The notes beneath the pieces were generated by a model. The model was not told where the DNA came from. It worked only from the letters and a program-made list of their open reading frames with translations, and searched no databases. Made by a program: the position numbers and the translations under genes. Shown here one piece after another: positions 1 to 64,000 of a DNA stretch of 64,000 bases. The stretch is from Solidesulfovibrio fructosivorans JJ] (GTDB lineage Bacteria > Desulfobacterota > Desulfovibrionia > Desulfovibrionales > Desulfovibrionaceae): assembly GCF_000179555.1 (NCBI RefSeq), contig NZ_AECZ01000003.1, positions 186,001 to 250,000 of the forward strand. Reading direction: 5' to 3'. Numbering within the stretch: the first letter of the stretch is position 1; every line of letters begins with the position of its first letter.

Positions 1-541
1 CCTGGGCGATGTCCTCGGGCGCGAGCACGTTTTTCGCGCCGACCGAGCCCTGGGTCTCGATTTTCACCGCGTAGCCGAGCTCCGTGGCCGCCTTGCGCAA
101 TGCCTCGGCGGCCATGAAGGTATGGGCGATGCCGGTGGGGCAGGATGTCACGCCGACGATGGACACGCTTTGCGCTTCGGCGATCGGCGGGTGGGGAATG
201 GCGTCGGCGGGCGGCGGTGCGGCCTCCTCCGGCTCGCCCGATTCGGCCAGGGCGGCTTCGATGACCGCCTTGGTCTTGCGGATGGCGTCGCCGGTGCTTA
301 CGGCATGGATGGGCTTGCCGACGAAACGGCTGGGGTCGATGTGGATGTCCGAGGCGATGATGACCGCGTCGGCGGCCGCGATGGCCTCGGGGGAAAGCAC
401 GTCCCTGGCGCCTTGCGCGCCCTGGGTTTCGACGGTGACGCTGTGGCCCATGCTCGCGCCCACCTGTTTCAGGGCCTCGGCGGCCATGATGGTATGGGCC
501 ACGCCGGTGGGGCACGCGGTGACGGCGACGATCCTTTTCAT
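1..541 (-). CDS. fruA: PTS fructose transporter EIIB'BC, N-terminal part (truncated by window edge)
   Basis: Membrane component of the fructose phosphotransferase system, which takes up fructose and releases fructose 1-phosphate. Only the first 180 codons are present. They hold two tandem EIIB domains, each beginning with a cysteine phosphorylation loop (TACPTGVAHT near residue 10 and TSCPTGIAHT near residue 130), joined by a Glu/Pro/Ala-rich linker. The tandem IIB'-IIB layout is typical of FruA; the IIC membrane domain would lie to the left. The ATG overlaps the fruK stop by 4 bp (ATGA), so translation is probably coupled. It is the last gene of fruB-fruK-fruA. Confidence 0.93.
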   Translation of the reverse strand, partial: MKRIVAVTACPTGVAHTIMAAEALKQVGASMGHSVTVETQGAQGARDVLSPEAIAAADAVIIASDIHIDPSRFVGKPIHAVSTGDAIRKTKAVIEAALAESGEPEEAAPPPADAIPHPPIAEAQSVSIVGVTSCPTGIAHTFMAAEALRKAATELGYAVKIETQGSVGAKNVLAPEDIAQ

Positions 542-1503
542 GACTCCATCCTCCTCGCTTCCAGCGGTTCGACGACGACAAGGCTTTCAAGCGCCCTGGC
601 CGGGCCGATGTCGGACAGGCAGGGCCCCGGTTGCGCCACCACGGCGGCGGCCATGGCCGTCGCCAACCGGGCGCGCTCGGGCAAAGGCAGGCCACGGGCC
701 AGGCCGGCGCACAACCCGGCGACCATGGCGTCGCCCGCGCCCACGGTGCTGACCGCCTCTATTTGGGGAGGCCTGGCCACAACGGCCGCCTCGGCCTCGA
801 CAAACACGGCCCCCCGTTCGCCCAGGGACACGGCCACGGTTTCGATGCCGCCGCGCACAAGGGCGCGCGCTTCGGCCACGACGTCTTCCAGGGATTCCAC
901 GGAGCGGCCCAGGTATTGGCCGAGTTCCAGGGTGTTGGGTTTGATGAGGGAAGGCTTGGCGGCGATGGCCTCGGCCAGGGCCGGACCGCTGGTGTCCACG
1001 ACGGCGCGCAGTCCCCTGGCGCGGGCCATGGCCACGAGCTTCGCCACGACCCCGTCCTCCAGGCCCGGGGGAAGGCTACCGGCGATGACCACGAGTCCCG
1101 CGTCCCGGGACAGGCGGTCGACCGTCGAGAAAAGCGCGGCCAGATGGGGCGTGTCCGGCGTCAGGCCGGGGCAGTTGATGTCCGTGGTGGTCTTGGCCTC
1201 GGGGTCGACCACCTTGACGTCCGTGCGGGTCTCGCCCGGCAGGCGCACAAAGGCGTCCTGGATCCCCCGTTGTTGGAAAAGCCGTTCGAAAAGGCCCGCA
1301 TTGTCCGCGCCAAGGAAACCCGTGCCGGCCACGGGCAGGTTGAACAGGCGCAACAGCCGGGCGATGTTGATGCCCTTGCCGCCGGGATCGGTCCGGGCGC
1401 GCGCGACGCGGTTGACCTCGCCGAGGGCGAACCCGGGCACGGTGCAGGCCAGGTCCACAGCCGGGTTCATGGTGACGGTGACGACGGTTTGTTCTTGCAG
1501 CAT
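538..1503 (-). CDS. fruK: 1-phosphofructokinase
   Basis: PfkB-family sugar kinase that phosphorylates fructose 1-phosphate, the product of the PTS, to fructose 1,6-bisphosphate. It has 321 residues, the usual length. Visible features are the N-terminal TMNPAVDL, the PGGKGINIARLL substrate motif and the C-terminal STVGAGDAMVAG signature with the catalytic Asp. The frame stays open far upstream, but that extension is arginine-rich antisense of fruB. The ATG at 1503 gives a normal FruK N-terminus 17 bp after fruB. It overlaps fruA by 4 bp. Confidence 0.96.
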   Translation of the reverse strand: MLQEQTVVTVTMNPAVDLACTVPGFALGEVNRVARARTDPGGKGINIARLLRLFNLPVAGTGFLGADNAGLFERLFQQRGIQDAFVRLPGETRTDVKVVDPEAKTTTDINCPGLTPDTPHLAALFSTVDRLSRDAGLVVIAGSLPPGLEDGVVAKLVAMARARGLRAVVDTSGPALAEAIAAKPSLIKPNTLELGQYLGRSVESLEDVVAEARALVRGGIETVAVSLGERGAVFVEAEAAVVARPPQIEAVSTVGAGDAMVAGLCAGLARGLPLPERARLATAMAAAVVAQPGPCLSDIGPARALESLVVVEPLEARRMES

Positions 1504-1520
1504 GGCGTTGCCTGCCTGTT

Positions 1521-4001
1521 TTAGGGGAGGGGGAGGGCGCGCACGTCCTTGACGTCGCGGCAGGCCAGGGCCTTTTTGGCCAGGGCCCGGGCGTCGTCCA
1601 TGCGGATCGTGCGCATTTTGGCCTTTATCGCGGCGATGCTCGGCACGACCATGCTCAGTTCGCGCACGCCAAGCCCGGCCAGGATGACCGCGCCGAGCGG
1701 CTCGCCGGCAAGACCGCCGCACACGCCCACCCATTTGCCGGCCGCCTCGGCCGCGTCCACCACTTGCCGGATCAGGCGGAGGATGGCGGGATGCAGGCTG
1801 TCGGCCTTGGCGGCCAGGGAGGGGTGCAGCCTGTCGATGGCCATGACGTACTGGGTCAGGTCGTTGGTGCCCACGGAGAAGAAATCGACTTCCCGGGCGA
1901 ATTCCGGGGCCATGAGGGCCACGGAGGGCACCTCGACCATGATGCCGATGGGAACGGGCGCGGCCCCGACCTCGATGCGGGCCTTTTCCGCCAGGCGCTT
2001 GGCCGCGGCCAGATCCTCGAGCGTCGCGATCATGGGGAACATGATGCGCACCGGGCCCGCGGCCGAGGCCCGATAGACGGCGCGCAGCTGGGACAGGAAG
2101 AGTTCCGGGCGGTTCAGGCACAGCCGGATGCCCCGTTCGCCGAGAAACGGATTGTCCTCGTGGGGCAGGTCCAGATAGGGCACGGCCTTGTCGCCGCCGA
2201 TGTCCAGGGTGCGGATGATGATGGGCAGGCCGGCCAGGGCTTCGACCATGGCCTTGTAGCTTTGGAACTGCTCTTCCTCGTCCGGCGGGGTCTCGCGGCC
2301 GAGAAAAAGAAATTCCGTGCGCATGAGCCCCACGCCCTCGGCGCCGGCCTCCACGGCCTGCCCCGCTTCGTTGACCTTGCCGATGTTGGCCACGACCTCC
2401 ACGCGCGTTCCGTCGCGCATCAGGGCGGGTTGGAAGCGGGCGGCATGCTCCTCGTCGCGCACATCGCTCATCTTCCGCCTGGCCTGGGTCGCGGCGGCCA
2501 GGTCCTCCTGGCCGGGGTCGAGGTACAGGGCCCCGCCGTCGCCGTCGAGGATGGCCTGGACGCCGTCCGCGACCGCCAGCAGGGCCGGACCGGCCCCGAC
2601 CATGGCCGGAATACCGAGCGACCGGGCGATGATGGCGGAATGGGAGGTGGGGCCGCCGGCGGCGGTGCAGAATCCAAGGATCCGCGCCGGGTCGAGCATG
2701 GCCGTGTCCGAGGGGGTGAGATCCTCGGCCACCAGGATGACCGGCGTGTCCGGGAGCACGAAGTCGTCGTGCACCACGCCGGCCAGATGGCGCAGCACGC
2801 GCCGGCCCACGTCGCGCAGGTCCATGGCCCGGCCGGCCAGCACCGGGTCGTCGTGCCGCTCCAGGGCGGCGACCCGGGAGTCGATGACCTGTCGCCAGGC
2901 GAAACCGGCGCTTTTGCCTTGCCGGATGCCGGCCTCGACCTCGGCCAGGAGCTCCGGATCGTCCAGGAAGGCCTCGTGGGCGTGGAAAATGGCCGCTTTC
3001 TGCAGGCCGGAGCGCGCCCGGACCTCCTCGTAGAGATTGTGCAGATTCTCTTGCGCCGCGACGAGGGCCTGGCGCAGGGCGGTCAGTTCCCGTTGCGGGT
3101 CCTTGGCCGTGGCTTCCACGATGATGCGGCTGTGCACATGCTGCTTGACGGGGCCGATGGCCAACCCGGGCGATGCGGCCACGCCAAGGATGGCGTGGGC
3201 ATCCGTGGTGGGGACGAACCCGTGTCCCGAGCCGGAGGACGGCGCGGCGCCGGGCTCCCCGCGCTCCTCGCCCAGGCCCGCGTCCACGGCGTTTTTCAGG
3301 GCGGCCAGGGCGGCCTGGGATTGCGGTCCCTTGGCGTGGAGGCGGATCTGCCTGCCCGTGGTCACGCCGAGCTTGAGCAGGGAGGCCAGGCTTCTGCCGT
3401 TGGCGGCGCGGCCGTCGTATTCCACCAGGATGTCCGCGTCATACGTCTTGGCCACGTCCACGAAAAACGTCGCTGGGCGCGCATGCAGTCCGTGCTCGCC
3501 GGCGACGGTCACGACCAGGGACTGGTCATACCCCGAGAGGTCCAGGGCCGGGGCGGGCTTTTCCCGGAGGGCAAGCTCCCCGCGCAGCGCCGCCACGATT
3601 TCTTCCGGGTCCCGGGTCACGGCCAGCCGGTCCGCGATTTCGGGGTCGTCGAGCACATGGGTGAGATTGGTCAGGATGGGGATATGCTCGTCGGAGGAGG
3701 CGGCGATGCCGACCACGAGATAGACGGTCTCCCCGGGATTCCAGGCGACGCCCTCGGGCGTCTGGAGCACGGCGATGCCGGTTTTGCGGATGAGCGCCCT
3801 GTCCTGGGGCAAGCCGTGGGGAATGGCGATGCCGTTGCCTAGAAAGGTGTTGGCCACGGATTCGCGGCGCAGCATGCTTTGCGCGTAGCCCGGATCGATG
3901 TTGCCGCACGAGGCGAGCAAGCCCGCCACCTGCTCGATGGCCTCGTGTTTTCCCGCCACCCGCGCGCCCAACAAAACGGAACGTTTGTCGAAGTCGATCA
4001 T
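1521..4001 (-). CDS. fruB: Multiphosphoryl transfer protein EIIA(Fru)-HPr-EI
   Basis: A single 826-residue polypeptide carries the whole soluble phosphate relay for fructose uptake, from PEP to FruA. Order: EIIA(Fru) at about 1-145 with phospho-His62 (GIAIPHG); an HPr domain at about 155-245 with GLHARPA; Enzyme I at about 265-820 with [13 protein letters not shown] (active His), EFLFLGR and a C-terminal PEP-binding barrel (CGGLAGEP). Length and order match the IIA-HPr-EI type of FruB known from Rhodobacter capsulatus, so no separate EI or HPr is needed for this sugar. First gene of the operon; a GGAGG ribosome site precedes the ATG, and a LacI-type operator lies 35 bp upstream. Confidence 0.95.
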
Positions 4002-4035
4002 GGCGATCCTCCTGGCGTGGTCCAGTCTTGGCGAG

Positions 4036-4055
4036 TTTTGTAATCGATTACAAAA
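4036..4055. promoter_or_regulatory. LacI-family operator upstream of fruB
   Basis: TTTTGTAATCGATTACAAAA is a perfect 20-bp palindrome with a central CG. Its core matches TGNAANCGNTTNCA, the form used by many LacI-family repressors. It lies 35 bp before the fruB start, where a repressor would block the fru operon. The divergent LacI-type protein is the likely ligand-responsive regulator (inference). Confidence 0.8.
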
Positions 4056-4243
4056 AACGTGTCAACGGTCTTCAGAATTATTTACGCGTCCTCAATAGGA
4101 AAGAATTGTTTTCTGAAAAGGATTCCTTGACTGGAATGGGGGATACGGTAGAAAAGTCATGGTCGGGAGGTGTTTCGGGCTTTGTTTTTTCGGCTGCGAC
4201 ATGCTGTTTTTTGAGCAGGTGAAGAAGTGACTTGAGATATCTC

Positions 4244-4257
4244 TGCAATCGTTTACA
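4244..4257. promoter_or_regulatory. Second LacI-family operator, upstream of the regulator
   Basis: TGCAATCGTTTACA matches TGNAANCGNTTNCA at every fixed position and sits 27 bp before the regulator ATG. It probably serves autoregulation, or a repression loop with the site about 200 bp away at 4036. Confidence 0.65.
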
Positions 4258-4284
4258 TTCAGGGCGACCAGGCGGGAGGAATCC

Positions 4285-5334
4285 ATGCGGATCAAGGACA
4301 TAGCCGACGCGGCCGGCGTTTCCGTGGCCACCGTTTCCAGGGTCCTTGGCGACAAGCCCAACGTGCGTCCGGAAATGCGGGACAAGGTGCGGGCCGTGGT
4401 GCGCCAGCTCGGCTATACGCCCAACCTCGCGGCGCGCAGCCTGCGTTCCAAGCGCTCGAACAGCATCGGGCTTATCGTGGCCGACATCCAGAACCCCTTC
4501 TTCGCCATGGTCACCCGGGCCGTGGAAGACGTGGCCCAGGCCAACGACTACAGCGTCCTTTTGTGCAACACGGACGAGGATCCGGACAAGGAACGCACCT
4601 ATCTGGAACTCATGCGAAACGGCAACGCCGCCGGCGTCATCCTGGCCCCGACCGGGCGCCTGTCGCGGCAGTTCCCGCCGCAAATCGCCTCGGCCATGCC
4701 GCTCGTCATCATCGACCGCCGCGTGACCGGGGCGAGCCTCGACAGCGTGGGCATCGACAACGTGGCCGCCGCCACGGCCCTGACGCGGCACATGCTGGAA
4801 CACGGGTATACGCGCATCGCCGGCCTGTTCGGCGCGATAAGCAGCACCGGGCGGGAGCGGCGCGAGGGGTTTCTCGCCGCTTTGAAGGAGGCCGGCGTTT
4901 CCGCGCCCAAGGAACTGGTCCTCAGCCTTCCGGCCAAGGAGCCGGCGGGCTACGAGGCGACGCAACGGCTGCTCGATTCGTCGCGGCCGCCGCAGGCGCT
5001 CATCACCAGCAACGGGCTTTTGGCCACCGGGGCCTGCAAGGCCATCCGGGACAGGGGGGTGCCCATGCCGGAAGGGATCGCCTTCGCGACCATCGACGAG
5101 ACGCTGTGGACTTCCATGCTGCGCCCGGCGGTCACCGTTGTCGCGCAGCCGGCCTACGCCATCGGCCAGACCGCCTGCGAGATGCTGCTCAAGCGCATTG
5201 CCGAATCAAGCCGGCCGACGCGGCAAGTCGTCCTGGCCAGCGACCTCGTCATTCGAGAGTCTTGCGGTCCGCACGGACCGGGCACCCCGCGTGATGTCGC
5301 CGTGGTCGCCCATCCGGAGCCCAGCCGCCGTTAG
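4285..5334 (+). CDS. LacI-family transcriptional regulator (probable fructose operon repressor)
   Basis: 349 residues. The N-terminus (MRIKDIADAAGVSVATVSRV) is a classic LacI helix-turn-helix, followed by the hinge helix (NLAARSLRSKRSN) and a periplasmic-binding-protein-like effector domain (SIGLIVADIQNPFF to the C-terminus). A GGGAGGA ribosome site precedes the ATG. It is divergent from fruB, with two matching operators in the shared 283-bp region, so control of the fru genes is very likely. The effector is probably a fructose phosphate; this is inferred from context only. The last ~20 residues are rich in Pro/Gly and lie beyond the usual LacI end. Confidence 0.9.
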   Translation: MRIKDIADAAGVSVATVSRVLGDKPNVRPEMRDKVRAVVRQLGYTPNLAARSLRSKRSNSIGLIVADIQNPFFAMVTRAVEDVAQANDYSVLLCNTDEDPDKERTYLELMRNGNAAGVILAPTGRLSRQFPPQIASAMPLVIIDRRVTGASLDSVGIDNVAAATALTRHMLEHGYTRIAGLFGAISSTGRERREGFLAALKEAGVSAPKELVLSLPAKEPAGYEATQRLLDSSRPPQALITSNGLLATGACKAIRDRGVPMPEGIAFATIDETLWTSMLRPAVTVVAQPAYAIGQTACEMLLKRIAESSRPTRQVVLASDLVIRESCGPHGPGTPRDVAVVAHPEPSRR

Positions 5335-5572
5335 CCCCTTCGCCGCATTGGCCGCGCCCGGGGCCGGGCAGGGGCGCGAGCGCGGCCGTCCCAGGATGCG
5401 GCTATCCAAACGACGCTCCAGCAGGCAGAGGTGTTGCCGGTACAGTCAACACTTTCGTAATGGGCCGCTCGGTCCCAATCAAGTCGTCAGCATCCAGAAA
5501 GCTTCCCAAGAGTGAGGGGGAATACCGGACTACAGGAGTCGTAAATGTGGACTTCGTGTGGACCAACGAAAA

Positions 5573-5601
5573 AGCGGGTTACCCTGGACAGGTACCCCGC
5601 T
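5573..5601 (-). terminator. Intrinsic terminator, probably the ancestral tRNA-Glu terminator
   Basis: An 11-bp stem (AGCGGGTTACC / GGTACCCCGCT, one mismatch) with a 7-nt loop is followed, on the minus strand, by TTTTT. It lies just beyond the left tRNA-derived repeat, where the terminator of the minus-strand tRNA-Glu transcript would have been before the island entered. The 5335-5572 stretch to its left shows no gene. Confidence 0.65.
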
Positions 5602-5607
5602 GAATTT

Positions 5608-5657
5608 CTTGGCGTCCCCAAGGGGATTTGAACCCCCTGTTACCGGCGTGAAAGGCC
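5608..5657. repeat. Left attachment repeat (tRNA-Glu 3' fragment)
   Basis: Matches the right copy (18837-18885) except for one extra C in a run of Cs. It covers the tRNA 3' end through the T arm to the anticodon stem (GGCGTGAAAGGCC), then diverges. It is the displaced 3' end of the original tRNA gene and lacks the 5' half, so it is not a functional tRNA. Confidence 0.92.
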
Positions 5658-5785
5658 ATCAACCTACATTTCCCCTCAATCCCTGTCCTTTCCCATTTAG
5701 CCTCATAATGTCCTAATTTACTGAATAAATTTTCTTCTCGTTTTCCTCTTGACTCCTATCCTGTCGTCTGTATTTTTACCTTGGC

Positions 5786-5806
5786 TGTTGGGTATAGTGT
5801 TGGGTA
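5786..5806. repeat. Left subterminal repeat, candidate integrase arm site
   Basis: A 21-bp block of the form TGTTGGG-TATAG-TGTTGGGTA occurs here and, with one difference (T to A), at 18771-18791 in the same orientation near the other end. Each block contains two TGTTGGG units. Paired subterminal repeats inside both ends are what integrase arm-binding sites look like; binding is inferred. Confidence 0.55.
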
Positions 5807-5830
5807 CGAATTCCGGGGGAGGTTATCGGC

Positions 5831-7018
5831 ATGCCGGCAAAGAAACGCTTCAAGACATCCTATCCGGGGGTCTACTACGTCGAGGGGCAGGCCGTGGCCA
5901 CGAGCAAGCCCGAGCGGATTTATTACGTTATGTACCGCCGCGACGGGAAGCTCATTGAGGAAAAGGCCGGTCGCCAGCACCAGGACGCCATGACCCCGGC
6001 CAAGGCGGCGCGGATTAGGGCGGAACGCATCGAGGGCAAGGCGCTGTCGAATCAGGCTCGCCGGGAAGAGGATAAGGCCGCCAAGGAAGCCGAGGCCGGA
6101 CGCTGGACCTTCACAAGGCTGTGGGAGGAATATTCGTCACAGAAAACGCCCGGCGCGGCGCTTACGACGGACCGGAGCCGCTTCGAGAAATACCTCAAGC
6201 CTACCTTCGGGGAAAAGGACCCGGTCGAGGTCCTGACCCTGGACCTCGACCGGTTGCGCTCCCGCCTGCTCAAGCAGGGCAAGTCACCCCAAACTGTCAA
6301 GCACGTCCTGGCCCTGTTCAAGCGTCTTGTCCGCTTCGGCGTCAAAAAGGGCCTGTGCGATTCCCCCGACCCGCGCAAGCAGACGATCAGCATGCCGCGT
6401 GTGGATAATGAAACCACGGAAGACCTCGACGCCGACGAACTGGCCCGTCTTGTCCAGGCCATCGAGGACGAACCCAACATTCAGGCCGCAAACTTCATGC
6501 GGCTGGCCATGTTCACGGGCATGCGGCGCGGCGAGCTTTTCAAGCTCGAATGGCGGGACGTGGATTTCGAGCGGGGCTTTATCCACATTCGCCATCCCAA
6601 AGGCGGCAAAAGCCAGAAAATCCCGCTCAACGACGCGGCCAGGGGCGTGCTTGAAGACCATCCCCATGTGGACGGAACGCCCTACGTCTTCCCCGGCCAG
6701 GGCGGTAAGCAGCGCGTGACCATCCAGGTGGCAAGCAACCGCATCAAGACCCGCGCCGGCCTGCCTGCCGACTTCCGCCCCCTGCACGGCCTACGGCATC
6801 TTTTCGCGTCCACGCTGGCGTCCTCGGGACAGGTGGACATGCTGACCCTGCAAAAGCTTCTGACCCACAAATCCCCCCAAATGACGAAGCGATATTCCCA
6901 CCTGCGTGACGACGCCCTCAAGCAGGCCTCCGAAGTGGCCGGCAATCTCTTGGGCAATGTCGGCAGGGCAAGGGACTCCATGGACGGGAAGGTTATTTCA
7001 ATGGGGAAGGAGCGATGA
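5831..7018 (+). CDS. int: Tyrosine-type site-specific integrase
   Basis: 395-residue integrase that would recombine attP with the tRNA-Glu 3' end. A SAM-like core-binding domain (about 95-190) precedes the catalytic domain. Catalytic residues are visible: Arg232 (FTGMRRGEL), His319 and Arg322 (HGLRH), His346 (LLTHKSP) and nucleophile Tyr355 (TKRYSHL). It starts 173 bp inside the left attachment repeat, the usual position for tRNA-targeting island integrases. The start is the first ATG after the island end, preceded by GGGGGAGG. Confidence 0.96.
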   Translation: MPAKKRFKTSYPGVYYVEGQAVATSKPERIYYVMYRRDGKLIEEKAGRQHQDAMTPAKAARIRAERIEGKALSNQARREEDKAAKEAEAGRWTFTRLWEEYSSQKTPGAALTTDRSRFEKYLKPTFGEKDPVEVLTLDLDRLRSRLLKQGKSPQTVKHVLALFKRLVRFGVKKGLCDSPDPRKQTISMPRVDNETTEDLDADELARLVQAIEDEPNIQAANFMRLAMFTGMRRGELFKLEWRDVDFERGFIHIRHPKGGKSQKIPLNDAARGVLEDHPHVDGTPYVFPGQGGKQRVTIQVASNRIKTRAGLPADFRPLHGLRHLFASTLASSGQVDMLTLQKLLTHKSPQMTKRYSHLRDDALKQASEVAGNLLGNVGRARDSMDGKVISMGKER

Positions 7019-7080
7019 TAGAAAGAGCCTCAACGTCGCAAGCTGGCCGCTTCCATACTGGCGGCAAGGAAGGTGACCTC

Positions 7081-7281
7081 ATGGGCATCCAGTACCAGAT
7101 AGACGAACAGGGCAACCGCGTGGCCGTGGTCATTCCCCTTGATGAATGGGAGGCCCTGCAAGCCGAATTACACGGGGAGGCCCGCCTCTCGGCCAAAGAC
7201 GAAGAAGACCGCCGCGAAGCCTACGATGCGCTTGCCAGAGGCGAGGCATTGGACCTCGGCAAGGCCATGGCCGATTGGTAG
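7081..7281 (+). CDS. Antitoxin of a RelBE-like module
   Basis: 66-residue acidic protein. The N-terminal half (RVAVVIPLDEWEALQAEL) resembles the DNA-binding strand-helix of small Phd/RelB-type antitoxins, and the acidic C-terminal half would wrap the toxin. The ATG at 7081 is chosen because AAGGAAGGTG precedes it; the frame stays open upstream without a sensible N-terminus. The toxin gene begins 5 bp after the stop, the standard antitoxin-first order. The pair probably stabilises the island. Confidence 0.8.
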   Translation: MGIQYQIDEQGNRVAVVIPLDEWEALQAELHGEARLSAKDEEDRREAYDALARGEALDLGKAMADW

Positions 7282-7286
7282 CCGCC

Positions 7287-7541
7287 ATGGGGCGTGAACT
7301 CGTTATCAACAAAAAGGCTAACGCCTTCATTCTGTCTCTACCCGAGTCGCAACGGAAGAAAATCAAGGAGGCCGTGACACGGCTTCTGGCCGGCGACTTC
7401 GAGGGGTTGGACATCAAGCGGTTGCAACCGAATCCCCATGACTTTCGGCTTCGAGTGGGCGGGGTGCGCATCCTGTTCACCTCGGAACCCGAACGCCTTT
7501 TTATCTTCAAAGCCGGGTTCCGAGGGGGCGTATACAAGTAG
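7287..7541 (+). CDS. RelE/ParE-family toxin
   Basis: 84-residue basic protein with the RelE-fold pattern: N-terminal INKKANAFILSLPESQRKKI helix, ending in the conserved FRLRVGGVRILF strand pair and FIFKAGFRGGVYK. RelE relatives cleave mRNA on the ribosome, while ParE relatives poison gyrase; the sequence alone does not decide between them. It is placed directly after its antitoxin and followed by an inverted repeat that may end the transcript. Confidence 0.85.
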   Translation: MGRELVINKKANAFILSLPESQRKKIKEAVTRLLAGDFEGLDIKRLQPNPHDFRLRVGGVRILFTSEPERLFIFKAGFRGGVYK

Positions 7542-7550
7542 ACAGTCTTT

Positions 7551-7616
7551 CCAGGGTCTAGCCGGGGCCTCATGAACCCCGGCAAAAAGTCGCTTCCCTT
7601 GGCGGCCTGACCCTGG
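7551..7616. terminator. Nested inverted repeats after the toxin-antitoxin genes
   Basis: The inner stem GCCGGGG/CCCCGGC (7561-7583) is followed by AAAAAG, so the T-run is on the minus strand. An outer pair, CCAGGGTC (7551-7558) and GACCCTGG (7609-7616), encloses it. It may insulate the module from the next gene; there is no strong U-tract on the plus strand. Confidence 0.4.
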
Positions 7617-7647
7617 ATTATTTCAAGGAAGAAGTTGAAGGGAACTG

Positions 7648-8466
7648 ATGAGCGAAGGTGAACATTTAGATTATAAACAATATGGCTTGAAATTTGGACA
7701 GATTTGTTCGCCAAACGATGAATACCTATTGGCGTGGAAGTCAGAACTAACTGAATCCCTATTCGTTGACCACCTTGAATCAACGAAAGACATGGATAGC
7801 GTCCATTTTGTAAATAAGTTTCGATACAGACCGCCAGGGTATTCGATTGAAGATATATGTAATATGTGGGATCTGCCTTGGCAACTTGTTAAAAATATGC
7901 TTGATGACGGAAGGTTAACAGCTTTTCTAGATATTAGTTTTTGGCATGATAATGATGGAAAATTGATTCATAAACCTGCTGGTATTTATATACATGCTGA
8001 AGGTATTGATGCCCGTGAAAAGGTTGATCCTATCCTGCGGGAGCGCCACACTAGGTATAATCATAAAAAAAGAGAAAGGGAAGAATACGAAAACCAGAGG
8101 AGAGTTAATGAAAGATTAAGAGCAATTAGCGAAGAGATAGAGATTTTAAAATCAAGAATTTATGAATTACAATCTCTGAATGAACAACTCCAAGAAGAAA
8201 ATACACGACTGAAGGATTGCGATACTGCAACTTATGACTGCGCCAGTTGCAAGTCTGAAGACAACCACATTAATGAATGGATCAAGGATGTAGAATGCGC
8301 CGTCGCCCTTACGGCCCAACTTATGGCGGCTGGGGAGAAAGGATGCACGGCTTTCCATGCGGCAGAATGGAAAACGCGGCGCGACGGAATCCGCAAGCGA
8401 GCCTTTGAGGCTTTTCGCCGTTCATTGCCCGAGCACCTGAAAGAACAAGATCCCAAGAAAAAATAG
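7648..8466 (+). CDS. Unknown AT-rich cargo protein with central coiled coil
   Basis: 272 residues, not recognised. The N-terminal ~125 residues include a helical segment (YSIEDICNMWDLPWQLVKNM) that could be a helix-turn-helix. Residues about 130-195 are a charged heptad-type coiled coil (RLRAISEEIEILKSRIYELQ). The C-terminal part has a CASC pair and a basic helix. The first 190 codons are much richer in A+T than neighbouring genes, and the last ~70 codons return to high GC, so the gene may be a recent or mosaic acquisition. It sits between the toxin-antitoxin pair and the excisionase-like gene. A defence or regulatory role is possible, but nothing in the sequence shows one. Confidence 0.7.
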   Translation: MSEGEHLDYKQYGLKFGQICSPNDEYLLAWKSELTESLFVDHLESTKDMDSVHFVNKFRYRPPGYSIEDICNMWDLPWQLVKNMLDDGRLTAFLDISFWHDNDGKLIHKPAGIYIHAEGIDAREKVDPILRERHTRYNHKKREREEYENQRRVNERLRAISEEIEILKSRIYELQSLNEQLQEENTRLKDCDTATYDCASCKSEDNHINEWIKDVECAVALTAQLMAAGEKGCTAFHAAEWKTRRDGIRKRAFEAFRRSLPEHLKEQDPKKK

Positions 8467-8608
8467 CTCCTCCCTGTGGTTTCCGTCTGTGGGTGCTCCT
8501 CTAAAAGCCATGGTGGGATAGCTTGAAATGGTTGATTATTCCTGCTTGTTTTGAATTTTTTTTTGTCGGTTTTCCTTTCGATTTCCCTACCTCTCCCACC
8601 GATCAGGC

Positions 8609-8636
8609 GGGACAAGAAAGTTCTTAGACGGGACAA
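8609..8636 (+). repeat. Two GGGACAA copies 21 bp apart upstream of the excisionase-like gene
   Basis: GGGACAA at 8609-8615 and 8630-8636 repeats the core of the TGGGACA array at 11034-11268, with two helical turns between copies. They lie in the 266-bp gap before the AlpA-like gene, which also contains a T-rich stretch near 8560. They may be binding sites for the same island protein. Confidence 0.4.
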
Positions 8637-8732
8637 CGGGATAGCTTCACCGTCTCCATAACCGCTTCTATTCCTATAGCGACGCCTCGGGCCACTTCAA
8701 AAACCATGGCCCGGCACTCAAGGAGCATCGCT

Positions 8733-8966
8733 ATGGAAAGGACCATCAAGGTTACGACAGGCGACAAGCAGTCCGTCCAGTATATGGTGGTGGATGAAAA
8801 GCAGGCCGCCGCTTACGTCAATCTGTCCGTCAAGACCCTGCAAGCCCGCCGCGCCGCCCACAAGGCCCCAGACTTTTTGAAAATCGGCCGATCCATCCGC
8901 TATCGTATGGCGGACCTCGACGCTTTCCTTGTTGCCCATCGGGTTGATCCCGAAGCCAGGGCGTAG
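8733..8966 (+). CDS. AlpA/excisionase-like helix-turn-helix protein
   Basis: 77 residues. YMVVDEKQAAAYVNLSVKTL is the winged-helix entry motif of the HTH_17/AlpA group, followed by a wing (FLKIGRSIRYRMADLDAFL). Relatives act as recombination directionality factors or as regulators of island integrase. The ATG at 8733 has AAGGAG 8 nt upstream; an earlier in-frame ATG at 8706 lacks this. It begins the replication-type gene block of the island. Confidence 0.85.
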   Translation: MERTIKVTTGDKQSVQYMVVDEKQAAAYVNLSVKTLQARRAAHKAPDFLKIGRSIRYRMADLDAFLVAHRVDPEARA

Positions 8967-8975
8967 GGGGCGATC

Positions 8976-9113
8976 ATGAGCACAAAAAAAGCCCCGACCG
9001 GGGGCCAGGGCTGGAAAAGTGGCGTGGACAGCTTCTTTTCCAATATCCGGGCCGCCGTCGTCAAGGTCTTTGTCTTGCTGGCAATTATCGCCCGAGCTGG
9101 GGGGGCGCGATGA
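8976..9113 (+). CDS. Small 45-residue membrane peptide
   Basis: Starts with MSTKKAPTGGQGWKSG, then has a hydrophobic stretch (AAVVKVFVLLAIIA) that could span the membrane. AGGGGGCG precedes the ATG. The stop overlaps the primase ATG as ATGA, which argues for a real coupled gene. Function unknown; too small for family assignment. Confidence 0.5.
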   Translation: MSTKKAPTGGQGWKSGVDSFFSNIRAAVVKVFVLLAIIARAGGAR

Positions 9114-11008
9114 CCAGCACCACGTCCCATTTATCCCGGGCAGCGTCATCCACCATGCCGCCGCTTATCTTCTCCGTGCAAAAAGTCCTAGACTCCTTGA
9201 CCGCCGCCATGGAGGGCAACGGCCTTGCCCCGGGCGAAATCATCCTCGACGGCCAGATTCACCGATGCGCCACGGCTGACAAGCCGCACAGTCAAAACGG
9301 CTGGTACGTCGCCCATGGTGACGAGCCCGTGTCCGCTGCTTACGGCAACCATCGAACCGGCGAGAGCTTCAACTTCTGCGCCAAGGGCGACCGCGAGTTG
9401 ACGCCCGAGGAACGCAACCGCCTCAAGGTCCGCATGGAGGCCGACAAAAAGCGCCGCCAGGAGGAGGAAGCCAAGCGTCATGCCGAGGCCCGCGCCGAGG
9501 CAAAGCGCATCCTGGCCGCGACCATGCCAGCCCCGGCGGATCACGGGTATCTGGTCCGAAAGCAGGTCAAGAGCCTGGGCGACCTCCGTATAACCGACGA
9601 CGGCCGCCTTGTGCTGCCGGTCCTCGACGCCAAGGGGGTGGTTCAATCGCTCCAATTCATCGCACCAGACGGCAATAAGCTCTTTCTCGCTGGCGGGAAA
9701 CTCAAGGGCGGGTATTTCCCCATACTTACCGCCAACGGGGAAAAAGACGGCCCACTGTACGTCTGCGAGGGCTACGCGACCGGGGCCACGATTCACGCCG
9801 CGACCGGAGCCGCCGTGCTGGTGGCATTCAACTGCGGCAACTTGCTGGCCGTGGCGGACATGGCCAGGGCGCAATACCCGGATCGTGAAATCGTCCTGTG
9901 CGCCGACGACGACGCCAAGACCAAGGGCAACCCGGGCCTGACCAAGGCGACCGAGGCGGCGCTCGCGGTCAAGGCGCGGCTTTCCGTGCCCAGGTTTACG
10001 GACCCGGCCAACGGGACCGATTTCAACGACATGGCGGCGGCCGAGGGCCTGGAGGCGGTCAAAGCGTGCTTAGCTGCGGCCGAGGTCCTGGGGGCGACCG
10101 ACGCCAAGGTCGACAAGTCGAGGCTGGTGGTCCTTGATATCCGCGACTTCCTGGCCCTGGACATCAAGCCCCGCGAACTGATCCTCGCCCCGGTCATCCC
10201 CTGCCAAGGTTTGGTCATGGTCTACGCCGCGCGCGGCATCGGCAAGACGCACTTCGCCTTGCACGTCTCCTACGCCGTTGCATCGGGGCAGACGGTGTTT
10301 CGCTGGAAGGCGGCCACGCCTCGGCGCGTCTTGTACATTGACGGGGAAATGCCCGCCTCCGCCATGCAGGAGCGCATTGCGGGCATTGTCGCCAGCTACC
10401 GCCAGGAGCCAACACCGGGATTCATGCGGATCATCACGCCCGACACGCAACCCGACTTCATGCCGAACCTCGCCACTCCCGAGGGGCAGGCGGCCATAGC
10501 TCCATATTTGGAGGGCGTGGACCTGCTCGTGGTGGACAACCTCGCCACGCTCTGTCGAGCCGGCCGGGAGAATGAGTCTGAAGGCTGGTTGCCGGTTCAG
10601 GAGTGGATTCTCTCGCTACGTCGCCGGGGCATGTCCGCCCTGCTGGTCCATCACGCTAACAAGGGAGGAGGGCAACGCGGCACGTCCAGCCGCGAGGATG
10701 TACTCGATACCGTCATTTCCCTGCGCCGGCCCCAGGACTACCGGCCCGAGGAAGGGGCGCGCTTCGAGGTCCACCTCGAAAAGGCCCGTGGCATCATCGG
10801 AGACGACGCCAAGCCCTTCGAGGCCAAACTCGTACAGGATGGCAACGCCCTGGTTTGGGCCTGCCGCGACATCGAAGACATGGAACTTGAAATGGTGGCC
10901 CGACTCCATGCCGATGGTCTTCCGATCCGCGACATCGCCGAAGAAACCGGGCTCTCCAAAAGCAAGGTCGGCCGGTTGGTCAAACGCCTGAAGCAGGCGG
11001 CCGCATGA
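9110..11008 (+). CDS. TOPRIM primase / RepA-type ATPase
   Basis: 632-residue replication protein. The N-terminal part has a zinc-finger-like segment and a charged helix (about 100-145). The TOPRIM domain is at about 150-320, with CEGYATGAT near residue 220 and CADDDAK near 265. A RecA/RepA-fold ATPase follows at about 350-590, with Walker A ARGIGKTH, Walker B LLVVDNLATL and LLVHHANKGG. The end (about 600-628) is a helix-turn-helix (IRDIAEETGLSKSKVGRLVK). This arrangement is common in integrative islands and satellite phages, where it supports autonomous replication after excision. It is translationally coupled to genes on both sides. Confidence 0.88.
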   Translation: MTSTTSHLSRAASSTMPPLIFSVQKVLDSLTAAMEGNGLAPGEIILDGQIHRCATADKPHSQNGWYVAHGDEPVSAAYGNHRTGESFNFCAKGDRELTPEERNRLKVRMEADKKRRQEEEAKRHAEARAEAKRILAATMPAPADHGYLVRKQVKSLGDLRITDDGRLVLPVLDAKGVVQSLQFIAPDGNKLFLAGGKLKGGYFPILTANGEKDGPLYVCEGYATGATIHAATGAAVLVAFNCGNLLAVADMARAQYPDREIVLCADDDAKTKGNPGLTKATEAALAVKARLSVPRFTDPANGTDFNDMAAAEGLEAVKACLAAAEVLGATDAKVDKSRLVVLDIRDFLALDIKPRELILAPVIPCQGLVMVYAARGIGKTHFALHVSYAVASGQTVFRWKAATPRRVLYIDGEMPASAMQERIAGIVASYRQEPTPGFMRIITPDTQPDFMPNLATPEGQAAIAPYLEGVDLLVVDNLATLCRAGRENESEGWLPVQEWILSLRRRGMSALLVHHANKGGGQRGTSSREDVLDTVISLRRPQDYRPEEGARFEVHLEKARGIIGDDAKPFEAKLVQDGNALVWACRDIEDMELEMVARLHADGLPIRDIAEETGLSKSKVGRLVKRLKQAAA

Positions 11009-11727
11009 ACAACGCAACCACCCAAAATGATTTTGTCCCACTGTCCCAGCCCCTAGGGCGTGGGACGCTGGGACAAAGCCTCATAAGTGGGACCACCTGT
11101 GGGACAAGTGATGGGACAGCATCATTAAAAACCTTGGCAAACAAGGTGTTACAACGGTCGAAAGTGGGACAAGCCATGGGACAAACCGTGGGACAAGGGC
11201 AAAAATCTTGTCCCATGAGGGTAGAGGGCGTGGGACAAAAAAACGGGGTTATCCCTCCCTCTGTCCCAGCCGATTTTTCGACCGGCCTTGAGTGGATCGT
11301 CTGGCCAGCCGCCGCCGCCGCCCCCTACTTTGACGCGAGGTGGGCGGCCGTCGATCTGCGCGACCTGGGCAAGCTCTATGCCGTGCGTGTGGTCCACTCC
11401 GGCGAGCGCGTCCTCGCCATCTATCCTCCTAGCCTCGAACCTGAACTTATCGCCTATACTGGTTCGCTACTGGCCGAGGCCCGGGGCTACCTATCTGCAC
11501 ACATGGACAAGCTGCCATTCCTGGACCCTGCCGAAGCCGTGGAGATCGTGAATAGCATCATGCGCCAGCATGCCGGCCTTCGGTTTTGTCGAGGTGACGG
11601 TGGGAGCCGGTGGCCGCTCTATCCAAAGACCTGGACCGCTGGGCAACGTGCAACGGTTCAAGACCTGTGGTTCGTTGCTGGCCCCGCCCTGGACCACGAC
11701 GGCTTCAAGGGAATCGACGTGGGATAG
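11005..11727 (+). CDS. Conserved mobile-element protein with Gly-Gln repeat N-terminus
   Basis: 240 residues. The ATG overlaps the primase stop by 4 bp. The first ~85 residues are low complexity (VGQAMGQTVGQGQ) because they are encoded by the repeated TGGGACA array. From about residue 90 (FSTGLEWIVWPAAAAAP) the protein looks like an ordinary folded domain with balanced composition. The product is not recognised. Either the N-terminus is a flexible linker, or the real function of the first 260 bp is as a DNA site that happens to be read through. Confidence 0.6.
   Translation: MNNATTQNDFVPLSQPLGRGTLGQSLISGTTCGTSDGTASLKTLANKVLQRSKVGQAMGQTVGQGQKSCPMRVEGVGQKNGVIPPSVPADFSTGLEWIVWPAAAAAPYFDARWAAVDLRDLGKLYAVRVVHSGERVLAIYPPSLEPELIAYTGSLLAEARGYLSAHMDKLPFLDPAEAVEIVNSIMRQHAGLRFCRGDGGSRWPLYPKTWTAGQRATVQDLWFVAGPALDHDGFKGIDVG
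11034..11268. repeat. Iteron-like array of TGGGACA
   Basis: Eleven exact copies of TGGGACA (starts 11069, 11100, 11112, 11165, 11177, 11189 and 11231 on plus; 11034, 11042, 11209 and 11262 on minus) and two one-mismatch copies (11061, 11088) lie in 235 bp. Two groups are spaced exactly 12 bp apart (11100/11112 and 11165/11177/11189). Chance would give far fewer than one copy. Position directly downstream of a RepA-like ATPase gene suggests a replication origin or autoregulatory site. Confidence 0.75.
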
Positions 11728-11866
11728 GCCCCCTTCCCGGATCAACGATCAGGAGAGGGGAAGGGGATAACCCACCGGGGCATGCCCCAACGACGCCATG
11801 GGTTCCCATCTGCTTGTAGTACCCGCGTCGAGAGTTTTTGACGATTTCCGCATGGAGGAAGTCACC

Positions 11867-12340
11867 ATGCTCAAGAAAATCAAAGAGGCCGTTCCCGGTT
11901 TCGATGGTCCCCGGAAAACGGCGCTGGAATCCATCCGCTTGTTCTGTGTGGGCTGTATGGGCGGATCGTTCGCCTTGGTGCCGGAATGTCCGTCTGTGAA
12001 TTGCGTCTTCCATGCCTACCGAACGGGTGTCATCGAGGTCGGCGCGTCCCGGCGGTTCCTCAAAGTCATCAAAAGCTATTGCGCCGACTGTGCCCCGGGT
12101 GGCGACGTGGGCGGCTGCACGGCCGGGAAGAACTTTCTTGATCTGACCCCCTGCTCAATTTGGCCATACCGACGGGGCGTGTCGCCGTATTATTCCGCTA
12201 AGGCCCGGGAGCAGCGACGGGCGCGGGCAATTTCCTTGTTCGGGATCGCCACACAGGAGGCGGATTTCCTTCCGAGAATCGACGGGAGTGCGGCGAGTGG
12301 GACATGTGGTCATCTCGCCGGCTGGTGCGGCGCATTGTGA
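11867..12340 (+). CDS. Cysteine-rich conserved phage/island protein
   Basis: 157 residues. Two similar cysteine modules are visible: FCVGCMGGSFALVPECPSVN-C followed by HAYRTG, and YCADCAPGG...GGC...TPCSIWPYRRG. The repeat CxxC-(8-12)-C-P-x3-C before a Y/F-R-x-G ending suggests a duplicated zinc-binding fold seen in small proteins of proteobacterial prophages. No enzymatic motif. The ATG at 11867 is preceded by GGAGG, which is why the longer frame from 11798 is not used. DNA binding is a reasonable guess only. Confidence 0.65.
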   Translation: MLKKIKEAVPGFDGPRKTALESIRLFCVGCMGGSFALVPECPSVNCVFHAYRTGVIEVGASRRFLKVIKSYCADCAPGGDVGGCTAGKNFLDLTPCSIWPYRRGVSPYYSAKAREQRRARAISLFGIATQEADFLPRIDGSAASGTCGHLAGWCGAL

Positions 12341-12710
12341 ACCCTTCAGTCTTTGGGGAGCAATACGCACACGCGCACGCGCGCGTTGAACGCCACGGGG
12401 AGCAGTTCGCCGAAGGGATTTGCCGACACATACGCGCGCGTGCGCGCGAGGCTGGGGTGGCGACTTCCTGGTGACTGGCGACTTCGCGCGGGTCCTTCTG
12501 AACGGTTTTCAAGGCGGGTGCGCGGAGCCGCGATTTCCCGCTAGGCGCAGGCTGAAAAAATAGTTGAATGTTGACACCCGAGCCGGGGCGAGAATTGGGC
12601 AAAGTTCAATCGCCTGAGAACCAGCTTGGTGCCTACATCCCTGGGCGATTCATAGCTTTGAAAAGTGTGTTTTTGCCTATTGATTTGGGAAATATTTCGG
12701 AGGTGCTGAC
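12341..12710. other. Intergenic stretch with two alternating purine-pyrimidine tracts
   Basis: No convincing gene. It contains strictly alternating Y-R tracts of 23 nt (12364-12386) and 22 nt (12427-12448), made mainly of CG and CA/TG steps, which are able to adopt left-handed DNA under supercoiling. The second tract and its flanks recur at 13362-13399. A GGAGG near 12700 serves the next gene. Confidence 0.6.
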
Positions 12711-13286
12711 ATGGGCGGATTTGGGAGCGGTCGGCCCGGCTGGCGGCCGGTCGGGGAACACATGCTGCGCCTGGAAGTGCGCTTCCTGCATCGCAAGGGC
12801 TGGCTACGGCCGGGGCTGTCCTTCACCTTGTCCTGGTCCTGGGGCGGCGAACCCTCCGCCAGCATCGGCGTCTTCACCAATCCCGATTCCATCCGCCTCA
12901 TGTACGGAACCAAGGACGGCGAGCAGGTGGACGCGCTTGTGGACCTGGGCCGAACCCCCTGCCATTACGGCGGGACGCGGCCGTGGTTCCTGTGTCCCAG
13001 GTGCGGGCGGCGCGTGGGCGTCCTTTTTGCCGGCCGGCGCTTCTGGTGCCGGCATTGCCACGGCATCGCCTACGCGGTCGAAAACGAGGACAAGCTGTCA
13101 CGGGTGTTGCGGCGGTCGAACAAGCTGCGCGAGCGGGTCCAGGTCAGGGCTGGCACGGCGTACCCGGTCACCTTCAAGCCCAAGGGCATGCACCAACGGA
13201 CGTTTGACCGCATCCGCTGGGAGATCGAAGCAATTGAAGCCGACTTCTGGATTGCTACGGCGGAACGGTTCGGCATCGAGCTGTAG
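12711..13286 (+). CDS. Conserved mobile-element zinc-ribbon protein (GGFGSGR family)
   Basis: 191 residues beginning MGGFGSGRPGWRP, a recognisable N-terminal signature of a conserved hypothetical family common on proteobacterial mobile elements. TPCHYGGTRPWFLCPRCGRR followed about 14 residues later by WCRHCHG forms a four-cysteine zinc ribbon (about residues 88-115). The C-terminal part is basic and helical. The biochemical role is unknown; the zinc ribbon suggests nucleic-acid binding. The gene lies between two copies of a 40-bp repeat. Confidence 0.75.
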   Translation: MGGFGSGRPGWRPVGEHMLRLEVRFLHRKGWLRPGLSFTLSWSWGGEPSASIGVFTNPDSIRLMYGTKDGEQVDALVDLGRTPCHYGGTRPWFLCPRCGRRVGVLFAGRRFWCRHCHGIAYAVENEDKLSRVLRRSNKLRERVQVRAGTAYPVTFKPKGMHQRTFDRIRWEIEAIEADFWIATAERFGIEL

Positions 13287-14023
13287 GCGCGGCCTCTGTC
13301 CGTGGTTCGCAGTGCGCACCTTAGTGCGCACAAATTCCTTCGCGCGAAGGTGCGCACCTCCGGGATTTCCCCACATGTATGCGCGCGTGCGCGAGGCTGC
13401 ACCCCGAACATCGGACCGAACAAAGCCCATTGACCGCACCATGTCCGCACCGATTCCCGCGCGCGGGACTGCGGCCATCCCGGCCAAGTTACCAGGATGG
13501 TTACCAGTGATGCTTCGCGCGAGGGGTGGTAGCCAAAGAGGTCGAGGCCGCCGCTTGTCCGAAAACCGATCAAAAATGAACCCCATAGAAAGGAATGACG
13601 ACGCGCCACGCCAAGGGGGGGAAAATCTCCATGCCTTCATGACCTGGGACCTACGTGGCCAAATCGCGCACAGTTTTGGTCTGATTTTGGGGTACTTTTT
13701 TCGGACCTCGACCGGCTGTGTTGGCCTCAGGCCAAGTACGAAGCCCGCCAGGAACCGGGAAGCCTCCCTCTCCCTTCAACGGGGCGGATACCTTCCCCAC
13801 AAGCGGGCTTCACCGAGAAGCTAAAGCGGTTGAGGGGGGCGGTCAAAGGGACCTGCGGGACCAAGAACAAGGCGGTTTTACCGCTGGCCGCCAATGTACA
13901 CTCGCCTTCAGGATCGCTCTCTATTTTTAAAAAAGTCCGATATTTAAGCATATTAAAGTTGACCTTGCCCGCCGCCAGGAAGCCCTGTAGCGTCTTTGCC
14001 GCCATCATCACGGGGAGGTCCTC
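13287..14023. other. 737-bp gap before the type III RM genes
   Basis: No supportable gene on either strand; open frames here lack recognisable features or ribosome sites. The left 110 bp is a dense repeat region (13312-13393). Further right are a 9-bp inverted repeat (GAAGCCCGC near 13740, GCGGGCTTC near 13803) and a moderately AT-rich stretch near 13920-13960 that may hold the mod promoter. GGGGAGG precedes the mod ATG. Confidence 0.55.
13312..13393. repeat. Cluster of palindromes and an alternating CG tract
   Basis: Three copies of the palindrome GTGCGCAC (13312-13319, 13324-13331, 13350-13357), a perfect 14-bp palindrome CCTTCGCGCGAAGG (13337-13350) and a 22-nt alternating tract (13372-13393) fall within 82 bp. 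The last tract and its flanks (GGGATTT...CACAT...GCGCGCGTGCGCG...GAGGCTG) repeat the sequence at 12415-12454. Confidence 0.65.
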
Positions 14024-15880
14024 ATGGAGCTTTTTTTCAAGGGCAAGGAATTCGTTTACAATCATCATCTGACCGTCCCCTTCCGTCCTCTCGTGCCGCA
14101 CCCGGACAAGTCCATCGGTAACGGGGACCTGGACGGCAACCTCATTATTCATGGCGACAATCTCCACGCCCTGAAAAGTCTCCTTCCTCGATACGCAGGA
14201 AAAGTAGACTGCATTTTTATTGATCCTCCGTACAATACTGGAAAAGAAAATTGGTGTTACAACGACAATGTAAACAGCCCTATCATGCGCGAGTGGCTTT
14301 CCAGTAATCCGGTCAACCGGGAAGATATGCTTCGCCATGACAAGTGGTGCGCCATGATGTGGCCAAGACTTAAACTGTTACATGAATTATTGGCTGATGA
14401 TGGGAGTATCTGGGTAAGTTGTGACGATAACGAGATACACAGACTACGATCAATGCTTGATGAAATATTCGGCGACGAAAACCTTGTCTCCATTCTGGTT
14501 GTTGAAAACAACAGAAAAGGCCGAAACGACAAGGAAAATATTGCCCTCACACATGAATACATGATTGCATACTCGCGAGACGAATTCTTGTCGCGTGGAC
14601 TTGATCTTACAGACGAACAAATTTCTGAATATAGCGAGACTGACCCTGATGGACACAGATACGCTTTAAGAGATCTAAGAAAAAGAGGGAGCGAGGACAG
14701 GCGTGAAGACAGGGAAAGCATGTTCTTTCCTCTCTACTTCAACAAAATAGATAATAAACTTTCACTGGAGAGAATTAGTCAACATGACATTGAGATTTTA
14801 CCGCTACGTGGCGATAATTCTGATGGCAGATGGCGATGGGGAAAAGAACGCGTCAAGAACAATCTTGACCTTCTTGTCCCAAGACAAGGAACCTCAGGAA
14901 GATTTGATATAGACTACAAAGTTTACCTAACCACATTTGACGACTCAGAAAACGAGAAACGCAAGAAGCCTAAATCTGTTTGGTTTGGACCAAAATTCTC
15001 AACCGACCACGCAACTAATCTGATTAAAGATATCTTTGGGAATAATCCCTTAAGCCATTCCCCAAAGCCCTTAGAGCAAATTGTTCAGGTCATCCAACTT
15101 GCTGTGGGCAAAAATGGGATTATCCTTGATTCTTTCGCTGGATCAGGAACTACGGCGCATGCCGTACTCGAAGCCAATAGACGCGACGACGGCAACCGCA
15201 ATTTCATATTAGTTGAATGTGAAGACTACGCAGACGCATTAACAGCCGAACGCGTACGGCGTATCATAAGAGGATATTCGTTCGCCGGCAAGGTGAAAGA
15301 AGAGATTTTGTGTGAAAAAATAAATTGGACAAAATTCCAGAAAGCTTCGGAGCTACTGCGTACAATTAATGGATTGGAAGCTCTGCACAGTCCAAACTTC
15401 AACCGCATCAAGAAAGAAATCAAGGACGGCGAATTGATTGTATATGGTGAAAAAGACATCACGAAGACCAAGCCTGGTTTGGGCGGCTCTTTCACCTTCT
15501 GCACCCTAGGCGACCCTGTGGACCTCGACGCCTTGCTGACCGGAGAGAACCTCCCCAATTATGACGCCTTAGGCGCATGGGTCTTTTACACCGCGACCAA
15601 TCAAACCCTGCCATCAACCTCCATCGACCCTAGCAAATTTTACTTAGGCGAAAGCCCGCAGTATCATGTATGGCTCATTTACAAGCCAGACATGGATTTC
15701 CTTAAATCCAACGACTGTGCTCTGACTCTCTCGCGTGCCGAAACCATTTCCAAAACGTACAGGGACAAAAAGCACTTGGTCTTTGCGCCGGTCAAATTCG
15801 TTCCTAACAAGACCCTACTGCCCCTGGGCGTGGAATTCGCCCAATTACCCTACGCCATCTATCGTCGGGAACAGGCCTAG
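14024..15880 (+). CDS. mod: Type III restriction-modification methyltransferase (Mod)
   Basis: 618-residue N6-adenine DNA methyltransferase that supplies sequence recognition for the Mod-Res complex. The catalytic motif IV DPPYNTG begins at residue 67 and the AdoMet motif I FAGSGTT at 371. Motif IV before motif I, with a long recognition region between them, is the beta-class order typical of type III Mod. The recognition segment (about codons 110-350) is much more AT-rich than the ends and the neighbouring genes, fitting exchange of specificity domains. The recognition site cannot be read from sequence. The res gene starts 4 bp after the stop. Confidence 0.95.
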   Translation: MELFFKGKEFVYNHHLTVPFRPLVPHPDKSIGNGDLDGNLIIHGDNLHALKSLLPRYAGKVDCIFIDPPYNTGKENWCYNDNVNSPIMREWLSSNPVNREDMLRHDKWCAMMWPRLKLLHELLADDGSIWVSCDDNEIHRLRSMLDEIFGDENLVSILVVENNRKGRNDKENIALTHEYMIAYSRDEFLSRGLDLTDEQISEYSETDPDGHRYALRDLRKRGSEDRREDRESMFFPLYFNKIDNKLSLERISQHDIEILPLRGDNSDGRWRWGKERVKNNLDLLVPRQGTSGRFDIDYKVYLTTFDDSENEKRKKPKSVWFGPKFSTDHATNLIKDIFGNNPLSHSPKPLEQIVQVIQLAVGKNGIILDSFAGSGTTAHAVLEANRRDDGNRNFILVECEDYADALTAERVRRIIRGYSFAGKVKEEILCEKINWTKFQKASELLRTINGLEALHSPNFNRIKKEIKDGELIVYGEKDITKTKPGLGGSFTFCTLGDPVDLDALLTGENLPNYDALGAWVFYTATNQTLPSTSIDPSKFYLGESPQYHVWLIYKPDMDFLKSNDCALTLSRAETISKTYRDKKHLVFAPVKFVPNKTLLPLGVEFAQLPYAIYRREQA

Positions 15881-15884
15881 TCCC

Positions 15885-18488
15885 ATGGAACTCAAGGAAT
15901 ACCAGCGCCGCGTTCTGACGGTTTTTGACGCCTATCTCGACGCGGTGACGACGTGGCGGGCCAAAGCGCGCAAAATCATCCTGGCCAACAAAGATGAAAC
16001 AGACCGGGATTTAATTCGCCCGGTGCCAGATTTCCCCGCCAAGGCTTGGGACGCCATGCGCTCCCGTGGTTTGTTGCCCGCCTGTCGGGCAGAGGTTCCT
16101 TATTCCTCCCACAAGGATGCCATTGGCCATAATGTGCCGTCGGTCTGTCTGAAAATCCCAACCGGAGGCGGCAAGACGCTCCTCGCCACGAGTTGCATTT
16201 CCCAACTCATGGGCAAATATGTGGAGCGCCAGACCGGCATGGTGCTGTGGATCGTGCCCAATGAGGCCATTTACAGCCAGACAGTCAAGCAGCTCAAAAA
16301 CCGTGATCACCCCTACCGCCAAATGCTCGACCGTGCAGCCGCCGGCCGTGTCAAGATTCTCGAAAAGGACAGCCCTCTGTGCAGGCAGGATGTGGATACG
16401 CACCTGTGCATCCTGGTGCTCATGCTCCAGTCGGCCGGCAGACAAAGCAAAGAAACACTGCGGGTCTTTCGGGACAGAGGAAATGTGGTTGGTTTTTTTC
16501 CCAACGAATCGGATGCCGGCGCACATGCCCTGTTGGCGCAGGAAGTGATCAACCTGGATCGGTACGAGGATGAACTCGGACTTGGTCCTATCATCAAAGA
16601 CAGTCTGGGTAATGTGCTGCGATTCCTGCGACCTATTGTCATCGTGGATGAAGGACACAAGGCCTACTCCACCATAGCCATCAATACGGTCTATGGATTC
16701 AATCCGCGCTTCGTGCTGGAACTCTCGGCCACTCCTAAGGATCGCCCGAGAGATACGCCGCCGCGCTTTGCAAACTGGCTGGTAGACGTGCGTGGTATCG
16801 AACTGGCCGAAGAAGAAATGATCAAAGTTCCTCTCAACGTGAAGATCAATCCCGGCAGCGACTGGCGCAACTGTCTGCGTGAGAGTCTGGACCACCTAAA
16901 CCGCCTACAACAGCAGGCCGAAGACCTCATTGCCGACACAGCCCGGTACATCCGCCCAATCATGCTCGTTCAGGTGGAGAGAACCGGAGCTGACCAACGC
17001 GATGCTGGTTTCATTCACGCCGAGGATGCCAGGGAATTTTTGCTCACTGCCGGTCTGACCGAAGCGCAGATCGCTATAAAGACCTCGGAAACGAACGACC
17101 TTCACGCCCCTGAAAACATGGACTTGCTGCACCCATCCTGCCAAGTCCGAGTTATAATTACAAAACAGGCCTTACAGGAGGGGTGGGATTGTCCCTTTGC
17201 CTATGTGCTTTGTGCCCTTGGAGCCAATCACAATCTTGCAGCCATGACCCAACTCGTGGGGCGCATCCTTCGACAGCCCCATGCTGCCAAAACCGGCGTC
17301 CAGGGCCTCGATGAATGCCATGTATTTTGCCTGCACGACCGAACTAGGGATGTGGTGGAAGGCATCAAGAGAGGACTGGAAAGCGACGGCATGGCAGATT
17401 TGGCCTTGACCATTACGGAAGGAGGGGACAGCAGCGGCGCGCGGCAGGAAACGCGTACCCTCCGACGTCGGGACTCCTTTGCCGATCTACGCATCTTCCT
17501 CCCCAAGGTAGTCTGGGCTGGGGGTAGCAGACTACGGCCCCTAGATTACGAACAGGACGTGTTAGCGGGCGTGGATTGGGCGGCCTTAGACATGGCTGAA
17601 CTGGCCGGACGAATTCCCCTTGATGTGCGGGAGGCCCACAGCCATGTGACGAGGATTACCGTAACCGACGGGGCGGAGGGCGAGTTTTTCGCCGCAGACA
17701 GTGCACAAGAGGTGGTGGAAGCGGCGACGTTCGACCCGGTACACGCCACACGCATGGTCACTGACCTTATTCCCAATCCATGGATAGCCCGCGCGAAGGT
17801 ACAGGAATTCCTGGGCGGATTGCTGGCAAAGGGCTTTACAGAAGAACGGCTGGGACATTTGTCCAGCTATCTTATTGAGGAAATGCGCAGGTTCCTAAGC
17901 GTCAAGCGTGATGCTTTGACCGAATCCTATTTCAAAGAGCAAGTCCGCACTGGAATGATCCAATTTCGTCTGCGTATTGATGACCACTCCCATGACTGGC
18001 AAATGCCTTTTGAACTGGAAACGGAACTGCCGGAGAGCGCGCGCAAGGCCTGTCGCACGGACGGGAATCCCATCCAAAAAAGTGTTTTCGCTCCGGTTTA
18101 TGAAGATGATTTCAATAGAGATGAGCTAGAATTCGCCTGTTATCTAGATGAAAAGAAAGCCCTGCATTGGTGGCATCGCAATGTCGTCAGGGCAGGACAA
18201 TATTCCTTACAAGGCTGGCGACGAAACAAGGTCTACCCAGACTTTATATTCGCAATGTCAATCGCTGACGGCCAAGAAAAAGTTTTTGTTATCGAAACCA
18301 AAGGCGACCAGCTTTCTGGCAATCTGGATTCAGAATACAAGCGCAAACTTCTGCACCTCATGGCGGACAATTATCATCAGGGCAGAGCATCCGAGGCCGG
18401 GAGGCTGGAAATTCAAATCGGGAAAAAGACAAGCATAGCCTGCGACTTAGTTCTCATGAGTGAGTGGAAAACCCACGGATGGGAGTGA
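15885..18488 (+). CDS. res: Type III restriction endonuclease subunit (Res)
   Basis: 867-residue helicase-nuclease. Walker A is PTGGGKTLLA near residue 95; the DExx box reads VDEGHKAY near 255; motif III is SATPKD near 280. The QLVGRILRQP helicase motif VI lies near 455. The C-terminal PD-(D/E)xK nuclease is visible as YPDFIF near 783 and VIETKGD near 803. It works with Mod to translocate along or slide on DNA and cut near pairs of inversely oriented unmethylated sites. All motifs are intact, so the system is predicted to be active. The ATG at 15885 gives the standard MELKEYQ start. Confidence 0.95.
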   Translation: MELKEYQRRVLTVFDAYLDAVTTWRAKARKIILANKDETDRDLIRPVPDFPAKAWDAMRSRGLLPACRAEVPYSSHKDAIGHNVPSVCLKIPTGGGKTLLATSCISQLMGKYVERQTGMVLWIVPNEAIYSQTVKQLKNRDHPYRQMLDRAAAGRVKILEKDSPLCRQDVDTHLCILVLMLQSAGRQSKETLRVFRDRGNVVGFFPNESDAGAHALLAQEVINLDRYEDELGLGPIIKDSLGNVLRFLRPIVIVDEGHKAYSTIAINTVYGFNPRFVLELSATPKDRPRDTPPRFANWLVDVRGIELAEEEMIKVPLNVKINPGSDWRNCLRESLDHLNRLQQQAEDLIADTARYIRPIMLVQVERTGADQRDAGFIHAEDAREFLLTAGLTEAQIAIKTSETNDLHAPENMDLLHPSCQVRVIITKQALQEGWDCPFAYVLCALGANHNLAAMTQLVGRILRQPHAAKTGVQGLDECHVFCLHDRTRDVVEGIKRGLESDGMADLALTITEGGDSSGARQETRTLRRRDSFADLRIFLPKVVWAGGSRLRPLDYEQDVLAGVDWAALDMAELAGRIPLDVREAHSHVTRITVTDGAEGEFFAADSAQEVVEAATFDPVHATRMVTDLIPNPWIARAKVQEFLGGLLAKGFTEERLGHLSSYLIEEMRRFLSVKRDALTESYFKEQVRTGMIQFRLRIDDHSHDWQMPFELETELPESARKACRTDGNPIQKSVFAPVYEDDFNRDELEFACYLDEKKALHWWHRNVVRAGQYSLQGWRRNKVYPDFIFAMSIADGQEKVFVIETKGDQLSGNLDSEYKRKLLHLMADNYHQGRASEAGRLEIQIGKKTSIACDLVLMSEWKTHGWE

Positions 18489-18770
18489 AGCCCACAAAAA
18501 GTAACTAGGGCCAGCCATGGGAGAAGGCGACCCCAACAGTCGCAACCCAGACAGCCCGTATCCTAGTTCTCGGAAAAGATGGACCCAGGCTGGCCATGAT
18601 GAGGCCGCCTGCGTTGTCTCGCCGGGTGGCATCGAGTCACCCCATCGCCGGCTTCTACTCCGGGGCACGAAAAAAGATATAGCCGCTCCACGCCCGCCTC
18701 ACTCGACGGGCTTTTTATATGCCTTTTCTGAGAATGCCGCTGCTGGGAAAACGCCAAAAAGGGCTGTGTG

Positions 18771-18791
18771 TGTTGGGAATAGTGTTGGGTA
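18771..18791. repeat. Right subterminal repeat, candidate integrase arm site
   Basis: Form TGTTGGG-AATAG-TGTTGGGTA. It matches 5786-5806 in 20 of 21 positions, in the same orientation. It lies 46 bp inside the right attachment repeat. Confidence 0.55.
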
Positions 18792-18796
18792 AGAAA

Positions 18797-18829
18797 AAGG
18801 GCCTACAGCCTTTTTGACTGTAAGCCCTT
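18797..18829 (-). terminator. Island-borne terminator for the tRNA transcript
   Basis: Stem AAGGGCCTACAG / CTGTAAGCCCTT (12 bp, one mismatch), 9-nt loop, then a run of Ts on the minus strand. It sits immediately downstream of tRNA-Glu and replaces the terminator now displaced to 5573-5601. Confidence 0.7.
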
Positions 18830-18836
18830 GAATTAG

Positions 18837-18885
18837 CTTGGCGTCCCCAAGGGGATTTGAACCCCTGTTACCGGCGTGAAAGGCC
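18837..18885. repeat. Right attachment repeat within tRNA-Glu
   Basis: Matches the left copy (5608-5657) apart from one missing C, and lies inside the intact tRNA gene. The crossover would fall within this block. Confidence 0.92.
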
Positions 18886-18916
18886 GATGTCCTGGACCAG
18901 GCTAGACGATGGGGAC
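18839..18916 (-). tRNA. tRNA-Glu (anticodon UUC)
   Basis: Starts GTCCCCATCGTCTAG, has anticodon loop CTTTCAC (UUC), T arm GGGGTTCAAATCCCC and ends GGGGACGCCA with encoded CCA. Acceptor GTCCCC pairs with GGGGAC. It is intact because the island restores the 3' part. Immediately downstream of tRNA-Gln on the same strand. Confidence 0.96.
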
Positions 18917-18929
18917 ACAATTATGGTTT

Positions 18930-19003
18930 TGGCTGGGGGACTAGGATTCGAACCTAGGTTGATGGAGTCAGAGTCCATAGTCCTGCCGCTAGACGATCCC
19001 CCA
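18930..19003 (-). tRNA. tRNA-Gln (anticodon CUG)
   Basis: Begins TGGGGGATCGTCTAG and ends TCCCCCAGCCA with encoded CCA. The anticodon loop CTCTGAC gives CUG, and the T arm is CTAGGTTCGAATCCTAG. Probably cotranscribed with tRNA-Glu. Confidence 0.95.
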
Positions 19004-19072
19004 GCAAGCTCAAGAGCGCATATACTTATTGCAATACCGTGCGCCCGTCAAGCACTTTCTTGGGGGAACCGC

Positions 19073-19420
19073 TTAAGAAGCCTTGGCCAGGCGACGCGTC
19101 CGCTTTTTCAGCTTATTGACCTGGCGACGCAGGAGTTCCTTCTGGCGACGCGCGCCCTCGCCGGAAACCTCGGCCCGCTTGGCCCGCAGCTCCCGCATCT
19201 TGGTCTTCATGGACAAGATCTTGGTCTTGTACGGAGAAACCTTCTCCCCTTCCTCGCCGCCGATGCCCAGCACTTCCTTGATCTGGACCAGAAGCTCATC
19301 CTTGCCCAGGCCGGAAGCGCCCGTGATCTGCGGAATCTGCCGCATCACCAGATCGCGCAGTTCCTTGGCGGTCATCTTGTCCAGCGGCTTCTTCAGATCA
19401 AGCTGCAATCCTTCGCTCAT
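19073..19420 (-). CDS. Small basic protein with Rho-N/SAP-like N-terminus
   Basis: 115 residues, unknown function. The segment MTAKELRDLVMRQIPQITGA followed by LGKDELLVQIKEVLGI resembles the short helix-extended-loop-helix of Rho N-terminal/SAP-like domains. The second half is strongly basic (KTKMRELRAKRAEV, RRQVNKLKKRTRRLAKAS). Nucleic-acid binding is likely but not shown. A GGAGG site precedes the ATG. It follows the DciA-like gene after 33 bp, perhaps in one transcript. Confidence 0.7.
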   Translation of the reverse strand: MSEGLQLDLKKPLDKMTAKELRDLVMRQIPQITGASGLGKDELLVQIKEVLGIGGEEGEKVSPYKTKILSMKTKMRELRAKRAEVSGEGARRQKELLRRQVNKLKKRTRRLAKAS

Positions 19421-19453
19421 GATTTGCCTCCACGAAAAATGTATCGCGCCGTC

Positions 19454-19957
19454 TTATGCCGCCCCGCCAGCCTTGGTGCGGCCGCCACGACGGGTCTTGC
19501 CGGACGGCTTCGGCCCGGCCTCGAAATACGCAACATACTTGGCGTAACATCGCCCAACGGGGCTTTCCGGATCAAAGGTCCCCAAAAGCCTGCCCAGGCT
19601 CTCGGGCCGTGTGGGCAGGGGCGTGGAAAAACGCGGGGGGACGCCCCGTAACGCATCCAAGGAAATTTGGCTCCCTAGCAGGTCGAACCGCACCTTGTCA
19701 AAGGCTTCCTGCCCCAGGGCGGCATTGACCAGGGATAAAATCTCCGGCGCCGCGAACAACATCTCCTGCATGGCCACCGGATCGGTCGCGCCAAGAAGCA
19801 ACTCCCGCCGGCGATGGCCCAGCGGCCGCACCAGCTCCGCCGTCTCCGGGCCGACGATCGTCTCCCAACGGCGGCACGTCTCCACGAACGCGCGCCGCAG
19901 GGCCGCTTCCTTGTCGGCCACGAACCGGTCGATGGCTTCGGACAGGCGGTGGAGCAT
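19454..19957 (-). CDS. DUF721/DciA-like protein
   Basis: 167 residues. The stretch with WETIVGPETAELVRPLGHRR, LLLGATDPVAMQEMLFAAPE and LVNAALGQEAFDKVRFDLL follows the DUF721 pattern (W..ivG.....t.p...r.g.L.v.v...a....l......il..lN). DciA members assist replicative helicase loading in many bacteria. The ATG at 19957 is chosen from homologous N-terminal layout; no clear ribosome site is visible. It lies 56 bp downstream of metK on the same strand. Confidence 0.65.
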   Translation of the reverse strand: MLHRLSEAIDRFVADKEAALRRAFVETCRRWETIVGPETAELVRPLGHRRRELLLGATDPVAMQEMLFAAPEILSLVNAALGQEAFDKVRFDLLGSQISLDALRGVPPRFSTPLPTRPESLGRLLGTFDPESPVGRCYAKYVAYFEAGPKPSGKTRRGGRTKAGGAA

Positions 19958-20013
19958 GGCGGGCTGGAAAAAACGGGGCGACGCGGTGGCGCCGCCCCGG
20001 ATATGCGCGGTTG

Positions 20014-21183
20014 TTACAGCTTCAGGGCCGTCTTGATGTCGGCCGCGGCGTCGGTGCGCTCCCAGGTGAACTCGGGGCGCTCCCGGCCGAAGTGGCCGTA
20101 GCAGGACGTCGGCTTGTAAATGGGCCGCTTGAGGTCCAGGCGCTTGGAGATGAAGTAGGGGCGCAGGTCGAAGACCTCGCGCACGGCCCGGGTGAGCTCC
20201 TCGTCGGGAATTTCGCTCGTGCCCATGGAGGTCACGAGCACCGACAGCGGCTCGGCCACGCCGATGCAATAGGCGATCTGGACTTCGCAACGCTCGGCCG
20301 CGCCGCTGGCCACCACGTTTTTCGCCACGTACCGGGCCATGTAGGCGCCGGAGCGGTCCACCTTGGACGGGTCCTTGCCCGAGAAGGCGCCGCCGCCGTG
20401 GTTGCCCATGCCGCCGTAGGTGTCCTGGATGATCTTGCGTCCGGTAAGGCCGCAGTCGCCCATGGGGCCGCCGATGACGAACCGGCCGGTGGTGTTGATG
20501 TAGATCTTGGTGTTCTTGTCCACCATCTGCTCGGGCAGGGTGTGGAAGATGACTTCCTGGCGCACGGCGTCGGCCAGATCCTGGTACGAGATGTTCTCGT
20601 CGTGCTGGCAGGCCACCACCACGTTGTCGATGCGGGCCGGCTTGCCGTCGATGTACTCCACGGCGACCTGCGTCTTGCCGTCGGGGCGCAGGAAGTCGAG
20701 GATCTTGTTCTTGCGCACGTAGGTGAGGCGGCGCGAAAGCTTGTGGGCCCAGTAGATGGGGGCGGGCATGAGGGTTTCGGTCTCGGTGCAGGCGAACCCG
20801 AACATCATGCCCTGGTCGCCGGCGCCCTGCTCCTCGGGCTTTTCGCGGGAAACGCCCTGGGCGATGTCCACGGACTGCTTGTCCACGGAGGAGACCACGG
20901 CGCAGGTCTCCCAGTCAAAGCCCATGGTCGAGCTGTTGTAGCCGATCTCCTTGACCGTCTCGCGTACGATGGCGGGAAAGTCGGCATAGGCCTTGGTGGA
21001 GATTTCCCCGGCGATGAAGGCCAGGCCGGTGGTGACCAGCGTCTCGCAGGCCACGTGCGCATCCGGGTCCTGCGCCAGGATGGCGTCCAGGATCCCGTCG
21101 GAAATCTGGTCCGCGACTTTGTCCGGGTGCCCTTCGGTCACGGATTCGGAACTGAAAAGATACCGGCCCTTGGCGTTGATCAT
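20014..21183 (-). CDS. metK: S-adenosylmethionine synthase
   Basis: 389 residues. Makes AdoMet from methionine and ATP. Full-length with the family hallmarks: [19 protein letters not shown] at the N-terminus, the [10 protein letters not shown] signature near residue 120 and [19 protein letters not shown] (P-loop-like) near residue 270. GGAGG precedes the ATG. AdoMet supply is relevant to the three radical SAM proteins and the methyltransferase in the window, though metK is a general housekeeping gene. No SAM riboswitch was recognised in the 199-bp gap to panC. Confidence 0.97.
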
Positions 21184-21382
21184 ATGTGGTGTCCTCCCTG
21201 TGCCTGCCGCGCGTTCTGGCTGGCGGGCGTAGTGTCAAAATGCAATGTGGTATAATTGAAATATGGCTAGATAGCTTGGCTGACAGGAAAGTGCAAGCGG
21301 CGTTGTCGCGGCGTCGCCATGTCGCTTGGGCGTCGCCCGCCTGTCCGGCATGAAAGAGGAGCCGCGCGCAAGGCCGGGATAT

Positions 21383-22249
21383 TCAGGAGCGGGGGCCGGG
21401 AGCGGCGGGAAGCAGCCGGTTGTCGATCAGCCGGGCCCGGGAAAAGCGCACCGCCGTGGCGAAAAGCCCGGGGCCGTCCAGGCGCGTAAGCGGCGCCACC
21501 CGGTCGGGATGCACGCACTCCAGGTATTCCACCATGCCTGAAGGCAGGTGCGATGTCCAATACTCGCGCACCTTGCCGGCGATGACCGCCGTGTCGCGCT
21601 CGCCGGCGGCGGCCAGGTCCGCGGCCAGGGCGAGGCCTTTATTGATGTATGGGGCCTCGGCGCGTTCGGCCGGGGTCAGGTAGACGTTGCGCGAGGAAAG
21701 CGCCAGCCCGTCGGCCTCGCGCACGATGGGCGCGCCCACGATGGTGACCGGAAAGCCCAGGTCCGCCGTCATGCGCCGGATGATGGCCAGCTGCTGCCAG
21801 TCCTTTTGGCCGAAAAAGGCGAAGGTCGGGAAGGCGAGCAGGAACAGCTTGGATACGACGGTGCATACACCCCGGAAGTGGATCGGCCGCGAAGCGCCGC
21901 ACAGATGGCGGGCCAGTTCCGGCACTTCCACCCAGGTCGCCGCCTCGGGGGCGTACATGGCCTCGGGCTTGGGCGTAAACAGGACGTCCGCGCCGGCGGC
22001 TTCGGCCACGGCCGCGTCGTGGTCCAGGTCGCGCGGATACGCGTCCAGATCCTCGCCGGGGCCGAACTGGGTCGGGTTGACGAAGACGCTGACCACGACC
22101 TTGTCGGCCTTTTGCCGCGCCAGGCGGATGAGGCTTTCATGGCCGGCGTGGAGGTACCCCATGGTGGGGACCAGCCCCGTGGCCACGTCGCCGCGCAGCC
22201 AGTCGCGGCAGCGCGCGCGCAGGGTTTCCGGATCGGAGACGATATCCAA
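21383..22249 (-). CDS. panC: Pantothenate synthetase
   Basis: 288 residues. Joins pantoate and beta-alanine with ATP to make pantothenate for coenzyme A. Visible motifs: VPTMGYLHAGHESLI (nucleotide-binding HIGH-type), FVNPTQFGPGEDLDAYPRD, FFGQKDWQQL and the KMSKS-equivalent ALSSRNVYL. The start is TTG at 22249 with GGAGG 6 nt upstream. Same strand as metK but separated by 199 bp, so it may have its own transcript. Confidence 0.96.
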   Translation of the reverse strand: MDIVSDPETLRARCRDWLRGDVATGLVPTMGYLHAGHESLIRLARQKADKVVVSVFVNPTQFGPGEDLDAYPRDLDHDAAVAEAAGADVLFTPKPEAMYAPEAATWVEVPELARHLCGASRPIHFRGVCTVVSKLFLLAFPTFAFFGQKDWQQLAIIRRMTADLGFPVTIVGAPIVREADGLALSSRNVYLTPAERAEAPYINKGLALAADLAAAGERDTAVIAGKVREYWTSHLPSGMVEYLECVHPDRVAPLTRLDGPGLFATAVRFSRARLIDNRLLPAAPGPRS

Positions 22250-22387
22250 GGCACACCTCCCTTACGGTTGTGCGGGCTCTAATCCAAGGCCGAGGGCATG
22301 TAAAGCCGGCCATGACATTCACCCCGGTTGGGGGTAGAAGGCCATACTAAGGGGCCCGCGCCCCATTCCACCTTCAAGGAGAGAGCC

Positions 22388-23611
22388 ATGCCCGGTCGTC
22401 GCGCCCTGTACCTTGCGGCGGCGGCGGTGTTTTGCCTTATGGCAGGGCCCGTTTGCGCCGCCCGAACCTCCGCCGATGCGCGGACGGAAACGCCGCCCAC
22501 GCTTTCCGCCAAGAGCTTGCTGCCGTCGAAAATTTTATCCGGACCCAATTACACAATCGACGACAAGGTCAAAAACGACGGTTACATGAACATGTATACC
22601 GTGCATACGAAAAAGGGTGATCTGCGGGTGGAATCCACGTCGCTGCTCTATACACGGCTGCACGAATTGCAGGCCGCGGCGGCCATGGACGACGTCAACA
22701 AGGGCGTGGAGATCGGCAAGTCCATCGGCATGTCCGGCGTCAACGCGGTCAAGGGCGTCTTCAACCTGCTCACCAAGCCCGGCGACACCCTCTCCGGCGT
22801 GGGCAGGAACTTCACCCGGGCCGAAGCCTCCAGCAAGGAAAAGCGGCCCACCGACGACAAGGGCACCGTGGGCGAGCTGCTCGGCTACAACAAGGCCATG
22901 CGCGACTGCGCCAAGACCTACGGCGTCGATCCCTATTCCCGCAACCCCATCTTGCACGAAAGCCTCAAGCGTCTGGCCGGGGCCCAGTTTTTCGGGTCGT
23001 TCACGGGTTCGGCCGCCATCCCCGGAGGCGCGGCCCTGATCATGCTGGGCAACACCGCCGCGCCCCAGAGCGTGGTGGACGTGAGCATCCCGCCCCAGGA
23101 CCTCTTTACCGCCAACCGGGAGCGGCTCAAGGCCATGGGCGCGACCTCGGACACGGCGAATCTGCTCGTGGAAAATCCCCACTTCACGCCCATCGAGCAG
23201 ACCCGGCTGGTGTTGGCTCTGGACAAGATGACCGGCGTCGGCGACCGCAATGTCTTCATCAACCAGTGCATCCTGACCGACAGCGACGACCTGGCCTGGT
23301 TCCGTACCCGCATGGCCGAACTCTACGCCAACATCGACGCCAAGGCCGACAAGCTCGCCCGTTTCGTCAAGGCCGGCAAGTATCTCGCCGCCGTCACCAA
23401 GGCCGACGGATTGCTGGTGGCCTATCCCCTGGACTACCTGGCCTGGACCCCGACCATCGCCGGCATAGCCCGGAGCTTCGGGGACACGGCCGCCGCCCTC
23501 AAGGTGAAGAGCCGGAAGTTCATCGTTACCGGCGAGGTCAGCCCCCTGGCCGCGCGGAATCTCAAAGCCGCCGGCTGGAGCGTCGACCAGCTGCGCGAGG
23601 GCTTGCGTTAG
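22388..23611 (+). CDS. Secreted protein of unknown function
   Basis: 407 residues with a clear Sec signal peptide (MPGRRALYLAAAAVFCLMAG, cleavage after VCAA). The rest is soluble and mixed alpha/beta; a glycine-rich segment (FFGSFTGSAAIPGGAALIML, about residues 200-220) may be buried or membrane-active. No family recognised and no catalytic motif obvious. GGAGAG precedes the chosen ATG. It is followed by a paired palindrome element and then the radical SAM gene. It is probably periplasmic. Confidence 0.75.
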   Translation: MPGRRALYLAAAAVFCLMAGPVCAARTSADARTETPPTLSAKSLLPSKILSGPNYTIDDKVKNDGYMNMYTVHTKKGDLRVESTSLLYTRLHELQAAAAMDDVNKGVEIGKSIGMSGVNAVKGVFNLLTKPGDTLSGVGRNFTRAEASSKEKRPTDDKGTVGELLGYNKAMRDCAKTYGVDPYSRNPILHESLKRLAGAQFFGSFTGSAAIPGGAALIMLGNTAAPQSVVDVSIPPQDLFTANRERLKAMGATSDTANLLVENPHFTPIEQTRLVLALDKMTGVGDRNVFINQCILTDSDDLAWFRTRMAELYANIDAKADKLARFVKAGKYLAAVTKADGLLVAYPLDYLAWTPTIAGIARSFGDTAAALKVKSRKFIVTGEVSPLAARNLKAAGWSVDQLREGLR

Positions 23612-23623
23612 GAAGGGAAGACG

Positions 23624-23772
23624 CCGGGGGGAAACCTTTCTTGCAGAAAGGTTCTCCCCCCGGACCCCCTTTCCAAAGACTCTTAACGATAACAGCCTGT
23701 CACCGCTAAAAGTTTTTGGGAGGGGAGAGCGCGAGAGGGGGACCCTTTTTTCAAAAAGGGTCCCCCTCTCGC
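23624..23772. repeat. Paired palindrome element (copy 1)
   Basis: Hairpin A at 23624-23663 (CCGGGGGG...CCCCCCGG). The spacer carries a weaker dyad (AACGATAACAG / CTGTCACCG). Hairpin B at 23731-23772 is a perfect 20-bp stem with a 2-nt loop, starting GCGAGAGGGGGACCC and with T5/A5 at the apex. Lies between the secreted-protein gene and the radical SAM gene. Confidence 0.85.
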
Positions 23773-23858
23773 ATCTCCTCCACCTTCCCTCGCCGAGGGT
23801 TGAACCGGATGGCGTTTCAGCGTAAGCGGACATTCGCCGTCACGGCATTGGAGGCTTC

Positions 23859-25073
23859 ATGAGCAAACGCAGCAGCGTCGCGCTTGACACCGTCATCAAA
23901 CAGGCCATCAAGGTCGGCCGCTATCCCTGGATGGCCGGTCGCCTGGCGGCCGTGGAAAAAGAGAAGATTTTCTTTTCGGCGCTCAATCCCCACGCCGAAA
24001 CCGGTCATGCCCGCAGCATCCGGCAGCTTTCCATCCGCATCACCGACATGTGCAACCTGCGCTGCCATACCTGCGGCCAGTGGGGCGACCACGGCTTTTT
24101 GCACGGGAAAAACCTCAAGGACCTAAAAAAGCAGGAAATCACGCCCGAGCGCTACTTGGCGCTGCTGGAAGACCTGGCCCGAAACGGCCACCACCCCTCG
24201 GTCTACCTTTGGGGCGGCGAGCCGACCATGTACAAGGGATGGCTGGAGATCGTGGAACGGGCCACGGAACTCAAAATGCCCACCTCCATCGTCACCAACG
24301 CCACCAAGCTGGTGCCCGCCGCCGACCGGCTGGCCGCGGCGCCGCTTTTTCTGCTCCAGATTTCCATCGACGGCCACGACGCCGCGACCCACAACGCCGC
24401 GCGTCCCTCGGCCTCGGGTGGCGACAACCACAAAGTGATCCAGGAGGCCCTGGCCGCAGTCAAGGAGGCCAAGAAGGCCCACAAGACCAAGCTGCCCCTG
24501 GTGGCCGCGCTGTGCACCATCTCGAGCGCCAACGTGAACCACCTGGTCGACATCTACGAGGCCTACAAGGACCGGGTCGACATCTTCGTCTACTATCTCT
24601 CCTGGTGGATCGACGAGAAGAGCGCCAAGGCCCACGACGAGGATTTCGCCCGGCGTTTCGGGTTCACGCCCAAGCTGCATTGGGGCTGGGTCGGCGATTG
24701 GACCATCAAGGACCACGAGACCCTCGACAAGCAGCTCGCCGAGGTCAAGCGCCGTTCCAAGGGGTTCGGCAAGCCCGCCGTCAACATCATCCCCAACATC
24801 ACGGGCTTGGCCAACCTCAAGGAATACTACACCAATCACGAGGCCACCTTCGGCTACAACCAGTGCATCTCCATCTACCAGGCGGTGGAGCTCGATTCCA
24901 ACGGCGACATGTCCCCCTGCCGCGACTACCACGATTACATCGTCGGCAACGTGCGCGAGCACACCATCACCGAGCTGTGGAACAGCGAGGCCTACCGCCG
25001 CTTCCGGGCGAGCCTGCACACCGAGGGACTCATGCCCTCGTGCACGCGCTGCTGCGGGTTGATGGGGTATTGA
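23859..25073 (+). CDS. Radical SAM protein with SPASM-like C-terminus
   Basis: 404 residues. The AdoMet [4Fe-4S] motif is CNLRCHTCG (CxxxCxxC) near residue 65, followed by YLWGGEPTMY, the GGEP AdoMet-binding strand. The C-terminus has further cysteines (CISIYQAV...CRDYHDYIVGN...CTRCCG) resembling a SPASM/twitch auxiliary-cluster region. SPASM enzymes modify peptides or sugars; the substrate here is unknown. Its stop overlaps the ATG of a glycosyltransferase (TGATG), so the two are translated together. That favours a role in making or decorating a glycan or glycoconjugate (inference). Confidence 0.88.
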   Translation: MSKRSSVALDTVIKQAIKVGRYPWMAGRLAAVEKEKIFFSALNPHAETGHARSIRQLSIRITDMCNLRCHTCGQWGDHGFLHGKNLKDLKKQEITPERYLALLEDLARNGHHPSVYLWGGEPTMYKGWLEIVERATELKMPTSIVTNATKLVPAADRLAAAPLFLLQISIDGHDAATHNAARPSASGGDNHKVIQEALAAVKEAKKAHKTKLPLVAALCTISSANVNHLVDIYEAYKDRVDIFVYYLSWWIDEKSAKAHDEDFARRFGFTPKLHWGWVGDWTIKDHETLDKQLAEVKRRSKGFGKPAVNIIPNITGLANLKEYYTNHEATFGYNQCISIYQAVELDSNGDMSPCRDYHDYIVGNVREHTITELWNSEAYRRFRASLHTEGLMPSCTRCCGLMGY

Positions 25074-26167
25074 TGGCCGAGCCTTCCCGCCCGGCGCGCG
25101 TTGTCTTCCTGTTGCAGGACCTTTTTTTCGGCGGCACCCAGCGACAGGCCCTGGAGTTGGCCGCGCGCCTCGATCGCGACCGTTTCGCCCCGGAATTCTG
25201 GATGCTGGCCGGCGGCCGGGACTTCGCGCCCCATGCCGCCCGGGCCGGCATTCCGCTCACCTGGCTTTGCGCCGCGCCCAAGGTGACGACCGCTTCGCTT
25301 CGCGCCCTGTGGAAAAAGCTCGAAACCGAGCGGCCGGATCTGCTGGTGCCGCTGACCGCCGTGCCCAACATCTGGGGCCGGGTGTTCGGCCGCCTGCGCA
25401 GGCTGCCCGCCGTGGTCGGCACCTGCCGGGGCGGCGGGGCCATCAAGCGCCAGCATGAGCGCTGGCTCAAAAACACCGTCGCGCACCACATCGTCAACGC
25501 CGCGCCGCTGAAAGACGCGCTCGTGCGCCTGGGCCGGCCCGAAGACAAGGTCGCCTGCATCCCCAACGGCGTGGACACGGAGTATTTCGCGCCGCCGCCC
25601 GAGGAGATGCGCCCGGTGCGCGAGGTGGTGCTGTGTCCGGCGCGCTACTGCGAGGACAAGGACCACGAAACGCTGCTTACGGCCTTCGAGCGCACGGTGG
25701 CCGAGCGGCCGCGGGCCGAATTGTGGCTGGTCGGCGACGGGCCGCTGCGCACCCGGGTGCGCACGCTTGCCGCCCGCAGCCCGGTGCGCGGGGCCATCCG
25801 CACCTATCCCGCCGCGCCCGATCCCAGGCCGTTTTTCCAGCAGGCTTCGGTGGTCGTGCTCTCCTCGGTGCGCGAGGGCTTGCCAAACGTGATCCTGGAG
25901 GCCATGAGCATGGGCATACCGGTCGCGGCCACGGCGGTCGGCGGCATCCCGGACGCGGTCGAGCCCGAACGCACGGGGCTGCTCTGCCCGCCGCGCAATC
26001 CCGAGGCGCTCGGCGCGAACATGGCCCGGCTGCTCGCCGACGAGGACCTGCGCCGGCAATACGGGGAAAACGCCAGGGCGCGGGTGCTGGAACAATTCTC
26101 CATGGAAGCGATGGTCCGTCGTCACGAAGCCGTGTTTACACAGGTGCTGGCGCAAGCGGCCGGGTAA
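25073..26167 (+). CDS. Glycosyltransferase family 4
   Basis: 364 residues, GT-B fold. The N-terminal domain starts VVFLLQDLFFGGTQRQALEL (acceptor-side loop GGTQR). The C-terminal donor domain has IPNGVDTEYF, LVGDGPLR and the EX7E-type SSVREGLPNVILEAMSMGIP. Transfers a sugar from a nucleotide donor, probably on the cytoplasmic face of the membrane; donor and acceptor unknown. The ATG overlaps the radical SAM stop by 1 bp. Confidence 0.93.
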   Translation: MAEPSRPARVVFLLQDLFFGGTQRQALELAARLDRDRFAPEFWMLAGGRDFAPHAARAGIPLTWLCAAPKVTTASLRALWKKLETERPDLLVPLTAVPNIWGRVFGRLRRLPAVVGTCRGGGAIKRQHERWLKNTVAHHIVNAAPLKDALVRLGRPEDKVACIPNGVDTEYFAPPPEEMRPVREVVLCPARYCEDKDHETLLTAFERTVAERPRAELWLVGDGPLRTRVRTLAARSPVRGAIRTYPAAPDPRPFFQQASVVVLSSVREGLPNVILEAMSMGIPVAATAVGGIPDAVEPERTGLLCPPRNPEALGANMARLLADEDLRRQYGENARARVLEQFSMEAMVRRHEAVFTQVLAQAAG

Positions 26168-26228
26168 GGCGCGTCTCCCCGGACTTTCCCCGATGGGGCC
26201 GGGGTTCCGGTCGCCGGAGGCATCCCCT

Positions 26229-26657
26229 ATGAAGACTTTTCTGCTGTCGTTGCTGGTCCTCGCCGCCCTGTGCGGCACGGCCATGGCCCGGGAAGTGAAC
26301 GTGAACGGCCTGTGGCGCGGCAGCCTCTACGGATCGGATTTGCAGGCCCGCGTGGAGCAGGACGGGCACAACGTCAAGGCCGAGGTGGTGGTCCACGCCA
26401 TGACCGGCGAAACCAACGTCTACCATGTGGTGGGCGCGATCTTTAACGGCCACATGTACGTGGTCCACGGCAGCGGGCACGTGTTCGAGGGCGACGCCAA
26501 GGGCGACGCCATTCGCGGCGTGCTGACCACCAAGGGCGGCAGCAAGCTCGAACTCGAGGCCACCCGGGTGCCGCTCAAACCCGGCGGCAAATCTCCGGCC
26601 GCCGCCGGCTCTTCCGCTTCCGGGCCCGCGACCAAGGCGTCGCGCCGGCCGGGATGA
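26229..26657 (+). CDS. Small secreted protein
   Basis: 142 residues with a signal peptide (MKTFLLSLLVLAALCGTAMA). The mature part (VNVNGLWRGSLYGSDLQARV...GHMYVVHGSGHVFEGDA) looks like a small beta-sheet domain in which WRG and repeated Gly-containing strands suggest a lipocalin- or OB-like barrel. It ends in a Pro/Ala/Ser tail. Function unknown; placed between two glycosyltransferases. The first 12 codons of the longer frame (from 26193) are rejected because they precede the signal peptide. Confidence 0.75.
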   Translation: MKTFLLSLLVLAALCGTAMAREVNVNGLWRGSLYGSDLQARVEQDGHNVKAEVVVHAMTGETNVYHVVGAIFNGHMYVVHGSGHVFEGDAKGDAIRGVLTTKGGSKLELEATRVPLKPGGKSPAAAGSSASGPATKASRRPG

Positions 26658-26679
26658 CGCATCGTTTCCAGGAGGCTTC

Positions 26680-27837
26680 GTGACGGCGTTTGCGTTTACG
26701 GTCATGGCCGTGCAGCTTGTCGTGCTGACGGCCCTCTACCTGCTTGGCCGCCGCCATGTGCGCGGCGGCGACGGCCCCGAACCCATGCCCGAAACCTGTC
26801 CCCGGCTGGCGGTCATCGTACCGGTCACCGGCGACCATCCGGGCATGCGCGAGGCCGTCGCCTCGCTGTTGGACCAGGATTATCCCGATTTCACGGCCAT
26901 CTTCGTCACGGCCACGGCCGATGACCCGGCCGTTTCCCTGGTGAAAGGGGTGGCCGGGAACGACCCGCGCCTGCTTATGGTCGTGGCCGGCCCGGCCACG
27001 CGCTGCGGCCAGAAAAACCATAATATCCTGGCCGGCATCCGGGCGGCGGCGACAGCCGAACTCTTCGTCTTTTGCGATTCGAGCCATGTGGCCGACCGCC
27101 ATTTCCTCACCAATTTGGCCGCGCCCATCATCCGGGGCGACGCGCCCATGACCAGCGGCTTCCACAAGATCGTGCCCGGCGACGGCAAGACCGGCACCAT
27201 CGGCATGGCCACCACCTGCATGGCCCTGCACCTGCTCCAGCCGATACGGGCCATCACCCAGCCCTGGGGCGGGGCCATGGCCATCTCGCGCCAGGCATTC
27301 GACCGTTTCGGGCTGCGCGAGCTGTGGGGCAAGAACATCGTGGACGATTTCTCCATGGGCCCGCATCTGCATCGCTTCGGCGTGGCCGCCTGGCCCGTGG
27401 CCGCCGCCTGCCTGGAAACGCCCATGGCCGGAGTGCCGCTTTCGCGCTGGGACGACTGGCTCACGCGGCAGCTGCTATACCTCAAGTTCTGCATCCCGCC
27501 GGGCTGGCTCGTCTCGATCCTGGCGGTCTTCGTGCTGTCCGCGCCGCCTGTGTTCGCGGCGCTCCTTCTCATCGGTTGGTGCTTCGGCTGGACCAGCCCA
27601 ATGGTTGGCTGGGGCGCGCTGGTCTATGCCGCCGATTTTCTCGGGCTGGGGCTGGCCTACCGCACCTTGTGCCCGCGTCCGGTCGGCATCCTCGCCTGGC
27701 TGCGGGGCTACGTGGCCACGTTCCTGATGCTGGCCCGCTGCTTCGGCCGCACCTTCGTCACCGGCTCCATGTCCTGGCGGGGCATCAGCTACAAGGTTGG
27801 CTGGGGCGGCGTGGTCAAGGAAATCCGCCGGGGGTAG
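26680..27837 (+). CDS. Membrane glycosyltransferase, GT21/HpnI-like
   Basis: 385 residues. An N-terminal membrane helix (FTVMAVQLVVLTALYLLGRR) is followed by a GT-A catalytic domain: LAVIVPVTGDHPG, FCDSSHVADRHFL (D..S variant of DxD) and WGGAMAISRQAFDRFGLREL, then NIVDDFSMGPHLHRFG. Three to four C-terminal membrane helices follow. The layout matches ceramide-glucosyltransferase and hopanoid HpnI-type enzymes, which glycosylate lipids. No other hopanoid genes are in the window, so the lipid is unknown. GTG start with GGAGG upstream. Confidence 0.85.
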   Translation: MTAFAFTVMAVQLVVLTALYLLGRRHVRGGDGPEPMPETCPRLAVIVPVTGDHPGMREAVASLLDQDYPDFTAIFVTATADDPAVSLVKGVAGNDPRLLMVVAGPATRCGQKNHNILAGIRAAATAELFVFCDSSHVADRHFLTNLAAPIIRGDAPMTSGFHKIVPGDGKTGTIGMATTCMALHLLQPIRAITQPWGGAMAISRQAFDRFGLRELWGKNIVDDFSMGPHLHRFGVAAWPVAAACLETPMAGVPLSRWDDWLTRQLLYLKFCIPPGWLVSILAVFVLSAPPVFAALLLIGWCFGWTSPMVGWGALVYAADFLGLGLAYRTLCPRPVGILAWLRGYVATFLMLARCFGRTFVTGSMSWRGISYKVGWGGVVKEIRRG

Positions 27838-27855
27838 GAGAAGAGCTGGAAGAAC

Positions 27856-27998
27856 CGGGGGAAACTTTTCTGTAGAAAAGTTTCCCCCGAGCCCCCTTCA
27901 AAAGACTTTTAATGGTAACAGACTGTCACCGTTAGAAGTTTTTGGGAGGGGAGAGCGCGAGAGGGGGACCCTTTTTGAAAAAAGGGTCCCCCTCTCGC
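27856..27998. repeat. Paired palindrome element (copy 2)
   Basis: Hairpin A 27856-27889 is a perfect 16-bp stem (CGGGGGAAACTTTTCT). The spacer dyad is TAATGGTAACAG / CTGTCACCGTTA. Hairpin B 27957-27998 is a perfect 20-bp stem. Same order and spacing as copy 1. It separates convergent genes. Confidence 0.85.
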
Positions 27999-28016
27999 AT
28001 CTTCACTCTTTCCTTC

Positions 28017-28382
28017 CTATTGCTGGTTGCGGTAGCCCCAGGCCGGAGCCTGGTCCGGCGGGGCGTTGCGGTGCTTTTTCTTCTTCTGCTTGGACTGCTT
28101 CTTTTGCTGGCCGGGCGGCATATTCCAGTTCGAGTCGTAGTTTTTCCCGGGACCGGCATAAGAGGATTTCCCCTTGGGCGAAGCCTGGTTGCCTTTCTGT
28201 CCGGCGTATGAGGGAGGGCCGTAGGGCGGCGTCTGGTCGCCCTTGTGGCCGGAATACGACGGCGGCCCGTAGGATGGGGCCTGTCCTTGCTGCCCCTGTC
28301 CTTTCTTGGCCAGGGCCGGAACGGCGCATAGGGCCATGGCCAGAAAGAGTGTCGCCAGGCATGGAATCGGGTGTATGCGCAT
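28017..28382 (-). CDS. Small secreted low-complexity protein
   Basis: 121 residues with a signal peptide (MRIHPIPCLATLFLAMALCA, cleavage near VPALA). The mature part repeats GPPSYSGHKGDQ / GPPSYAGQKGNQ-type units and then a lysine-glutamine-rich run. No enzyme motif. Such tails suggest a periplasmic or surface-exposed disordered protein. GGGAGCC precedes the ATG. Convergent with the HpnI-like gene. Confidence 0.65.
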   Translation of the reverse strand: MRIHPIPCLATLFLAMALCAVPALAKKGQGQQGQAPSYGPPSYSGHKGDQTPPYGPPSYAGQKGNQASPKGKSSYAGPGKNYDSNWNMPPGQQKKQSKQKKKKHRNAPPDQAPAWGYRNQQ

Positions 28383-28680
28383 AAGCGGCTCCCTTCGTGG
28401 TGCGGTGGTGTTTTGGGTGGCTTCAAGCAAGATCGAGTCCAGCCCGCGTCCGCGGGGATTTGCCGCAACGGGTGGCGAAATGCGGCAAAGGGGGCATAAC
28501 AACCTACGCCTTTTCCACGAAATCAGGAAATCACTTTCACCACATAATGGAAATTTGACGATTCTTCGGAAGACCTCGCCCAGGTCTCATTTCCCCGGCC
28601 CTTCCCAACGGCTTTTCTCGGTTGCAGTGTGCTCTCGCGGACCCCGCCGTAACCATTGAAAGTTTTGGGGAGGGGAGAGC

Positions 28681-28722
28681 GCGAGAGGGGGACCCTTTTT
28701 TCAAAAAGGGTCCCCCTCTCGC
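28681..28722. repeat. Single palindrome element, B type (copy 3)
   Basis: A 20-bp perfect stem, identical to hairpin B of copy 1, just past the flippase stop (minus strand). The 298 bp to its left (28383-28680) hold no supportable gene. The GAAAGTTTTGGGGAGGGGAGAGC leader typical of hairpin B is present, but hairpin A is missing. Confidence 0.85.
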
Positions 28723-28749
28723 ATCGTCTCGTCTCTTTTCCCGCTTTCC

Positions 28750-30210
28750 CTACGCCAGTCCGGCCTGGGCCTTCTGGGCGGCCAGTTCCTTTTTCCAGCG
28801 CAGGATGAGGAAGACGAAGGGGACCAGGGCCAGGGCTTCGGGAATTTCCCGGATGCCGAGCGGCGCTGTGGCGAAGTAGAGTCCCGCGCCCGCGGCGCAG
28901 GCCGCCGCGATGCGCCACATGGATTTGACGTCGATGATGCGCATGGTTGCCTGGCAGTAGGTCGTGGTGGTCACGGCCACGGCCGCCTTGGTCAGGAGCA
29001 TGGCCAGGCAGGTGCCGAGCAGCGGATCGGTCGGGATGAGGGTGGCGCACAGGGCGAGGTTCACGGCCAGGCCGCCGATGTAGATGACCAGGAGCAGGCG
29101 CTGCTTGCCCTGGCTCATCATCAGGTAGGCCGAGAGGTTGTGCACGAAGCCGCAGATGATGGTGCCGACGAGCCATTTCTGCATCCACATGGCGTCGTGG
29201 TAGGCCCCGCCGTAAACCAGGCCGATGAGGCGGTCGGATTCGATGAAAAGCACGAACATCACGGGGATGGAGATGCCGATGAGCCAGCGCACGGAATTGT
29301 TGGCCAGGCGCTTGAATTCGCGCCGGTCGTTTTTCCACAGGCGCACGAACAGCGGATAGAGGACGCTTCGCAGCAGGAGGTTGGAGACGATGATCGAGAT
29401 GCCGTCCACCATCTCCCAGGTGACGCTGTATTGGGCCACCTTGGTCGGACCGCCGTTGCTTTGCAGGAAATAGAGGTTGGCCTTGTTGTAGAGGATGGCG
29501 GCCAGGGCCATGAGCACGAACACGCTGCCGTGCTTGGCTGTGGCCCAGGTGCGGGCCAGGGATTTGCGCTTGAGGGTCAGCCCGGCGAAATCGGTCTTCT
29601 TGAGGGCTATCCAGATGCCGCCGGACAGGTTGGACACGTTCTCGATGACTTTGAAGAGCGCGATCCAGTGTGGCGCCGCGCCGAGGGCCAGAAGCCCGAT
29701 GGCGTAGCCGTAGCCGAGGACCCCGGAGATGACCTTGATGCGGCCCTCCAGGTCCTGCCGGCCTTCCACGCGGATGGCCACGAAAAACGAGCTGGCCACG
29801 GCCTCGAGCCCCACGCCGGCCGAAATGACCATGACCAGGTTTTTCAGTCCCGGTGTGTAGCCCTGCCAGTAGATGAAGCCCACCACGCCGAACCAGCCCG
29901 TGACGAGCAGCAGGCTTTTGAGCAGCGTGTACTGGGCCAGGATGTCGCCCTTGTGGCTGTATTTCTTGCTGAGGGCCGACACCAGAGGCTGGTTGAGGCC
30001 GAATTCGCCGAGAAAGAGGATGATGGAGGCCAGGCCGAAGGCCACCATGAATTCACCGTAATCGCTGGTGGAAAGCCGGGCCAGGTAGATCAGGAAAAAC
30101 GTGTGCAGGGCGTCGTGAATCCACTGCGCTCCAGCGAGATGGGCGAACTTGTTGAGAATGCCATAGGACGGACGAGCGGCCTTTTTTGGGGGGGGCGAGA
30201 CTTGGGGCAT
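28750..30210 (-). CDS. Polysaccharide/lipid flippase (Wzx/MATE-like)
   Basis: 486 residues, hydrophobic, with about 12-14 predicted membrane helices. The N-terminal part (FLIYLARLSTSDYGEFMVAF, FLGEFGLNQPLVSAL) is typical of polysaccharide biosynthesis exporters of the MOP superfamily. It would move a lipid-linked glycan across the inner membrane. The ATG at 30210 is chosen because GGGAGGGGG lies 8 nt upstream; the frame continues to 30261 without a site. It starts 54 bp after the radical SAM gene with the repeat tail, so the two are probably one operon. Confidence 0.88.
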   Translation of the reverse strand: MPQVSPPPKKAARPSYGILNKFAHLAGAQWIHDALHTFFLIYLARLSTSDYGEFMVAFGLASIILFLGEFGLNQPLVSALSKKYSHKGDILAQYTLLKSLLLVTGWFGVVGFIYWQGYTPGLKNLVMVISAGVGLEAVASSFFVAIRVEGRQDLEGRIKVISGVLGYGYAIGLLALGAAPHWIALFKVIENVSNLSGGIWIALKKTDFAGLTLKRKSLARTWATAKHGSVFVLMALAAILYNKANLYFLQSNGGPTKVAQYSVTWEMVDGISIIVSNLLLRSVLYPLFVRLWKNDRREFKRLANNSVRWLIGISIPVMFVLFIESDRLIGLVYGGAYHDAMWMQKWLVGTIICGFVHNLSAYLMMSQGKQRLLLVIYIGGLAVNLALCATLIPTDPLLGTCLAMLLTKAAVAVTTTTYCQATMRIIDVKSMWRIAAACAAGAGLYFATAPLGIREIPEALALVPFVFLILRWKKELAAQKAQAGLA

Positions 30211-30264
30211 TGGGGTTTCCCCCTCCCGGCCGCCGGGCGACCGGGAGGGAAGGCGGGACAACGG

Positions 30265-32091
30265 CTAACGAGCCTTGGATTTTTTCTTGCCGGGCTTGCC
30301 GGCTTTTTTCGCCGGCTTGTCGGCGGCTTTGGCCTTGGCCGATTTGGCCCCCTTGGCGGTCTTTGCCGGCGCGGCCTTGGCGGCCGGTTTCGGGGCCGGT
30401 TCGGGCTCCGCCTTGGGTGCGGGCTTGGCTTCAGGCTCGTTGGCGGGCTCGGGTTCTTTCGCCGGGGCGGCAGCGGCCTTGGGTTCGGCTTTCTTCACCG
30501 GTTCGGGCTCGGGCGCGGCTTCCGGGGCCTTGGCCGCTTCGGGCTCGGGCTCCTTGGCCGGCGTCGGCTCGGGAGAAACCACGGCCGGCGGAACGTCGAC
30601 CTTTACGGCCGGTTCGCTCATGGCCTTGGCGGCCGGGGCGGTTTCCTGGCGCGGCGCGGGCACGGGCTCCGGCTCTTTGACCGGTTCGGGCGCGGGTTCC
30701 GGTTTGGGTTCCGGTTCCTTGACGGGTTCCGGTTCGGGCTTGGGCTCCGGAGCGGGGGCCGGCTGCGGGGCCGGTTCAGGCTCTTTCACCGGTTCCGGCG
30801 TGGGCTCGGGTTCCTTGGTCGGCCCGGGAGCCGGTTCGGGCGTCGGCTCGACCTTGGGGGACGGCTTGCCGGCGCAGCAGCCGCGCGGGGCGCACTGGAT
30901 GAACGCGCCGAACTTCTCCAGCTCGTCCACCCGGCAGCTCCAGACCATCTTGCCGTCGTGGAAGATGGAGTCCGGGCAGCCGTCGCACATGTCCTGGCGA
31001 CCGTCGTCGAGCAGGTCGCAGGGCTGGATGACCATGATCGACTGGATATTGAGCGGCTTGAACCACATCTTGGGCCGGGTGAGCAGCTTGCAAAAAATTT
31101 TGCGCAGGCTTTTGTTGAACAGCGTCAGCAGGGCCAGCTTCTGCACCCCGCGCATCCAGCACGGCCGCGAATAGGCGAGGTAGGTGCCGAAGAAAAGGTG
31201 ATGGAAAATCTGGGTCCATTCGGCGAACTTGGCGTCGAGATAGCCCAGGATCTCGTTCTTGTCGCCGACGCGAAGGGTCAGGAGCCACTTCATGGACAGC
31301 GGATTCTCGGTGCCGTTTAAGTAGGCGCAGGGCTCGTGGTCGGGGTAGGCCAGGCGGATGGCGTCGGCGATCTCCTGGGAGGAGAGGTCCTGGTGCTCTT
31401 CCTGGTTGTCGAGCTGGTAGACGAGGTTGCCGACGTCGACGGGACGGCCGTTGGCGAACACGTCGAAATTGTTTTTCTTTCGCGCCGAGCGGAACAGGAT
31501 GAACACCATCGTCTGGATGATGTCGATATGCTCGTGGGCGAACCGCGTGAGCATGGGGATTTCGGAGAGCGTGTCGCGGTAGATGGTGGCGTTAAACGAG
31601 CAGGCGATCTTGCCCTCTCCGTGCTCGTGGATCATGTTGGCGAGTTTGAGGCGCAACTCGCACAGATCCTTTTCGCTGGCCCCTTTCCAGCCGGGACGGC
31701 GCTGGTGCGAGTCCACGTGCATGGTGAAGCCGACGAGGCCGGCCGCGGCCAGCTCGCGCACGAGTTCCGGGGTGAGCGCCTGGCCGTTGGAGTTGATGAT
31801 GGGCTTCCAGCCCTTGGAGGCCACGTACCGGACCAGGGGAACGATGTCGGGGTAGATGAGGGGTTCGCCGCCGGCGATGGAGATGCCGTCGGTGCGCCGC
31901 AGCTTTTTGACTTCCTCAAGTTCCCGGATGACGTCGGCCAGGGGCCTGTGCCCGTCGGGGTTGTTTTCGCGATAACAACCCTCGCAGTACAGATTGCACT
32001 TGGTGGTCGGCTCGAGCCAGGTGATGGCGTTGTCGGCCAGGTTCCAGGGCAGGCGATAATATGAACCCGGGGTAAGCGGTCGTTTTCTCAT
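30265..32091 (-). CDS. Radical SAM protein with long PE/PK-repeat, histone-like tail
   Basis: 608 residues in two parts. Residues 1 to about 404 form a radical SAM enzyme with CNLYCEGC (CxxxCxxC) near residue 33 and [11 protein letters not shown]. Extra cysteines come later ([25 protein letters not shown]), giving a possible auxiliary cluster. Residues about 405-608 are low complexity: EPxPEP/VKEPEP repeats, then a Lys/Ala/Pro-rich end ([18 protein letters not shown]) like bacterial histone-H1-like tails. The ATG at 32091 has GGAG upstream. Substrate unknown. The tail could bind an anionic partner such as a polysaccharide, nucleic acid or membrane. Confidence 0.85.
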
Positions 32092-32215
32092 GGCGCTCCG
32101 GTCCGTTGGCAAAGATTGGGCGGCTTGCGCCGCAAACTCGGGTTGCGTTATCGCAAATGGGGCGTGGTGGCAACCAACGTCGCATGGCGAAAGGGTTGAA
32201 CGGCTTTGGAGATGT

Positions 32216-32380
32216 GCGAGAGGGGAAACCCTTTTGCAAAGGGTTCTCCCCTCTCGCGCTCTCCCCTTCCTAAACTTTTTAACGGTTACGGATTGTGTGC
32301 GGATAACAAGTCGTCATTATTAAGAGTCATTGGAAAGAGGGCCGGGGGGAAACCTTTCGTAAGACAAGGTTTCCCCCCGG
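32216..32380. repeat. Paired palindrome element, inverted order (copy 4)
   Basis: Hairpin B comes first (32216-32257, GCGAGAGGGGAAACCC...CCCCTCTCGC) and hairpin A second (32342-32380, CCGGGGGG...CCCCCCGG). The spacer reads as the reverse complement of copies 1 and 2, so the whole unit is flipped. It fills most of the 298-bp gap between the radical SAM gene and the ABC permease gene. Confidence 0.8.
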
Positions 32381-32389
32381 TTTCCCTTC

Positions 32390-33373
32390 CTAAAATCCCC
32401 GGTCCAACGCCCCGACGATGGCCCCGGGCGCGCCGCCGGCGCTACGCGGCATGAGCCGTCCGAGGATGGGCACGCGCCGCGCCGCCTCGCGAAACGCGGC
32501 CGAGCGCCGCAGGTTGACCACGAGCAGGGTCAGAATCATGACCGGGAAGGGCGCGATCTGAAACAGCGTGCCCGAAAGCCCGGGCAGCGCGTCCTGGAGC
32601 GCGATGCCGGCCACCTGGATGGCGGCGAAAAAGACCGCGCCGAACGCCACCCGCACCGGCTTCCAGCCGCCGAAGATGACGATGGCCAGGGCGATCCAGC
32701 CCGCGCCTTCGCAGCCCTGCGGATGGCCCCAGCCGGGCTTGACGGCCAGGGAATAAAAACCGCCGGCGCACCCAGCCATGGCCCCGCCGGCCAGACAGCA
32801 CCAAAAGCGCACCCTGGCCACGGAAAATCCCCGCGCCTTGGCCGCCTCGGGCGATTCGCCAACCGCCCGCACGAGCAGCCCCGCCTTGGTGCGCAGCAGG
32901 AAAAACCAGACCCCGGCCACGGCGAGCAGGCTTAAAAGCACCACCGGGCTCTGGTGGAACACGCCCTTGCCGAGAAACGGCAGGTCGGCCAGCCCCGGGA
33001 TGTCGAGGACGCCGAGGTTCGGCCCCGGCCGGCGCGCCTGGGTATGGCCCAGGAAATAGGCCAGCTCGCGGCAAAAAAGCGTCAGCACGAACCCTACGGC
33101 CAGCTCCGAGACCCGAAGCGTCTGGCCGAAAAGGATCAGCACCGCCGCCACCGCCGCCCCGGCCCCGGCCCCGGCGGCCAGTCCCAGCCAGGCGTTGCCG
33201 CTTATCCGGGCCACGGTGAAGGCGGCCATGGCGGCAAAAAGGAGCGTGCCGTCGAGCGACAGGTTGATGACCCCGGCGCGCTCGGCCACGGTCTCGCCAA
33301 GCGCGGCCAGGATCAGCGGCGCGGCGGCGAAAAGCACCGAGGCGAACAGCGCCTCCATATAGCCGAAACTCAC
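32390..33373 (-). CDS. BMP-type ABC transporter permease (second)
   Basis: 327 residues, integral membrane, with GVINLSLDGTLLFAAMAAF near the N-terminus, the BPD_transp_2 signature of branched-chain/nucleoside/simple-sugar permeases, and VRAVGESPEAAKARGFSV as the coupling loop. Pairs with the preceding permease. Start GTG at 33373: it overlaps the upstream stop as GTGA and has GGAGG 7 nt before it; an internal ATG at 33358 is the alternative. Confidence 0.9.
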   Translation of the reverse strand: MSFGYMEALFASVLFAAAPLILAALGETVAERAGVINLSLDGTLLFAAMAAFTVARISGNAWLGLAAGAGAGAAVAAVLILFGQTLRVSELAVGFVLTLFCRELAYFLGHTQARRPGPNLGVLDIPGLADLPFLGKGVFHQSPVVLLSLLAVAGVWFFLLRTKAGLLVRAVGESPEAAKARGFSVARVRFWCCLAGGAMAGCAGGFYSLAVKPGWGHPQGCEGAGWIALAIVIFGGWKPVRVAFGAVFFAAIQVAGIALQDALPGLSGTLFQIAPFPVMILTLLVVNLRRSAAFREAARRVPILGRLMPRSAGGAPGAIVGALDRGF

Positions 33374-34413
33374 GGCTTCCTCCGCGATACGGCCGGCCAC
33401 AGTCCCCTGGCCGCGAAAAGGGTCAGCACCAGCACGCCCTGGATGACGCCGGCCAACGAGGAGTCCAGGGACAGGGACAGGGGCAGCTGGATGGAGCCCA
33501 CGGCCAGGGCGGCGAAGAAAAGACAGGCCACGGGCACGGCCGGCAGGCTGCCCGAGGCCAAAAGCACGGCCAGGATGGCGGTGTAGCCGTAGTTGCCGGA
33601 AACGGAAGGGATGAGCCGGTGGTAGAGCCCGGCGATGAGCACTCCGCCGGCAAGGCCGGCAAGCGCCCCGCCGATGCCCATGGCGGCGAGAATGCGGCGC
33701 TTGGGGGCGAGGCCGAGCCGTTCGGCGGCCAGGGAATTCTGGCGCACGGCGGAAAGGGTCAGGCCGAAAAAGGTGCGCGTGAGGAGCCAGGCCACGCCGA
33801 GAAAGGCCAAAACGGCCAGGATCGGGCCGACAAGGCTCATGGGACGTCCGCCGAGCGTCGGCAGCCACAAGGCGTGATCGAGCGGGGCCGTGCCGCTTAG
33901 GGAGGCCATGCCAGGACGCTTCCAGGGACCGAGGATCAGCCACAGCGATACGCCCGTGGCCACGAAATTGAGCCCCAGGCCGGAAAAGATCTCGTGCACC
34001 CGGCCATGGGTGCGCAGCACGCCGGATAAAAGCGCCCAGGCCGCGCCGCCGGCCATGGCGCAAAGAAGCGACAAAGCGACGGCAAGCCCCGGCGGCAGGG
34101 TCCCGGCGGGAGAAACGGCGCGCAGAAACCACAGGCCGCCGAGCGCCCCCATGGTGATCTGCCCCTCCACGCCGATGTTCCAGAGATTGGCGGCGAAGGT
34201 GACGCAAAGGGCCGCGCCGCACAAAAGCAGCGGGGCGAAGGAGGACAGGGTGCGCAGCCAGGCCGCTTCGGAGCCGAAACCGCCCTGGGCCATGACGGCC
34301 AGGGTTTCCAGAGGCGGCGCGCCCGAGGCGGCCACGATGGCGAGGGTTGCCGCCAGGGCCAAACCGACGGCGAAAGCGGTCCGGGCCAGGGCGCGGGGAG
34401 CGGCGCGCATCAT
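33370..34413 (-). CDS. BMP-type ABC transporter permease (first)
   Basis: 347 residues, about 9 membrane helices. It contains LWNIGVEGQITMGALGG, the characteristic motif of nucleoside/simple-sugar permeases, and the coupling loop VRQNSLAAERLGLAPKRRIL. Forms a heterodimeric channel with the next gene product. The ATG at 34413 overlaps the ATPase stop by 4 bp. Confidence 0.9.
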   Translation of the reverse strand: MMRAAPRALARTAFAVGLALAATLAIVAASGAPPLETLAVMAQGGFGSEAAWLRTLSSFAPLLLCGAALCVTFAANLWNIGVEGQITMGALGGLWFLRAVSPAGTLPPGLAVALSLLCAMAGGAAWALLSGVLRTHGRVHEIFSGLGLNFVATGVSLWLILGPWKRPGMASLSGTAPLDHALWLPTLGGRPMSLVGPILAVLAFLGVAWLLTRTFFGLTLSAVRQNSLAAERLGLAPKRRILAAMGIGGALAGLAGGVLIAGLYHRLIPSVSGNYGYTAILAVLLASGSLPAVPVACLFFAALAVGSIQLPLSLSLDSSLAGVIQGVLVLTLFAARGLWPAVSRRKP

Positions 34414-35909
34414 GATGCCGTCTCCGCCACGGCCCGGCCGGTCATGAGGTCGCCGACGAGCCCGGCCTGCAATTCCCCGGCCGGCAGGTCGGCCACGATT
34501 TCCCGGTTGTAGAAAACGAGCGCCCGGCCGGCATGGGCCAGTAGTTCGTCGAGGTCTTCGGAAAAAAAGAGCACGGCGGCGCCCGCGGCCGCGCGCTCCC
34601 GGAAATGGTCCCATATCTGGGCGATGGAGGCCGCGTCCAGGCCGCGCGTGGGGTTGTCGGCCAAAAGGAGTCTGGTGTCGTCCGGAATGAGCGAGAGCAG
34701 CAGGCGCTGCTGGTTGCCGCCGGAAAGGGAGGCGGCCGGGGCGGCCGGGGTGTCGGTCAGGCGGAAGCGGCCCACGCAGCGTTCGGCGAAGATCGCCGCC
34801 GCCTGCCGGCGCTTGTCGGGAAAAGCCAGCCTGACGTGGTCGAGCAGGGAAAGCCCCGGGAAAAGCCCTTCCTCCATGCGCGAGGCGGGCAGGTGGTGGA
34901 CCCCGGCGGCCAGGAACCGCCGGGCCGGTTTGCCGGCGAGATTTTTGCCGTCGATTTCCAGTTCGCCGGCCACGGTCCGGGCGATGCCGGCCAGGCCGCG
35001 CAAGAAGGCCTCCTGGCCGCCGCCGGCGATGCCGGCCAGACCGACGATTTCCCCGGGGCGAATGGTCAGGGTGCAGGGCGAAAGCACGATCTTTTCGTCG
35101 GCGATGACGGCCTCGCGCAGACGCGCCAGCGGCCGCGCTTCCCGCGACGGCGCGGGCCGGGGCGCGGGCGCGACCGGCCTGTCCAGGATGTCGCAGAGCA
35201 CCTCGCCCTGGCCGGCGAACATGGCCGATAGGATCGCCGGGCCGCCAAGGGGCGCGTCAAAGGCGCCGGCCAGCCTGCCCTGGCGCAGGACGTAGACCTT
35301 GTCGCAAAGCTCCTTTGCCTCGGCCAGCTTGTGGGTGACCAGGGCCACGATGCGCTCGCCGTCGGCCACGAAGGCGCGCAGCACGCCGAAAAGCGCTTCC
35401 TTCTGGGCCGGGGAGATGCCCGTGGTCGGCTCGTCGAGGATCAAAAGGCGCACGTCGCGGTCCATGAGCCGGGCCAGCTCCAGGTGCTGGCGCTGGGCCA
35501 CGGACAGGTTGGCGGCGGCCACGTCGGGCGGGAGGTCGAAGCCCATGCGGGCGCAGACCGCGCGCAGGCGCCGCCTGGCCTCGGCCCGGGAGCGGACCTC
35601 GCCGCCGCTTATGGCGAAGTTTTCCCAGACCGTAAGCGGCGGGAAATCGAGCGGGTCCTGGGGCAGCATGCCGATGCCCAGGCGCGAGGCCGCCTCGGGC
35701 GAAAGCTTCCCATGGTCCCGGCCGTCGATGCGGATGACGCCCGCGTCCGGGGCGTAGACCCCGGAGAGCACGCGCATGAGCGTCGACTTGCCGGCCCCGT
35801 TTTCGCCGAGAATGCCGTGGATGCGGCCCGGGGAAAGCGTCGCCGTGACGCCGTCGTTGGCGGCGAGTTCCCCGAACCGCTTGACGATGCCGGAAAGGAC
35901 GACCTCCAT
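34410..35909 (-). CDS. BMP-type ABC transporter ATPase, two fused domains
   Basis: 499 residues with two nucleotide-binding domains. The first has Walker A GENGAGKST near residue 35, LSVAQRQHLELARLM and LLILDEPTTG. The second has a degenerate Walker A region (GIAGGGQEAFLRGL), the ABC signature LSGGNQQRLLLSL and LLLADNPTRGLD. One strong and one weak site in a fused ATPase is usual for sugar/nucleoside importers of this type. Same operon as both permeases and the binding protein. Confidence 0.92.
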   Translation of the reverse strand: MEVVLSGIVKRFGELAANDGVTATLSPGRIHGILGENGAGKSTLMRVLSGVYAPDAGVIRIDGRDHGKLSPEAASRLGIGMLPQDPLDFPPLTVWENFAISGGEVRSRAEARRRLRAVCARMGFDLPPDVAAANLSVAQRQHLELARLMDRDVRLLILDEPTTGISPAQKEALFGVLRAFVADGERIVALVTHKLAEAKELCDKVYVLRQGRLAGAFDAPLGGPAILSAMFAGQGEVLCDILDRPVAPAPRPAPSREARPLARLREAVIADEKIVLSPCTLTIRPGEIVGLAGIAGGGQEAFLRGLAGIARTVAGELEIDGKNLAGKPARRFLAAGVHHLPASRMEEGLFPGLSLLDHVRLAFPDKRRQAAAIFAERCVGRFRLTDTPAAPAASLSGGNQQRLLLSLIPDDTRLLLADNPTRGLDAASIAQIWDHFRERAAAGAAVLFFSEDLDELLAHAGRALVFYNREIVADLPAGELQAGLVGDLMTGRAVAETAS

Positions 35910-35933
35910 GTGCTGGCTCCGGGAACACGCCCC

Positions 35934-37115
35934 CTATTTGGAGGCGCTGGCCCCTTCCATGCCGCGCAGAAGCTGCGGACAGAACCACAGTTCCTTGTCC
36001 GTGGCCGTGTGCCCCGCCGTCAGGAAGACCGAGCCGTCCTGGTATTCCAGGGGGCCGGCGTAGAGGTTCACCTTGCCCGAACCGAGGTCGGCGACAAAGG
36101 CGTCCAGGGCCTTTTTGGCCTCGGCGGAAAGCCCTTTGCCGGGCAGGAAGCCGACCGGGCTCTTGTCCGGGTCGTTTAAGGCGGCGAAATCCGGGGACAG
36201 CCAGGTGAAGGCGGGCTTGTAGGTCCCGTCGGTCACGGCCTTGGCGATGGTCAGAAACGGAGGGCCCCAGTTGAAGTAGGGAACGCCAAGGCAGGCCTCG
36301 GGCGCGCCCTGGCAGGCGTCCTTATAGTCGTAGGGCAAGGCGTGGACGTCGGCGCCGGCGCTGCGGCGGGCGGCGGCCACGGTCAGGGCCTCGGGGGTGT
36401 CGATGCCGGAGATGACCACGTCGAAGCCCTGGTCGAAAAAGGAGCCGGCCAGCTGGTTGGGGTCGGAGGTGACGCCCGGGATGTTGAACCAGAAGCCGAT
36501 CCAGGAGACCTTGAAGGTAAGGTCCTCGGGCTTTTTGCCGCGCACGTCGACCCAGGCGTGGCGCGCGCCGAGGAAGGCGGCGTCGGCCAGGCGTCGGGTC
36601 TCGTCGTTAATGAGCGGCCCCAGGAAGCCGATCTTGCCGGTCTTGGTGGTCATGGCTGCGGAAAAGCCGGCCATCATCTTGGCGTATTCCATCTTGGAAA
36701 AGAGGTTGCCCAGGTTCTTCGGGGCCTTGCCGGTCAGCACGTCGTCGCCGGAAATGTGGACGAAGGTCAGTTCCGGGTGCTGGGTGGCGGCCTCGCGGAT
36801 GCCGTCCTTCATGTCGTCGGAGCCGGCGAAGATGAGCGTCGCGCCCTTGGCGGCCAGGTCGTCCACCACCTGCGGGATGGTGACCCCGGGCCGGTCGGCG
36901 GGGTTCAACTTGTCGAGGTAGAGCATCTTCGAGCCGGGCAGGTGGGCTTCGACGTACTTGCCGCCCTCGTACTGGGCCTGGCTGTAGCCTTTGTCGTTGT
37001 AGGGGCCGACAAGCAGCAGACCGAAAGTCAGCGGTTTGCCGGCGGCGAACGTCATGGCGGCGGTTGCGCACAAAAGGGCGAAAGCCGCCGCAAGGATCAG
37101 CGAAACGCGGCGCAT
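35934..37115 (-). CDS. BMP-family substrate-binding protein
   Basis: 393 residues with a signal peptide (MRRVSLILAAAFALLCATAA). The mature protein opens KPLTFGLLLVGPYNDKGYSQ, the typical BMP/PnrA start (G...D.G.n), and continues with FAGSDDMKDGIREAA. Family members bind purine nucleosides or, less often, other small solutes; purine nucleosides are the default guess. First gene of the transporter operon, with GGAGG before the ATG. There is no N-terminal lipobox, so it is probably free in the periplasm. Confidence 0.88.
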   Translation of the reverse strand: MRRVSLILAAAFALLCATAAMTFAAGKPLTFGLLLVGPYNDKGYSQAQYEGGKYVEAHLPGSKMLYLDKLNPADRPGVTIPQVVDDLAAKGATLIFAGSDDMKDGIREAATQHPELTFVHISGDDVLTGKAPKNLGNLFSKMEYAKMMAGFSAAMTTKTGKIGFLGPLINDETRRLADAAFLGARHAWVDVRGKKPEDLTFKVSWIGFWFNIPGVTSDPNQLAGSFFDQGFDVVISGIDTPEALTVAAARRSAGADVHALPYDYKDACQGAPEACLGVPYFNWGPPFLTIAKAVTDGTYKPAFTWLSPDFAALNDPDKSPVGFLPGKGLSAEAKKALDAFVADLGSGKVNLYAGPLEYQDGSVFLTAGHTATDKELWFCPQLLRGMEGASASK

Positions 37116-37200
37116 GATGGGGCCTCCTTCAGGCTTGATGGGAATGCGGTCGGGGCACTGTAAAAAAAGCGGGGGCGATGCGCCAGGGGCAAGGGACGAT

Positions 37201-38265
37201 TTACGACCGTCCCGGCAGCCGTCCCTCGCGTAAAAACGCTTCAACCAGGGCAAAGACCTTGTCGTTGCCGTAAAATTTCCCCTCGGCGATGCGTCGGCGC
37301 ATGTCCGGGAGGCCTTTTTCGAAATCCGGCAGCAGTTCCGGCGTCAGCCGGTCCATGGAGGCGGACCGGCCGTAGCCCAGGCGCTCCAGGTAAATGGCGT
37401 TTAACTGTTGCTCGAACGCGCCGGGCACCGGAAACGACAGCACCGGCTTGCCGAAATAGAGCGCCTCGCTCATGAGGTTGTGGCTGCCGCCGCAGACCAC
37501 ATAGGCGCACGAGGCCAGATCGTCGAGAAAGCCTTCCTCGGAGTAGCCGCGAAAGGTCAGGTTCCCTTCCACCTTGTCCACGCGGTAGCCGTAGACGCGA
37601 AATTCCCGGTCGAGGGTCCGCAGATACGGCGCGAAGGCGTCGCGGATGCCGCAACTCTGGTATACCAGGATGTGCGAACCGTGGCTTGGCGTGCGTGTAA
37701 CCACCGAGCGCCGCAAGATGGGCGGGGCGACCACGGCCCTGGCCCCGGGCTTGGTCGGGGGCTGGTAGAAGGAGATGGAAAGGTAGTCGCTGGCGGCGGA
37801 AAAAAGAAAGCGGATGGAAGCCAGAATCCCCCAGTAATCGGGCAGCAGCCTTGCCGACACGTCGTGGCGGCAGCAGGAGATCACGTGCTGGTGGTCCAGG
37901 GACAGGCAGGGGATGCCGGCCCGCTTCGCCGCGATGGGCACGAAATATTCGTAGTCGGAGATGGCCGCGTCCGGGCGGAAATCGCGGATCATGCCGGCCA
38001 GGCGGGCGAGCTCCCCCCTTCGCCGCAGCAGGGTGCGCCCGGCGAGCTTGAGCGTCGCCGGGGTGTCCAGGCGCTGGTTTTTGTAGCGCGTGCCCGGGTT
38101 CTCGAAGCGTTCCACCGGGAATTCCCGCGACAGGAGCTGCGCGCCCTCTTCGCTGGAAACGAAAAGGAACTCGTGGCCGAGCGTCGCCAGATGGCGGGCC
38201 AGGATAAGGGCGCGGATGGCGTGGCCGTGCTGGGAGCCGTGCACGCCGTAGAGAATGCGGGCCAT
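37201..38265 (-). CDS. MJ1255/VC2487-like glycosyltransferase
   Basis: 354 residues. MARILYGVHGSQHGHAIRAL (the GxGxGH-like N-terminal loop), SDYEYFVPIAAKRAGIPCLS and the C-terminal CAYVVCGGSHNLMSEALYFGKP with PVPGAFEQQLNA follow the GT28/MurG-like GT-B pattern of the MJ1255/VC2487 glycosyltransferase group. Substrate unknown. No good ribosome site lies directly before the ATG at 38265; a GGAGG is too far upstream. It follows the transporter genes on the same strand after 85 bp but is probably separate. Confidence 0.8.
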   Translation of the reverse strand: MARILYGVHGSQHGHAIRALILARHLATLGHEFLFVSSEEGAQLLSREFPVERFENPGTRYKNQRLDTPATLKLAGRTLLRRRGELARLAGMIRDFRPDAAISDYEYFVPIAAKRAGIPCLSLDHQHVISCCRHDVSARLLPDYWGILASIRFLFSAASDYLSISFYQPPTKPGARAVVAPPILRRSVVTRTPSHGSHILVYQSCGIRDAFAPYLRTLDREFRVYGYRVDKVEGNLTFRGYSEEGFLDDLASCAYVVCGGSHNLMSEALYFGKPVLSFPVPGAFEQQLNAIYLERLGYGRSASMDRLTPELLPDFEKGLPDMRRRIAEGKFYGNDKVFALVEAFLREGRLPGRS

Positions 38266-38464
38266 GGGGGTAAAATGCCTCCGGGATCGTGGCGGCCGGG
38301 CCGCCCGTGGGGGGACAAGTAAAGGCCGGCGCGCCCGGCGTCAATATTCGGCGGCCGGTCGGGCGCGGCCTCGCCGCCCCTTTTCTTGCGATTGCGGGTT
38401 GCGCCGCCCGGGCCTTCACGGCTAGAAAAAGGCCCCACGCAACGGACAGCCGCCGGGGAGGGAC

Positions 38465-39082
38465 ATGGGCACGATCTATCTGATGCGTCACGGGGCCATC
38501 ATCCAGCAAAAGCCGCGCCGGTTCATCGGCCAGACCGATTTTCCCCTCACCGAGGCGGGCCGCGCCCAGGCGAAGCTGTGGCGCGAGCCGCTGGCCGGGG
38601 TGGAATTCGCCGCCGCCGTCAGCTCCGACCTCTCCCGCTGCCTGGAGACCGCCGCCCTGGTGCTCGAGGGACGGGAACTCGCCGTGCGCCCGGAACCGCG
38701 CCTGCGCGAGATCAACCTCGGAAGCTGGGAAGGGCTCACCGTGGACGCGGTCATGGAGCGCTTTCCCGGAGCCTACGAACGCCGGGGGACCGACCTGACC
38801 GGCTTTTGCCCCGAGGGCGGGGAGAGCTTCGCCGACGTCCAGGGGCGCGCCGTCGCCGCCATAAGCGAGCTGGCCGCCATACCCGGCAACGTGCTGGTCG
38901 TGGCCCACGGCGGCGTCAACCGCACCGTGCTGTGCCATGCCCTGGGCCTCGATCTGATCCACCTGTTCCGCCTGGGCCAGGACTACTGCCGCCTGAACCT
39001 CCTGGACGTCGCCGGCGACGTGTGGCGCGTGGACGCGGTCAATGCCGCGCCCGTGGTTCCCTGGCGTTTTCCCGGTCCCTGA
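38465..39082 (+). CDS. Histidine phosphatase family protein (phosphoglycerate mutase-like)
   Basis: 205 residues. The RHG catalytic motif is at the N-terminus (IYLMRHGAI), with SSDLSRCLETA and the second catalytic histidine in VVAHGGVNR. Size and motifs suit alpha-ribazole phosphatase (CobC-like) or a general acid phosphatase; no cobalamin genes are adjacent, so the substrate is open. GGGAGGG precedes the ATG. Divergent from the glycosyltransferase across 199 bp that show nothing specific. Confidence 0.85.
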   Translation: MGTIYLMRHGAIIQQKPRRFIGQTDFPLTEAGRAQAKLWREPLAGVEFAAAVSSDLSRCLETAALVLEGRELAVRPEPRLREINLGSWEGLTVDAVMERFPGAYERRGTDLTGFCPEGGESFADVQGRAVAAISELAAIPGNVLVVAHGGVNRTVLCHALGLDLIHLFRLGQDYCRLNLLDVAGDVWRVDAVNAAPVVPWRFPGP

Positions 39083-39197
39083 GCTTTATTTCCTATCGCT
39101 TCTCTGTGAAATGCCGCGCCGCCGATGCAACGCGGCCTTGCCTCCCTGCGCCGGACTGCATTGACAGGAACCGCGAGGCGTGGAATTGCATGGAACC

Positions 39198-40391
39198 ATG
39201 CAAATACGCCTTGTCCCCCTGCTTGTCCTTGTGGCCCTGGTCGTTGGCTGCTCCGGCGAGAAACCGCAAAAAAGCACGCCGCCGCGAGAGGTTACGGCCC
39301 CGGTCAAAGCGGCGACGCGCCGCCCCGTGGTGGAGTGCCGGTCGTTTCCGGCCGAGGTGGAGTCGCAAAACAGCGTCACCCTGGCCAGCAAGGTGTCCGG
39401 CGCGGTGGAGTCCGTCCTCGCCCGCGAGGGCGACGCGCTGCACGCCGGGCAGTTGATCATGCGCATCGACGACAAGGACCTCACCAGCCAGGAGCAGGGG
39501 CTTGTCGCTTCCAAGGAGCAGATCTCCCGCGAACGCCAGTCGCTTCTCGCCAAGGCCTCCCTGGCCAAGACGACCATGGAGCGCATGCGTCGGCTGCTCG
39601 CCCAGCGCGTCGTGAGCCAGGAGGACTTCGACAAGGCCCAGTCCGAATACGAGTCCCTGACCCGGCAGGTCGAGGCGGCCGCGGCCCAGGAAAACACCGT
39701 TACCGCCAAGGCCGGCGAACTGGCCGCGCTTCGGGCCTACACCCGCATCACCGCGCCCTTCGACGGCATCCTGGCCAGACGCTACGTGGACCAGGGCGCC
39801 TTCGTCACCGCCGGTTCGCCCCTGGCCCTGGTCGACCAGTCCGGCGGCGGCTTCGAGCTGGCCGCCCAGGTGGACGAATCGCTGCTGGCCGGCCTGCGCC
39901 AGGGCCAGACCATCCTGGCCGTGGTGCCGGCCCTGGCCCCGGCGCCTTTCGTCGTCACGGTTTCGGCCATCGTCGGCCGGGTGGACCCGGCCAGCCGCAC
40001 CTTCAAGCTCAAATGCGCCCTGCCCGACGCCGTGCCCGGAGCCGACGGCCCGCCGCGCGCCGGCATGTTCGGCCGGGTGTTCGTGCCGGCCCGCACCGCC
40101 GAAAAGCTGCTCCTGCCCGAAACCTGCCTGGCCCATCGGGGCGATCTGCCCACCGTGGCCGTGGTCGGCAAGGACGACATCCTGCACTTTCGGGTGGTCA
40201 AGACCGGCGCGACCTTCCTGGCCGCCAAGTTCGACGGCAAGACCTACCTGACCGACTCGCAGGCCTTCGAGGGCGCGGGCGGAGAGCATTTCGTGGACGT
40301 CTTAAGCGGTCTTGCCGACGGCGAACGCGTGGCCTGCGACCCCGGAGCCACCTTGCGCGAGGGCGACCGGCTGGCCGGAGCGGCGAAATGA
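39198..40391 (+). CDS. RND efflux periplasmic adaptor lipoprotein
   Basis: 397 residues. The signal ends in the lipobox LVVGC, so it is probably anchored as a lipoprotein. Membrane-fusion-protein domains are visible: barrel-sandwich half (VTLASKVSGAVESVLAREGD), alpha-hairpin (about 95-175), second lipoyl half (YTRITAPFDGILARRYVDQG) and beta-barrel. It links the inner-membrane pump to an outer-membrane channel, which is not encoded here. ATG chosen at 39198; an in-frame GTG at 39180 is an alternative. The stop overlaps the pump ATG by 4 bp. Confidence 0.92.
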   Translation: MQIRLVPLLVLVALVVGCSGEKPQKSTPPREVTAPVKAATRRPVVECRSFPAEVESQNSVTLASKVSGAVESVLAREGDALHAGQLIMRIDDKDLTSQEQGLVASKEQISRERQSLLAKASLAKTTMERMRRLLAQRVVSQEDFDKAQSEYESLTRQVEAAAAQENTVTAKAGELAALRAYTRITAPFDGILARRYVDQGAFVTAGSPLALVDQSGGGFELAAQVDESLLAGLRQGQTILAVVPALAPAPFVVTVSAIVGRVDPASRTFKLKCALPDAVPGADGPPRAGMFGRVFVPARTAEKLLLPETCLAHRGDLPTVAVVGKDDILHFRVVKTGATFLAAKFDGKTYLTDSQAFEGAGGEHFVDVLSGLADGERVACDPGATLREGDRLAGAAK

Positions 40392-43300
40392 CCGAGCCGG
40401 AGCGCCAGGAACATCACGGGCACCATTCGGACTGGCTCACCCGCGTCACCGCCGTTTTCGTCGATTCCAAGCTGGCCCCGCTTTTCATCCTGGCCGCCGT
40501 CCTGACCGGCGTTTTGGCCGTGTGGGCCACGCCCAGCGAGGAAGAGCCGCAAATCCTCGTGCCCATGATCGACATCCACGTGACCATGCCCGGGGCCACG
40601 CCCAAGGAGATCGAGAACCGGGTCGTCACGCCCATGGAGCGCATCCTCTGGGAAGTGCCGGGCGTGGAGTACGTCTATTCCACGGCCGGGGCCGGCCAGG
40701 CCATGACGGTCGTGCGCTTCAAGGTGGGCGAGAACATGGAAAAGAGCCTGGTCGCCGCCTACACCAAGCTCTACCAGCACCTCGACTGGATTCCGCCGGG
40801 CTGCTTCCGGCCGATTTTAAAACCCCATTCCATCGACGACGTGCCCGTGCTGGTGGCGGCGCTTTGGGGCGGCCCCTACGACGCCCGCCAACTGCGCGTC
40901 ATGGCCAATGCCGTCAGCGAGGAGGTTCGCCGCATCCCGGGCGTGGCCGAAACCACCGTCACCGGCGGGCGCAAGCGCACGGTCATGGTCGAGCCCGCCC
41001 CCGACCGGCTGCGGGCCCAGGGCCTGGACATGGTGAGCGTGGTCGACGCCATCGGCTTGCAAAACAAGGGCCAGACCATCGGCGACGCCTTCCAGTCGGG
41101 CAAGGCGGTGTCCATCCGTCTCGACAATTTTTTCCGCACCCAAAAGGAACTGTCCCGTGCCGTCGTCGCGGTCAAAAACGGCCGGCCGGTCTACCTGGCC
41201 GACGTGGCGACCATCCGCGACGGCTTCGACGAGCCGGCCGATTACGTGTTTTTCCTGCCCGGCCACGGGCTGGTCAAGGACGGCCAGGCCCCGGGCGCGG
41301 CCTACCCGGCCGTGACCCTGGCCATTGCCAAGCGGGCCGGGGAAAACGCCACCAAGATCGCCGACGAGGCCCTGAAACGCATCAAGGGCCTGCGCGGCTA
41401 CGTGTTGCCGGCCGACGTCAATCTGACCGTCACCCGCGATTACGGCGAGACGGCCAAGGCCAAGGTGGACGAGCTCTTGGAGCACCTCATCCTGGCCGCC
41501 GTGACGGTGGGCGGGGTGGTGGCCCTTTTCCTGGGGCTTCGGGCCAGTCTCGTGGTCATGGTGGCCGTGCCGGTGACCCTGGCCATTACGCTGGCCACCT
41601 ATTGGCTCATGGGCTACACGCTCAACCGCGTGACCCTTTTCGCGCTCATTTTCTGCATCGGCATCCTGGTCGACGACCCCATCGTGGACGTGGAAAACAT
41701 CGTGCGACACCTGGGGCTCCCGGGATCGCGCGGCAAGAAACTTTCCGACGTCATCGTCGAGGCGGTCAGCGAGGTGCGCGCGCCGCTGGTCCTCGCCACC
41801 TTCACGGTCATCGCCGCCATCGCGCCCATGGCCTACGTGGGCGGGCTCATGGGCCCCTACATGCGGCCCATGCCCGTGGGCGCGTCCGTGGCCATGCTCT
41901 TCTCCATGCTGGTGGCCTTTTGCATCACGCCCTGGACGGCCAAGCGGGCGCTGCGGCCGGAGCCCCCCGGGTCCGGGGACGCCAAGCCCCACGGCGACAT
42001 TCCGGACGACGTCGGAACCCGGGCCTATCTCTGGCTCATGGACCGGCTTTTGAAACGTCCGGCTTGGCGCTGGGGCTTCCTGGGGCTGGTGGGACTTCTT
42101 TTCGTCGGGGCCTGTTCGCTTTTCCCGGCCAAGCGCGTGCTGGTCAAGATGCTGCCCTTTGACAACAAGAGCGAATTTTCCGTGGTGGTGGACATGCCGC
42201 GCGGCACGACCCTGGAGGAGACCACGGCCGTGTGCCGCGAGCTGGCCGCGGTGGTGCTTAAGCGGCCGGACGTCACCGAGGCCACGCTTTTCGCCGGCAC
42301 GGCCGCGCCCATGACCTTCAACGGGCTGATCCGCCACTACTACCTGCGAAGCGGCCAGAACGAGGCCGAAATCGCCGTCAACCTGCTGCCCAAATCCGAG
42401 CGGTCGGTGCAAAGCCACCCCATCGCCAAGGAGGTGCGCCAGGCGCTTTCGCCCATCGCCGCCAAATACGGAGCCAAGATCAAGGTGGTGGAACTGCCGC
42501 CCGGACCACCCGTCATCCAGACGCTCGTGGCCGAAATCTACGGCCCCACCGACCAGGGGCGGCTGGCCGTGGCCCGACAGGTCCGCGACATCATGAAGAA
42601 AACCCCGGACGTGGTGGACGTGGACTGGTACGTGGACGATCCCCGGCCCGAGCGCGTCATCCGGGTGGAGCGCGACAAGGCCCAGGCCGCCGGCATCGAC
42701 CCGGACCGGGCTCTTTCCGATGTCACGGCCTCCATCGCCGGCACCGTGGCCGGGCTCCTGCACGACGAGCTGGCCCGGGAGGACGCGCCCATTGTGGTGC
42801 GCCTGCCGCTCAAGGACCGGGCCGACGCCCGGGACATGGGCTCCATCGCCGTGCGCGGCGAGGGCGACCGCATGGTCTCGCTGGGGCAGATCGCCTCCAT
42901 CCGGGAGCACGTGGAGCCGAGCCAGATCTACCACAAGAACCTGCTGCCCGTGATCTACGTCACGGGCGACGTGGCCGGGCGCGAGGAAAGCCCGATCTAC
43001 GCCATGAACAAGGTCAACGCGACCCTGGAAAAGATCGGGAAGGAGGGCAAGGGGGCCTGGCAGACCGTGTCCAAGGCGCAACTCCCCATCCTCTGGACGT
43101 CCATGCCCGAGCAGACCGCCGACTACAGCATGAAATGGGACGGCGAGTGGCAGATCACCTATGAGGTCTTCCGCGACATGGGCATCGCCTTTGCCGTGGT
43201 CATGGTGCTCATCTACATCCTGACCGTGGGCTGGTTCGGCTCCTACACCACGCCGCTGGCCATCATGGCCCCCATCCCGCTGTCGCTTATCGGCATCATT

Positions 43301-43651
43301 CCGGCCCATGCCCTGGCCGGGGCCTTTTTCACGGCCACGTCCATGATCGGCTTTATCGCCGGGGCGGGCATCGTTGTGCGCAACTCCATCATCCTCGTGG
43401 ATTTTATAGAAATGCGCCGGGGGCAGGGGGAAACCCTGGAGCGGGCGGTGGAGGAGGCCGGGGCGGTGCGCTTCAGGCCCATGTTACTCACCGCCATCAG
43501 CGTGGTGGGCGGGGCCTTCGTGATCCTGTTCGACCCCATCTTTCAGGGCCTGGCCATATCGCTTATGGCCGGCGAGGTGGCGGCCACCATATTTTCCCGC
43601 ATGGTGGTGCCGGTCATGTACTATCTCGACGCCCGGCGCACGGCCCGCTGA
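40388..43651 (+). CDS. RND efflux transporter
   Basis: 1087 residues, full-length inner-membrane proton-driven pump. Two hydrophobic helix sets (about 330-540 and 860-1070) separate two large periplasmic loops. The proton-relay pair of acidic residues appears in GILVDDPIVDVENIVRHL. The N-terminus has a His-rich start (ERQEHHGHHSD) before the first helix, which could bind metal, though the rest resembles HAE1-type drug/hydrophobe exporters more than CusA. Its substrate cannot be deduced. Coupled to the adaptor by an ATGA overlap. Confidence 0.92.
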   Translation: MTEPERQEHHGHHSDWLTRVTAVFVDSKLAPLFILAAVLTGVLAVWATPSEEEPQILVPMIDIHVTMPGATPKEIENRVVTPMERILWEVPGVEYVYSTAGAGQAMTVVRFKVGENMEKSLVAAYTKLYQHLDWIPPGCFRPILKPHSIDDVPVLVAALWGGPYDARQLRVMANAVSEEVRRIPGVAETTVTGGRKRTVMVEPAPDRLRAQGLDMVSVVDAIGLQNKGQTIGDAFQSGKAVSIRLDNFFRTQKELSRAVVAVKNGRPVYLADVATIRDGFDEPADYVFFLPGHGLVKDGQAPGAAYPAVTLAIAKRAGENATKIADEALKRIKGLRGYVLPADVNLTVTRDYGETAKAKVDELLEHLILAAVTVGGVVALFLGLRASLVVMVAVPVTLAITLATYWLMGYTLNRVTLFALIFCIGILVDDPIVDVENIVRHLGLPGSRGKKLSDVIVEAVSEVRAPLVLATFTVIAAIAPMAYVGGLMGPYMRPMPVGASVAMLFSMLVAFCITPWTAKRALRPEPPGSGDAKPHGDIPDDVGTRAYLWLMDRLLKRPAWRWGFLGLVGLLFVGACSLFPAKRVLVKMLPFDNKSEFSVVVDMPRGTTLEETTAVCRELAAVVLKRPDVTEATLFAGTAAPMTFNGLIRHYYLRSGQNEAEIAVNLLPKSERSVQSHPIAKEVRQALSPIAAKYGAKIKVVELPPGPPVIQTLVAEIYGPTDQGRLAVARQVRDIMKKTPDVVDVDWYVDDPRPERVIRVERDKAQAAGIDPDRALSDVTASIAGTVAGLLHDELAREDAPIVVRLPLKDRADARDMGSIAVRGEGDRMVSLGQIASIREHVEPSQIYHKNLLPVIYVTGDVAGREESPIYAMNKVNATLEKIGKEGKGAWQTVSKAQLPILWTSMPEQTADYSMKWDGEWQITYEVFRDMGIAFAVVMVLIYILTVGWFGSYTTPLAIMAPIPLSLIGIIPAHALAGAFFTATSMIGFIAGAGIVVRNSIILVDFIEMRRGQGETLERAVEEAGAVRFRPMLLTAISVVGGAFVILFDPIFQGLAISLMAGEVAATIFSRMVVPVMYYLDARRTAR

Positions 43652-43702
43652 CGCGCCCAGGCGGCGCGCCGGCGGGCCTCGCGTGACGTCGAAGGGTCGC
43701 GG

Positions 43703-45619
43703 TTAGAAATGTTCGAACAGGGCCTCGTCGGCCATGGCATCGCCGGCGAGGGCGATCGACGTTCCCCGGACCGGCGGCTTGGGAGCCGGTTCATGGTTGT
43801 TGCCGCCTAGGCCCACCGGCAGACGCTTCCTGTCCTTCCCCCGCTCGAGGCGGTTTTGGGGCCCGGCCTGTCCCGCCAACTGGAAAAAGCCCACCGTGCT
43901 GACGAGTTGTTCGGCTTGCGAGGAGAGCTCCTCGGCCGTGGAGGCCAGCTCTTCGGAGGCGGAGGCGTTTTGCTGCACGACCTGGTCGAGTTGTTGCAGC
44001 GCCTTGTTGACCTGGGTCGCGCCGAGGCTTTGCTCCTGGGAGGCGGCGGCGATTTCCTGCACCAGGTCGGAGGTCTTGAGGATGTCCGGCACGAGCTTTT
44101 CCAGGAGCCGGCCGGCCCGTTCGGCCACATCCAGGCTCGAGGCCGACAGGGTGTTGATCTCGGCCGCGGCGGACTGGCTGCGTTCGGCGAGCTTCCTGAC
44201 CTCGGCGGCCACCACGGCGAATCCCCGGCCGTGATCCCCGGCCCGGGCCGCTTCCACGGCGGCGTTTAAGGCGAGCAGGTCGGTCTGGCGGGCGATTTCC
44301 TCGATGATGGAGATCTTGGTGGCGATCTGGCGCATGGCCGCCACGGTGTCGACCATGGCCTGCCCGGATTCCCTGGCGTCCTGTCCGGCCTTGTCGGCAA
44401 GGGATTCGGTCTGGCGGGCATTGTCGGCGTTGCGCATGATGGAACCGCTGATCTGTTCCATGGAGGAGGAGCTTTCCTCCACGGACGCGGCCTGTTCCGA
44501 GGCGCCCTGGGAAAGGGATTCGGAGGAGGCGCTGAGCTGCTCGGCGCCGGAGGCCATGTTCTCGGCGCCGCTTTGGACCTCGCGCACGATGTCGGTCAGC
44601 CGCTCCACCATGTTGCCGAGCGACCGCATGAGCGCGTCGTTTTCGGAACGGATCTTCACCTGGAGGTTCAGGTCGCCGGCGGCCATTTTGCTGGCCAGCT
44701 CGGCCACATGGCGTTCGGTCGTGATGAGCCCGGAAAGCGAGCGCAAAAGCACATCGGCCTCGCAACGCGGCGCCACGGTCACCTGCAAGTCGCCCTGGGC
44801 CATGCGGGAAACGGCCCCGGTTACCTCCGATTCGGCCCGGGCCACTTCCCGCAGGGCCTCGCAGACCTGTCCCACCTCGTCGGCGCGTCGGACATCGAGC
44901 GTGCTCCCCAGATCACCCCGGGCAACCCCCTGGGCGAAGTCCACGCAGGCGTTGAGCGGCTTGGAAATGCCCCGGGAGATGCTGACGCCGAGGATGATTC
45001 CGAGCAGCACGGCCGCGGCGATGACAATGCCGAGGGTGAGCCGGCTGTCCGTATAGAGGTCGGCCGTTTCCCGGGCATGGTTTTGGGCGTTGGATTCCTT
45101 GTTTTGGACAAGCTCGCCCATGAGCGTGTCCATGGCCCGGACCTTGTCCCGGCCGGCCCCCATGGAAAGGGCCACCGAAGCCCGGTCGGCCTCGAGCGCC
45201 TCTTTTTTGGTGGCGCCCACGATCTGCTCCCACACCGGCACCAGGGCGTCCCAGGTCGCGTCGAGCCGCGCCAGCATGGCCTGTCCCTCCTTGGAGACGA
45301 ACAGCGGACGGGCCACGGAGACCTGCTCCTTGAACAGTTTCTTGTAATGCTCGATGCGTTCGACAAGCTTGGCCCGCTCGTCGCCGGAGGTGGACAGGAT
45401 AAGGTTTTTCGTGGCCCGGTCGGCATACACCAGGTAGACGTTGGCCTGCTTGATGGCCGCGACCCCGAGCAATTCCCGTTGATACATGACCTCGGCCATT
45501 TCGCTGATTCGCCACATATTGTGCAGGCCGAGCAGTCCGACCACCGCCACGATTAGGGATATCAGGAAGAAGGAACCGATCAACTTCGTTGCGATTCGCA
45601 TGTCATGAAACCACCGCAT
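43703..45619 (-). CDS. Methyl-accepting chemotaxis protein with three HAMP-like units
   Basis: 638 residues. First membrane helix ([20 protein letters not shown]), four-helix-bundle periplasmic domain to about 185, second helix ([18 protein letters not shown]). Next come three consecutive HAMP-like units (GISKPLNAC...GDLGSTLD; ...GDLQVTV; ...GDLNLQVK), and a cytoplasmic signalling hairpin with the conserved [20 protein letters not shown] tip. The C-terminus ends DEALFEHF, fitting the [FW]xxF CheR-tethering pentapeptide. Ligand unknown. Paralogue of the MCP at 46906-48699. GAGGA precedes the ATG. Confidence 0.93.
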
Positions 45620-46262
45620 GCTGTTATCCTCCTCGTTGATGGTCGATACGCGCATGGATTGACGCCAGCGCGTCAGCCGGAGAGACATCTTCCGGTTCAA
45701 GACCTCTGGAGTGTGTGACGCGCGTCTGTCAAGGTTTGCCTGAAGCCAGCCCTGTGTCTTTGCCGGTTCGGGAGTGTTGCAAAGCGCCACGGCGAGCCTG
45801 GGGCCAGCGTAAGCGCCACCGCAGCCTCGGCGGCTTTCACGGGGGCAATCGCGGCGTGTTTGCCGGAATCGTCCCGCCGCGCCGCGTGCGTTCCGTGTAA
45901 GTGCGTTCAATGGCGAAATGATGCCGCTGAAGCTTAATTCCCGCGCCGCGCGGCTAGGCCGAAAGGGGGCGGGTGAAAGAAGAGAGGCGTGCGGGACAGG
46001 CCCGTCGCACAGGGGGCTTTCCGGGGCCGGGGCTAGAGGGGGGGGCCTGGCGGGCTGGCCATGCACACGCGGTTTCGGCCCGCGCATCGAGGCCGTGGCG
46101 GGATTTTCGCGGAGCCCTGATGATCCTTTCCCAAAGCGCCGGGGCGGCGTCGTGGACCAGATCCGACGGTGACGGCCCGGTATCGTCAAGAATCTTTGGA
46201 AAGGGGGGCTGGGGGGGGGGGAACCTTTCCGCAGAAAGGCTTCCCCCCAGCTTCTTTTGGCC
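45620..46262. other. Gap between cheW and the MCP, with palindrome (copy 5)
   Basis: No gene is supported in this 643-bp stretch. It contains hairpin A of the palindrome family at 46209-46250 (CTGGGGGG...CCCCCCAG). To its left is the conserved spacer in reverse orientation (GACGGTGACGG ... TATCGTCAAGAATCTTTGG). Hairpin B is absent. It lies directly after the cheW stop. The MCP promoter should be in 45620-45900 but no clear consensus is seen. Confidence 0.6.
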
Positions 46263-46775
46263 TCAAGCGGCGTCGGCGGCGTTTTCCTGGGCCACGACGG
46301 CGGTGAGGTCCAGGACCTCGTCGAGGTTGAAGAGGTGTTGCGTATCAAGCACGATGACGAATCTGTCGCCGTGCCGGCCGATGCCCCGGATGCAGGCGGC
46401 GGACGCCGCCGTGCCCATGGATGGGGGCGGCACGATGTGGGCGTCGTCGAGCTCCAGCACCTCCTTGACCGATTCCGTCAGTCCGCCGATGAGGCGTATT
46501 TTCCCCTCCGTGGCCTGTTCCATGATGACGATGCGGGTGTTGATGCTCTGGGCCACGGGCCCGAGTCCGAGCCTTTGGCCGAGGTCCATCACGGGCACGG
46601 CCTCGCCCCGCACGTCGACCACGCCGCGCATGGCCGGGGGCATGTGCGGCACGCGCGTGATGTCGGTGAAATCCAGGATCTCCCGGACCGAGAAGATATC
46701 GATGGCGAAGCAGGAGCCCTGGCCGAGGGTCAGGGTCAGGTAGCGTCTGATTGCCGAGGCGGTTTGTTCTTCCAT
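46263..46775 (-). CDS. cheW: Chemotaxis coupling protein CheW
   Basis: 170 residues. CheW links receptors to the CheA kinase. The sequence follows the family: [23 protein letters not shown], then [27 protein letters not shown] (the conserved P.f..GviNlRG.viPv.dl segment) and IVIMEQ. Located between two paralogous MCP genes on the same strand, so it probably serves that receptor pair. No cheA is in the window. Confidence 0.95.
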
Positions 46776-46905
46776 GGCGATTCTCCGCGTTGCGGGCCGG
46801 CGTTCAGGCCGACCCGCGTTTCCGGCTGATGTCGTGCGCAGCCGCCCGAGTCGCTTGTGGAAAACGGCGTCGTACGGGGCGCGCCCGCCGTTTTCGGGCG
46901 CGAGG

Positions 46906-48699
46906 CTAGAATCGTTCGAACAGGGCGTCGTCCGAGTCGGCGACGGCCCGCGGCAGCGGCGTCGGTTCGGGCGGGAGCCTGTTCCCCTGGTTGGGCTTAG
47001 GGCCGTTGCCGCCTACGCCCGCCGGGGTCCTTTTTCTGGCGGGTGCGCTTGCCGCGCGCATTTGCTGCCCGTCGGTCTGGAAAAAGGCCACCGTGCTGAC
47101 GAGTTGTTCGGCTTGCGAGGAAAGCTCCTCGGCCGTGGACGCCAGTTCTTCGGATGCCGAGGCGTTTTGCTGCACGACCTGGTCGAGCTGTTGCAACCCC
47201 TTGTTGACCAGTTCCGCGCCGGAGCTCTGTTCGTGGGAGGCGGCGGCGATTTCCTGCACCAGCTCGGACGTCTTGAGGATGTCCGGCACGAGCTTTTCCA
47301 GGAGCCGGCCGGCCCGTTCGGCCACGTCGAGGCTCGAGGCGGAAAGGGCGTTGATCTCGGCCGCGGCGGACTGGCTGCGTTCGGCGAGCTTCCTGACCTC
47401 GGCGGCCACCACGGCGAACCCCCGGCCGTGTTCGCCGGCCCGGGCCGCTTCTACGGCGGCGTTTAAGGCGAGCAGGTCGGTCTGGCGGGCGATTTCCTCG
47501 ATGATGGAAATCTTGGTGGCGATCTGGCGCATGGCGGCCACGGTGTCGTTCATGGCCTGGCCGGATTCCTTGGCGTCCTGTCCGGCCTTGTTGGCGAGGG
47601 ATTCGGTCTCGCGGGCATTGTCGGCGTTGCGTATGATGGAGCCGCTGATCTGTTCCATGGAGGAGGAGCTTTCCTCCACGGAGGCGGCCTGTTCCGACGC
47701 GCCCTGGGACAGGGACTCGGACGAGGCGCTCAGTTCCTGGGCCCCGGAAGCCATGTTGTCCGCCCCGCTTTGCACCTCGGCGACGACCATGGTCAGGCGT
47801 TTGATCATGTCGTTTAACGATTCCATGAGCGTATCGACCGGGCCGCGTTTCTCCACGCTGACCCGCAGGTCGCCATGGGCCATCTTGCCGGCGATTTCGG
47901 TCACCTCGCCTTCGGCCTGGGCCACTTCGCGCAGGGCCTGGCACACCTGTCCCACTTCGTCGGCCCGTTCGAAATCGAGCTTGCGGGTCAGGTCCCCCTG
48001 GGCCAGGGCCTTGGCGAAGGCCACGCAGGCGGTCAAGGGCACGGCGATGCCCCGGGAAATGCTCCAGCCGAGGCCCATGCCGAGCAGCACGGCCGCGGTG
48101 AGCACCACGGTGAGCATCGTGCGGCTCCGCTTATACAGCGTCTCCGCTGCCATGGCGTAGTTTTTGGCGTTGTCCTCCTTGTGCCGGACAACCTCGCTCA
48201 TGAGGCCGTCCAAGGCCCGGGTCTTTTCGCGGCCGGCCCCCATGGACAAGGCCACCGAGGCCCGGTCCGTCTCAAGGTTCTCGCTTTGGGTGGCCTTGAC
48301 GATCTGGTCCCATACCGGGGTCAGGTCTTGCCAAGCCGCCTCGAGCCGGTTCAGCATGGACTTGCCTTCTTCGGAAGCGAACAGGGGCCGGGCTATGGCC
48401 ATCTGCCGCACATAGCTTTTCTTGTAGGCGTCGATGTGTTCGATAAGCTTGCTGCGCTCCTCGCGCGAGGTGGACAAAATGAGATTTTTGGTGGCCCGGT
48501 CGGCGTAGACGAGGTTGACGTTGGCCTCCCGGATGGCCGCGACGCCCAGCAGTTCCCTGTTGTATATCGTTTCGGCCATGTCGCTGATGAGTCCCATGTT
48601 GTGCAAGCCCAGCAGGCCGACCGTCATGACGATCAGAGACATCAGGATGAAGGAACCAATCAACTTCGGCCCCACACGCATGTTATGAAACCATTGCAT
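46906..48699 (-). CDS. Methyl-accepting chemotaxis protein with two HAMP-like units
   Basis: 597 residues. Same architecture as the 43703-45619 MCP and very similar in sequence, but with two HAMP-like units (GIAVPLTAC...GDLTRKLD; ...GDLRVSVE), about 41 residues shorter. The signalling tip is [20 protein letters not shown]; the C-terminus ends DDALFERF, again a possible CheR pentapeptide. AGGAG precedes the ATG. It probably arose by local duplication. Ligand unknown. Confidence 0.93.
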
Positions 48700-49429
48700 G
48701 AGATTCTCCTTTTGTTGCGCGCTGTATCGTCAAAAAGACGGCAATGGTGTTTGCCCTATGGATAACGGGCTCAAAGGCAAATGCCGCCATGTTCGGTCTG
48801 TCTCTTGGAATAAACTGATGGTTGTACGACGCCTGTGGATATACAGTAAGTTTTGTGTCCATTTCCTCCTTTGTCGCTATGGATTGTGTTGGGCACGCAA
48901 ATGTATAAGCATGTATTTTTTTGGCATTATAGTTATGATATTAATTTAAAGAAGTTCTTGTGTCCGGAGGATTGCTGCTTTCCCGCGCCCGCAGCCTTGC
49001 CGAGAGCGGTGGTGCTTCTCGTTGCGGCGCGACACAGGGCGCGCCGGGCCGCGCTGTTGCCCACCCCGGTCGCGCGACGGCGAGAAAAAGCCTCTGTCTA
49101 TTTCACGTGAATTGAAGGATACTCATTTCGGGCCAGTCGGCCCCGGAGGGGGGGATGAGAATAAAAAAGGATAGGATTTAACAGAGAGTTTGCTCGCGAG
49201 GGCATTTTAAACTTCATAATGCTCGGTCCCTGCCTGGCGGGAAGAACGTTTTCTTTCCGTTGTTGTGTGTCGTCTTCCCCCTGCTGGGCTTTCGAAACAG
49301 GGAGACAATGCCGGCAAATGCTTTTTTTTGCCCCGGGCCGTCTTTCCCGGCGAAAAACATTCGCTTTCCCCGAATCATTTCTTCCGATCCCAAATATCCT
49401 GTTTTGGGATATTGTGCAACGCATCCTAT
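48700..49429. other. 730-bp gap between MCP and XRE genes
   Basis: No gene is supported. The middle (about 48830-48960) is conspicuously AT-rich compared with its surroundings and may hold the MCP promoter or a recent insertion. A second AT-rich patch lies at 49150-49200. An operator-like double inverted repeat at 49387-49413 belongs to the next gene. Confidence 0.55.
49387..49413. promoter_or_regulatory. Double inverted repeat, probable operator of the XRE regulator
   Basis: Two interleaved dyads: ATCCCAAA-N8-TTTGGGAT (49387-49410) and AATATCC-N7-GGATATT (49393-49413). They end 16 bp before the GTG start of the XRE gene, suitable for autorepression. A rival reading as a terminator is weak because no T-run follows. 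Confidence 0.55.
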
Positions 49430-49675
49430 GTGAAACTCGTGAAGCGTATTAGTTACACGCGGCGCTACGAGTGTTTCCGCGCTCTTCTGCTTTCGCTCCG
49501 CAAGGAGGCCGGATTGCGCCAGACCGAGTTGGCCGCGCGCTTGGGATATCCGCAATCCTACGTGAGCAAGTACGAAAGCGGCCAGCGGCGCATCGACCTG
49601 ATCGAATTGGAGGCCATATGCCAGGCCCTCGGGATCACGCTGCTGGAATTCGTGGCGCGCTTCAACGATGGCTAG
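49430..49675 (+). CDS. XRE-family helix-turn-helix regulator
   Basis: 81 residues, almost entirely a Cro/CI-type domain: LLLSLRKEAGLRQTELAARL, then YPQSYVSKYESGQRRIDLIE and ICQALGITLLEFVARF. Single-domain repressors like this act as dimers on short dyads. Start GTG at 49430, or GTG at 49439; neither has a strong ribosome site. The frame continues upstream, but that part is cysteine-rich and overlaps the operator. It precedes the alcohol-dehydrogenase operon by 251 bp and may regulate it (inference). Confidence 0.8.
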   Translation: MKLVKRISYTRRYECFRALLLSLRKEAGLRQTELAARLGYPQSYVSKYESGQRRIDLIELEAICQALGITLLEFVARFNDG

Positions 49676-49790
49676 AGATGTCCGCGCGCGTATCCGGGGA
49701 TCTTCCGTGAGGAATCCCGGGAGGTTTTGGAAAAGCTCGCCGAAAAGGTCGCCGAAAAGGCCTGGCGGAAAGGCTTGGCGGCGGCTTCGC

Positions 49791-49818
49791 TTGACCTTTG
49801 AAACCGTGGCGTTATAAT
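49791..49818 (+). promoter_or_regulatory. Sigma-70-type promoter for the alcohol dehydrogenase operon
   Basis: TTGACC, 16-bp spacer, TATAAT. The -10 matches the consensus in full and the -35 in five of six positions. It is 109 bp before the ATG of the dehydrogenase, the first good start downstream. Confidence 0.65.
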
Positions 49819-49926
49819 TTCGTGTCAAAAGGAAACGCCAGCCTTCCCGTTCGGGGCGGATGCGATCGTCCCGGCGTGCGCTCCATGCGCCCGCAACCCC
49901 GTTCGTCCCACCCGCCAAGGAGCGCC

Positions 49927-51069
49927 ATGCGGATCAGCAAGTTCGCCATCCCAGAGATCATCTTCGGTCGGGGCAGCATCGTCCACCTGGCTTCCTGCGC
50001 CAAGCGCCTGGGCGGACGCCGGGTGTTGCTCGTCAGCGACCAGGGGCTCGTCGCGGCCGGCTGGGTGGACCGGATCATGGACATCCTGCGCGACAACGGC
50101 CTCGAATGGATCTATTACGACGCCGTCAATTCCAATCCGCGCGATTACCAGATCCATGAAGGCGCGGAAATCTACGCCCGCGAGCGGGCCGACGTCATCA
50201 TCGCCGTGGGCGGCGGCAGCCCCATGGACGCGGGCAAAGGCATCGCCACCATCGTCGGCAACGGCGGCCGCATCAGCGACTACGAAGGGGCCAACCGCAT
50301 CATGCGGCCCCTGCCCCCCATGATCTTCATGCCGACCACGGCCGGCTCGGGCTCGGACATCTCCCAGTTCTGCATCATCACCGACGTCGAGCGCCAGGTG
50401 AAGATGTCCATCATCAGCCGCTCGCTCGTGCCCAACATTTCCATCATCGACCCGCTGGTTCTCCTGACCAAAAGCGAACACCTCATCATCGCCTCGGCCA
50501 TCGACGCCTTCGCCCACGCCGTGGAGTCCTACCTGTCGCTTCTGGCCTCGCCCTTTACCGAGGTGCAGGCCTTAAAAGCCATGCGCCTTATCATGCGCAA
50601 CCTCCCGGCCGCCCTGGCCGACCGGTCCATCGAGGCCTTGGAGAACCTGAGCATCGCCGCCACCTCGGCCGGCATGTCCTTTTCCAACGCCGGGCTCGGC
50701 ATCGGCCATTCCCTGGCCCATTCGCTGGGCGGCATGTTCGACGTGCTCCACGGCCTGGTCCATCCCATCCTGCTGCCGGCGGTCATGCGCTACAACCTGC
50801 CGACGAGCCTGGACAAGCTGGCCACCATCGGCCGCATCGTCTGCGGTCCGCGCATGTGCTCCTCGGAATACATCGCCATGGCCGGCATCAACTGGCTGGA
50901 GCGGTTCTACGCCGACCTCGGGGTGCCGGTGCGCCTGCGCGACATCCTGCCGGACAAGGGCTGCCTGGAGACCATCGCCCGCACGGCGGTCAACGACGCC
51001 TGCACCCTGACCAATCCACGCCCCGTCACCTGGGAGTCGCTTCTTGGCATCTGCCAGGAGGCCTGGTGA
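49927..51069 (+). CDS. Iron-containing alcohol dehydrogenase
   Basis: 380 residues, group III Fe-ADH. The NAD-binding loop is GGGSPMDAGKG near residue 95. Metal ligands are visible as D and H in SAIDAFAHAVE and two histidines in HSLAHSLGGMFDVLHGLVHP. It interconverts primary alcohols and aldehydes with NAD(P). It heads a three-gene coupled operon with a histidine kinase and a sigma-54 activator, so it may be part of the response that system controls. Start ATG 49927, with AAGGAG upstream. Confidence 0.93.
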   Translation: MRISKFAIPEIIFGRGSIVHLASCAKRLGGRRVLLVSDQGLVAAGWVDRIMDILRDNGLEWIYYDAVNSNPRDYQIHEGAEIYARERADVIIAVGGGSPMDAGKGIATIVGNGGRISDYEGANRIMRPLPPMIFMPTTAGSGSDISQFCIITDVERQVKMSIISRSLVPNISIIDPLVLLTKSEHLIIASAIDAFAHAVESYLSLLASPFTEVQALKAMRLIMRNLPAALADRSIEALENLSIAATSAGMSFSNAGLGIGHSLAHSLGGMFDVLHGLVHPILLPAVMRYNLPTSLDKLATIGRIVCGPRMCSSEYIAMAGINWLERFYADLGVPVRLRDILPDKGCLETIARTAVNDACTLTNPRPVTWESLLGICQEAW

Positions 51070-52280
51070 TGCCCTGGCGGGCGCCGTCCCTCGAGGATCT
51101 CATCGGCATCGAGCACAGCAAGCTCGGTTTTTTCCAGGAGCTGCGTCAGACCATCGAAGCCTTGAAGGACGCCAATACCCAGTCCTCCCAGCGACGTCGC
51201 GAGATAGCCGCCATCCTCGACGGCATCACCGACATCATGATGGTGCTCACCCCTGACCTGCGCATCCTGTCGGTCAACCACGTCTTCCGGCAGGTCTTTC
51301 CCGATCCCGCGCCGGAAGGGAAATTCTGCTACGAGATCTTTCGCGGCGAGAACCACCCCTGCCCGAACTGTCCGGCCCAGAGATCCTTCGCCACCGGCGA
51401 CATCTGCCGCGAAACCGCGATTTTCAAGATCAACGGCAAGAACATCCAATTCGAGATGGTGGCCTCGCCCATCCACCACCCCGACGACCCCGAGCAGCAT
51501 ATCCTGGTCTTCAAACGCGACGTGACGCGGGAAAAGGAATACCAGGCCAAGTTCTACCAGGCCGAGAAGATGGCCACCATCGGCATGCTGGCCACGGGCG
51601 TGGCCCACGAGGTCAACAATCCGCTCACCGCCATCTTCGGTTTCGCCGAGGGCTTGCGCCGGCGGCTGCCGACCCTGCGCGAAACGGTCGATCCCGCCGT
51701 GATGGACGATGTGGAGGACTACGTCACCACCATCCTGCAGGAGTGCCGCCGCTGCCAGGACATCGTCACCACGCTTCTCACCTTCAGCCGGCACAAGACC
51801 GTGAGCTTTTCCCCGGTGAGCTTGAACGCCGTGGTCGAGGACACGCTCAAGCTCCTGCGCAGCCACCTCAGGCAGCGCAATCAGGCCAAGATCACCGTGC
51901 GCACGGAGCTGTGCGAGGACCTGCCCATGGTTTCCGGCGACGAGCACCAGATCAAGCAGGTGATGCTGAACCTCCTGGTCAACGCCATGGACGCCATCGT
52001 CGGGCCCGGCCACATCATCATCACCACCTTCCAGGAAGCCTCCGGCGCGGTCTGCCTGTCCGTGGAGGATTCCGGCTGCGGCGTCCCCAAGGAAAACATG
52101 GACAAGCTGTTCGAACCCTTTTTCACCACCAAGCGGGCCGGCAAGGGCATCGGCATCGGGCTTTCCACCTGCATGACCATCGTGAACAAACACCAGGGCG
52201 AGATTACGGTCAAAAGCAAGCCCGGCGAGGGCTCGGTCTTTATCGTCAAGCTCCCCGTCAACACGGACAAAACATCGTGA
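51069..52280 (+). CDS. PAS-domain sensor histidine kinase
   Basis: 403 residues, no membrane helix. A coiled N-terminus leads to a PAS domain (about 60-160) containing CYEIFRGENHPCPNC, a cysteine cluster that might bind metal or sense redox. Next come the H box ATGVAHEVNNPL with phospho-His180, an N box, a G1 box DSGCGVPKENM and a G2 box GIGIGLSTCM. The NtrB-like catalytic end partners the downstream NtrC-type regulator. It overlaps the dehydrogenase stop (TGATG) and the regulator start (GTGA). Confidence 0.93.
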   Translation: MPWRAPSLEDLIGIEHSKLGFFQELRQTIEALKDANTQSSQRRREIAAILDGITDIMMVLTPDLRILSVNHVFRQVFPDPAPEGKFCYEIFRGENHPCPNCPAQRSFATGDICRETAIFKINGKNIQFEMVASPIHHPDDPEQHILVFKRDVTREKEYQAKFYQAEKMATIGMLATGVAHEVNNPLTAIFGFAEGLRRRLPTLRETVDPAVMDDVEDYVTTILQECRRCQDIVTTLLTFSRHKTVSFSPVSLNAVVEDTLKLLRSHLRQRNQAKITVRTELCEDLPMVSGDEHQIKQVMLNLLVNAMDAIVGPGHIIITTFQEASGAVCLSVEDSGCGVPKENMDKLFEPFFTTKRAGKGIGIGLSTCMTIVNKHQGEITVKSKPGEGSVFIVKLPVNTDKTS

Positions 52281-53608
52281 GCAACCCCTCCTACAGCGTG
52301 CTGGTGGTGGATGACGAGCCTTCCATCGGCAAATTGCTCAAAAAGGAATTGTCCTCCCCGGCCCGGGCCGTGGCGGCGGCGGAAACGGCGCATCAGGCCC
52401 GGGAGATGCTGCGGCGCAACACCTACGAAGTGGTGGTGCTCGACCTGCGCCTGCCCGACGCCGACGGCCTGGACGTGCTGGTGGAGATCCGCCAGCATTC
52501 TCCGGACGTCGAGGTCATCATCATCACCGGCCACGGCAACATCGACTCGGCCGTGGAGGCCATGAAGCTCGGGGCCTACGACTACATCACCAAGCCCTTC
52601 AATCTGGAGGAGCTGGAGCTCATCGTGGAGCGGGCCTACCAGCGGGCCTGCCTGCGCTTCGAGAACCGCCAGCTCAAGCATGCCCAGAACCAGGGCCAGC
52701 CCCAGCAGATCGTGGGCAATTCGGCCGCCATCAAGCAGATCCGCTTCCTCATCGACAAGGTCGCGCCCACCGATGTGCCCGTGCTCATCACCGGCGAGTC
52801 CGGGGCCGGCAAGGAAGTTGCGGCCACGGCCATCCAGGCGCGGTCCAAGCGGGCGGACAAGCCCTACGTCATCAAGAACTGCGCCACCCTGCAAAAGGAG
52901 CTGGCCCGCTCGGAATTGTTCGGCTACGTCAAGGGATCTTTTACCGGGGCCATGGAGAACCGCGAAGGGCTTATGACCTTCGCCAACAAGGGCACGCTTT
53001 TTCTCGACGAGATCGGGGAGCTGCCCATGGAGGTCCAGGCCTCGCTCCTGCGCACCCTGGAGAACAAGACCTACCGCCGGGTGGGCGACAAGGACGAGCG
53101 CACCACGGATTTGCGCCTGATCTTCGCCACCAACCGCAACCTGGCCAAGGAGGTCGAGGCCGGGCGGTTCCACGAGGCGCTCTATCACCGCATCAACGTC
53201 TTCAACATCGAGCTGCCGCCGCTTCGGGAGCGCAAGGAAGACATCCCGCTTTTGGTCGAGTATTTCCTGGGCCGGGTCCAGGCCGGCGGCACCTACCGCG
53301 TGTCCGACCGCGCCATGGCCTGCCTTATCAACTACCAGTGGCCGGGCAACATCCGGGAGCTGCGCAACGTCATCGAACGCGGCGTGATCCTGGCCGAGAA
53401 CGGGGTGATCACGGAAAACGCCCTGCCGCGCGAACTGTCCATGCAGACCGAGGGCGAAAACGACTTCCTGTCGCTTGAGGCCGTGGAGCGCGAGCACATC
53501 GCCAAGGTCCTGGCCTGCTTCGCCAACAACCGCACCCTGGCCGCCACGGCGCTCGGCATCTCGCGCAAGACGCTCTACCGCAAGATCCGCGAATACGCCA
53601 TCATGTGA
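52277..53608 (+). CDS. Sigma-54-dependent response regulator (NtrC family)
   Basis: 443 residues. Receiver domain with phospho-Asp56 (VVVLDLRLPDADG). AAA+ domain with Walker A GESGAGKE at 173 and Walker B FLDEIGE at 244; the sigma-54 contact loop reads GSFTGA at 220, where GAFTGA is usual. A C-terminal Fis-type helix-turn-helix follows (TLAATALGISRKTLYRKIRE). It activates sigma-54 promoters when phosphorylated by the coupled kinase. GTG start, overlapping the kinase stop by 4 bp. Confidence 0.94.
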   Translation: MSNPSYSVLVVDDEPSIGKLLKKELSSPARAVAAAETAHQAREMLRRNTYEVVVLDLRLPDADGLDVLVEIRQHSPDVEVIIITGHGNIDSAVEAMKLGAYDYITKPFNLEELELIVERAYQRACLRFENRQLKHAQNQGQPQQIVGNSAAIKQIRFLIDKVAPTDVPVLITGESGAGKEVAATAIQARSKRADKPYVIKNCATLQKELARSELFGYVKGSFTGAMENREGLMTFANKGTLFLDEIGELPMEVQASLLRTLENKTYRRVGDKDERTTDLRLIFATNRNLAKEVEAGRFHEALYHRINVFNIELPPLRERKEDIPLLVEYFLGRVQAGGTYRVSDRAMACLINYQWPGNIRELRNVIERGVILAENGVITENALPRELSMQTEGENDFLSLEAVEREHIAKVLACFANNRTLAATALGISRKTLYRKIREYAIM

Positions 53609-53979
53609 CCCGCCGGGCTTGTTTGCACAGGCCCGGGGCTAACAGGTGACACACCGATTCGTGTCTTTTGTGACAAAAAGCACCAGAAGCGTGTTTCCGC
53701 TCCGGCGTCCGTTTTCGTCCACGCCCGTCCTTTCCCGCGTTCCGCCCGTTTTTGCTCTGAACAATCCTCAATGACGCGGCCCGATTAGCCGCGTCAGATC
53801 CCGGAATCCTTTCCCGCCGCGCCTCCCGTGCGCTTTTGTCGTGCCGATAGTGGTTGGCCGGTATGCATTTTGCTCTTGTCCGTCACGAGAACACGATTTT
53901 CGCGTGATCCACCGCCCCCTGCCGGCGGCTCACGCGGCGTGGCGATGCCGCGATGCTCGCCCCCAGAAGGAGTCCAACT
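53609..53979. other. Regulatory gap before the cytochrome gene
   Basis: No gene in this 371-bp stretch. It has a short hairpin GACAC-N8-GTGTC followed by TTTT (53648-53669), perhaps the end of the upstream transcript. The adjoining dyad TTTTGTGACAAAA (53666-53678) could be an activator site. A -24/-12-like promoter follows at 53858. Confidence 0.55.
53858..53874 (+). promoter_or_regulatory. Possible sigma-54 (-24/-12) promoter
   Basis: CCGGTATGCATTTTGCT has GG and GC exactly 10 bp apart and the TTGCT -12 element; the -24 box matches TGGCACG only partly. It is about 105 bp before the cytochrome ATG and just downstream of an NtrC-type activator gene. Confidence 0.35.
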
Positions 53980-54450
53980 ATGGGATGGCGATTTCTCGTA
54001 GGCCTGGTCGCCGTCGCTATCACGGCGCTATGTCCCGGCGTCAGCGACGGCGAGCCCGCCCCGCCTCTCCGCTACGTAGGCTCCAAGGCCTGCGCCGGCT
54101 GCCATGCCGCACAGTACGATGCCTTTATGAAGCATTCCAAAAAGGCTCATTCCTGCGTGAGCCTGCGCCGCATGGCGGGCAAACTCACCCCCGAGGAACT
54201 CACCGGCTGCTTTGGCTGCCACACCACGGGCTACGGCAAGCCGGGGGGCTTCACGAGCTTCGCCGCCACGCCGGAGATGGCCGAGGCCGGCTGCGAGGTC
54301 TGCCATGGCCCCGGATCGGCCCATGTCGCCTCCCAGGACCCGGCCGACATCAAGGGCAAGCTCACCGTGGCCGATTGCCGGGACTGCCATAATGACACAC
54401 GCGTGCGCGCCTTCGGCTACAAGCCGCTTTTGCGGGCAGGCGCGCATTGA
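53980..54450 (+). CDS. Periplasmic tetraheme cytochrome c
   Basis: 156 residues with a signal peptide (MGWRFLVGLVAVAITALC, cleavage near SDGEP). Four CxxCH heme sites: CAGCH at 38, CFGCH at 77, CEVCH at 105, CRDCH at 133. KHSKKAHS after the first site offers axial histidines. The pattern (YVGSKACAGCHAAQYDAFMK) resembles the cytochrome c554/multiheme family rather than cytochrome c3. It would carry electrons in the periplasm. AGAAGGAG precedes the ATG. A heme chemoreceptor gene starts 75 bp downstream, so the two may be cotranscribed. Confidence 0.93.
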   Translation: MGWRFLVGLVAVAITALCPGVSDGEPAPPLRYVGSKACAGCHAAQYDAFMKHSKKAHSCVSLRRMAGKLTPEELTGCFGCHTTGYGKPGGFTSFAATPEMAEAGCEVCHGPGSAHVASQDPADIKGKLTVADCRDCHNDTRVRAFGYKPLLRAGAH

Positions 54451-54525
54451 CGCCTTTCGTCCCCGCGCCCGGGCGTTGCCAACTTAAACCTCGCGGCGCG
54501 TGAAACGTTGCGCGCGGAGGCCGCC

Positions 54526-56304
54526 ATGTCCAAACGCACCAGTTCCCTCGGAGTCAAGGCCCTGCTTCTGGTCCTGTTCGTGGCCGCTGTCGTGCTGGCC
54601 GGACTGTTCGCCGCCAACACGCTTTGGCAGCGCGAAATGACCCTGAACCGCATCCGCGAGGCGGCCCGGCGCTCGGCCCGGCTGATCGAACTCGTGGTCG
54701 GCGAACCCATGCGCCTGGGCGACAACGAAACCACCATCAGCCAGTTTTCCCTGATCGCCGGCACGCGCGGCCGGTTGCAGGCGTATCTGACCGATTTTCG
54801 CGGCGAGGCCACCTACGCCACACGCAAGGAAGCCTTGCGGCAACCGTTGACCCGGACCCTGCCCGGTCCCGGGATCGCCGCGCTGCTCGACACGGCCCTT
54901 ACGAAGGGCCAGGACGCCGCCGACCTGGAAACCGTGAACGGCAAGCCGTCGTTCGTCACCGCGCGTCCGGTGAAAAACGCTCCCGAATGCCACCATTGCC
55001 ACGGCGCAAGCAGGGAGATCCTCGGGGCGATGGTCACGGTGGAAGACGTCGGCTCTGAAATGGCGGCGCTCAAGGGAGCCGAAGTCAAGGCGGGCCTGCT
55101 GTCCCTGGGCGGCCTGCTGGCTTTGGTCGCGGCGCTGTGGCTTTTCATGAAGCGCACCATCATCGACCGCCTGGCCTTCATTTCCGTCCGCAGCGAGCAT
55201 ATCGCGGCCGGCGATATGGACGCTTGCCAGGATATCCACCAACGCGTGGACCAGCGGACCCAAAAAGGCCGTGTGGACGAGATCACCCAACTCGGCCGGT
55301 CGCTGTGCACCCTCGTGGAAAACCTCAAGCACAAGATCGCCGAGGCCGACCAGAAGAGCTGCGAGGCGGCCTGCGAGGCCGAGCGCGCCGGAACATGCCT
55401 GGCCGAGGCGGAAACGGCCCGGGAGGAAGCCCTGGCCGCCCGCCGCGAAGGCGCCGCCGCCGCCGCCCGCACCCTGGAGGGCGTGCTGGCCCGGATGGGC
55501 GATGCCTCGGCCTCCCTGTCCGAAAAAGTCCAACAGGCGCGGGACGGTTCACACGTCCAGAAGGACGCGGCCAAGGAAACCTCCCTGGCCATCACCGAAA
55601 TGAACAAGGTGGTGCTCGACGTGGCCCAGAACGCCGCCGATGCCGTGTCCACCGCCGGCGACGCCCGCGACCGCGCCTCCCAAGGCTCCAAATCCGTGCT
55701 CGACCTGGTGGCCATGATCGGCTCCATTCGGCAGCGGGCCGAGTCCCTGCGCGAAGACATCACCGCGCTCGGCAAAGAGGCCCAGGGCATCGGCGCTGTC
55801 ATCGGCGTCATCTCCGATATTGCCGACCAGACCAACCTTCTGGCCCTAAACGCCGCCATCGAGGCCGCCCGGGCCGGCGACGCCGGCCGGGGCTTCGCCG
55901 TGGTCGCCGACGAGGTGCGCAAGCTGGCCGAAAAAACCATGCAGGCCACCACCGAAGTGGAACAAGCCATCACCGCCATCCAACAAGGCACCCGCGAACA
56001 CGTGGAAAGCGTTCGGGAAGCCGCGGAAGCCATCGAAAAGGCCGATGTCCTGGCCCGTGGATCGGGCGACGCCCTGACCGGCATCGTCTCCCTCGTCGGC
56101 GCTTCGGCGGACCAGATCAGCTCCATTGCCGCCGCCGCCGAGGAACAATCGGCCGTCAGCGAACAGATCAGCAACACTATGGACTCCATAAGCCACATCT
56201 CCGAGGAAACCGCCGTGGCCATGGAACACGCCGGCGAAGCCGTGGCCGGCCTGACCGAAGAAGCCGAGAATCTCAAACGCCTTATCGACGAGATGTTGGC
56301 CTAG
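54526..56304 (+). CDS. Heme c-containing methyl-accepting chemotaxis protein (DcrA-like)
   Basis: 592 residues. First membrane helix ([20 protein letters not shown]), then a periplasmic domain with a c-type heme site CHHCH at 155-159, second helix ([20 protein letters not shown]), HAMP, and a cytoplasmic signalling region with [21 protein letters not shown] periplasmic CHHCH heme is the hallmark of DcrA of Desulfovibrio vulgaris, reported to sense oxygen or redox potential; the same role is inferred here. The region at about 285-325 is a Cys/Ala/Glu-rich coiled coil with three cysteines. Unlike the other two MCPs it has no CheR pentapeptide. Confidence 0.92.
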
Positions 56305-56421
56305 CCGATCGGTCGCACGAGCGGAGGGGCGCGGGAAGGGATAGACGGGGCTCCGCTCCTGTACCCCGCCAGGGCGCTGCCCCGTATCGCCACCCGTCAT
56401 CCCAACCCGGTAAAGGGGGGA

Positions 56422-56492
56422 CCGGGGGGCATCAAGCCCCCCGGCGGAGTGCGGAGGCGGAGCCTCTGCCGGGGTCTGGGGCAGCGCCCCAG
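56422..56492. terminator. Bidirectional hairpins between convergent genes
   Basis: CCGGGGGGC-ATCAA-GCCCCCCGG (56422-56444) is a perfect 9-bp stem, and CTGGGGC-AGC-GCCCCAG (56476-56492) a perfect 7-bp stem. They lie between the converging MCP and phosphorylase genes. Neither has a clear T-run, so transcription end here is likely but not proven. Confidence 0.55.
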
Positions 56493-56502
56493 CCCATCCC
56501 CG

Positions 56503-59073
56503 TTAGGCCGAGGCCCAGCGGATCAGGCCCAGGGAATGGGAGTCGAGCAGCAGCGGGTGGTGGGGCAGGATGCGCACGGTATAGCCGAAGCGGCCGGCCT
56601 CGGTGGGTTGGATCTTGCCGGTATAAACGTGCCAGCCGTCGGGGGTGGTTTCGGTGGTCTGCATGTTGACGGTTTCGCGCTGGGCGAATTTGCCTTCGTA
56701 GTCCAGCCGGCCGGCGTAGATCTGGACCTCGAGGTCCTGGGGCCGGATGCCGTTTAAGTGCACTTCGGCCCGCACCAGCACCGGGTCGCCGACGTGGAGC
56801 TCTTCAGGGTCTTCGGAGCGGATGTTGCGGATATCGAGGCTGCTCCATTTGGTCATCATGTCCATGCGCCAGGAGGCGAGGTTTTTGGCGGCGGCGCAGT
56901 CGTCGCGGGTCAGCCGGTTGTAGTTTTCCAGCGCCGGCACGTAGGCCACGCGGGCGTAGTCTTCGACCATGCGGTGGGAGTTGTAGTGAGGGGCGAGCTG
57001 GCTGATGGAGTCCTTCATCTTGTGGATCCAGTTGCGCGGCAGGTTGCCGTGGTGCCCGCGGTCGTAGAAGGTCGGGATGATTTCGTTTTCCAGGATATTG
57101 TAGAGGGTCTGGCTCTCCACGAAGTCCTGGTAGCCGCCGTCCTCGTATTCTTCGCCCTGTCCGATGGCCCAGCCCACGCTGTTGTCGGGTTTCCAGGCTT
57201 CGGCCCACCAGCCGTCGAGGGTGCTGTAGTTGAGCACGCCGTTGCACATGGCTTTCATGCCGCTGGTGCCGCAGGCTTCCAGCGGCCGGCGGGGCGTATT
57301 GAGCCACACGTCCACGCCCTGCACGAGGTAGCTGGCGATTTCCATGTCGTAGTCTTCGAGGAAGACCATGTTGAAGCGGCACTGGGAGCTCTGGCAGAGC
57401 TGCACCAGTTCCTGGATGATTTTCTTGCCTTCGTTGTCGTGGGGGTGGGCTTTGCCGGCGAAGATGAACTGCACGGGGTGGTCGGTGTTGGAGAGGATCT
57501 TGAGCAGCCGCGCCTTGTCGCTGAGCAGCAGGTTGGCCCGCTTGTAGGTGGCGAAGCGGCGGGCGAAGCCGATGGTCAGCGTCTGGGGATCGAGGACTTC
57601 CTCGGCGCTTTGCAATTCCGCGCGCCTGGCGCCCCGGGCCAGCAGCTGATCGCGCAGCCGCTCGCGCACGTAGCCGACCAGCCGCTCGCGCAGCCGTTCG
57701 TGGGTGCGCCACAGTTCGGCGTCGGAGATCAGGTAGGTCTGGGCGAAGACGCGGTTGGTGTCCGGATCTTCACGCCAGTTGACCCCGAAGTAGCGGTCGT
57801 AGAGGGCGGCCATGTCCTGGGCCACCCAGGTCGGCACGTGCACGCCGTTGGTCAGCGCGCCGATGGGCACGTCCTCGACGGGGTACTGGTTCCAGACGCG
57901 GTTCCACATCTTGCGCGAGACAACGCCGTGGAGTTTGGAGACGCCGTTGTTGAAGCGCGAGAGCTTGAGCGCCAGAACCGGCATGCAGAAGTGTTCGGCG
58001 TCGTTTCGCGGGTCCTCGCGGCCGAGGGCCATGAGCACCTTGAAGGCCAGGCCCAGGCGTTTGGCGTAATCCTCGAAATAGGCCTGGATCAGGTCCGGCG
58101 GAAAGCGGTCGTTGCCGGCGGGCACGGGCGTGTGGGTGGTGAAAATGGAGCTCGAGGCCACGAGTTCCATGGCGGCCTCGAAGGACAGCTTGTGCTTGTC
58201 CATGAAGATGGCGATGCGTTCGAGCCCGGCGAAGGCGGAATGGCCTTCGTTCATGTGGATGACCTTGGGCTTGAGCGAGAGCGCTTCCAGGGCCCGGATG
58301 CCGCCGATGCCGAGCAGGTATTCCTGGCGCACGCGGGTTTCCAGGTCGCCGCCGTAGAGCCGGTTGGTGAGCTGGCGCGAGGCGGGCTGGTTTTCCGGCA
58401 CGTTGGTGTCCATGAGGTAGAGCGGCACCCGGCCGACCTGGGCTTTCCAAATCTGGGCATGGACCCGTTCGCCCTTGAGGTCGACGTGGATCATGATGGG
58501 CGCGCCGGCCTCGTTTTTACAAAGCGACAGCGGCATCTGCTGGAAATCGTAAATGGGGTAGCGTTCCTGCTGCCAGCCGTCGGCCGTCAGGTACTGGCGG
58601 AAGTAGCCTTGCTGGTAGCACAGGCCGATGCCGACCAGGGGCACGCACAGGTCGCTGGCCGATTTGAGGTGGTCGCCGGCCAGGATGCCGAGTCCCCCCG
58701 AGTAGACGGGCAGGCAGGCGCTGATGCCGTATTCCAGGCTGAAATAGGCCACTACCGGTTGGCCGTCGCGGTCCGGAAAGGGAATGGAGGTTGTTTTCCG
58801 GGAGAGGTAGGTTTCGAGGGTCTGGCGCAGGTCGCGCACCCGCTCGACGAAGAAGTCGTCCTCGGCCAGGTTTTCCAGGGTTTTTTGCGGCAGCTTGTTG
58901 AGGAAGCCCACCGGGTTGCCCGAGCACTCGCGCCACAGCTTTCGGTCCACCTGGGCGAAAAGCGTTGTGATGTCGTCATTCCAGGAAAAAAGCAGGTTGT
59001 AGGCCAGATCCCAAAGCGCGTTGAGTTTGGGCGGCAACTTCGGCACAACGCTATAAACGCGTAACGGCTGCAT
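56503..59073 (-). CDS. glgP: Alpha-glucan (glycogen/starch) phosphorylase
   Basis: 856 residues. Releases glucose 1-phosphate from alpha-1,4-glucan with phosphate and PLP. The N-terminus (PKLNALWDLAYNLLFSWNDD) is the DUF3417 extension of the Thermotoga-type phosphorylases. Catalytic parts include HMNEGHSAFAGLERI, TTHTPVPAGNDRF, IGFARRFATYKRANLL and the PLP-lysine loop EACGTSGMKAMCNGVLNYST. Its full length supports an active enzyme for storage-glucan use. GAGGGG precedes the ATG. The long frame on the opposite strand is only its complement. Confidence 0.95.
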   Translation of the reverse strand: MQPLRVYSVVPKLPPKLNALWDLAYNLLFSWNDDITTLFAQVDRKLWRECSGNPVGFLNKLPQKTLENLAEDDFFVERVRDLRQTLETYLSRKTTSIPFPDRDGQPVVAYFSLEYGISACLPVYSGGLGILAGDHLKSASDLCVPLVGIGLCYQQGYFRQYLTADGWQQERYPIYDFQQMPLSLCKNEAGAPIMIHVDLKGERVHAQIWKAQVGRVPLYLMDTNVPENQPASRQLTNRLYGGDLETRVRQEYLLGIGGIRALEALSLKPKVIHMNEGHSAFAGLERIAIFMDKHKLSFEAAMELVASSSIFTTHTPVPAGNDRFPPDLIQAYFEDYAKRLGLAFKVLMALGREDPRNDAEHFCMPVLALKLSRFNNGVSKLHGVVSRKMWNRVWNQYPVEDVPIGALTNGVHVPTWVAQDMAALYDRYFGVNWREDPDTNRVFAQTYLISDAELWRTHERLRERLVGYVRERLRDQLLARGARRAELQSAEEVLDPQTLTIGFARRFATYKRANLLLSDKARLLKILSNTDHPVQFIFAGKAHPHDNEGKKIIQELVQLCQSSQCRFNMVFLEDYDMEIASYLVQGVDVWLNTPRRPLEACGTSGMKAMCNGVLNYSTLDGWWAEAWKPDNSVGWAIGQGEEYEDGGYQDFVESQTLYNILENEIIPTFYDRGHHGNLPRNWIHKMKDSISQLAPHYNSHRMVEDYARVAYVPALENYNRLTRDDCAAAKNLASWRMDMMTKWSSLDIRNIRSEDPEELHVGDPVLVRAEVHLNGIRPQDLEVQIYAGRLDYEGKFAQRETVNMQTTETTPDGWHVYTGKIQPTEAGRFGYTVRILPHHPLLLDSHSLGLIRWASA

Positions 59074-59304
59074 GCATTTCCCCTCTTACGGCGTATTCCG
59101 ACGCGGCGCGCATCGCCGCGCAATATCGGCGCCTTGCGGGCATCTATCCACAAGGCCATTCAAATTGCAAGGCCGGTTCCAAAACGTCACGTCCATGACA
59201 CCGCTCTGAAAAAAGCCGTTATTTCAATGGGTTAATTTCCGTTTACAAAATCAACAGATACGGTAGGTTATCGCCCTTATTTCAACAGCCCGGAGGTCGT
59301 CCAC

Positions 59305-59769
59305 GTGCCCGCCGCAACAAGCATCCTGCGCATCAAGTTTTTACGCGACGAAAGCCGCGACAACCCGCCCACCGTGGCCACGCCCGGCTCGGCCGGCCTG
59401 GACCTGCGCGCGGCCATCGACACGGACCGGCTCACCGTCGCCCCGGGCGATCGGGTGGCCGTGCCGACCGGCATCGCCATCGAGATCGACGCCCCGGACG
59501 TGGCCGGCTTCGTCTATTCCCGCTCCGGGCTCGGGGCCAAGCACGGCCTGACCGTGGCCCAGGGCGTGGGCGTCATCGACCCGGACTACCGGGGCGAAAT
59601 CACGGTGTGGCTGCTCAACACGTCCAAGGAGCCGGTCACCATCGCGCGCCACGAGCGTATCGCCCAGCTGGTGCTCGCGCCCATCGTGCGCCCCGTCATC
59701 ACGCCCGTGGAGGAACTCGGGGACACCTCGCGCGGCAGCGGCGGCTTCGGCCACACCGGCAAGGCGTGA
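59305..59769 (+). CDS. dut: Deoxyuridine 5'-triphosphate nucleotidohydrolase
   Basis: 154 residues. Splits dUTP to dUMP and pyrophosphate, keeping uracil out of DNA and supplying dTMP synthesis. All five trimeric dUTPase motifs are present: PGSAGLDLRA, YSRSGLGAKHG, GVIDPDYRGEI, ERIAQLVLAP and the C-terminal RGSGGFGHTGK. GTG start at 59305 with CGGAGG 8 nt upstream; no ATG is available nearby. Confidence 0.96.
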   Translation: MPAATSILRIKFLRDESRDNPPTVATPGSAGLDLRAAIDTDRLTVAPGDRVAVPTGIAIEIDAPDVAGFVYSRSGLGAKHGLTVAQGVGVIDPDYRGEITVWLLNTSKEPVTIARHERIAQLVLAPIVRPVITPVEELGDTSRGSGGFGHTGKA

Positions 59770-59787
59770 GGATGAGGCCTCCGGCGG

Positions 59788-60015
59788 CCAGGGGGACCTT
59801 TTTTGAAAAAAAGGTCCCCCTGGACCCCTCCCAAAAACTTTCACGGTGTTCGGGCCGTACGCCAAACACGATTGCGGCAACAAGGCGCGCCAGCGGCGAA
59901 GCGCTGTCTGAAAACATTGGATTGTCCGGGAATACCCCCCCATGAAGAGTTTTTGGGGAGGGTGGGGGTCCGGGGGAGGGAGCCCCTTTTTGCAAAAAGG
60001 GGCTCCCTCCCCCGG
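59788..60015. repeat. Two large palindromes between dut and the aminotransferase (copy 6)
   Basis: Hairpin 59788-59823 is a perfect 17-bp stem starting CCAGGGGGACC with T6/A6 at the apex. Hairpin 59970-60015 is a perfect 22-bp stem starting CCGGGGGAGGGAGCCCC with T5/A5 at the apex. About 146 bp of unrelated sequence lies between them. TTTTTGGGGAGGGTGG before the second echoes the leader of hairpin B elsewhere. Confidence 0.85.
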
Positions 60016-60050
60016 AATTCCACTCCAACCGCACCCCAAGGAGGAATGCG

Positions 60051-61250
60051 ATGAGCGAGGCGTTCGACGCGCTGAAAGCGCGGGAGCAGGCAGCGGTCAT
60101 GAGCACCTATGGCCGGTATCCGTTGGCCGTGTCCGCGGCCAAGGGGTGCCGTCTGTATGATCTCGATGGCCGTGAATACATCGACCTTTTGGGCGGCATT
60201 GCCGTGTGCAACCTGGGGCATTGCCGCGAAGAGATCGCCGAGGTGATCGCGGCCAAGGCCCGCGAGCTCGTGCATGTGAGCAACCTTTTTTACCAGCGCG
60301 AGCAGGTGGAGCTGGCCGAGGCCCTCAAGGCCACCTGCCATGCCGGCAAGGTGTTTTTTTGCAATTCCGGGGCCGAGGCCAACGAGGGGGCCATCAAGCT
60401 GGCCCGGCGTTACATGCGCACGGTCAAGGAGCGCGATGCCTACGAGATCATCACGCTGACGCATTCCTTCCACGGCCGCACCCTGGCCACGTTGACGGCC
60501 ACCGGCCAGGACAAGATCAAGTTCGGCTTCGATCCGCTGCCGGAAGGCTTCATCACCGTGCCGTCCGGCGACATCGAAGCCATGCGGGCCGCCATCGGGC
60601 CGCACACGGCGGCGGTGCTGGTGGAGTGCATCCAGGGCGAGGGCGGCGTGAATCCGTTGTCCAAGGAGTACGTGACCACCCTGGCGGCCCTGTGCAAGGA
60701 AAAGGACATCCTTTTCATGTGCGACGAGGTGCAGTGCGGCATGTGCCGGTCGGGCCGGTTCTGGGCCTTCCAGCACTATGGCGTCGAGCCGGATGTTTTC
60801 ACCTGCTCCAAGGCCCTGGCCAACGGATTGCCCATGGGCGCGGTGCTGGCCACGGACGCCGTCGCGGCCGGATTCGCGCCGGGAGCCCACGCCACCACGT
60901 TCGGCGGCGGGGCGCTGGTGTCGGCCGCCGCGACCAAGACCCTGGCCATCATGCGCGACGACTGTCTGGCCGAGCGGGCGGCGCGCATGGGTGACTTCGC
61001 CATGGCCCTGTTCGAGGATGTGAAGGCCCAGTGCCCCGGCAAGATCGAGACGATTCGGGGCATGGGACTCATGCTCGGCATCGTGCTGACCTTCCCCGGA
61101 AGCGATGTCTGGAAGAAACTGCTCGATCGCGGGTTCGTGCTGAACCTCACCCAGGGCAACGTGCTGCGGCTGCTGCCGCCCCTGGTCATCGAGCAGGAGG
61201 ATCTGAAACTCTTCGCTTCCGCCCTGGCCGACATCCTGGGCGAGGTGTAG
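60051..61250 (+). CDS. argD: Acetylornithine/succinylornithine-type aminotransferase
   Basis: 399 residues, class III PLP aminotransferase, probably the arginine-pathway enzyme converting N-acetylglutamate semialdehyde to acetylornithine. Motifs: YIDLLGGIAVCNLGH, CNSGAEANEGAIKLARRY, THSFHGRTLATLTATGQ and the PLP-lysine segment FTCSKALANGLPMGAVLA. Other omega-amino acid transaminases share these motifs, so ArgD is the best but not the only reading. AAGGAGG precedes the ATG. Confidence 0.9.
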   Translation: MSEAFDALKAREQAAVMSTYGRYPLAVSAAKGCRLYDLDGREYIDLLGGIAVCNLGHCREEIAEVIAAKARELVHVSNLFYQREQVELAEALKATCHAGKVFFCNSGAEANEGAIKLARRYMRTVKERDAYEIITLTHSFHGRTLATLTATGQDKIKFGFDPLPEGFITVPSGDIEAMRAAIGPHTAAVLVECIQGEGGVNPLSKEYVTTLAALCKEKDILFMCDEVQCGMCRSGRFWAFQHYGVEPDVFTCSKALANGLPMGAVLATDAVAAGFAPGAHATTFGGGALVSAAATKTLAIMRDDCLAERAARMGDFAMALFEDVKAQCPGKIETIRGMGLMLGIVLTFPGSDVWKKLLDRGFVLNLTQGNVLRLLPPLVIEQEDLKLFASALADILGEV

Positions 61251-61264
61251 TTCGGCAGGCAGGC

Positions 61265-61403
61265 GGGGGAGGCTCCGCCTCCCCCGCACCCCACCACGCC
61301 GTCGCCCCGTTGGGGCGACACTGTCAGATCACATCATCCAAAGCCGGAAAAAGTTTTTGAAGGGGGTCCAGGGGGAAACTTTTTTCAAAAAGTTTCCCCC
61401 TGG
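61265..61403. terminator. Two hairpins after argD (palindrome copy 7)
   Basis: GGGGGAGGC-TCC-GCCTCCCCC (61265-61285) is a 9-bp stem just after the stop. At 61368-61403 is a perfect 17-bp palindrome of the A type (CCAGGGGGAAAC...GTTTCCCCCTGG) with T5/A5 at the apex and AAGTTTTTGAAGGGGG before it. They separate convergent genes. Confidence 0.65.
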
Positions 61404-61427
61404 CCGCCGGAGGCGTCTTTTCTTTTC

Positions 61428-62915
61428 CTACCGAAACGCCCGGGTGACGAAGGTCCAGGCGGATTTCAGCACGCTGGCGACGCCCTTGCGCCGGCCCATC
61501 TCCATGAGGATCGACAGGCTCTGGCCGGGCTCGCTTAAGTATTTGAGCAGCTTCTTTTTGGCCACGCGGCGGGAGAAAATGGCGTACCAGCGGTCGATCT
61601 CGGCGGCCGGCAGGTCCGGATATCCCACCACGCAGGAGCCCATGCCGTCGAAGCTGGTCAGGTCCTTGGCCACCAGGTAGCCCTGTTCGCTGGCCCAGGC
61701 GTACATGGGCGTGCCGGGGTAGGGCACGGCCTTGGACACCTGCGCCGTGTCGGCGTCGAGTTCCTCCATGAAGGCCAGGGACTTCTTGATGGTTTCCTCG
61801 GTCTCGCCGGGCAGTCCCAGACAGAAGGTGGCGTGGGTGCGGATGCCGCATTCCCGGCACCATTTGACCACCTGCCGGCATTTGTCGAGGTCGAGCGGCT
61901 TGCCGATGGCCTTGAGGATGCCCGGATCGGCCGATTCCACGCCGAACTTCATGCCGATGCAGCCGGCGTCGGCCATGGCGAAAAGCGTCTCCCGGTCCAC
62001 GAACATGGCGTCGCCCATGACGGTCCAGGGGATTTTGAGCCCGCGTTCCTTGATGGCGGCGCAGATGCCGAGCACGTGGGATTTTTTGACCACGAAGCTC
62101 TGGTCGTCGAAGTAGAACTGCTTGGCCCCGAAACGCTTGATGCAATATTCCATCTCCTCGGCCACTTTTTGCGGATCGCGGGCGCGGTAGCGCGGCGAGG
62201 CGTACATGATGTGGCGCTCCTGGCAGTAGACGCAGCCGCAGGGGCAACCGCGCGAGGAGACGATGTTGATGCAGGGCGAATAGAGGGTGAAGTCCGGGTA
62301 GATGGTGGCCGGGAAATCCTCGCGGTCGGGGAAGGGCAGGCTGTCCAGGTCGGCCAGGAGTTCGCGCCGGCCGGTGTTCACGACGTGGCCGTCCTTGCGG
62401 CACACGAGCCCCTGGATGTCGGAGAGGTCTCCGCGGCCGGCCATAAGCGCCTCGATGACGTCCTTGACCGTCATTTCGTATTCGCCGATGGCGGCGAAGT
62501 CGAGGCAGGGGTTTTCGGCCAGCAAGGCCTCGGCGGCCACGGTGGCGTGGTTGCCGGCCACGAGGACCCGGCAGCCGGTTTCCCGCTTGAGCCTTTCCAG
62601 AAAGAGCAGGTCGTCGGCCAGGGTCAGGGCGGCCAGCTCGGTGACGATAAGGTCGGGCTTGCGGCGTTTGACCTCCACGAGCATTTCGGCGTCGGTGAAG
62701 TCCATGACCACGCCGTCGAGGCCGGAGCAGGAGGCCTTGGTGTCACGTTTGCAGAGGGCCAGGGCGTAGGCCAGCCAGAAGGGGAAGGGATAGTAATCGA
62801 CGGACTTGGCGTAGCCGATGGTCATGGGCCAGCGGGAGCCGGCCTTGATGAAGTGGCGGACCTTGCCGTCGGGATCGACCTTGACCCCGGCCAGATTGGC
62901 GAAAAGGACGTTCAT
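61428..62915 (-). CDS. B12-binding-type radical SAM protein
   Basis: 495 residues. The N-terminal ~190 residues form a Rossmann-like domain of the kind that binds cobalamin (DGVVMDFTDAEMLVEVKRRK, VLVAGNHATVAAEALL). The radical SAM core follows with CPCGCVYCQ (CxxxCxxC) near residue 225, FYFDDQSF and THATFCLGLPGETEE. Members do methyl transfers, ring formations or other reactions on lipids, antibiotics and pigments; the substrate is not indicated. The usual B12 DxHxxG motif is not obvious, so cobalamin use is uncertain. GGAG precedes the ATG. Confidence 0.87.
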   Translation of the reverse strand: MNVLFANLAGVKVDPDGKVRHFIKAGSRWPMTIGYAKSVDYYPFPFWLAYALALCKRDTKASCSGLDGVVMDFTDAEMLVEVKRRKPDLIVTELAALTLADDLLFLERLKRETGCRVLVAGNHATVAAEALLAENPCLDFAAIGEYEMTVKDVIEALMAGRGDLSDIQGLVCRKDGHVVNTGRRELLADLDSLPFPDREDFPATIYPDFTLYSPCINIVSSRGCPCGCVYCQERHIMYASPRYRARDPQKVAEEMEYCIKRFGAKQFYFDDQSFVVKKSHVLGICAAIKERGLKIPWTVMGDAMFVDRETLFAMADAGCIGMKFGVESADPGILKAIGKPLDLDKCRQVVKWCRECGIRTHATFCLGLPGETEETIKKSLAFMEELDADTAQVSKAVPYPGTPMYAWASEQGYLVAKDLTSFDGMGSCVVGYPDLPAAEIDRWYAIFSRRVAKKKLLKYLSEPGQSLSILMEMGRRKGVASVLKSAWTFVTRAFR

Positions 62916-63115
62916 GGGCGGACGATTCTCCTTTTGGACGGCCGCGCGCCGTCCCCGCGCGGCTCGTTATCATGGTCGCGGCAAAACCGAAAGGGAAGGC
63001 GGGGCGGTCGTTCTCGTAACGATAGGGTGAAATCTTTTCTGAGGAATATTTCTTTACTCAGGGGATCTGAATGATGCGTTATTTCAATAGATAAAAAGTT
63101 TAGGAAGGGGAGAGC

Positions 63116-63156
63116 GCGAGAGGGGAGAACCCTTTTCAAAGGGTTTCCCCTCTCGC
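63116..63156. repeat. Single palindrome element, B type (copy 8)
   Basis: GCGAGAGGGG...CCCCTCTCGC with an AACCC/GGGTT inner stem and a TTTC-AAA apex, one mismatch. Preceded by AAAAAGTTTAGGAAGGGGAGAGC, the shared leader. It sits just after the stop of the secreted hydrolase gene (minus strand). Confidence 0.8.
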
Positions 63157-63179
63157 ACCCTCTTCTCCCTATTCGCAAC

Positions 63180-63914
63180 CTACCGCAGTTCGCGCACCCG
63201 CACGTCGATGCCCGAATCCTTGAGCAGGGTCACGAGCCTGGCCGGGTCCGTTTCGCCGTAGTGGTAGGGATAGAGGACCTTGGGCTTGAACATTTGCGCC
63301 GCATCCGCCGCCATCTCCGGCGTCATGGTGTAGGGCAGGTTCATGGGCAGGAAGGCGATGTCGATGTTTTTGAGGTTGGCCATCTCGGGGATGTTTTCCG
63401 TATCCCCGGCCACGTAGACGCGCAGGTCGCCGAAGGTCAGGACGTAGCCGTTGCCCCGGCCCTTGGGGTGGAAGGGCGTTCCCGGCGAGCGCATGTGCTT
63501 GATGTTGTAGGCCGGCACGGCCGCGACGGGGATGCCGGCGGCGGTCGTTTGCTGGCCGTTTTCCATCACCGTGCCCCGGCCGAGCTTTTCCAGACAGGGG
63601 CCGGTCAGGACGATGGCTGTTTCCGGTCCGGCGATCTTGGCGATGGATTCGGGGTCCAGATGGTCGCCGTGCTCGTGGGTGAGCAGCACCAGATCGGCCG
63701 GGGGCATGGTTCCGTAATCGCCCACCTGGCCGAAGGGGTCCACGTAGATCTCCTTGCCGTCGTATTCGAAGCGCAGGGAGCCGTGGCCGATGAAAAAGAT
63801 GCGCAACGGGCCGCCCGAGGTGGTGAACTCGTCGGACGCCGGGGGAGCCGCCACAGCCGGCACAGGCAGGCCGAAAAACGCCACGCAGGCGAGAAGAACG
63901 CATTCCGCCAGCAT
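63180..63914 (-). CDS. Periplasmic metallo-beta-lactamase-fold hydrolase
   Basis: 244 residues. Signal peptide at the N-terminus (LAECVLLACVAFFGLPVPAV, cleavage near AVAA). The metal-binding motif THEHGDHLD (HxHxDH) is followed by AGDTENIPEM and PYHYGETD, which provide further ligands. The layout is that of UPF0173/UlaG-like MBL hydrolases; substrate unknown. A GGAGG ribosome site lies before the ATG at 63914. The remaining 86 bp of the window show no complete feature. Confidence 0.88.
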   Translation of the reverse strand: MLAECVLLACVAFFGLPVPAVAAPPASDEFTTSGGPLRIFFIGHGSLRFEYDGKEIYVDPFGQVGDYGTMPPADLVLLTHEHGDHLDPESIAKIAGPETAIVLTGPCLEKLGRGTVMENGQQTTAAGIPVAAVPAYNIKHMRSPGTPFHPKGRGNGYVLTFGDLRVYVAGDTENIPEMANLKNIDIAFLPMNLPYTMTPEMAADAAQMFKPKVLYPYHYGETDPARLVTLLKDSGIDVRVRELR

Positions 63915-64000
63915 AAAAGACCTCCAGGGAAGGATATGCCGCCTTTTACCAACGTTCGCGGCGAAGGGGAAGGCGGCGCGTCATGCCCCGTTCGATGCCC

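Follow-up and report, generated by a model that had tools for sequence, protein, structure and literature searches.

Which reaction does a radical SAM enzyme carry out that is encoded beside a flippase and continues into a long stretch of Pro, Glu, Lys and Ala, and what does such a tail contribute? This question is raised by RSAM1, a protein encoded in a 64,000 nucleotide stretch of DNA from Solidesulfovibrio fructosivorans JJ, the whole of which is called the window in the following. It belongs to a wider open question, namely by which enzymes bacteria join inert lipid carbons or alter them. In the accessible text of two articles (PMC8941075, PMC11868695) the role of the bacterial homologues of tetraether lipid synthase (Tes) stands without experimental confirmation, and the accessible part of the second presents Mss as a bacterial membrane-spanning lipid synthase. 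A search of the open-access literature for the RSAM1 protein, for the genus in connection with lipids and for tailed radical SAM enzymes returned nothing.

Our tentative answer is that RSAM1 is a Tes-like enzyme acting on lipid which would serve an exported glycolipid, with the tail as an accessory tether. The substrate and the chemistry are what we infer, and we hold this answer to be a real possibility that falls somewhat short of an even chance.

The catalytic half and its predicted fold

The gene and the parts of its catalytic half are located in the window as follows.

30265..32091, minus strand: RSAM1, radical SAM protein, 608 amino acids from an ATG start that is common to the relatives
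30898..32091, minus strand: catalytic half (residues 1-398), with the radical SAM core, cap helices and C-terminal cysteine motif
31975..31998, minus strand: CxxxCxxC motif (residues 32-39), identical in 64 out of 64 aligned sequences
31066..31161, minus strand: basic amphipathic helical stretch (residues 311-342), helices in the AlphaFold2 model
30934..31035, minus strand: M353-x15-C369-x2-C372-x13-C386, with the spacing x15-CxxC-x13-C in 64 out of 64 and Met in first place in 57 out of 64

RSAM1 belongs to the radical SAM superfamily: in a Pfam search PF04055 covers residues 27-178 with 62.6 bits (cut-off 29.5), and CxxxCxxC is present in all 64 aligned sequences. A preliminary description of the locus had pointed to this motif and to extra C-terminal cysteines; both are there, the latter at residues 358, 369, 372 and 386. 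Thirty-one residues precede the motif, none of them a cysteine. Within a widespread bacterial radical SAM family, which occurs in many phyla and has no family name, RSAM1 forms the branch of the Desulfovibrionaceae. A scan covered 84,980 species; 323 stretches encode a relative, 80 of these were kept, and the protein was gene-called in 70 out of the 80.

The alignment with 63 relatives (48-93% identical) revealed that the catalytic half is conserved over its whole length, with 63 invariant positions. The residues identical in all 64 rows include C32, C36, C39, C369, C372, C386, M368, H125, D127, S128, Q130, R132, W269 and H298, and less conserved are M353 (57/64), C164 (60/64), C255 (45/64) and C358 (16/64). 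C358 is kept in so few sequences that it cannot be a cluster ligand throughout the family; the ligands of an auxiliary Fe-S cluster are probably C369, C372 and C386. The stretch of residues 311-342 lies ahead of this cysteine motif. Over the 64 rows its net charge ranges from +3 to +11 and averages +6.3, and it is a candidate for a membrane-facing cap, although in the protein of the window the helical moment is higher for a helix at residues 41-64.

We compared RSAM1 to the NCBIfam collection and found no family above its cut-off among the matches listed (the best 25 of 35 families), nor in a second NCBIfam set (the best 25 of 33). The best match is NirJ2 with 59.6 bits (cut-off 500), above Tes; a tungsten-cofactor maturase reaches 51.1 of 380 bits, and AhbD and SuiB are among the weak matches in the family and fold comparisons taken together. 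These four could be taken as a hint that RSAM1 matures a peptide or a protein cofactor by SPASM- or twitch-like chemistry and that its gene neighbourhood is coincidental. We regard this as improbable, as all scores are far under the cut-offs, the neighbourhood is conserved in two genera and partly beyond, and a SPASM domain (PF13186) was not matched on RSAM1 at E 0.001 in the Pfam search. The second radical SAM protein encoded nearby does match it, with 55.6 bits.

Tes is an archaeal enzyme that fuses lipid tails, and the resemblance of RSAM1 to it is one of fold. The AlphaFold2 model of residues 1-406 was built with 64 sequences and has a mean pLDDT of 91.3. Aligned with VIA-align to PDB entries, this predicted model fits Tes with Z 26.1 and rmsd 3.4 over 315 residues (model residues 3-395), compared to Z 17.3 over 224 residues for viperin, the next entry other than Tes, 16.9 over 255 for MoaA and 15.1 over 239 for BlsE. 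Foldseek against the PDB also places Tes first (E 9e-13), with a TM of 0.58 by query length and at most 0.42 for the other matches listed. The predicted overall fold is thus Tes-like. By sequence, Tes is the best PDB match as well, in the core only (E 3.7e-8 with the single sequence, 6.4e-13 with the profile), with BlsE and SpeY among those that follow.

The preliminary description had suggested lipid-crosslinking radical SAM families for comparison. As to the predicted fold this suggestion holds; as to membership it does not, since RSAM1 scores 50.1 of the 450 bits required for Tes/GDGT-MAS in NCBIfam (residues 26-197 only), and the C-terminal halves of the RSAM1 family and of Tes score 13.6 in hhalign, which is within the range of 20 column shuffles (9.7-16.8). 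Folded alone, the C-terminal half of RSAM1 has a pLDDT of 85.6; Foldseek against the PDB at E 0.001 found nothing for it, none of 139 chains reached Z 2, and Tes was thus not matched either, though half of a domain may not be able to hold up by itself.

A further hint arises from the spacing of a methionine and the C-terminal cysteines. According to the accessible text of PMC9433317, Tes has a C-terminal cluster with a labile Met439, and amphipathic helices line its lipid pocket. From Met439 it is 16 residues to C455 and 31 to C470, if a 20-residue offset in the chain numbering, derived from the core cysteines, is applied; from M353 of RSAM1 it is 16 residues to C369 and 33 to C386. This similar spacing was noticed after the fact and is suggestive. 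The Tes-conserved C338 (numbering of the first row of the Tes alignment) has no clear counterpart in RSAM1, where C372 sits elsewhere. Tes further possesses, in the accessible text of the same article, a rubredoxin-like site (C9-x2-C12-x20-C33-x2-H36) and an N-terminal cluster [4Fe-4S]N (C73, C77, C80). Both are absent from RSAM1, and the Tes rows keep these cysteines. On the model, the catalytic half of approximately 400 residues appears to be built like Tes minus the N-terminal metal domains.

Two observations on relatives are reported here in their own right. On another contig of the same genome (L136:1474-2835) a TrsS radical SAM protein was found (NF045646, 628.5 bits, cut-off 490), which is the closest Tes relative of this genome by sequence (306.7 bits, under 450); the genome therefore has a Tes-related member besides RSAM1. 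Two distant relatives of RSAM1 in Desulfobacterota (L213 and L214, 35-37% identical by tblastn) carry CDGCPN and ISACR or VSACR in the C-terminal motif and could represent a sister subfamily.

Gene neighbourhood and candidate substrate

RSAM1 is flanked by genes which point to an exported glycan or glycolipid.

28750..30261, minus strand: Wzx-type flippase, directly downstream of RSAM1 (PF13440, 53.4 bits; ATG likely near 30210)
26680..27837, plus strand: GT21/HpnI-like glycosyltransferase (PF13506, 40.6 bits, cut-off 21.7)
26193..26657, plus strand: small protein with a signal-like N-terminus, without Pfam match, position conserved in the cassette
25073..26167, plus strand: GT4-type glycosyltransferase (PF00534, 110 bits)
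23859..25073, plus strand: second radical SAM/SPASM protein (PF04055 and PF13186 above their cut-offs)
37201..38265, minus strand: MJ1255-like glycosyltransferase (PF13528, 248 bits)

The flippase as neighbour, and a second radical SAM protein facing RSAM1 together with glycosyltransferase genes, had been proposed before and are borne out by the Pfam matches. The proposed link to an exported glycan or glycolipid gains from the comparison of 20 Desulfovibrionaceae neighbourhoods by tblastn: the flippase adjoins RSAM1 in 18, the GT21/HpnI-like glycosyltransferase occurs in 19 and the MJ1255-like one in 18 out of the 20, and several of the absences fall at contig or fetch ends. In Fundidesulfovibrio-type genomes the MJ1255-like gene is located next to RSAM1. 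The ABC/BMP transporter cassette that separates the two in the window is found there only in Solidesulfovibrio, so that it is probably a passenger.

Three further loci of the window were recorded. The ABC transporter with its BMP-type binding protein occupies 32390-37253, and the best NCBIfam match of two of its subunits is a putative B6 transporter, under the cut-off. Beside the flippase, at 28017-28502, a small protein is encoded that has a signal-like start, repeated GPPSY-type motifs and no Pfam match, and it is present in only 3 out of the 20 other neighbourhoods. RND efflux adaptor and permease genes lie at 39180-43651, the adaptor being above its cut-off.

How far does the cassette extend beyond the family? 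In a Desulfobacca MAG (L040/L209) flippase, RSAM1 relative and GT2 gene are collinear, and in a deltaproteobacterial MAG (L045) a GT2 gene adjoins the relative. Among 73 loci searched by tblastn (L039-L111, of which L046 and L047 belong to Desulfovibrionaceae) these were the only two outside Desulfovibrionaceae with a GT2 or flippase gene beside RSAM1. Six further genomes with a relative were detected among 395 of Desulfobacterota; two of them (L209 and L210) carry GT2, one also the flippase, and both resemble L040 and L045 again. In distant phyla gene clustering revealed no conserved neighbours, and no Pfam family was enriched among 76 immediate neighbours (4 occurrences at most), which were chosen from 98 listed; 3 out of the 57 loci concerned (L077, L092, L099) had been missed by the gene caller and are outside these counts. 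As conserved neighbours are confined to Desulfobacterota in these searches, the link to a glycolipid or glycan is local and a trait of this phylum, and the RSAM1 family at large seems to act alone.

The same cassette can be read in favor of a sugar substrate. RSAM1 might modify a sugar of the exported glycan by dehydrogenation, epimerisation or deoxygenation, comparable to BtrN, SpeY and BlsE, and the flippase would export an ordinary polyprenyl-linked glycan. Three glycosyltransferases together with a Wzx-type flippase, the additional radical SAM/SPASM protein of the cassette and the appearance of BlsE and SpeY among the PDB sequence matches are all in agreement with this role, which is the main rival to an action on lipid. 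However, BlsE fits the model clearly worse than Tes does (Z 15.1 over 239 residues versus 26.1 over 315), in many phyla the relatives lack a nearby glycosyltransferase of this kind, and SPASM is not matched on RSAM1. We consider a sugar-modifying role rather unlikely.

The charged tail

Beyond residue 398 RSAM1 continues into the tail, in which three parts were distinguished.

30265..30897, minus strand: low-complexity P/E/K/A tail with stop codon (residues 399-608)
30571..30663, minus strand: tail island (residues 477-507), ending in PPAV and three more residues
30268..30402, minus strand: basic Lys/Ala end of the tail (residues 564-608), net charge +14

The tail had been estimated at about 200 residues, and it comprises 210, of which 80% are Pro, Glu, Lys or Ala. 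Its first part has a net charge of -12 and its last 45 residues have +14 and contain no I, L, M, F, W or Y. That such a tail is unusual can be put in numbers: the best 80-residue stretch of RSAM1 consists of 94% P/E/K/A and ranks first among the 348 genes that were called in 464 kb of this genome, made up of the window and a sample of 400 kb, compared to 75% for the runner-up. This runner-up (L183:5452-6879) is a protein with a long P/E/A-rich stretch. We also considered the tail as a shared genomic module and rejected this, as no other gene of this genome carries the same tail; a whole-genome search for a second copy found none (best other match E 0.016).

The characterization as a PE/PK repeat stands with regard to composition. 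The repeat itself is not regular: the underlying DNA has weak tandem repeats (periods 18-30, 2-3 copies), and the tail is therefore low-complexity more than a regular repeat. In a similar way the term “histone-like” describes the composition and the basic Lys/Ala end of the tail but not its family, as the Pfam search matched no family on it. The Lys/Ala/Pro-rich end, which we take to be like histone H1 tails in composition, might place the enzyme on DNA or RNA as a nucleic-acid binder. Against this, the tail is for the most part acidic or neutral, and a nucleic acid offers no substrate logic beside a membrane cassette; we judge this role to be very improbable.

To find out who carries the tail, we compared its length among close strains, as the preliminary description had recommended. 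The catalytic half is present in 23 genomes among 199 Desulfovibrionaceae, namely 13 Solidesulfovibrio-type, 7 Fundidesulfovibrio-type and one each of three other genera; one Solidesulfovibrio-type genome (89% complete) gave no match to it. A tail was found in 12 out of 12 complete Solidesulfovibrio-type sequences (154-269 residues), the thirteenth being cut by a contig end and left outside the count, and in 7 out of 7 Fundidesulfovibrio-type sequences (84-145 residues), one of which is split over two contigs. As it stays in frame in these 19 members of two genera despite a length of 84 to 269 residues, the tail is translated. The remaining three Desulfovibrionaceae members have no such tail and stop 9, 11 and 35 residues past the catalytic half. 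Neither do 64 out of 64 relatives examined outside the Desulfovibrionaceae, which end 35-83 residues on, counted from CDGCPD (the 10 out of 80 loci in which the gene caller missed the relative are outside this count). In a tree of 37 catalytic halves 18 tailed rows form one clade, with support of 91/90, which falls short of the mark for strong support, and this clade adjoins two tail-less sequences. With a single tailed clade next to tail-less relatives, the tail probably arose in one event, and the enzyme does not need it for its basic work; the gain probably predates the split of Solidesulfovibrio and Fundidesulfovibrio.

The central place first given to the tail is weakened by a tail-less member of 407 residues (L021/L123). 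Its RSAM1 lies between the MJ1255-like glycosyltransferase and the flippase, in this order. The neighbourhood of the tailed proteins is thus kept as to the flanking genes, though not as to the GT21/HpnI-like glycosyltransferase, for which no match was found in L123. We rejected the tail as essential, as tail-less members exist in the same setting.

It is conceivable that the tail serves no function in itself, being a drifting low-complexity extension which is harmless in a GC-rich genome, and that residues 1-398 do the work on either kind of substrate. The variation in length from 84 to 269 residues, its absence in three Desulfovibrionaceae members and in all 64 outside relatives, and the retained neighbours of the tail-less L123 would fit such drift. 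Its presence in 19 out of 19 members of the two genera with the C-terminus on the contig would not, nor would the end, which is basic in every case (net +7 to +14 over the last 45 residues in 19 out of 19 tails of the two genera). A further argument against drift comes from the island, a short pattern (loosely VPAxRxxTxPAxKx(M/I)xxPxxKxxxPPA) flanked by variable stretches. It was detected by pattern in 11 out of 12 complete Solidesulfovibrio-type tails and in 2 out of 7 Fundidesulfovibrio-type tails; the twelfth Solidesulfovibrio-type tail (L017) differs at one pattern position and was read by eye, leading to 12 out of 12. A tail without function is possible in our view, though doubtful. The island, kept despite the drift in length, suggests a docking site, and the basic end would fit a tether to an anionic surface.

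Proposed mechanism and comparison with known systems

If RSAM1 acts on lipid, it would be placed at the inner face of the cytoplasmic membrane and work on the hydrophobic part of the glycolipid, an acyl or a polyprenyl chain. This glycolipid would be built by the three glycosyltransferases and exported by the Wzx-type flippase. Cleavage of SAM would yield the 5'-deoxyadenosyl radical, to which an unactivated carbon could lose a hydrogen. The substrate radical might then be held by the C-terminal cluster or give up its electron to this cluster. The product would be a modified lipid part of the exported glycolipid. The tail may serve as an extended spacer whose cationic end keeps RSAM1 near anionic lipid or partner proteins, and in Solidesulfovibrio the island, short and conserved, may provide a place for docking.

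A more far-reaching proposal is that RSAM1 founds a large bacterial family of small Tes-like enzymes without the rubredoxin and N-terminal cluster domains, whose radical chemistry is directed at unactivated carbons, either in the lipids of the membrane or in carrier lipids. This family would extend over Ignavibacteria, Gemmatimonadota, Actinomycetota, Planctomycetota, Myxococcota and Desulfobacterota. Among the Desulfovibrionaceae the enzyme would have become part of a cassette for glycolipid export and acquired a cationic, disordered arm which, by means of its docking island, holds it at the membrane with the flippase. In this full form the proposal is unlikely and is put forward as speculation. 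The tail alone is a modest curiosity and the catalytic family the better find: it is missed by a sequence search for Tes (50 of 450 bits) and yet has a Tes-like predicted fold, it occurs in many phyla, and it comes with a defined gene cassette in culturable sulfate reducers. The tail leaves a side question of its own, as this disordered arm was probably gained once and the enzyme does without it elsewhere.

Among known systems, HpnH (adenosyl-hopene transferase) acts on a lipid substrate, and it resembles RSAM1 by a weak match to the core (TIGR03470, 34.6 bits, cut-off 225). The GT21/HpnI-like glycosyltransferase of the cassette in turn resembles HpnI (84.6 bits, under the cut-off of 310). Hopanoids are unlikely as the substrate of RSAM1 and were rejected for this genome, in which neither the squalene-hopene cyclase C-terminal family PF13243 nor an HpnH above cut-off was found. 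The GMGT synthase Gms is likewise a radical SAM enzyme, which forms C-C bonds between lipid chains and has auxiliary clusters. According to the accessible text of PMC11186832 it possesses a helical domain at the N-terminus and a SPASM domain that carries two auxiliary clusters; on RSAM1 SPASM is not matched. Known Wzx-type flippase cassettes (PF13440, NF041871) share the combination of flippase and glycosyltransferases; the cassette described here differs in having two radical SAM genes, and its flippase scores 45.3 bits on NF041871, under the curated EPS cut-off of 800.

The closest comparison is the one with Tes/GDGT-MAS (MJ0619, PDB 7tol/7tom; NF045702). We also report that 10 out of 297 Desulfobacterota genomes (L149-L158) encode a Tes homologue above the NCBIfam cut-off and are candidates for bacterial membrane-spanning lipids. 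RSAM1 and Tes have in common the order of a radical SAM core, a helical cap and then a C-terminal cysteine motif, in which RSAM1 possesses CxxC where the Tes rows keep one cysteine. Judged by its model, RSAM1 may be called folded like Tes rather than a Tes.
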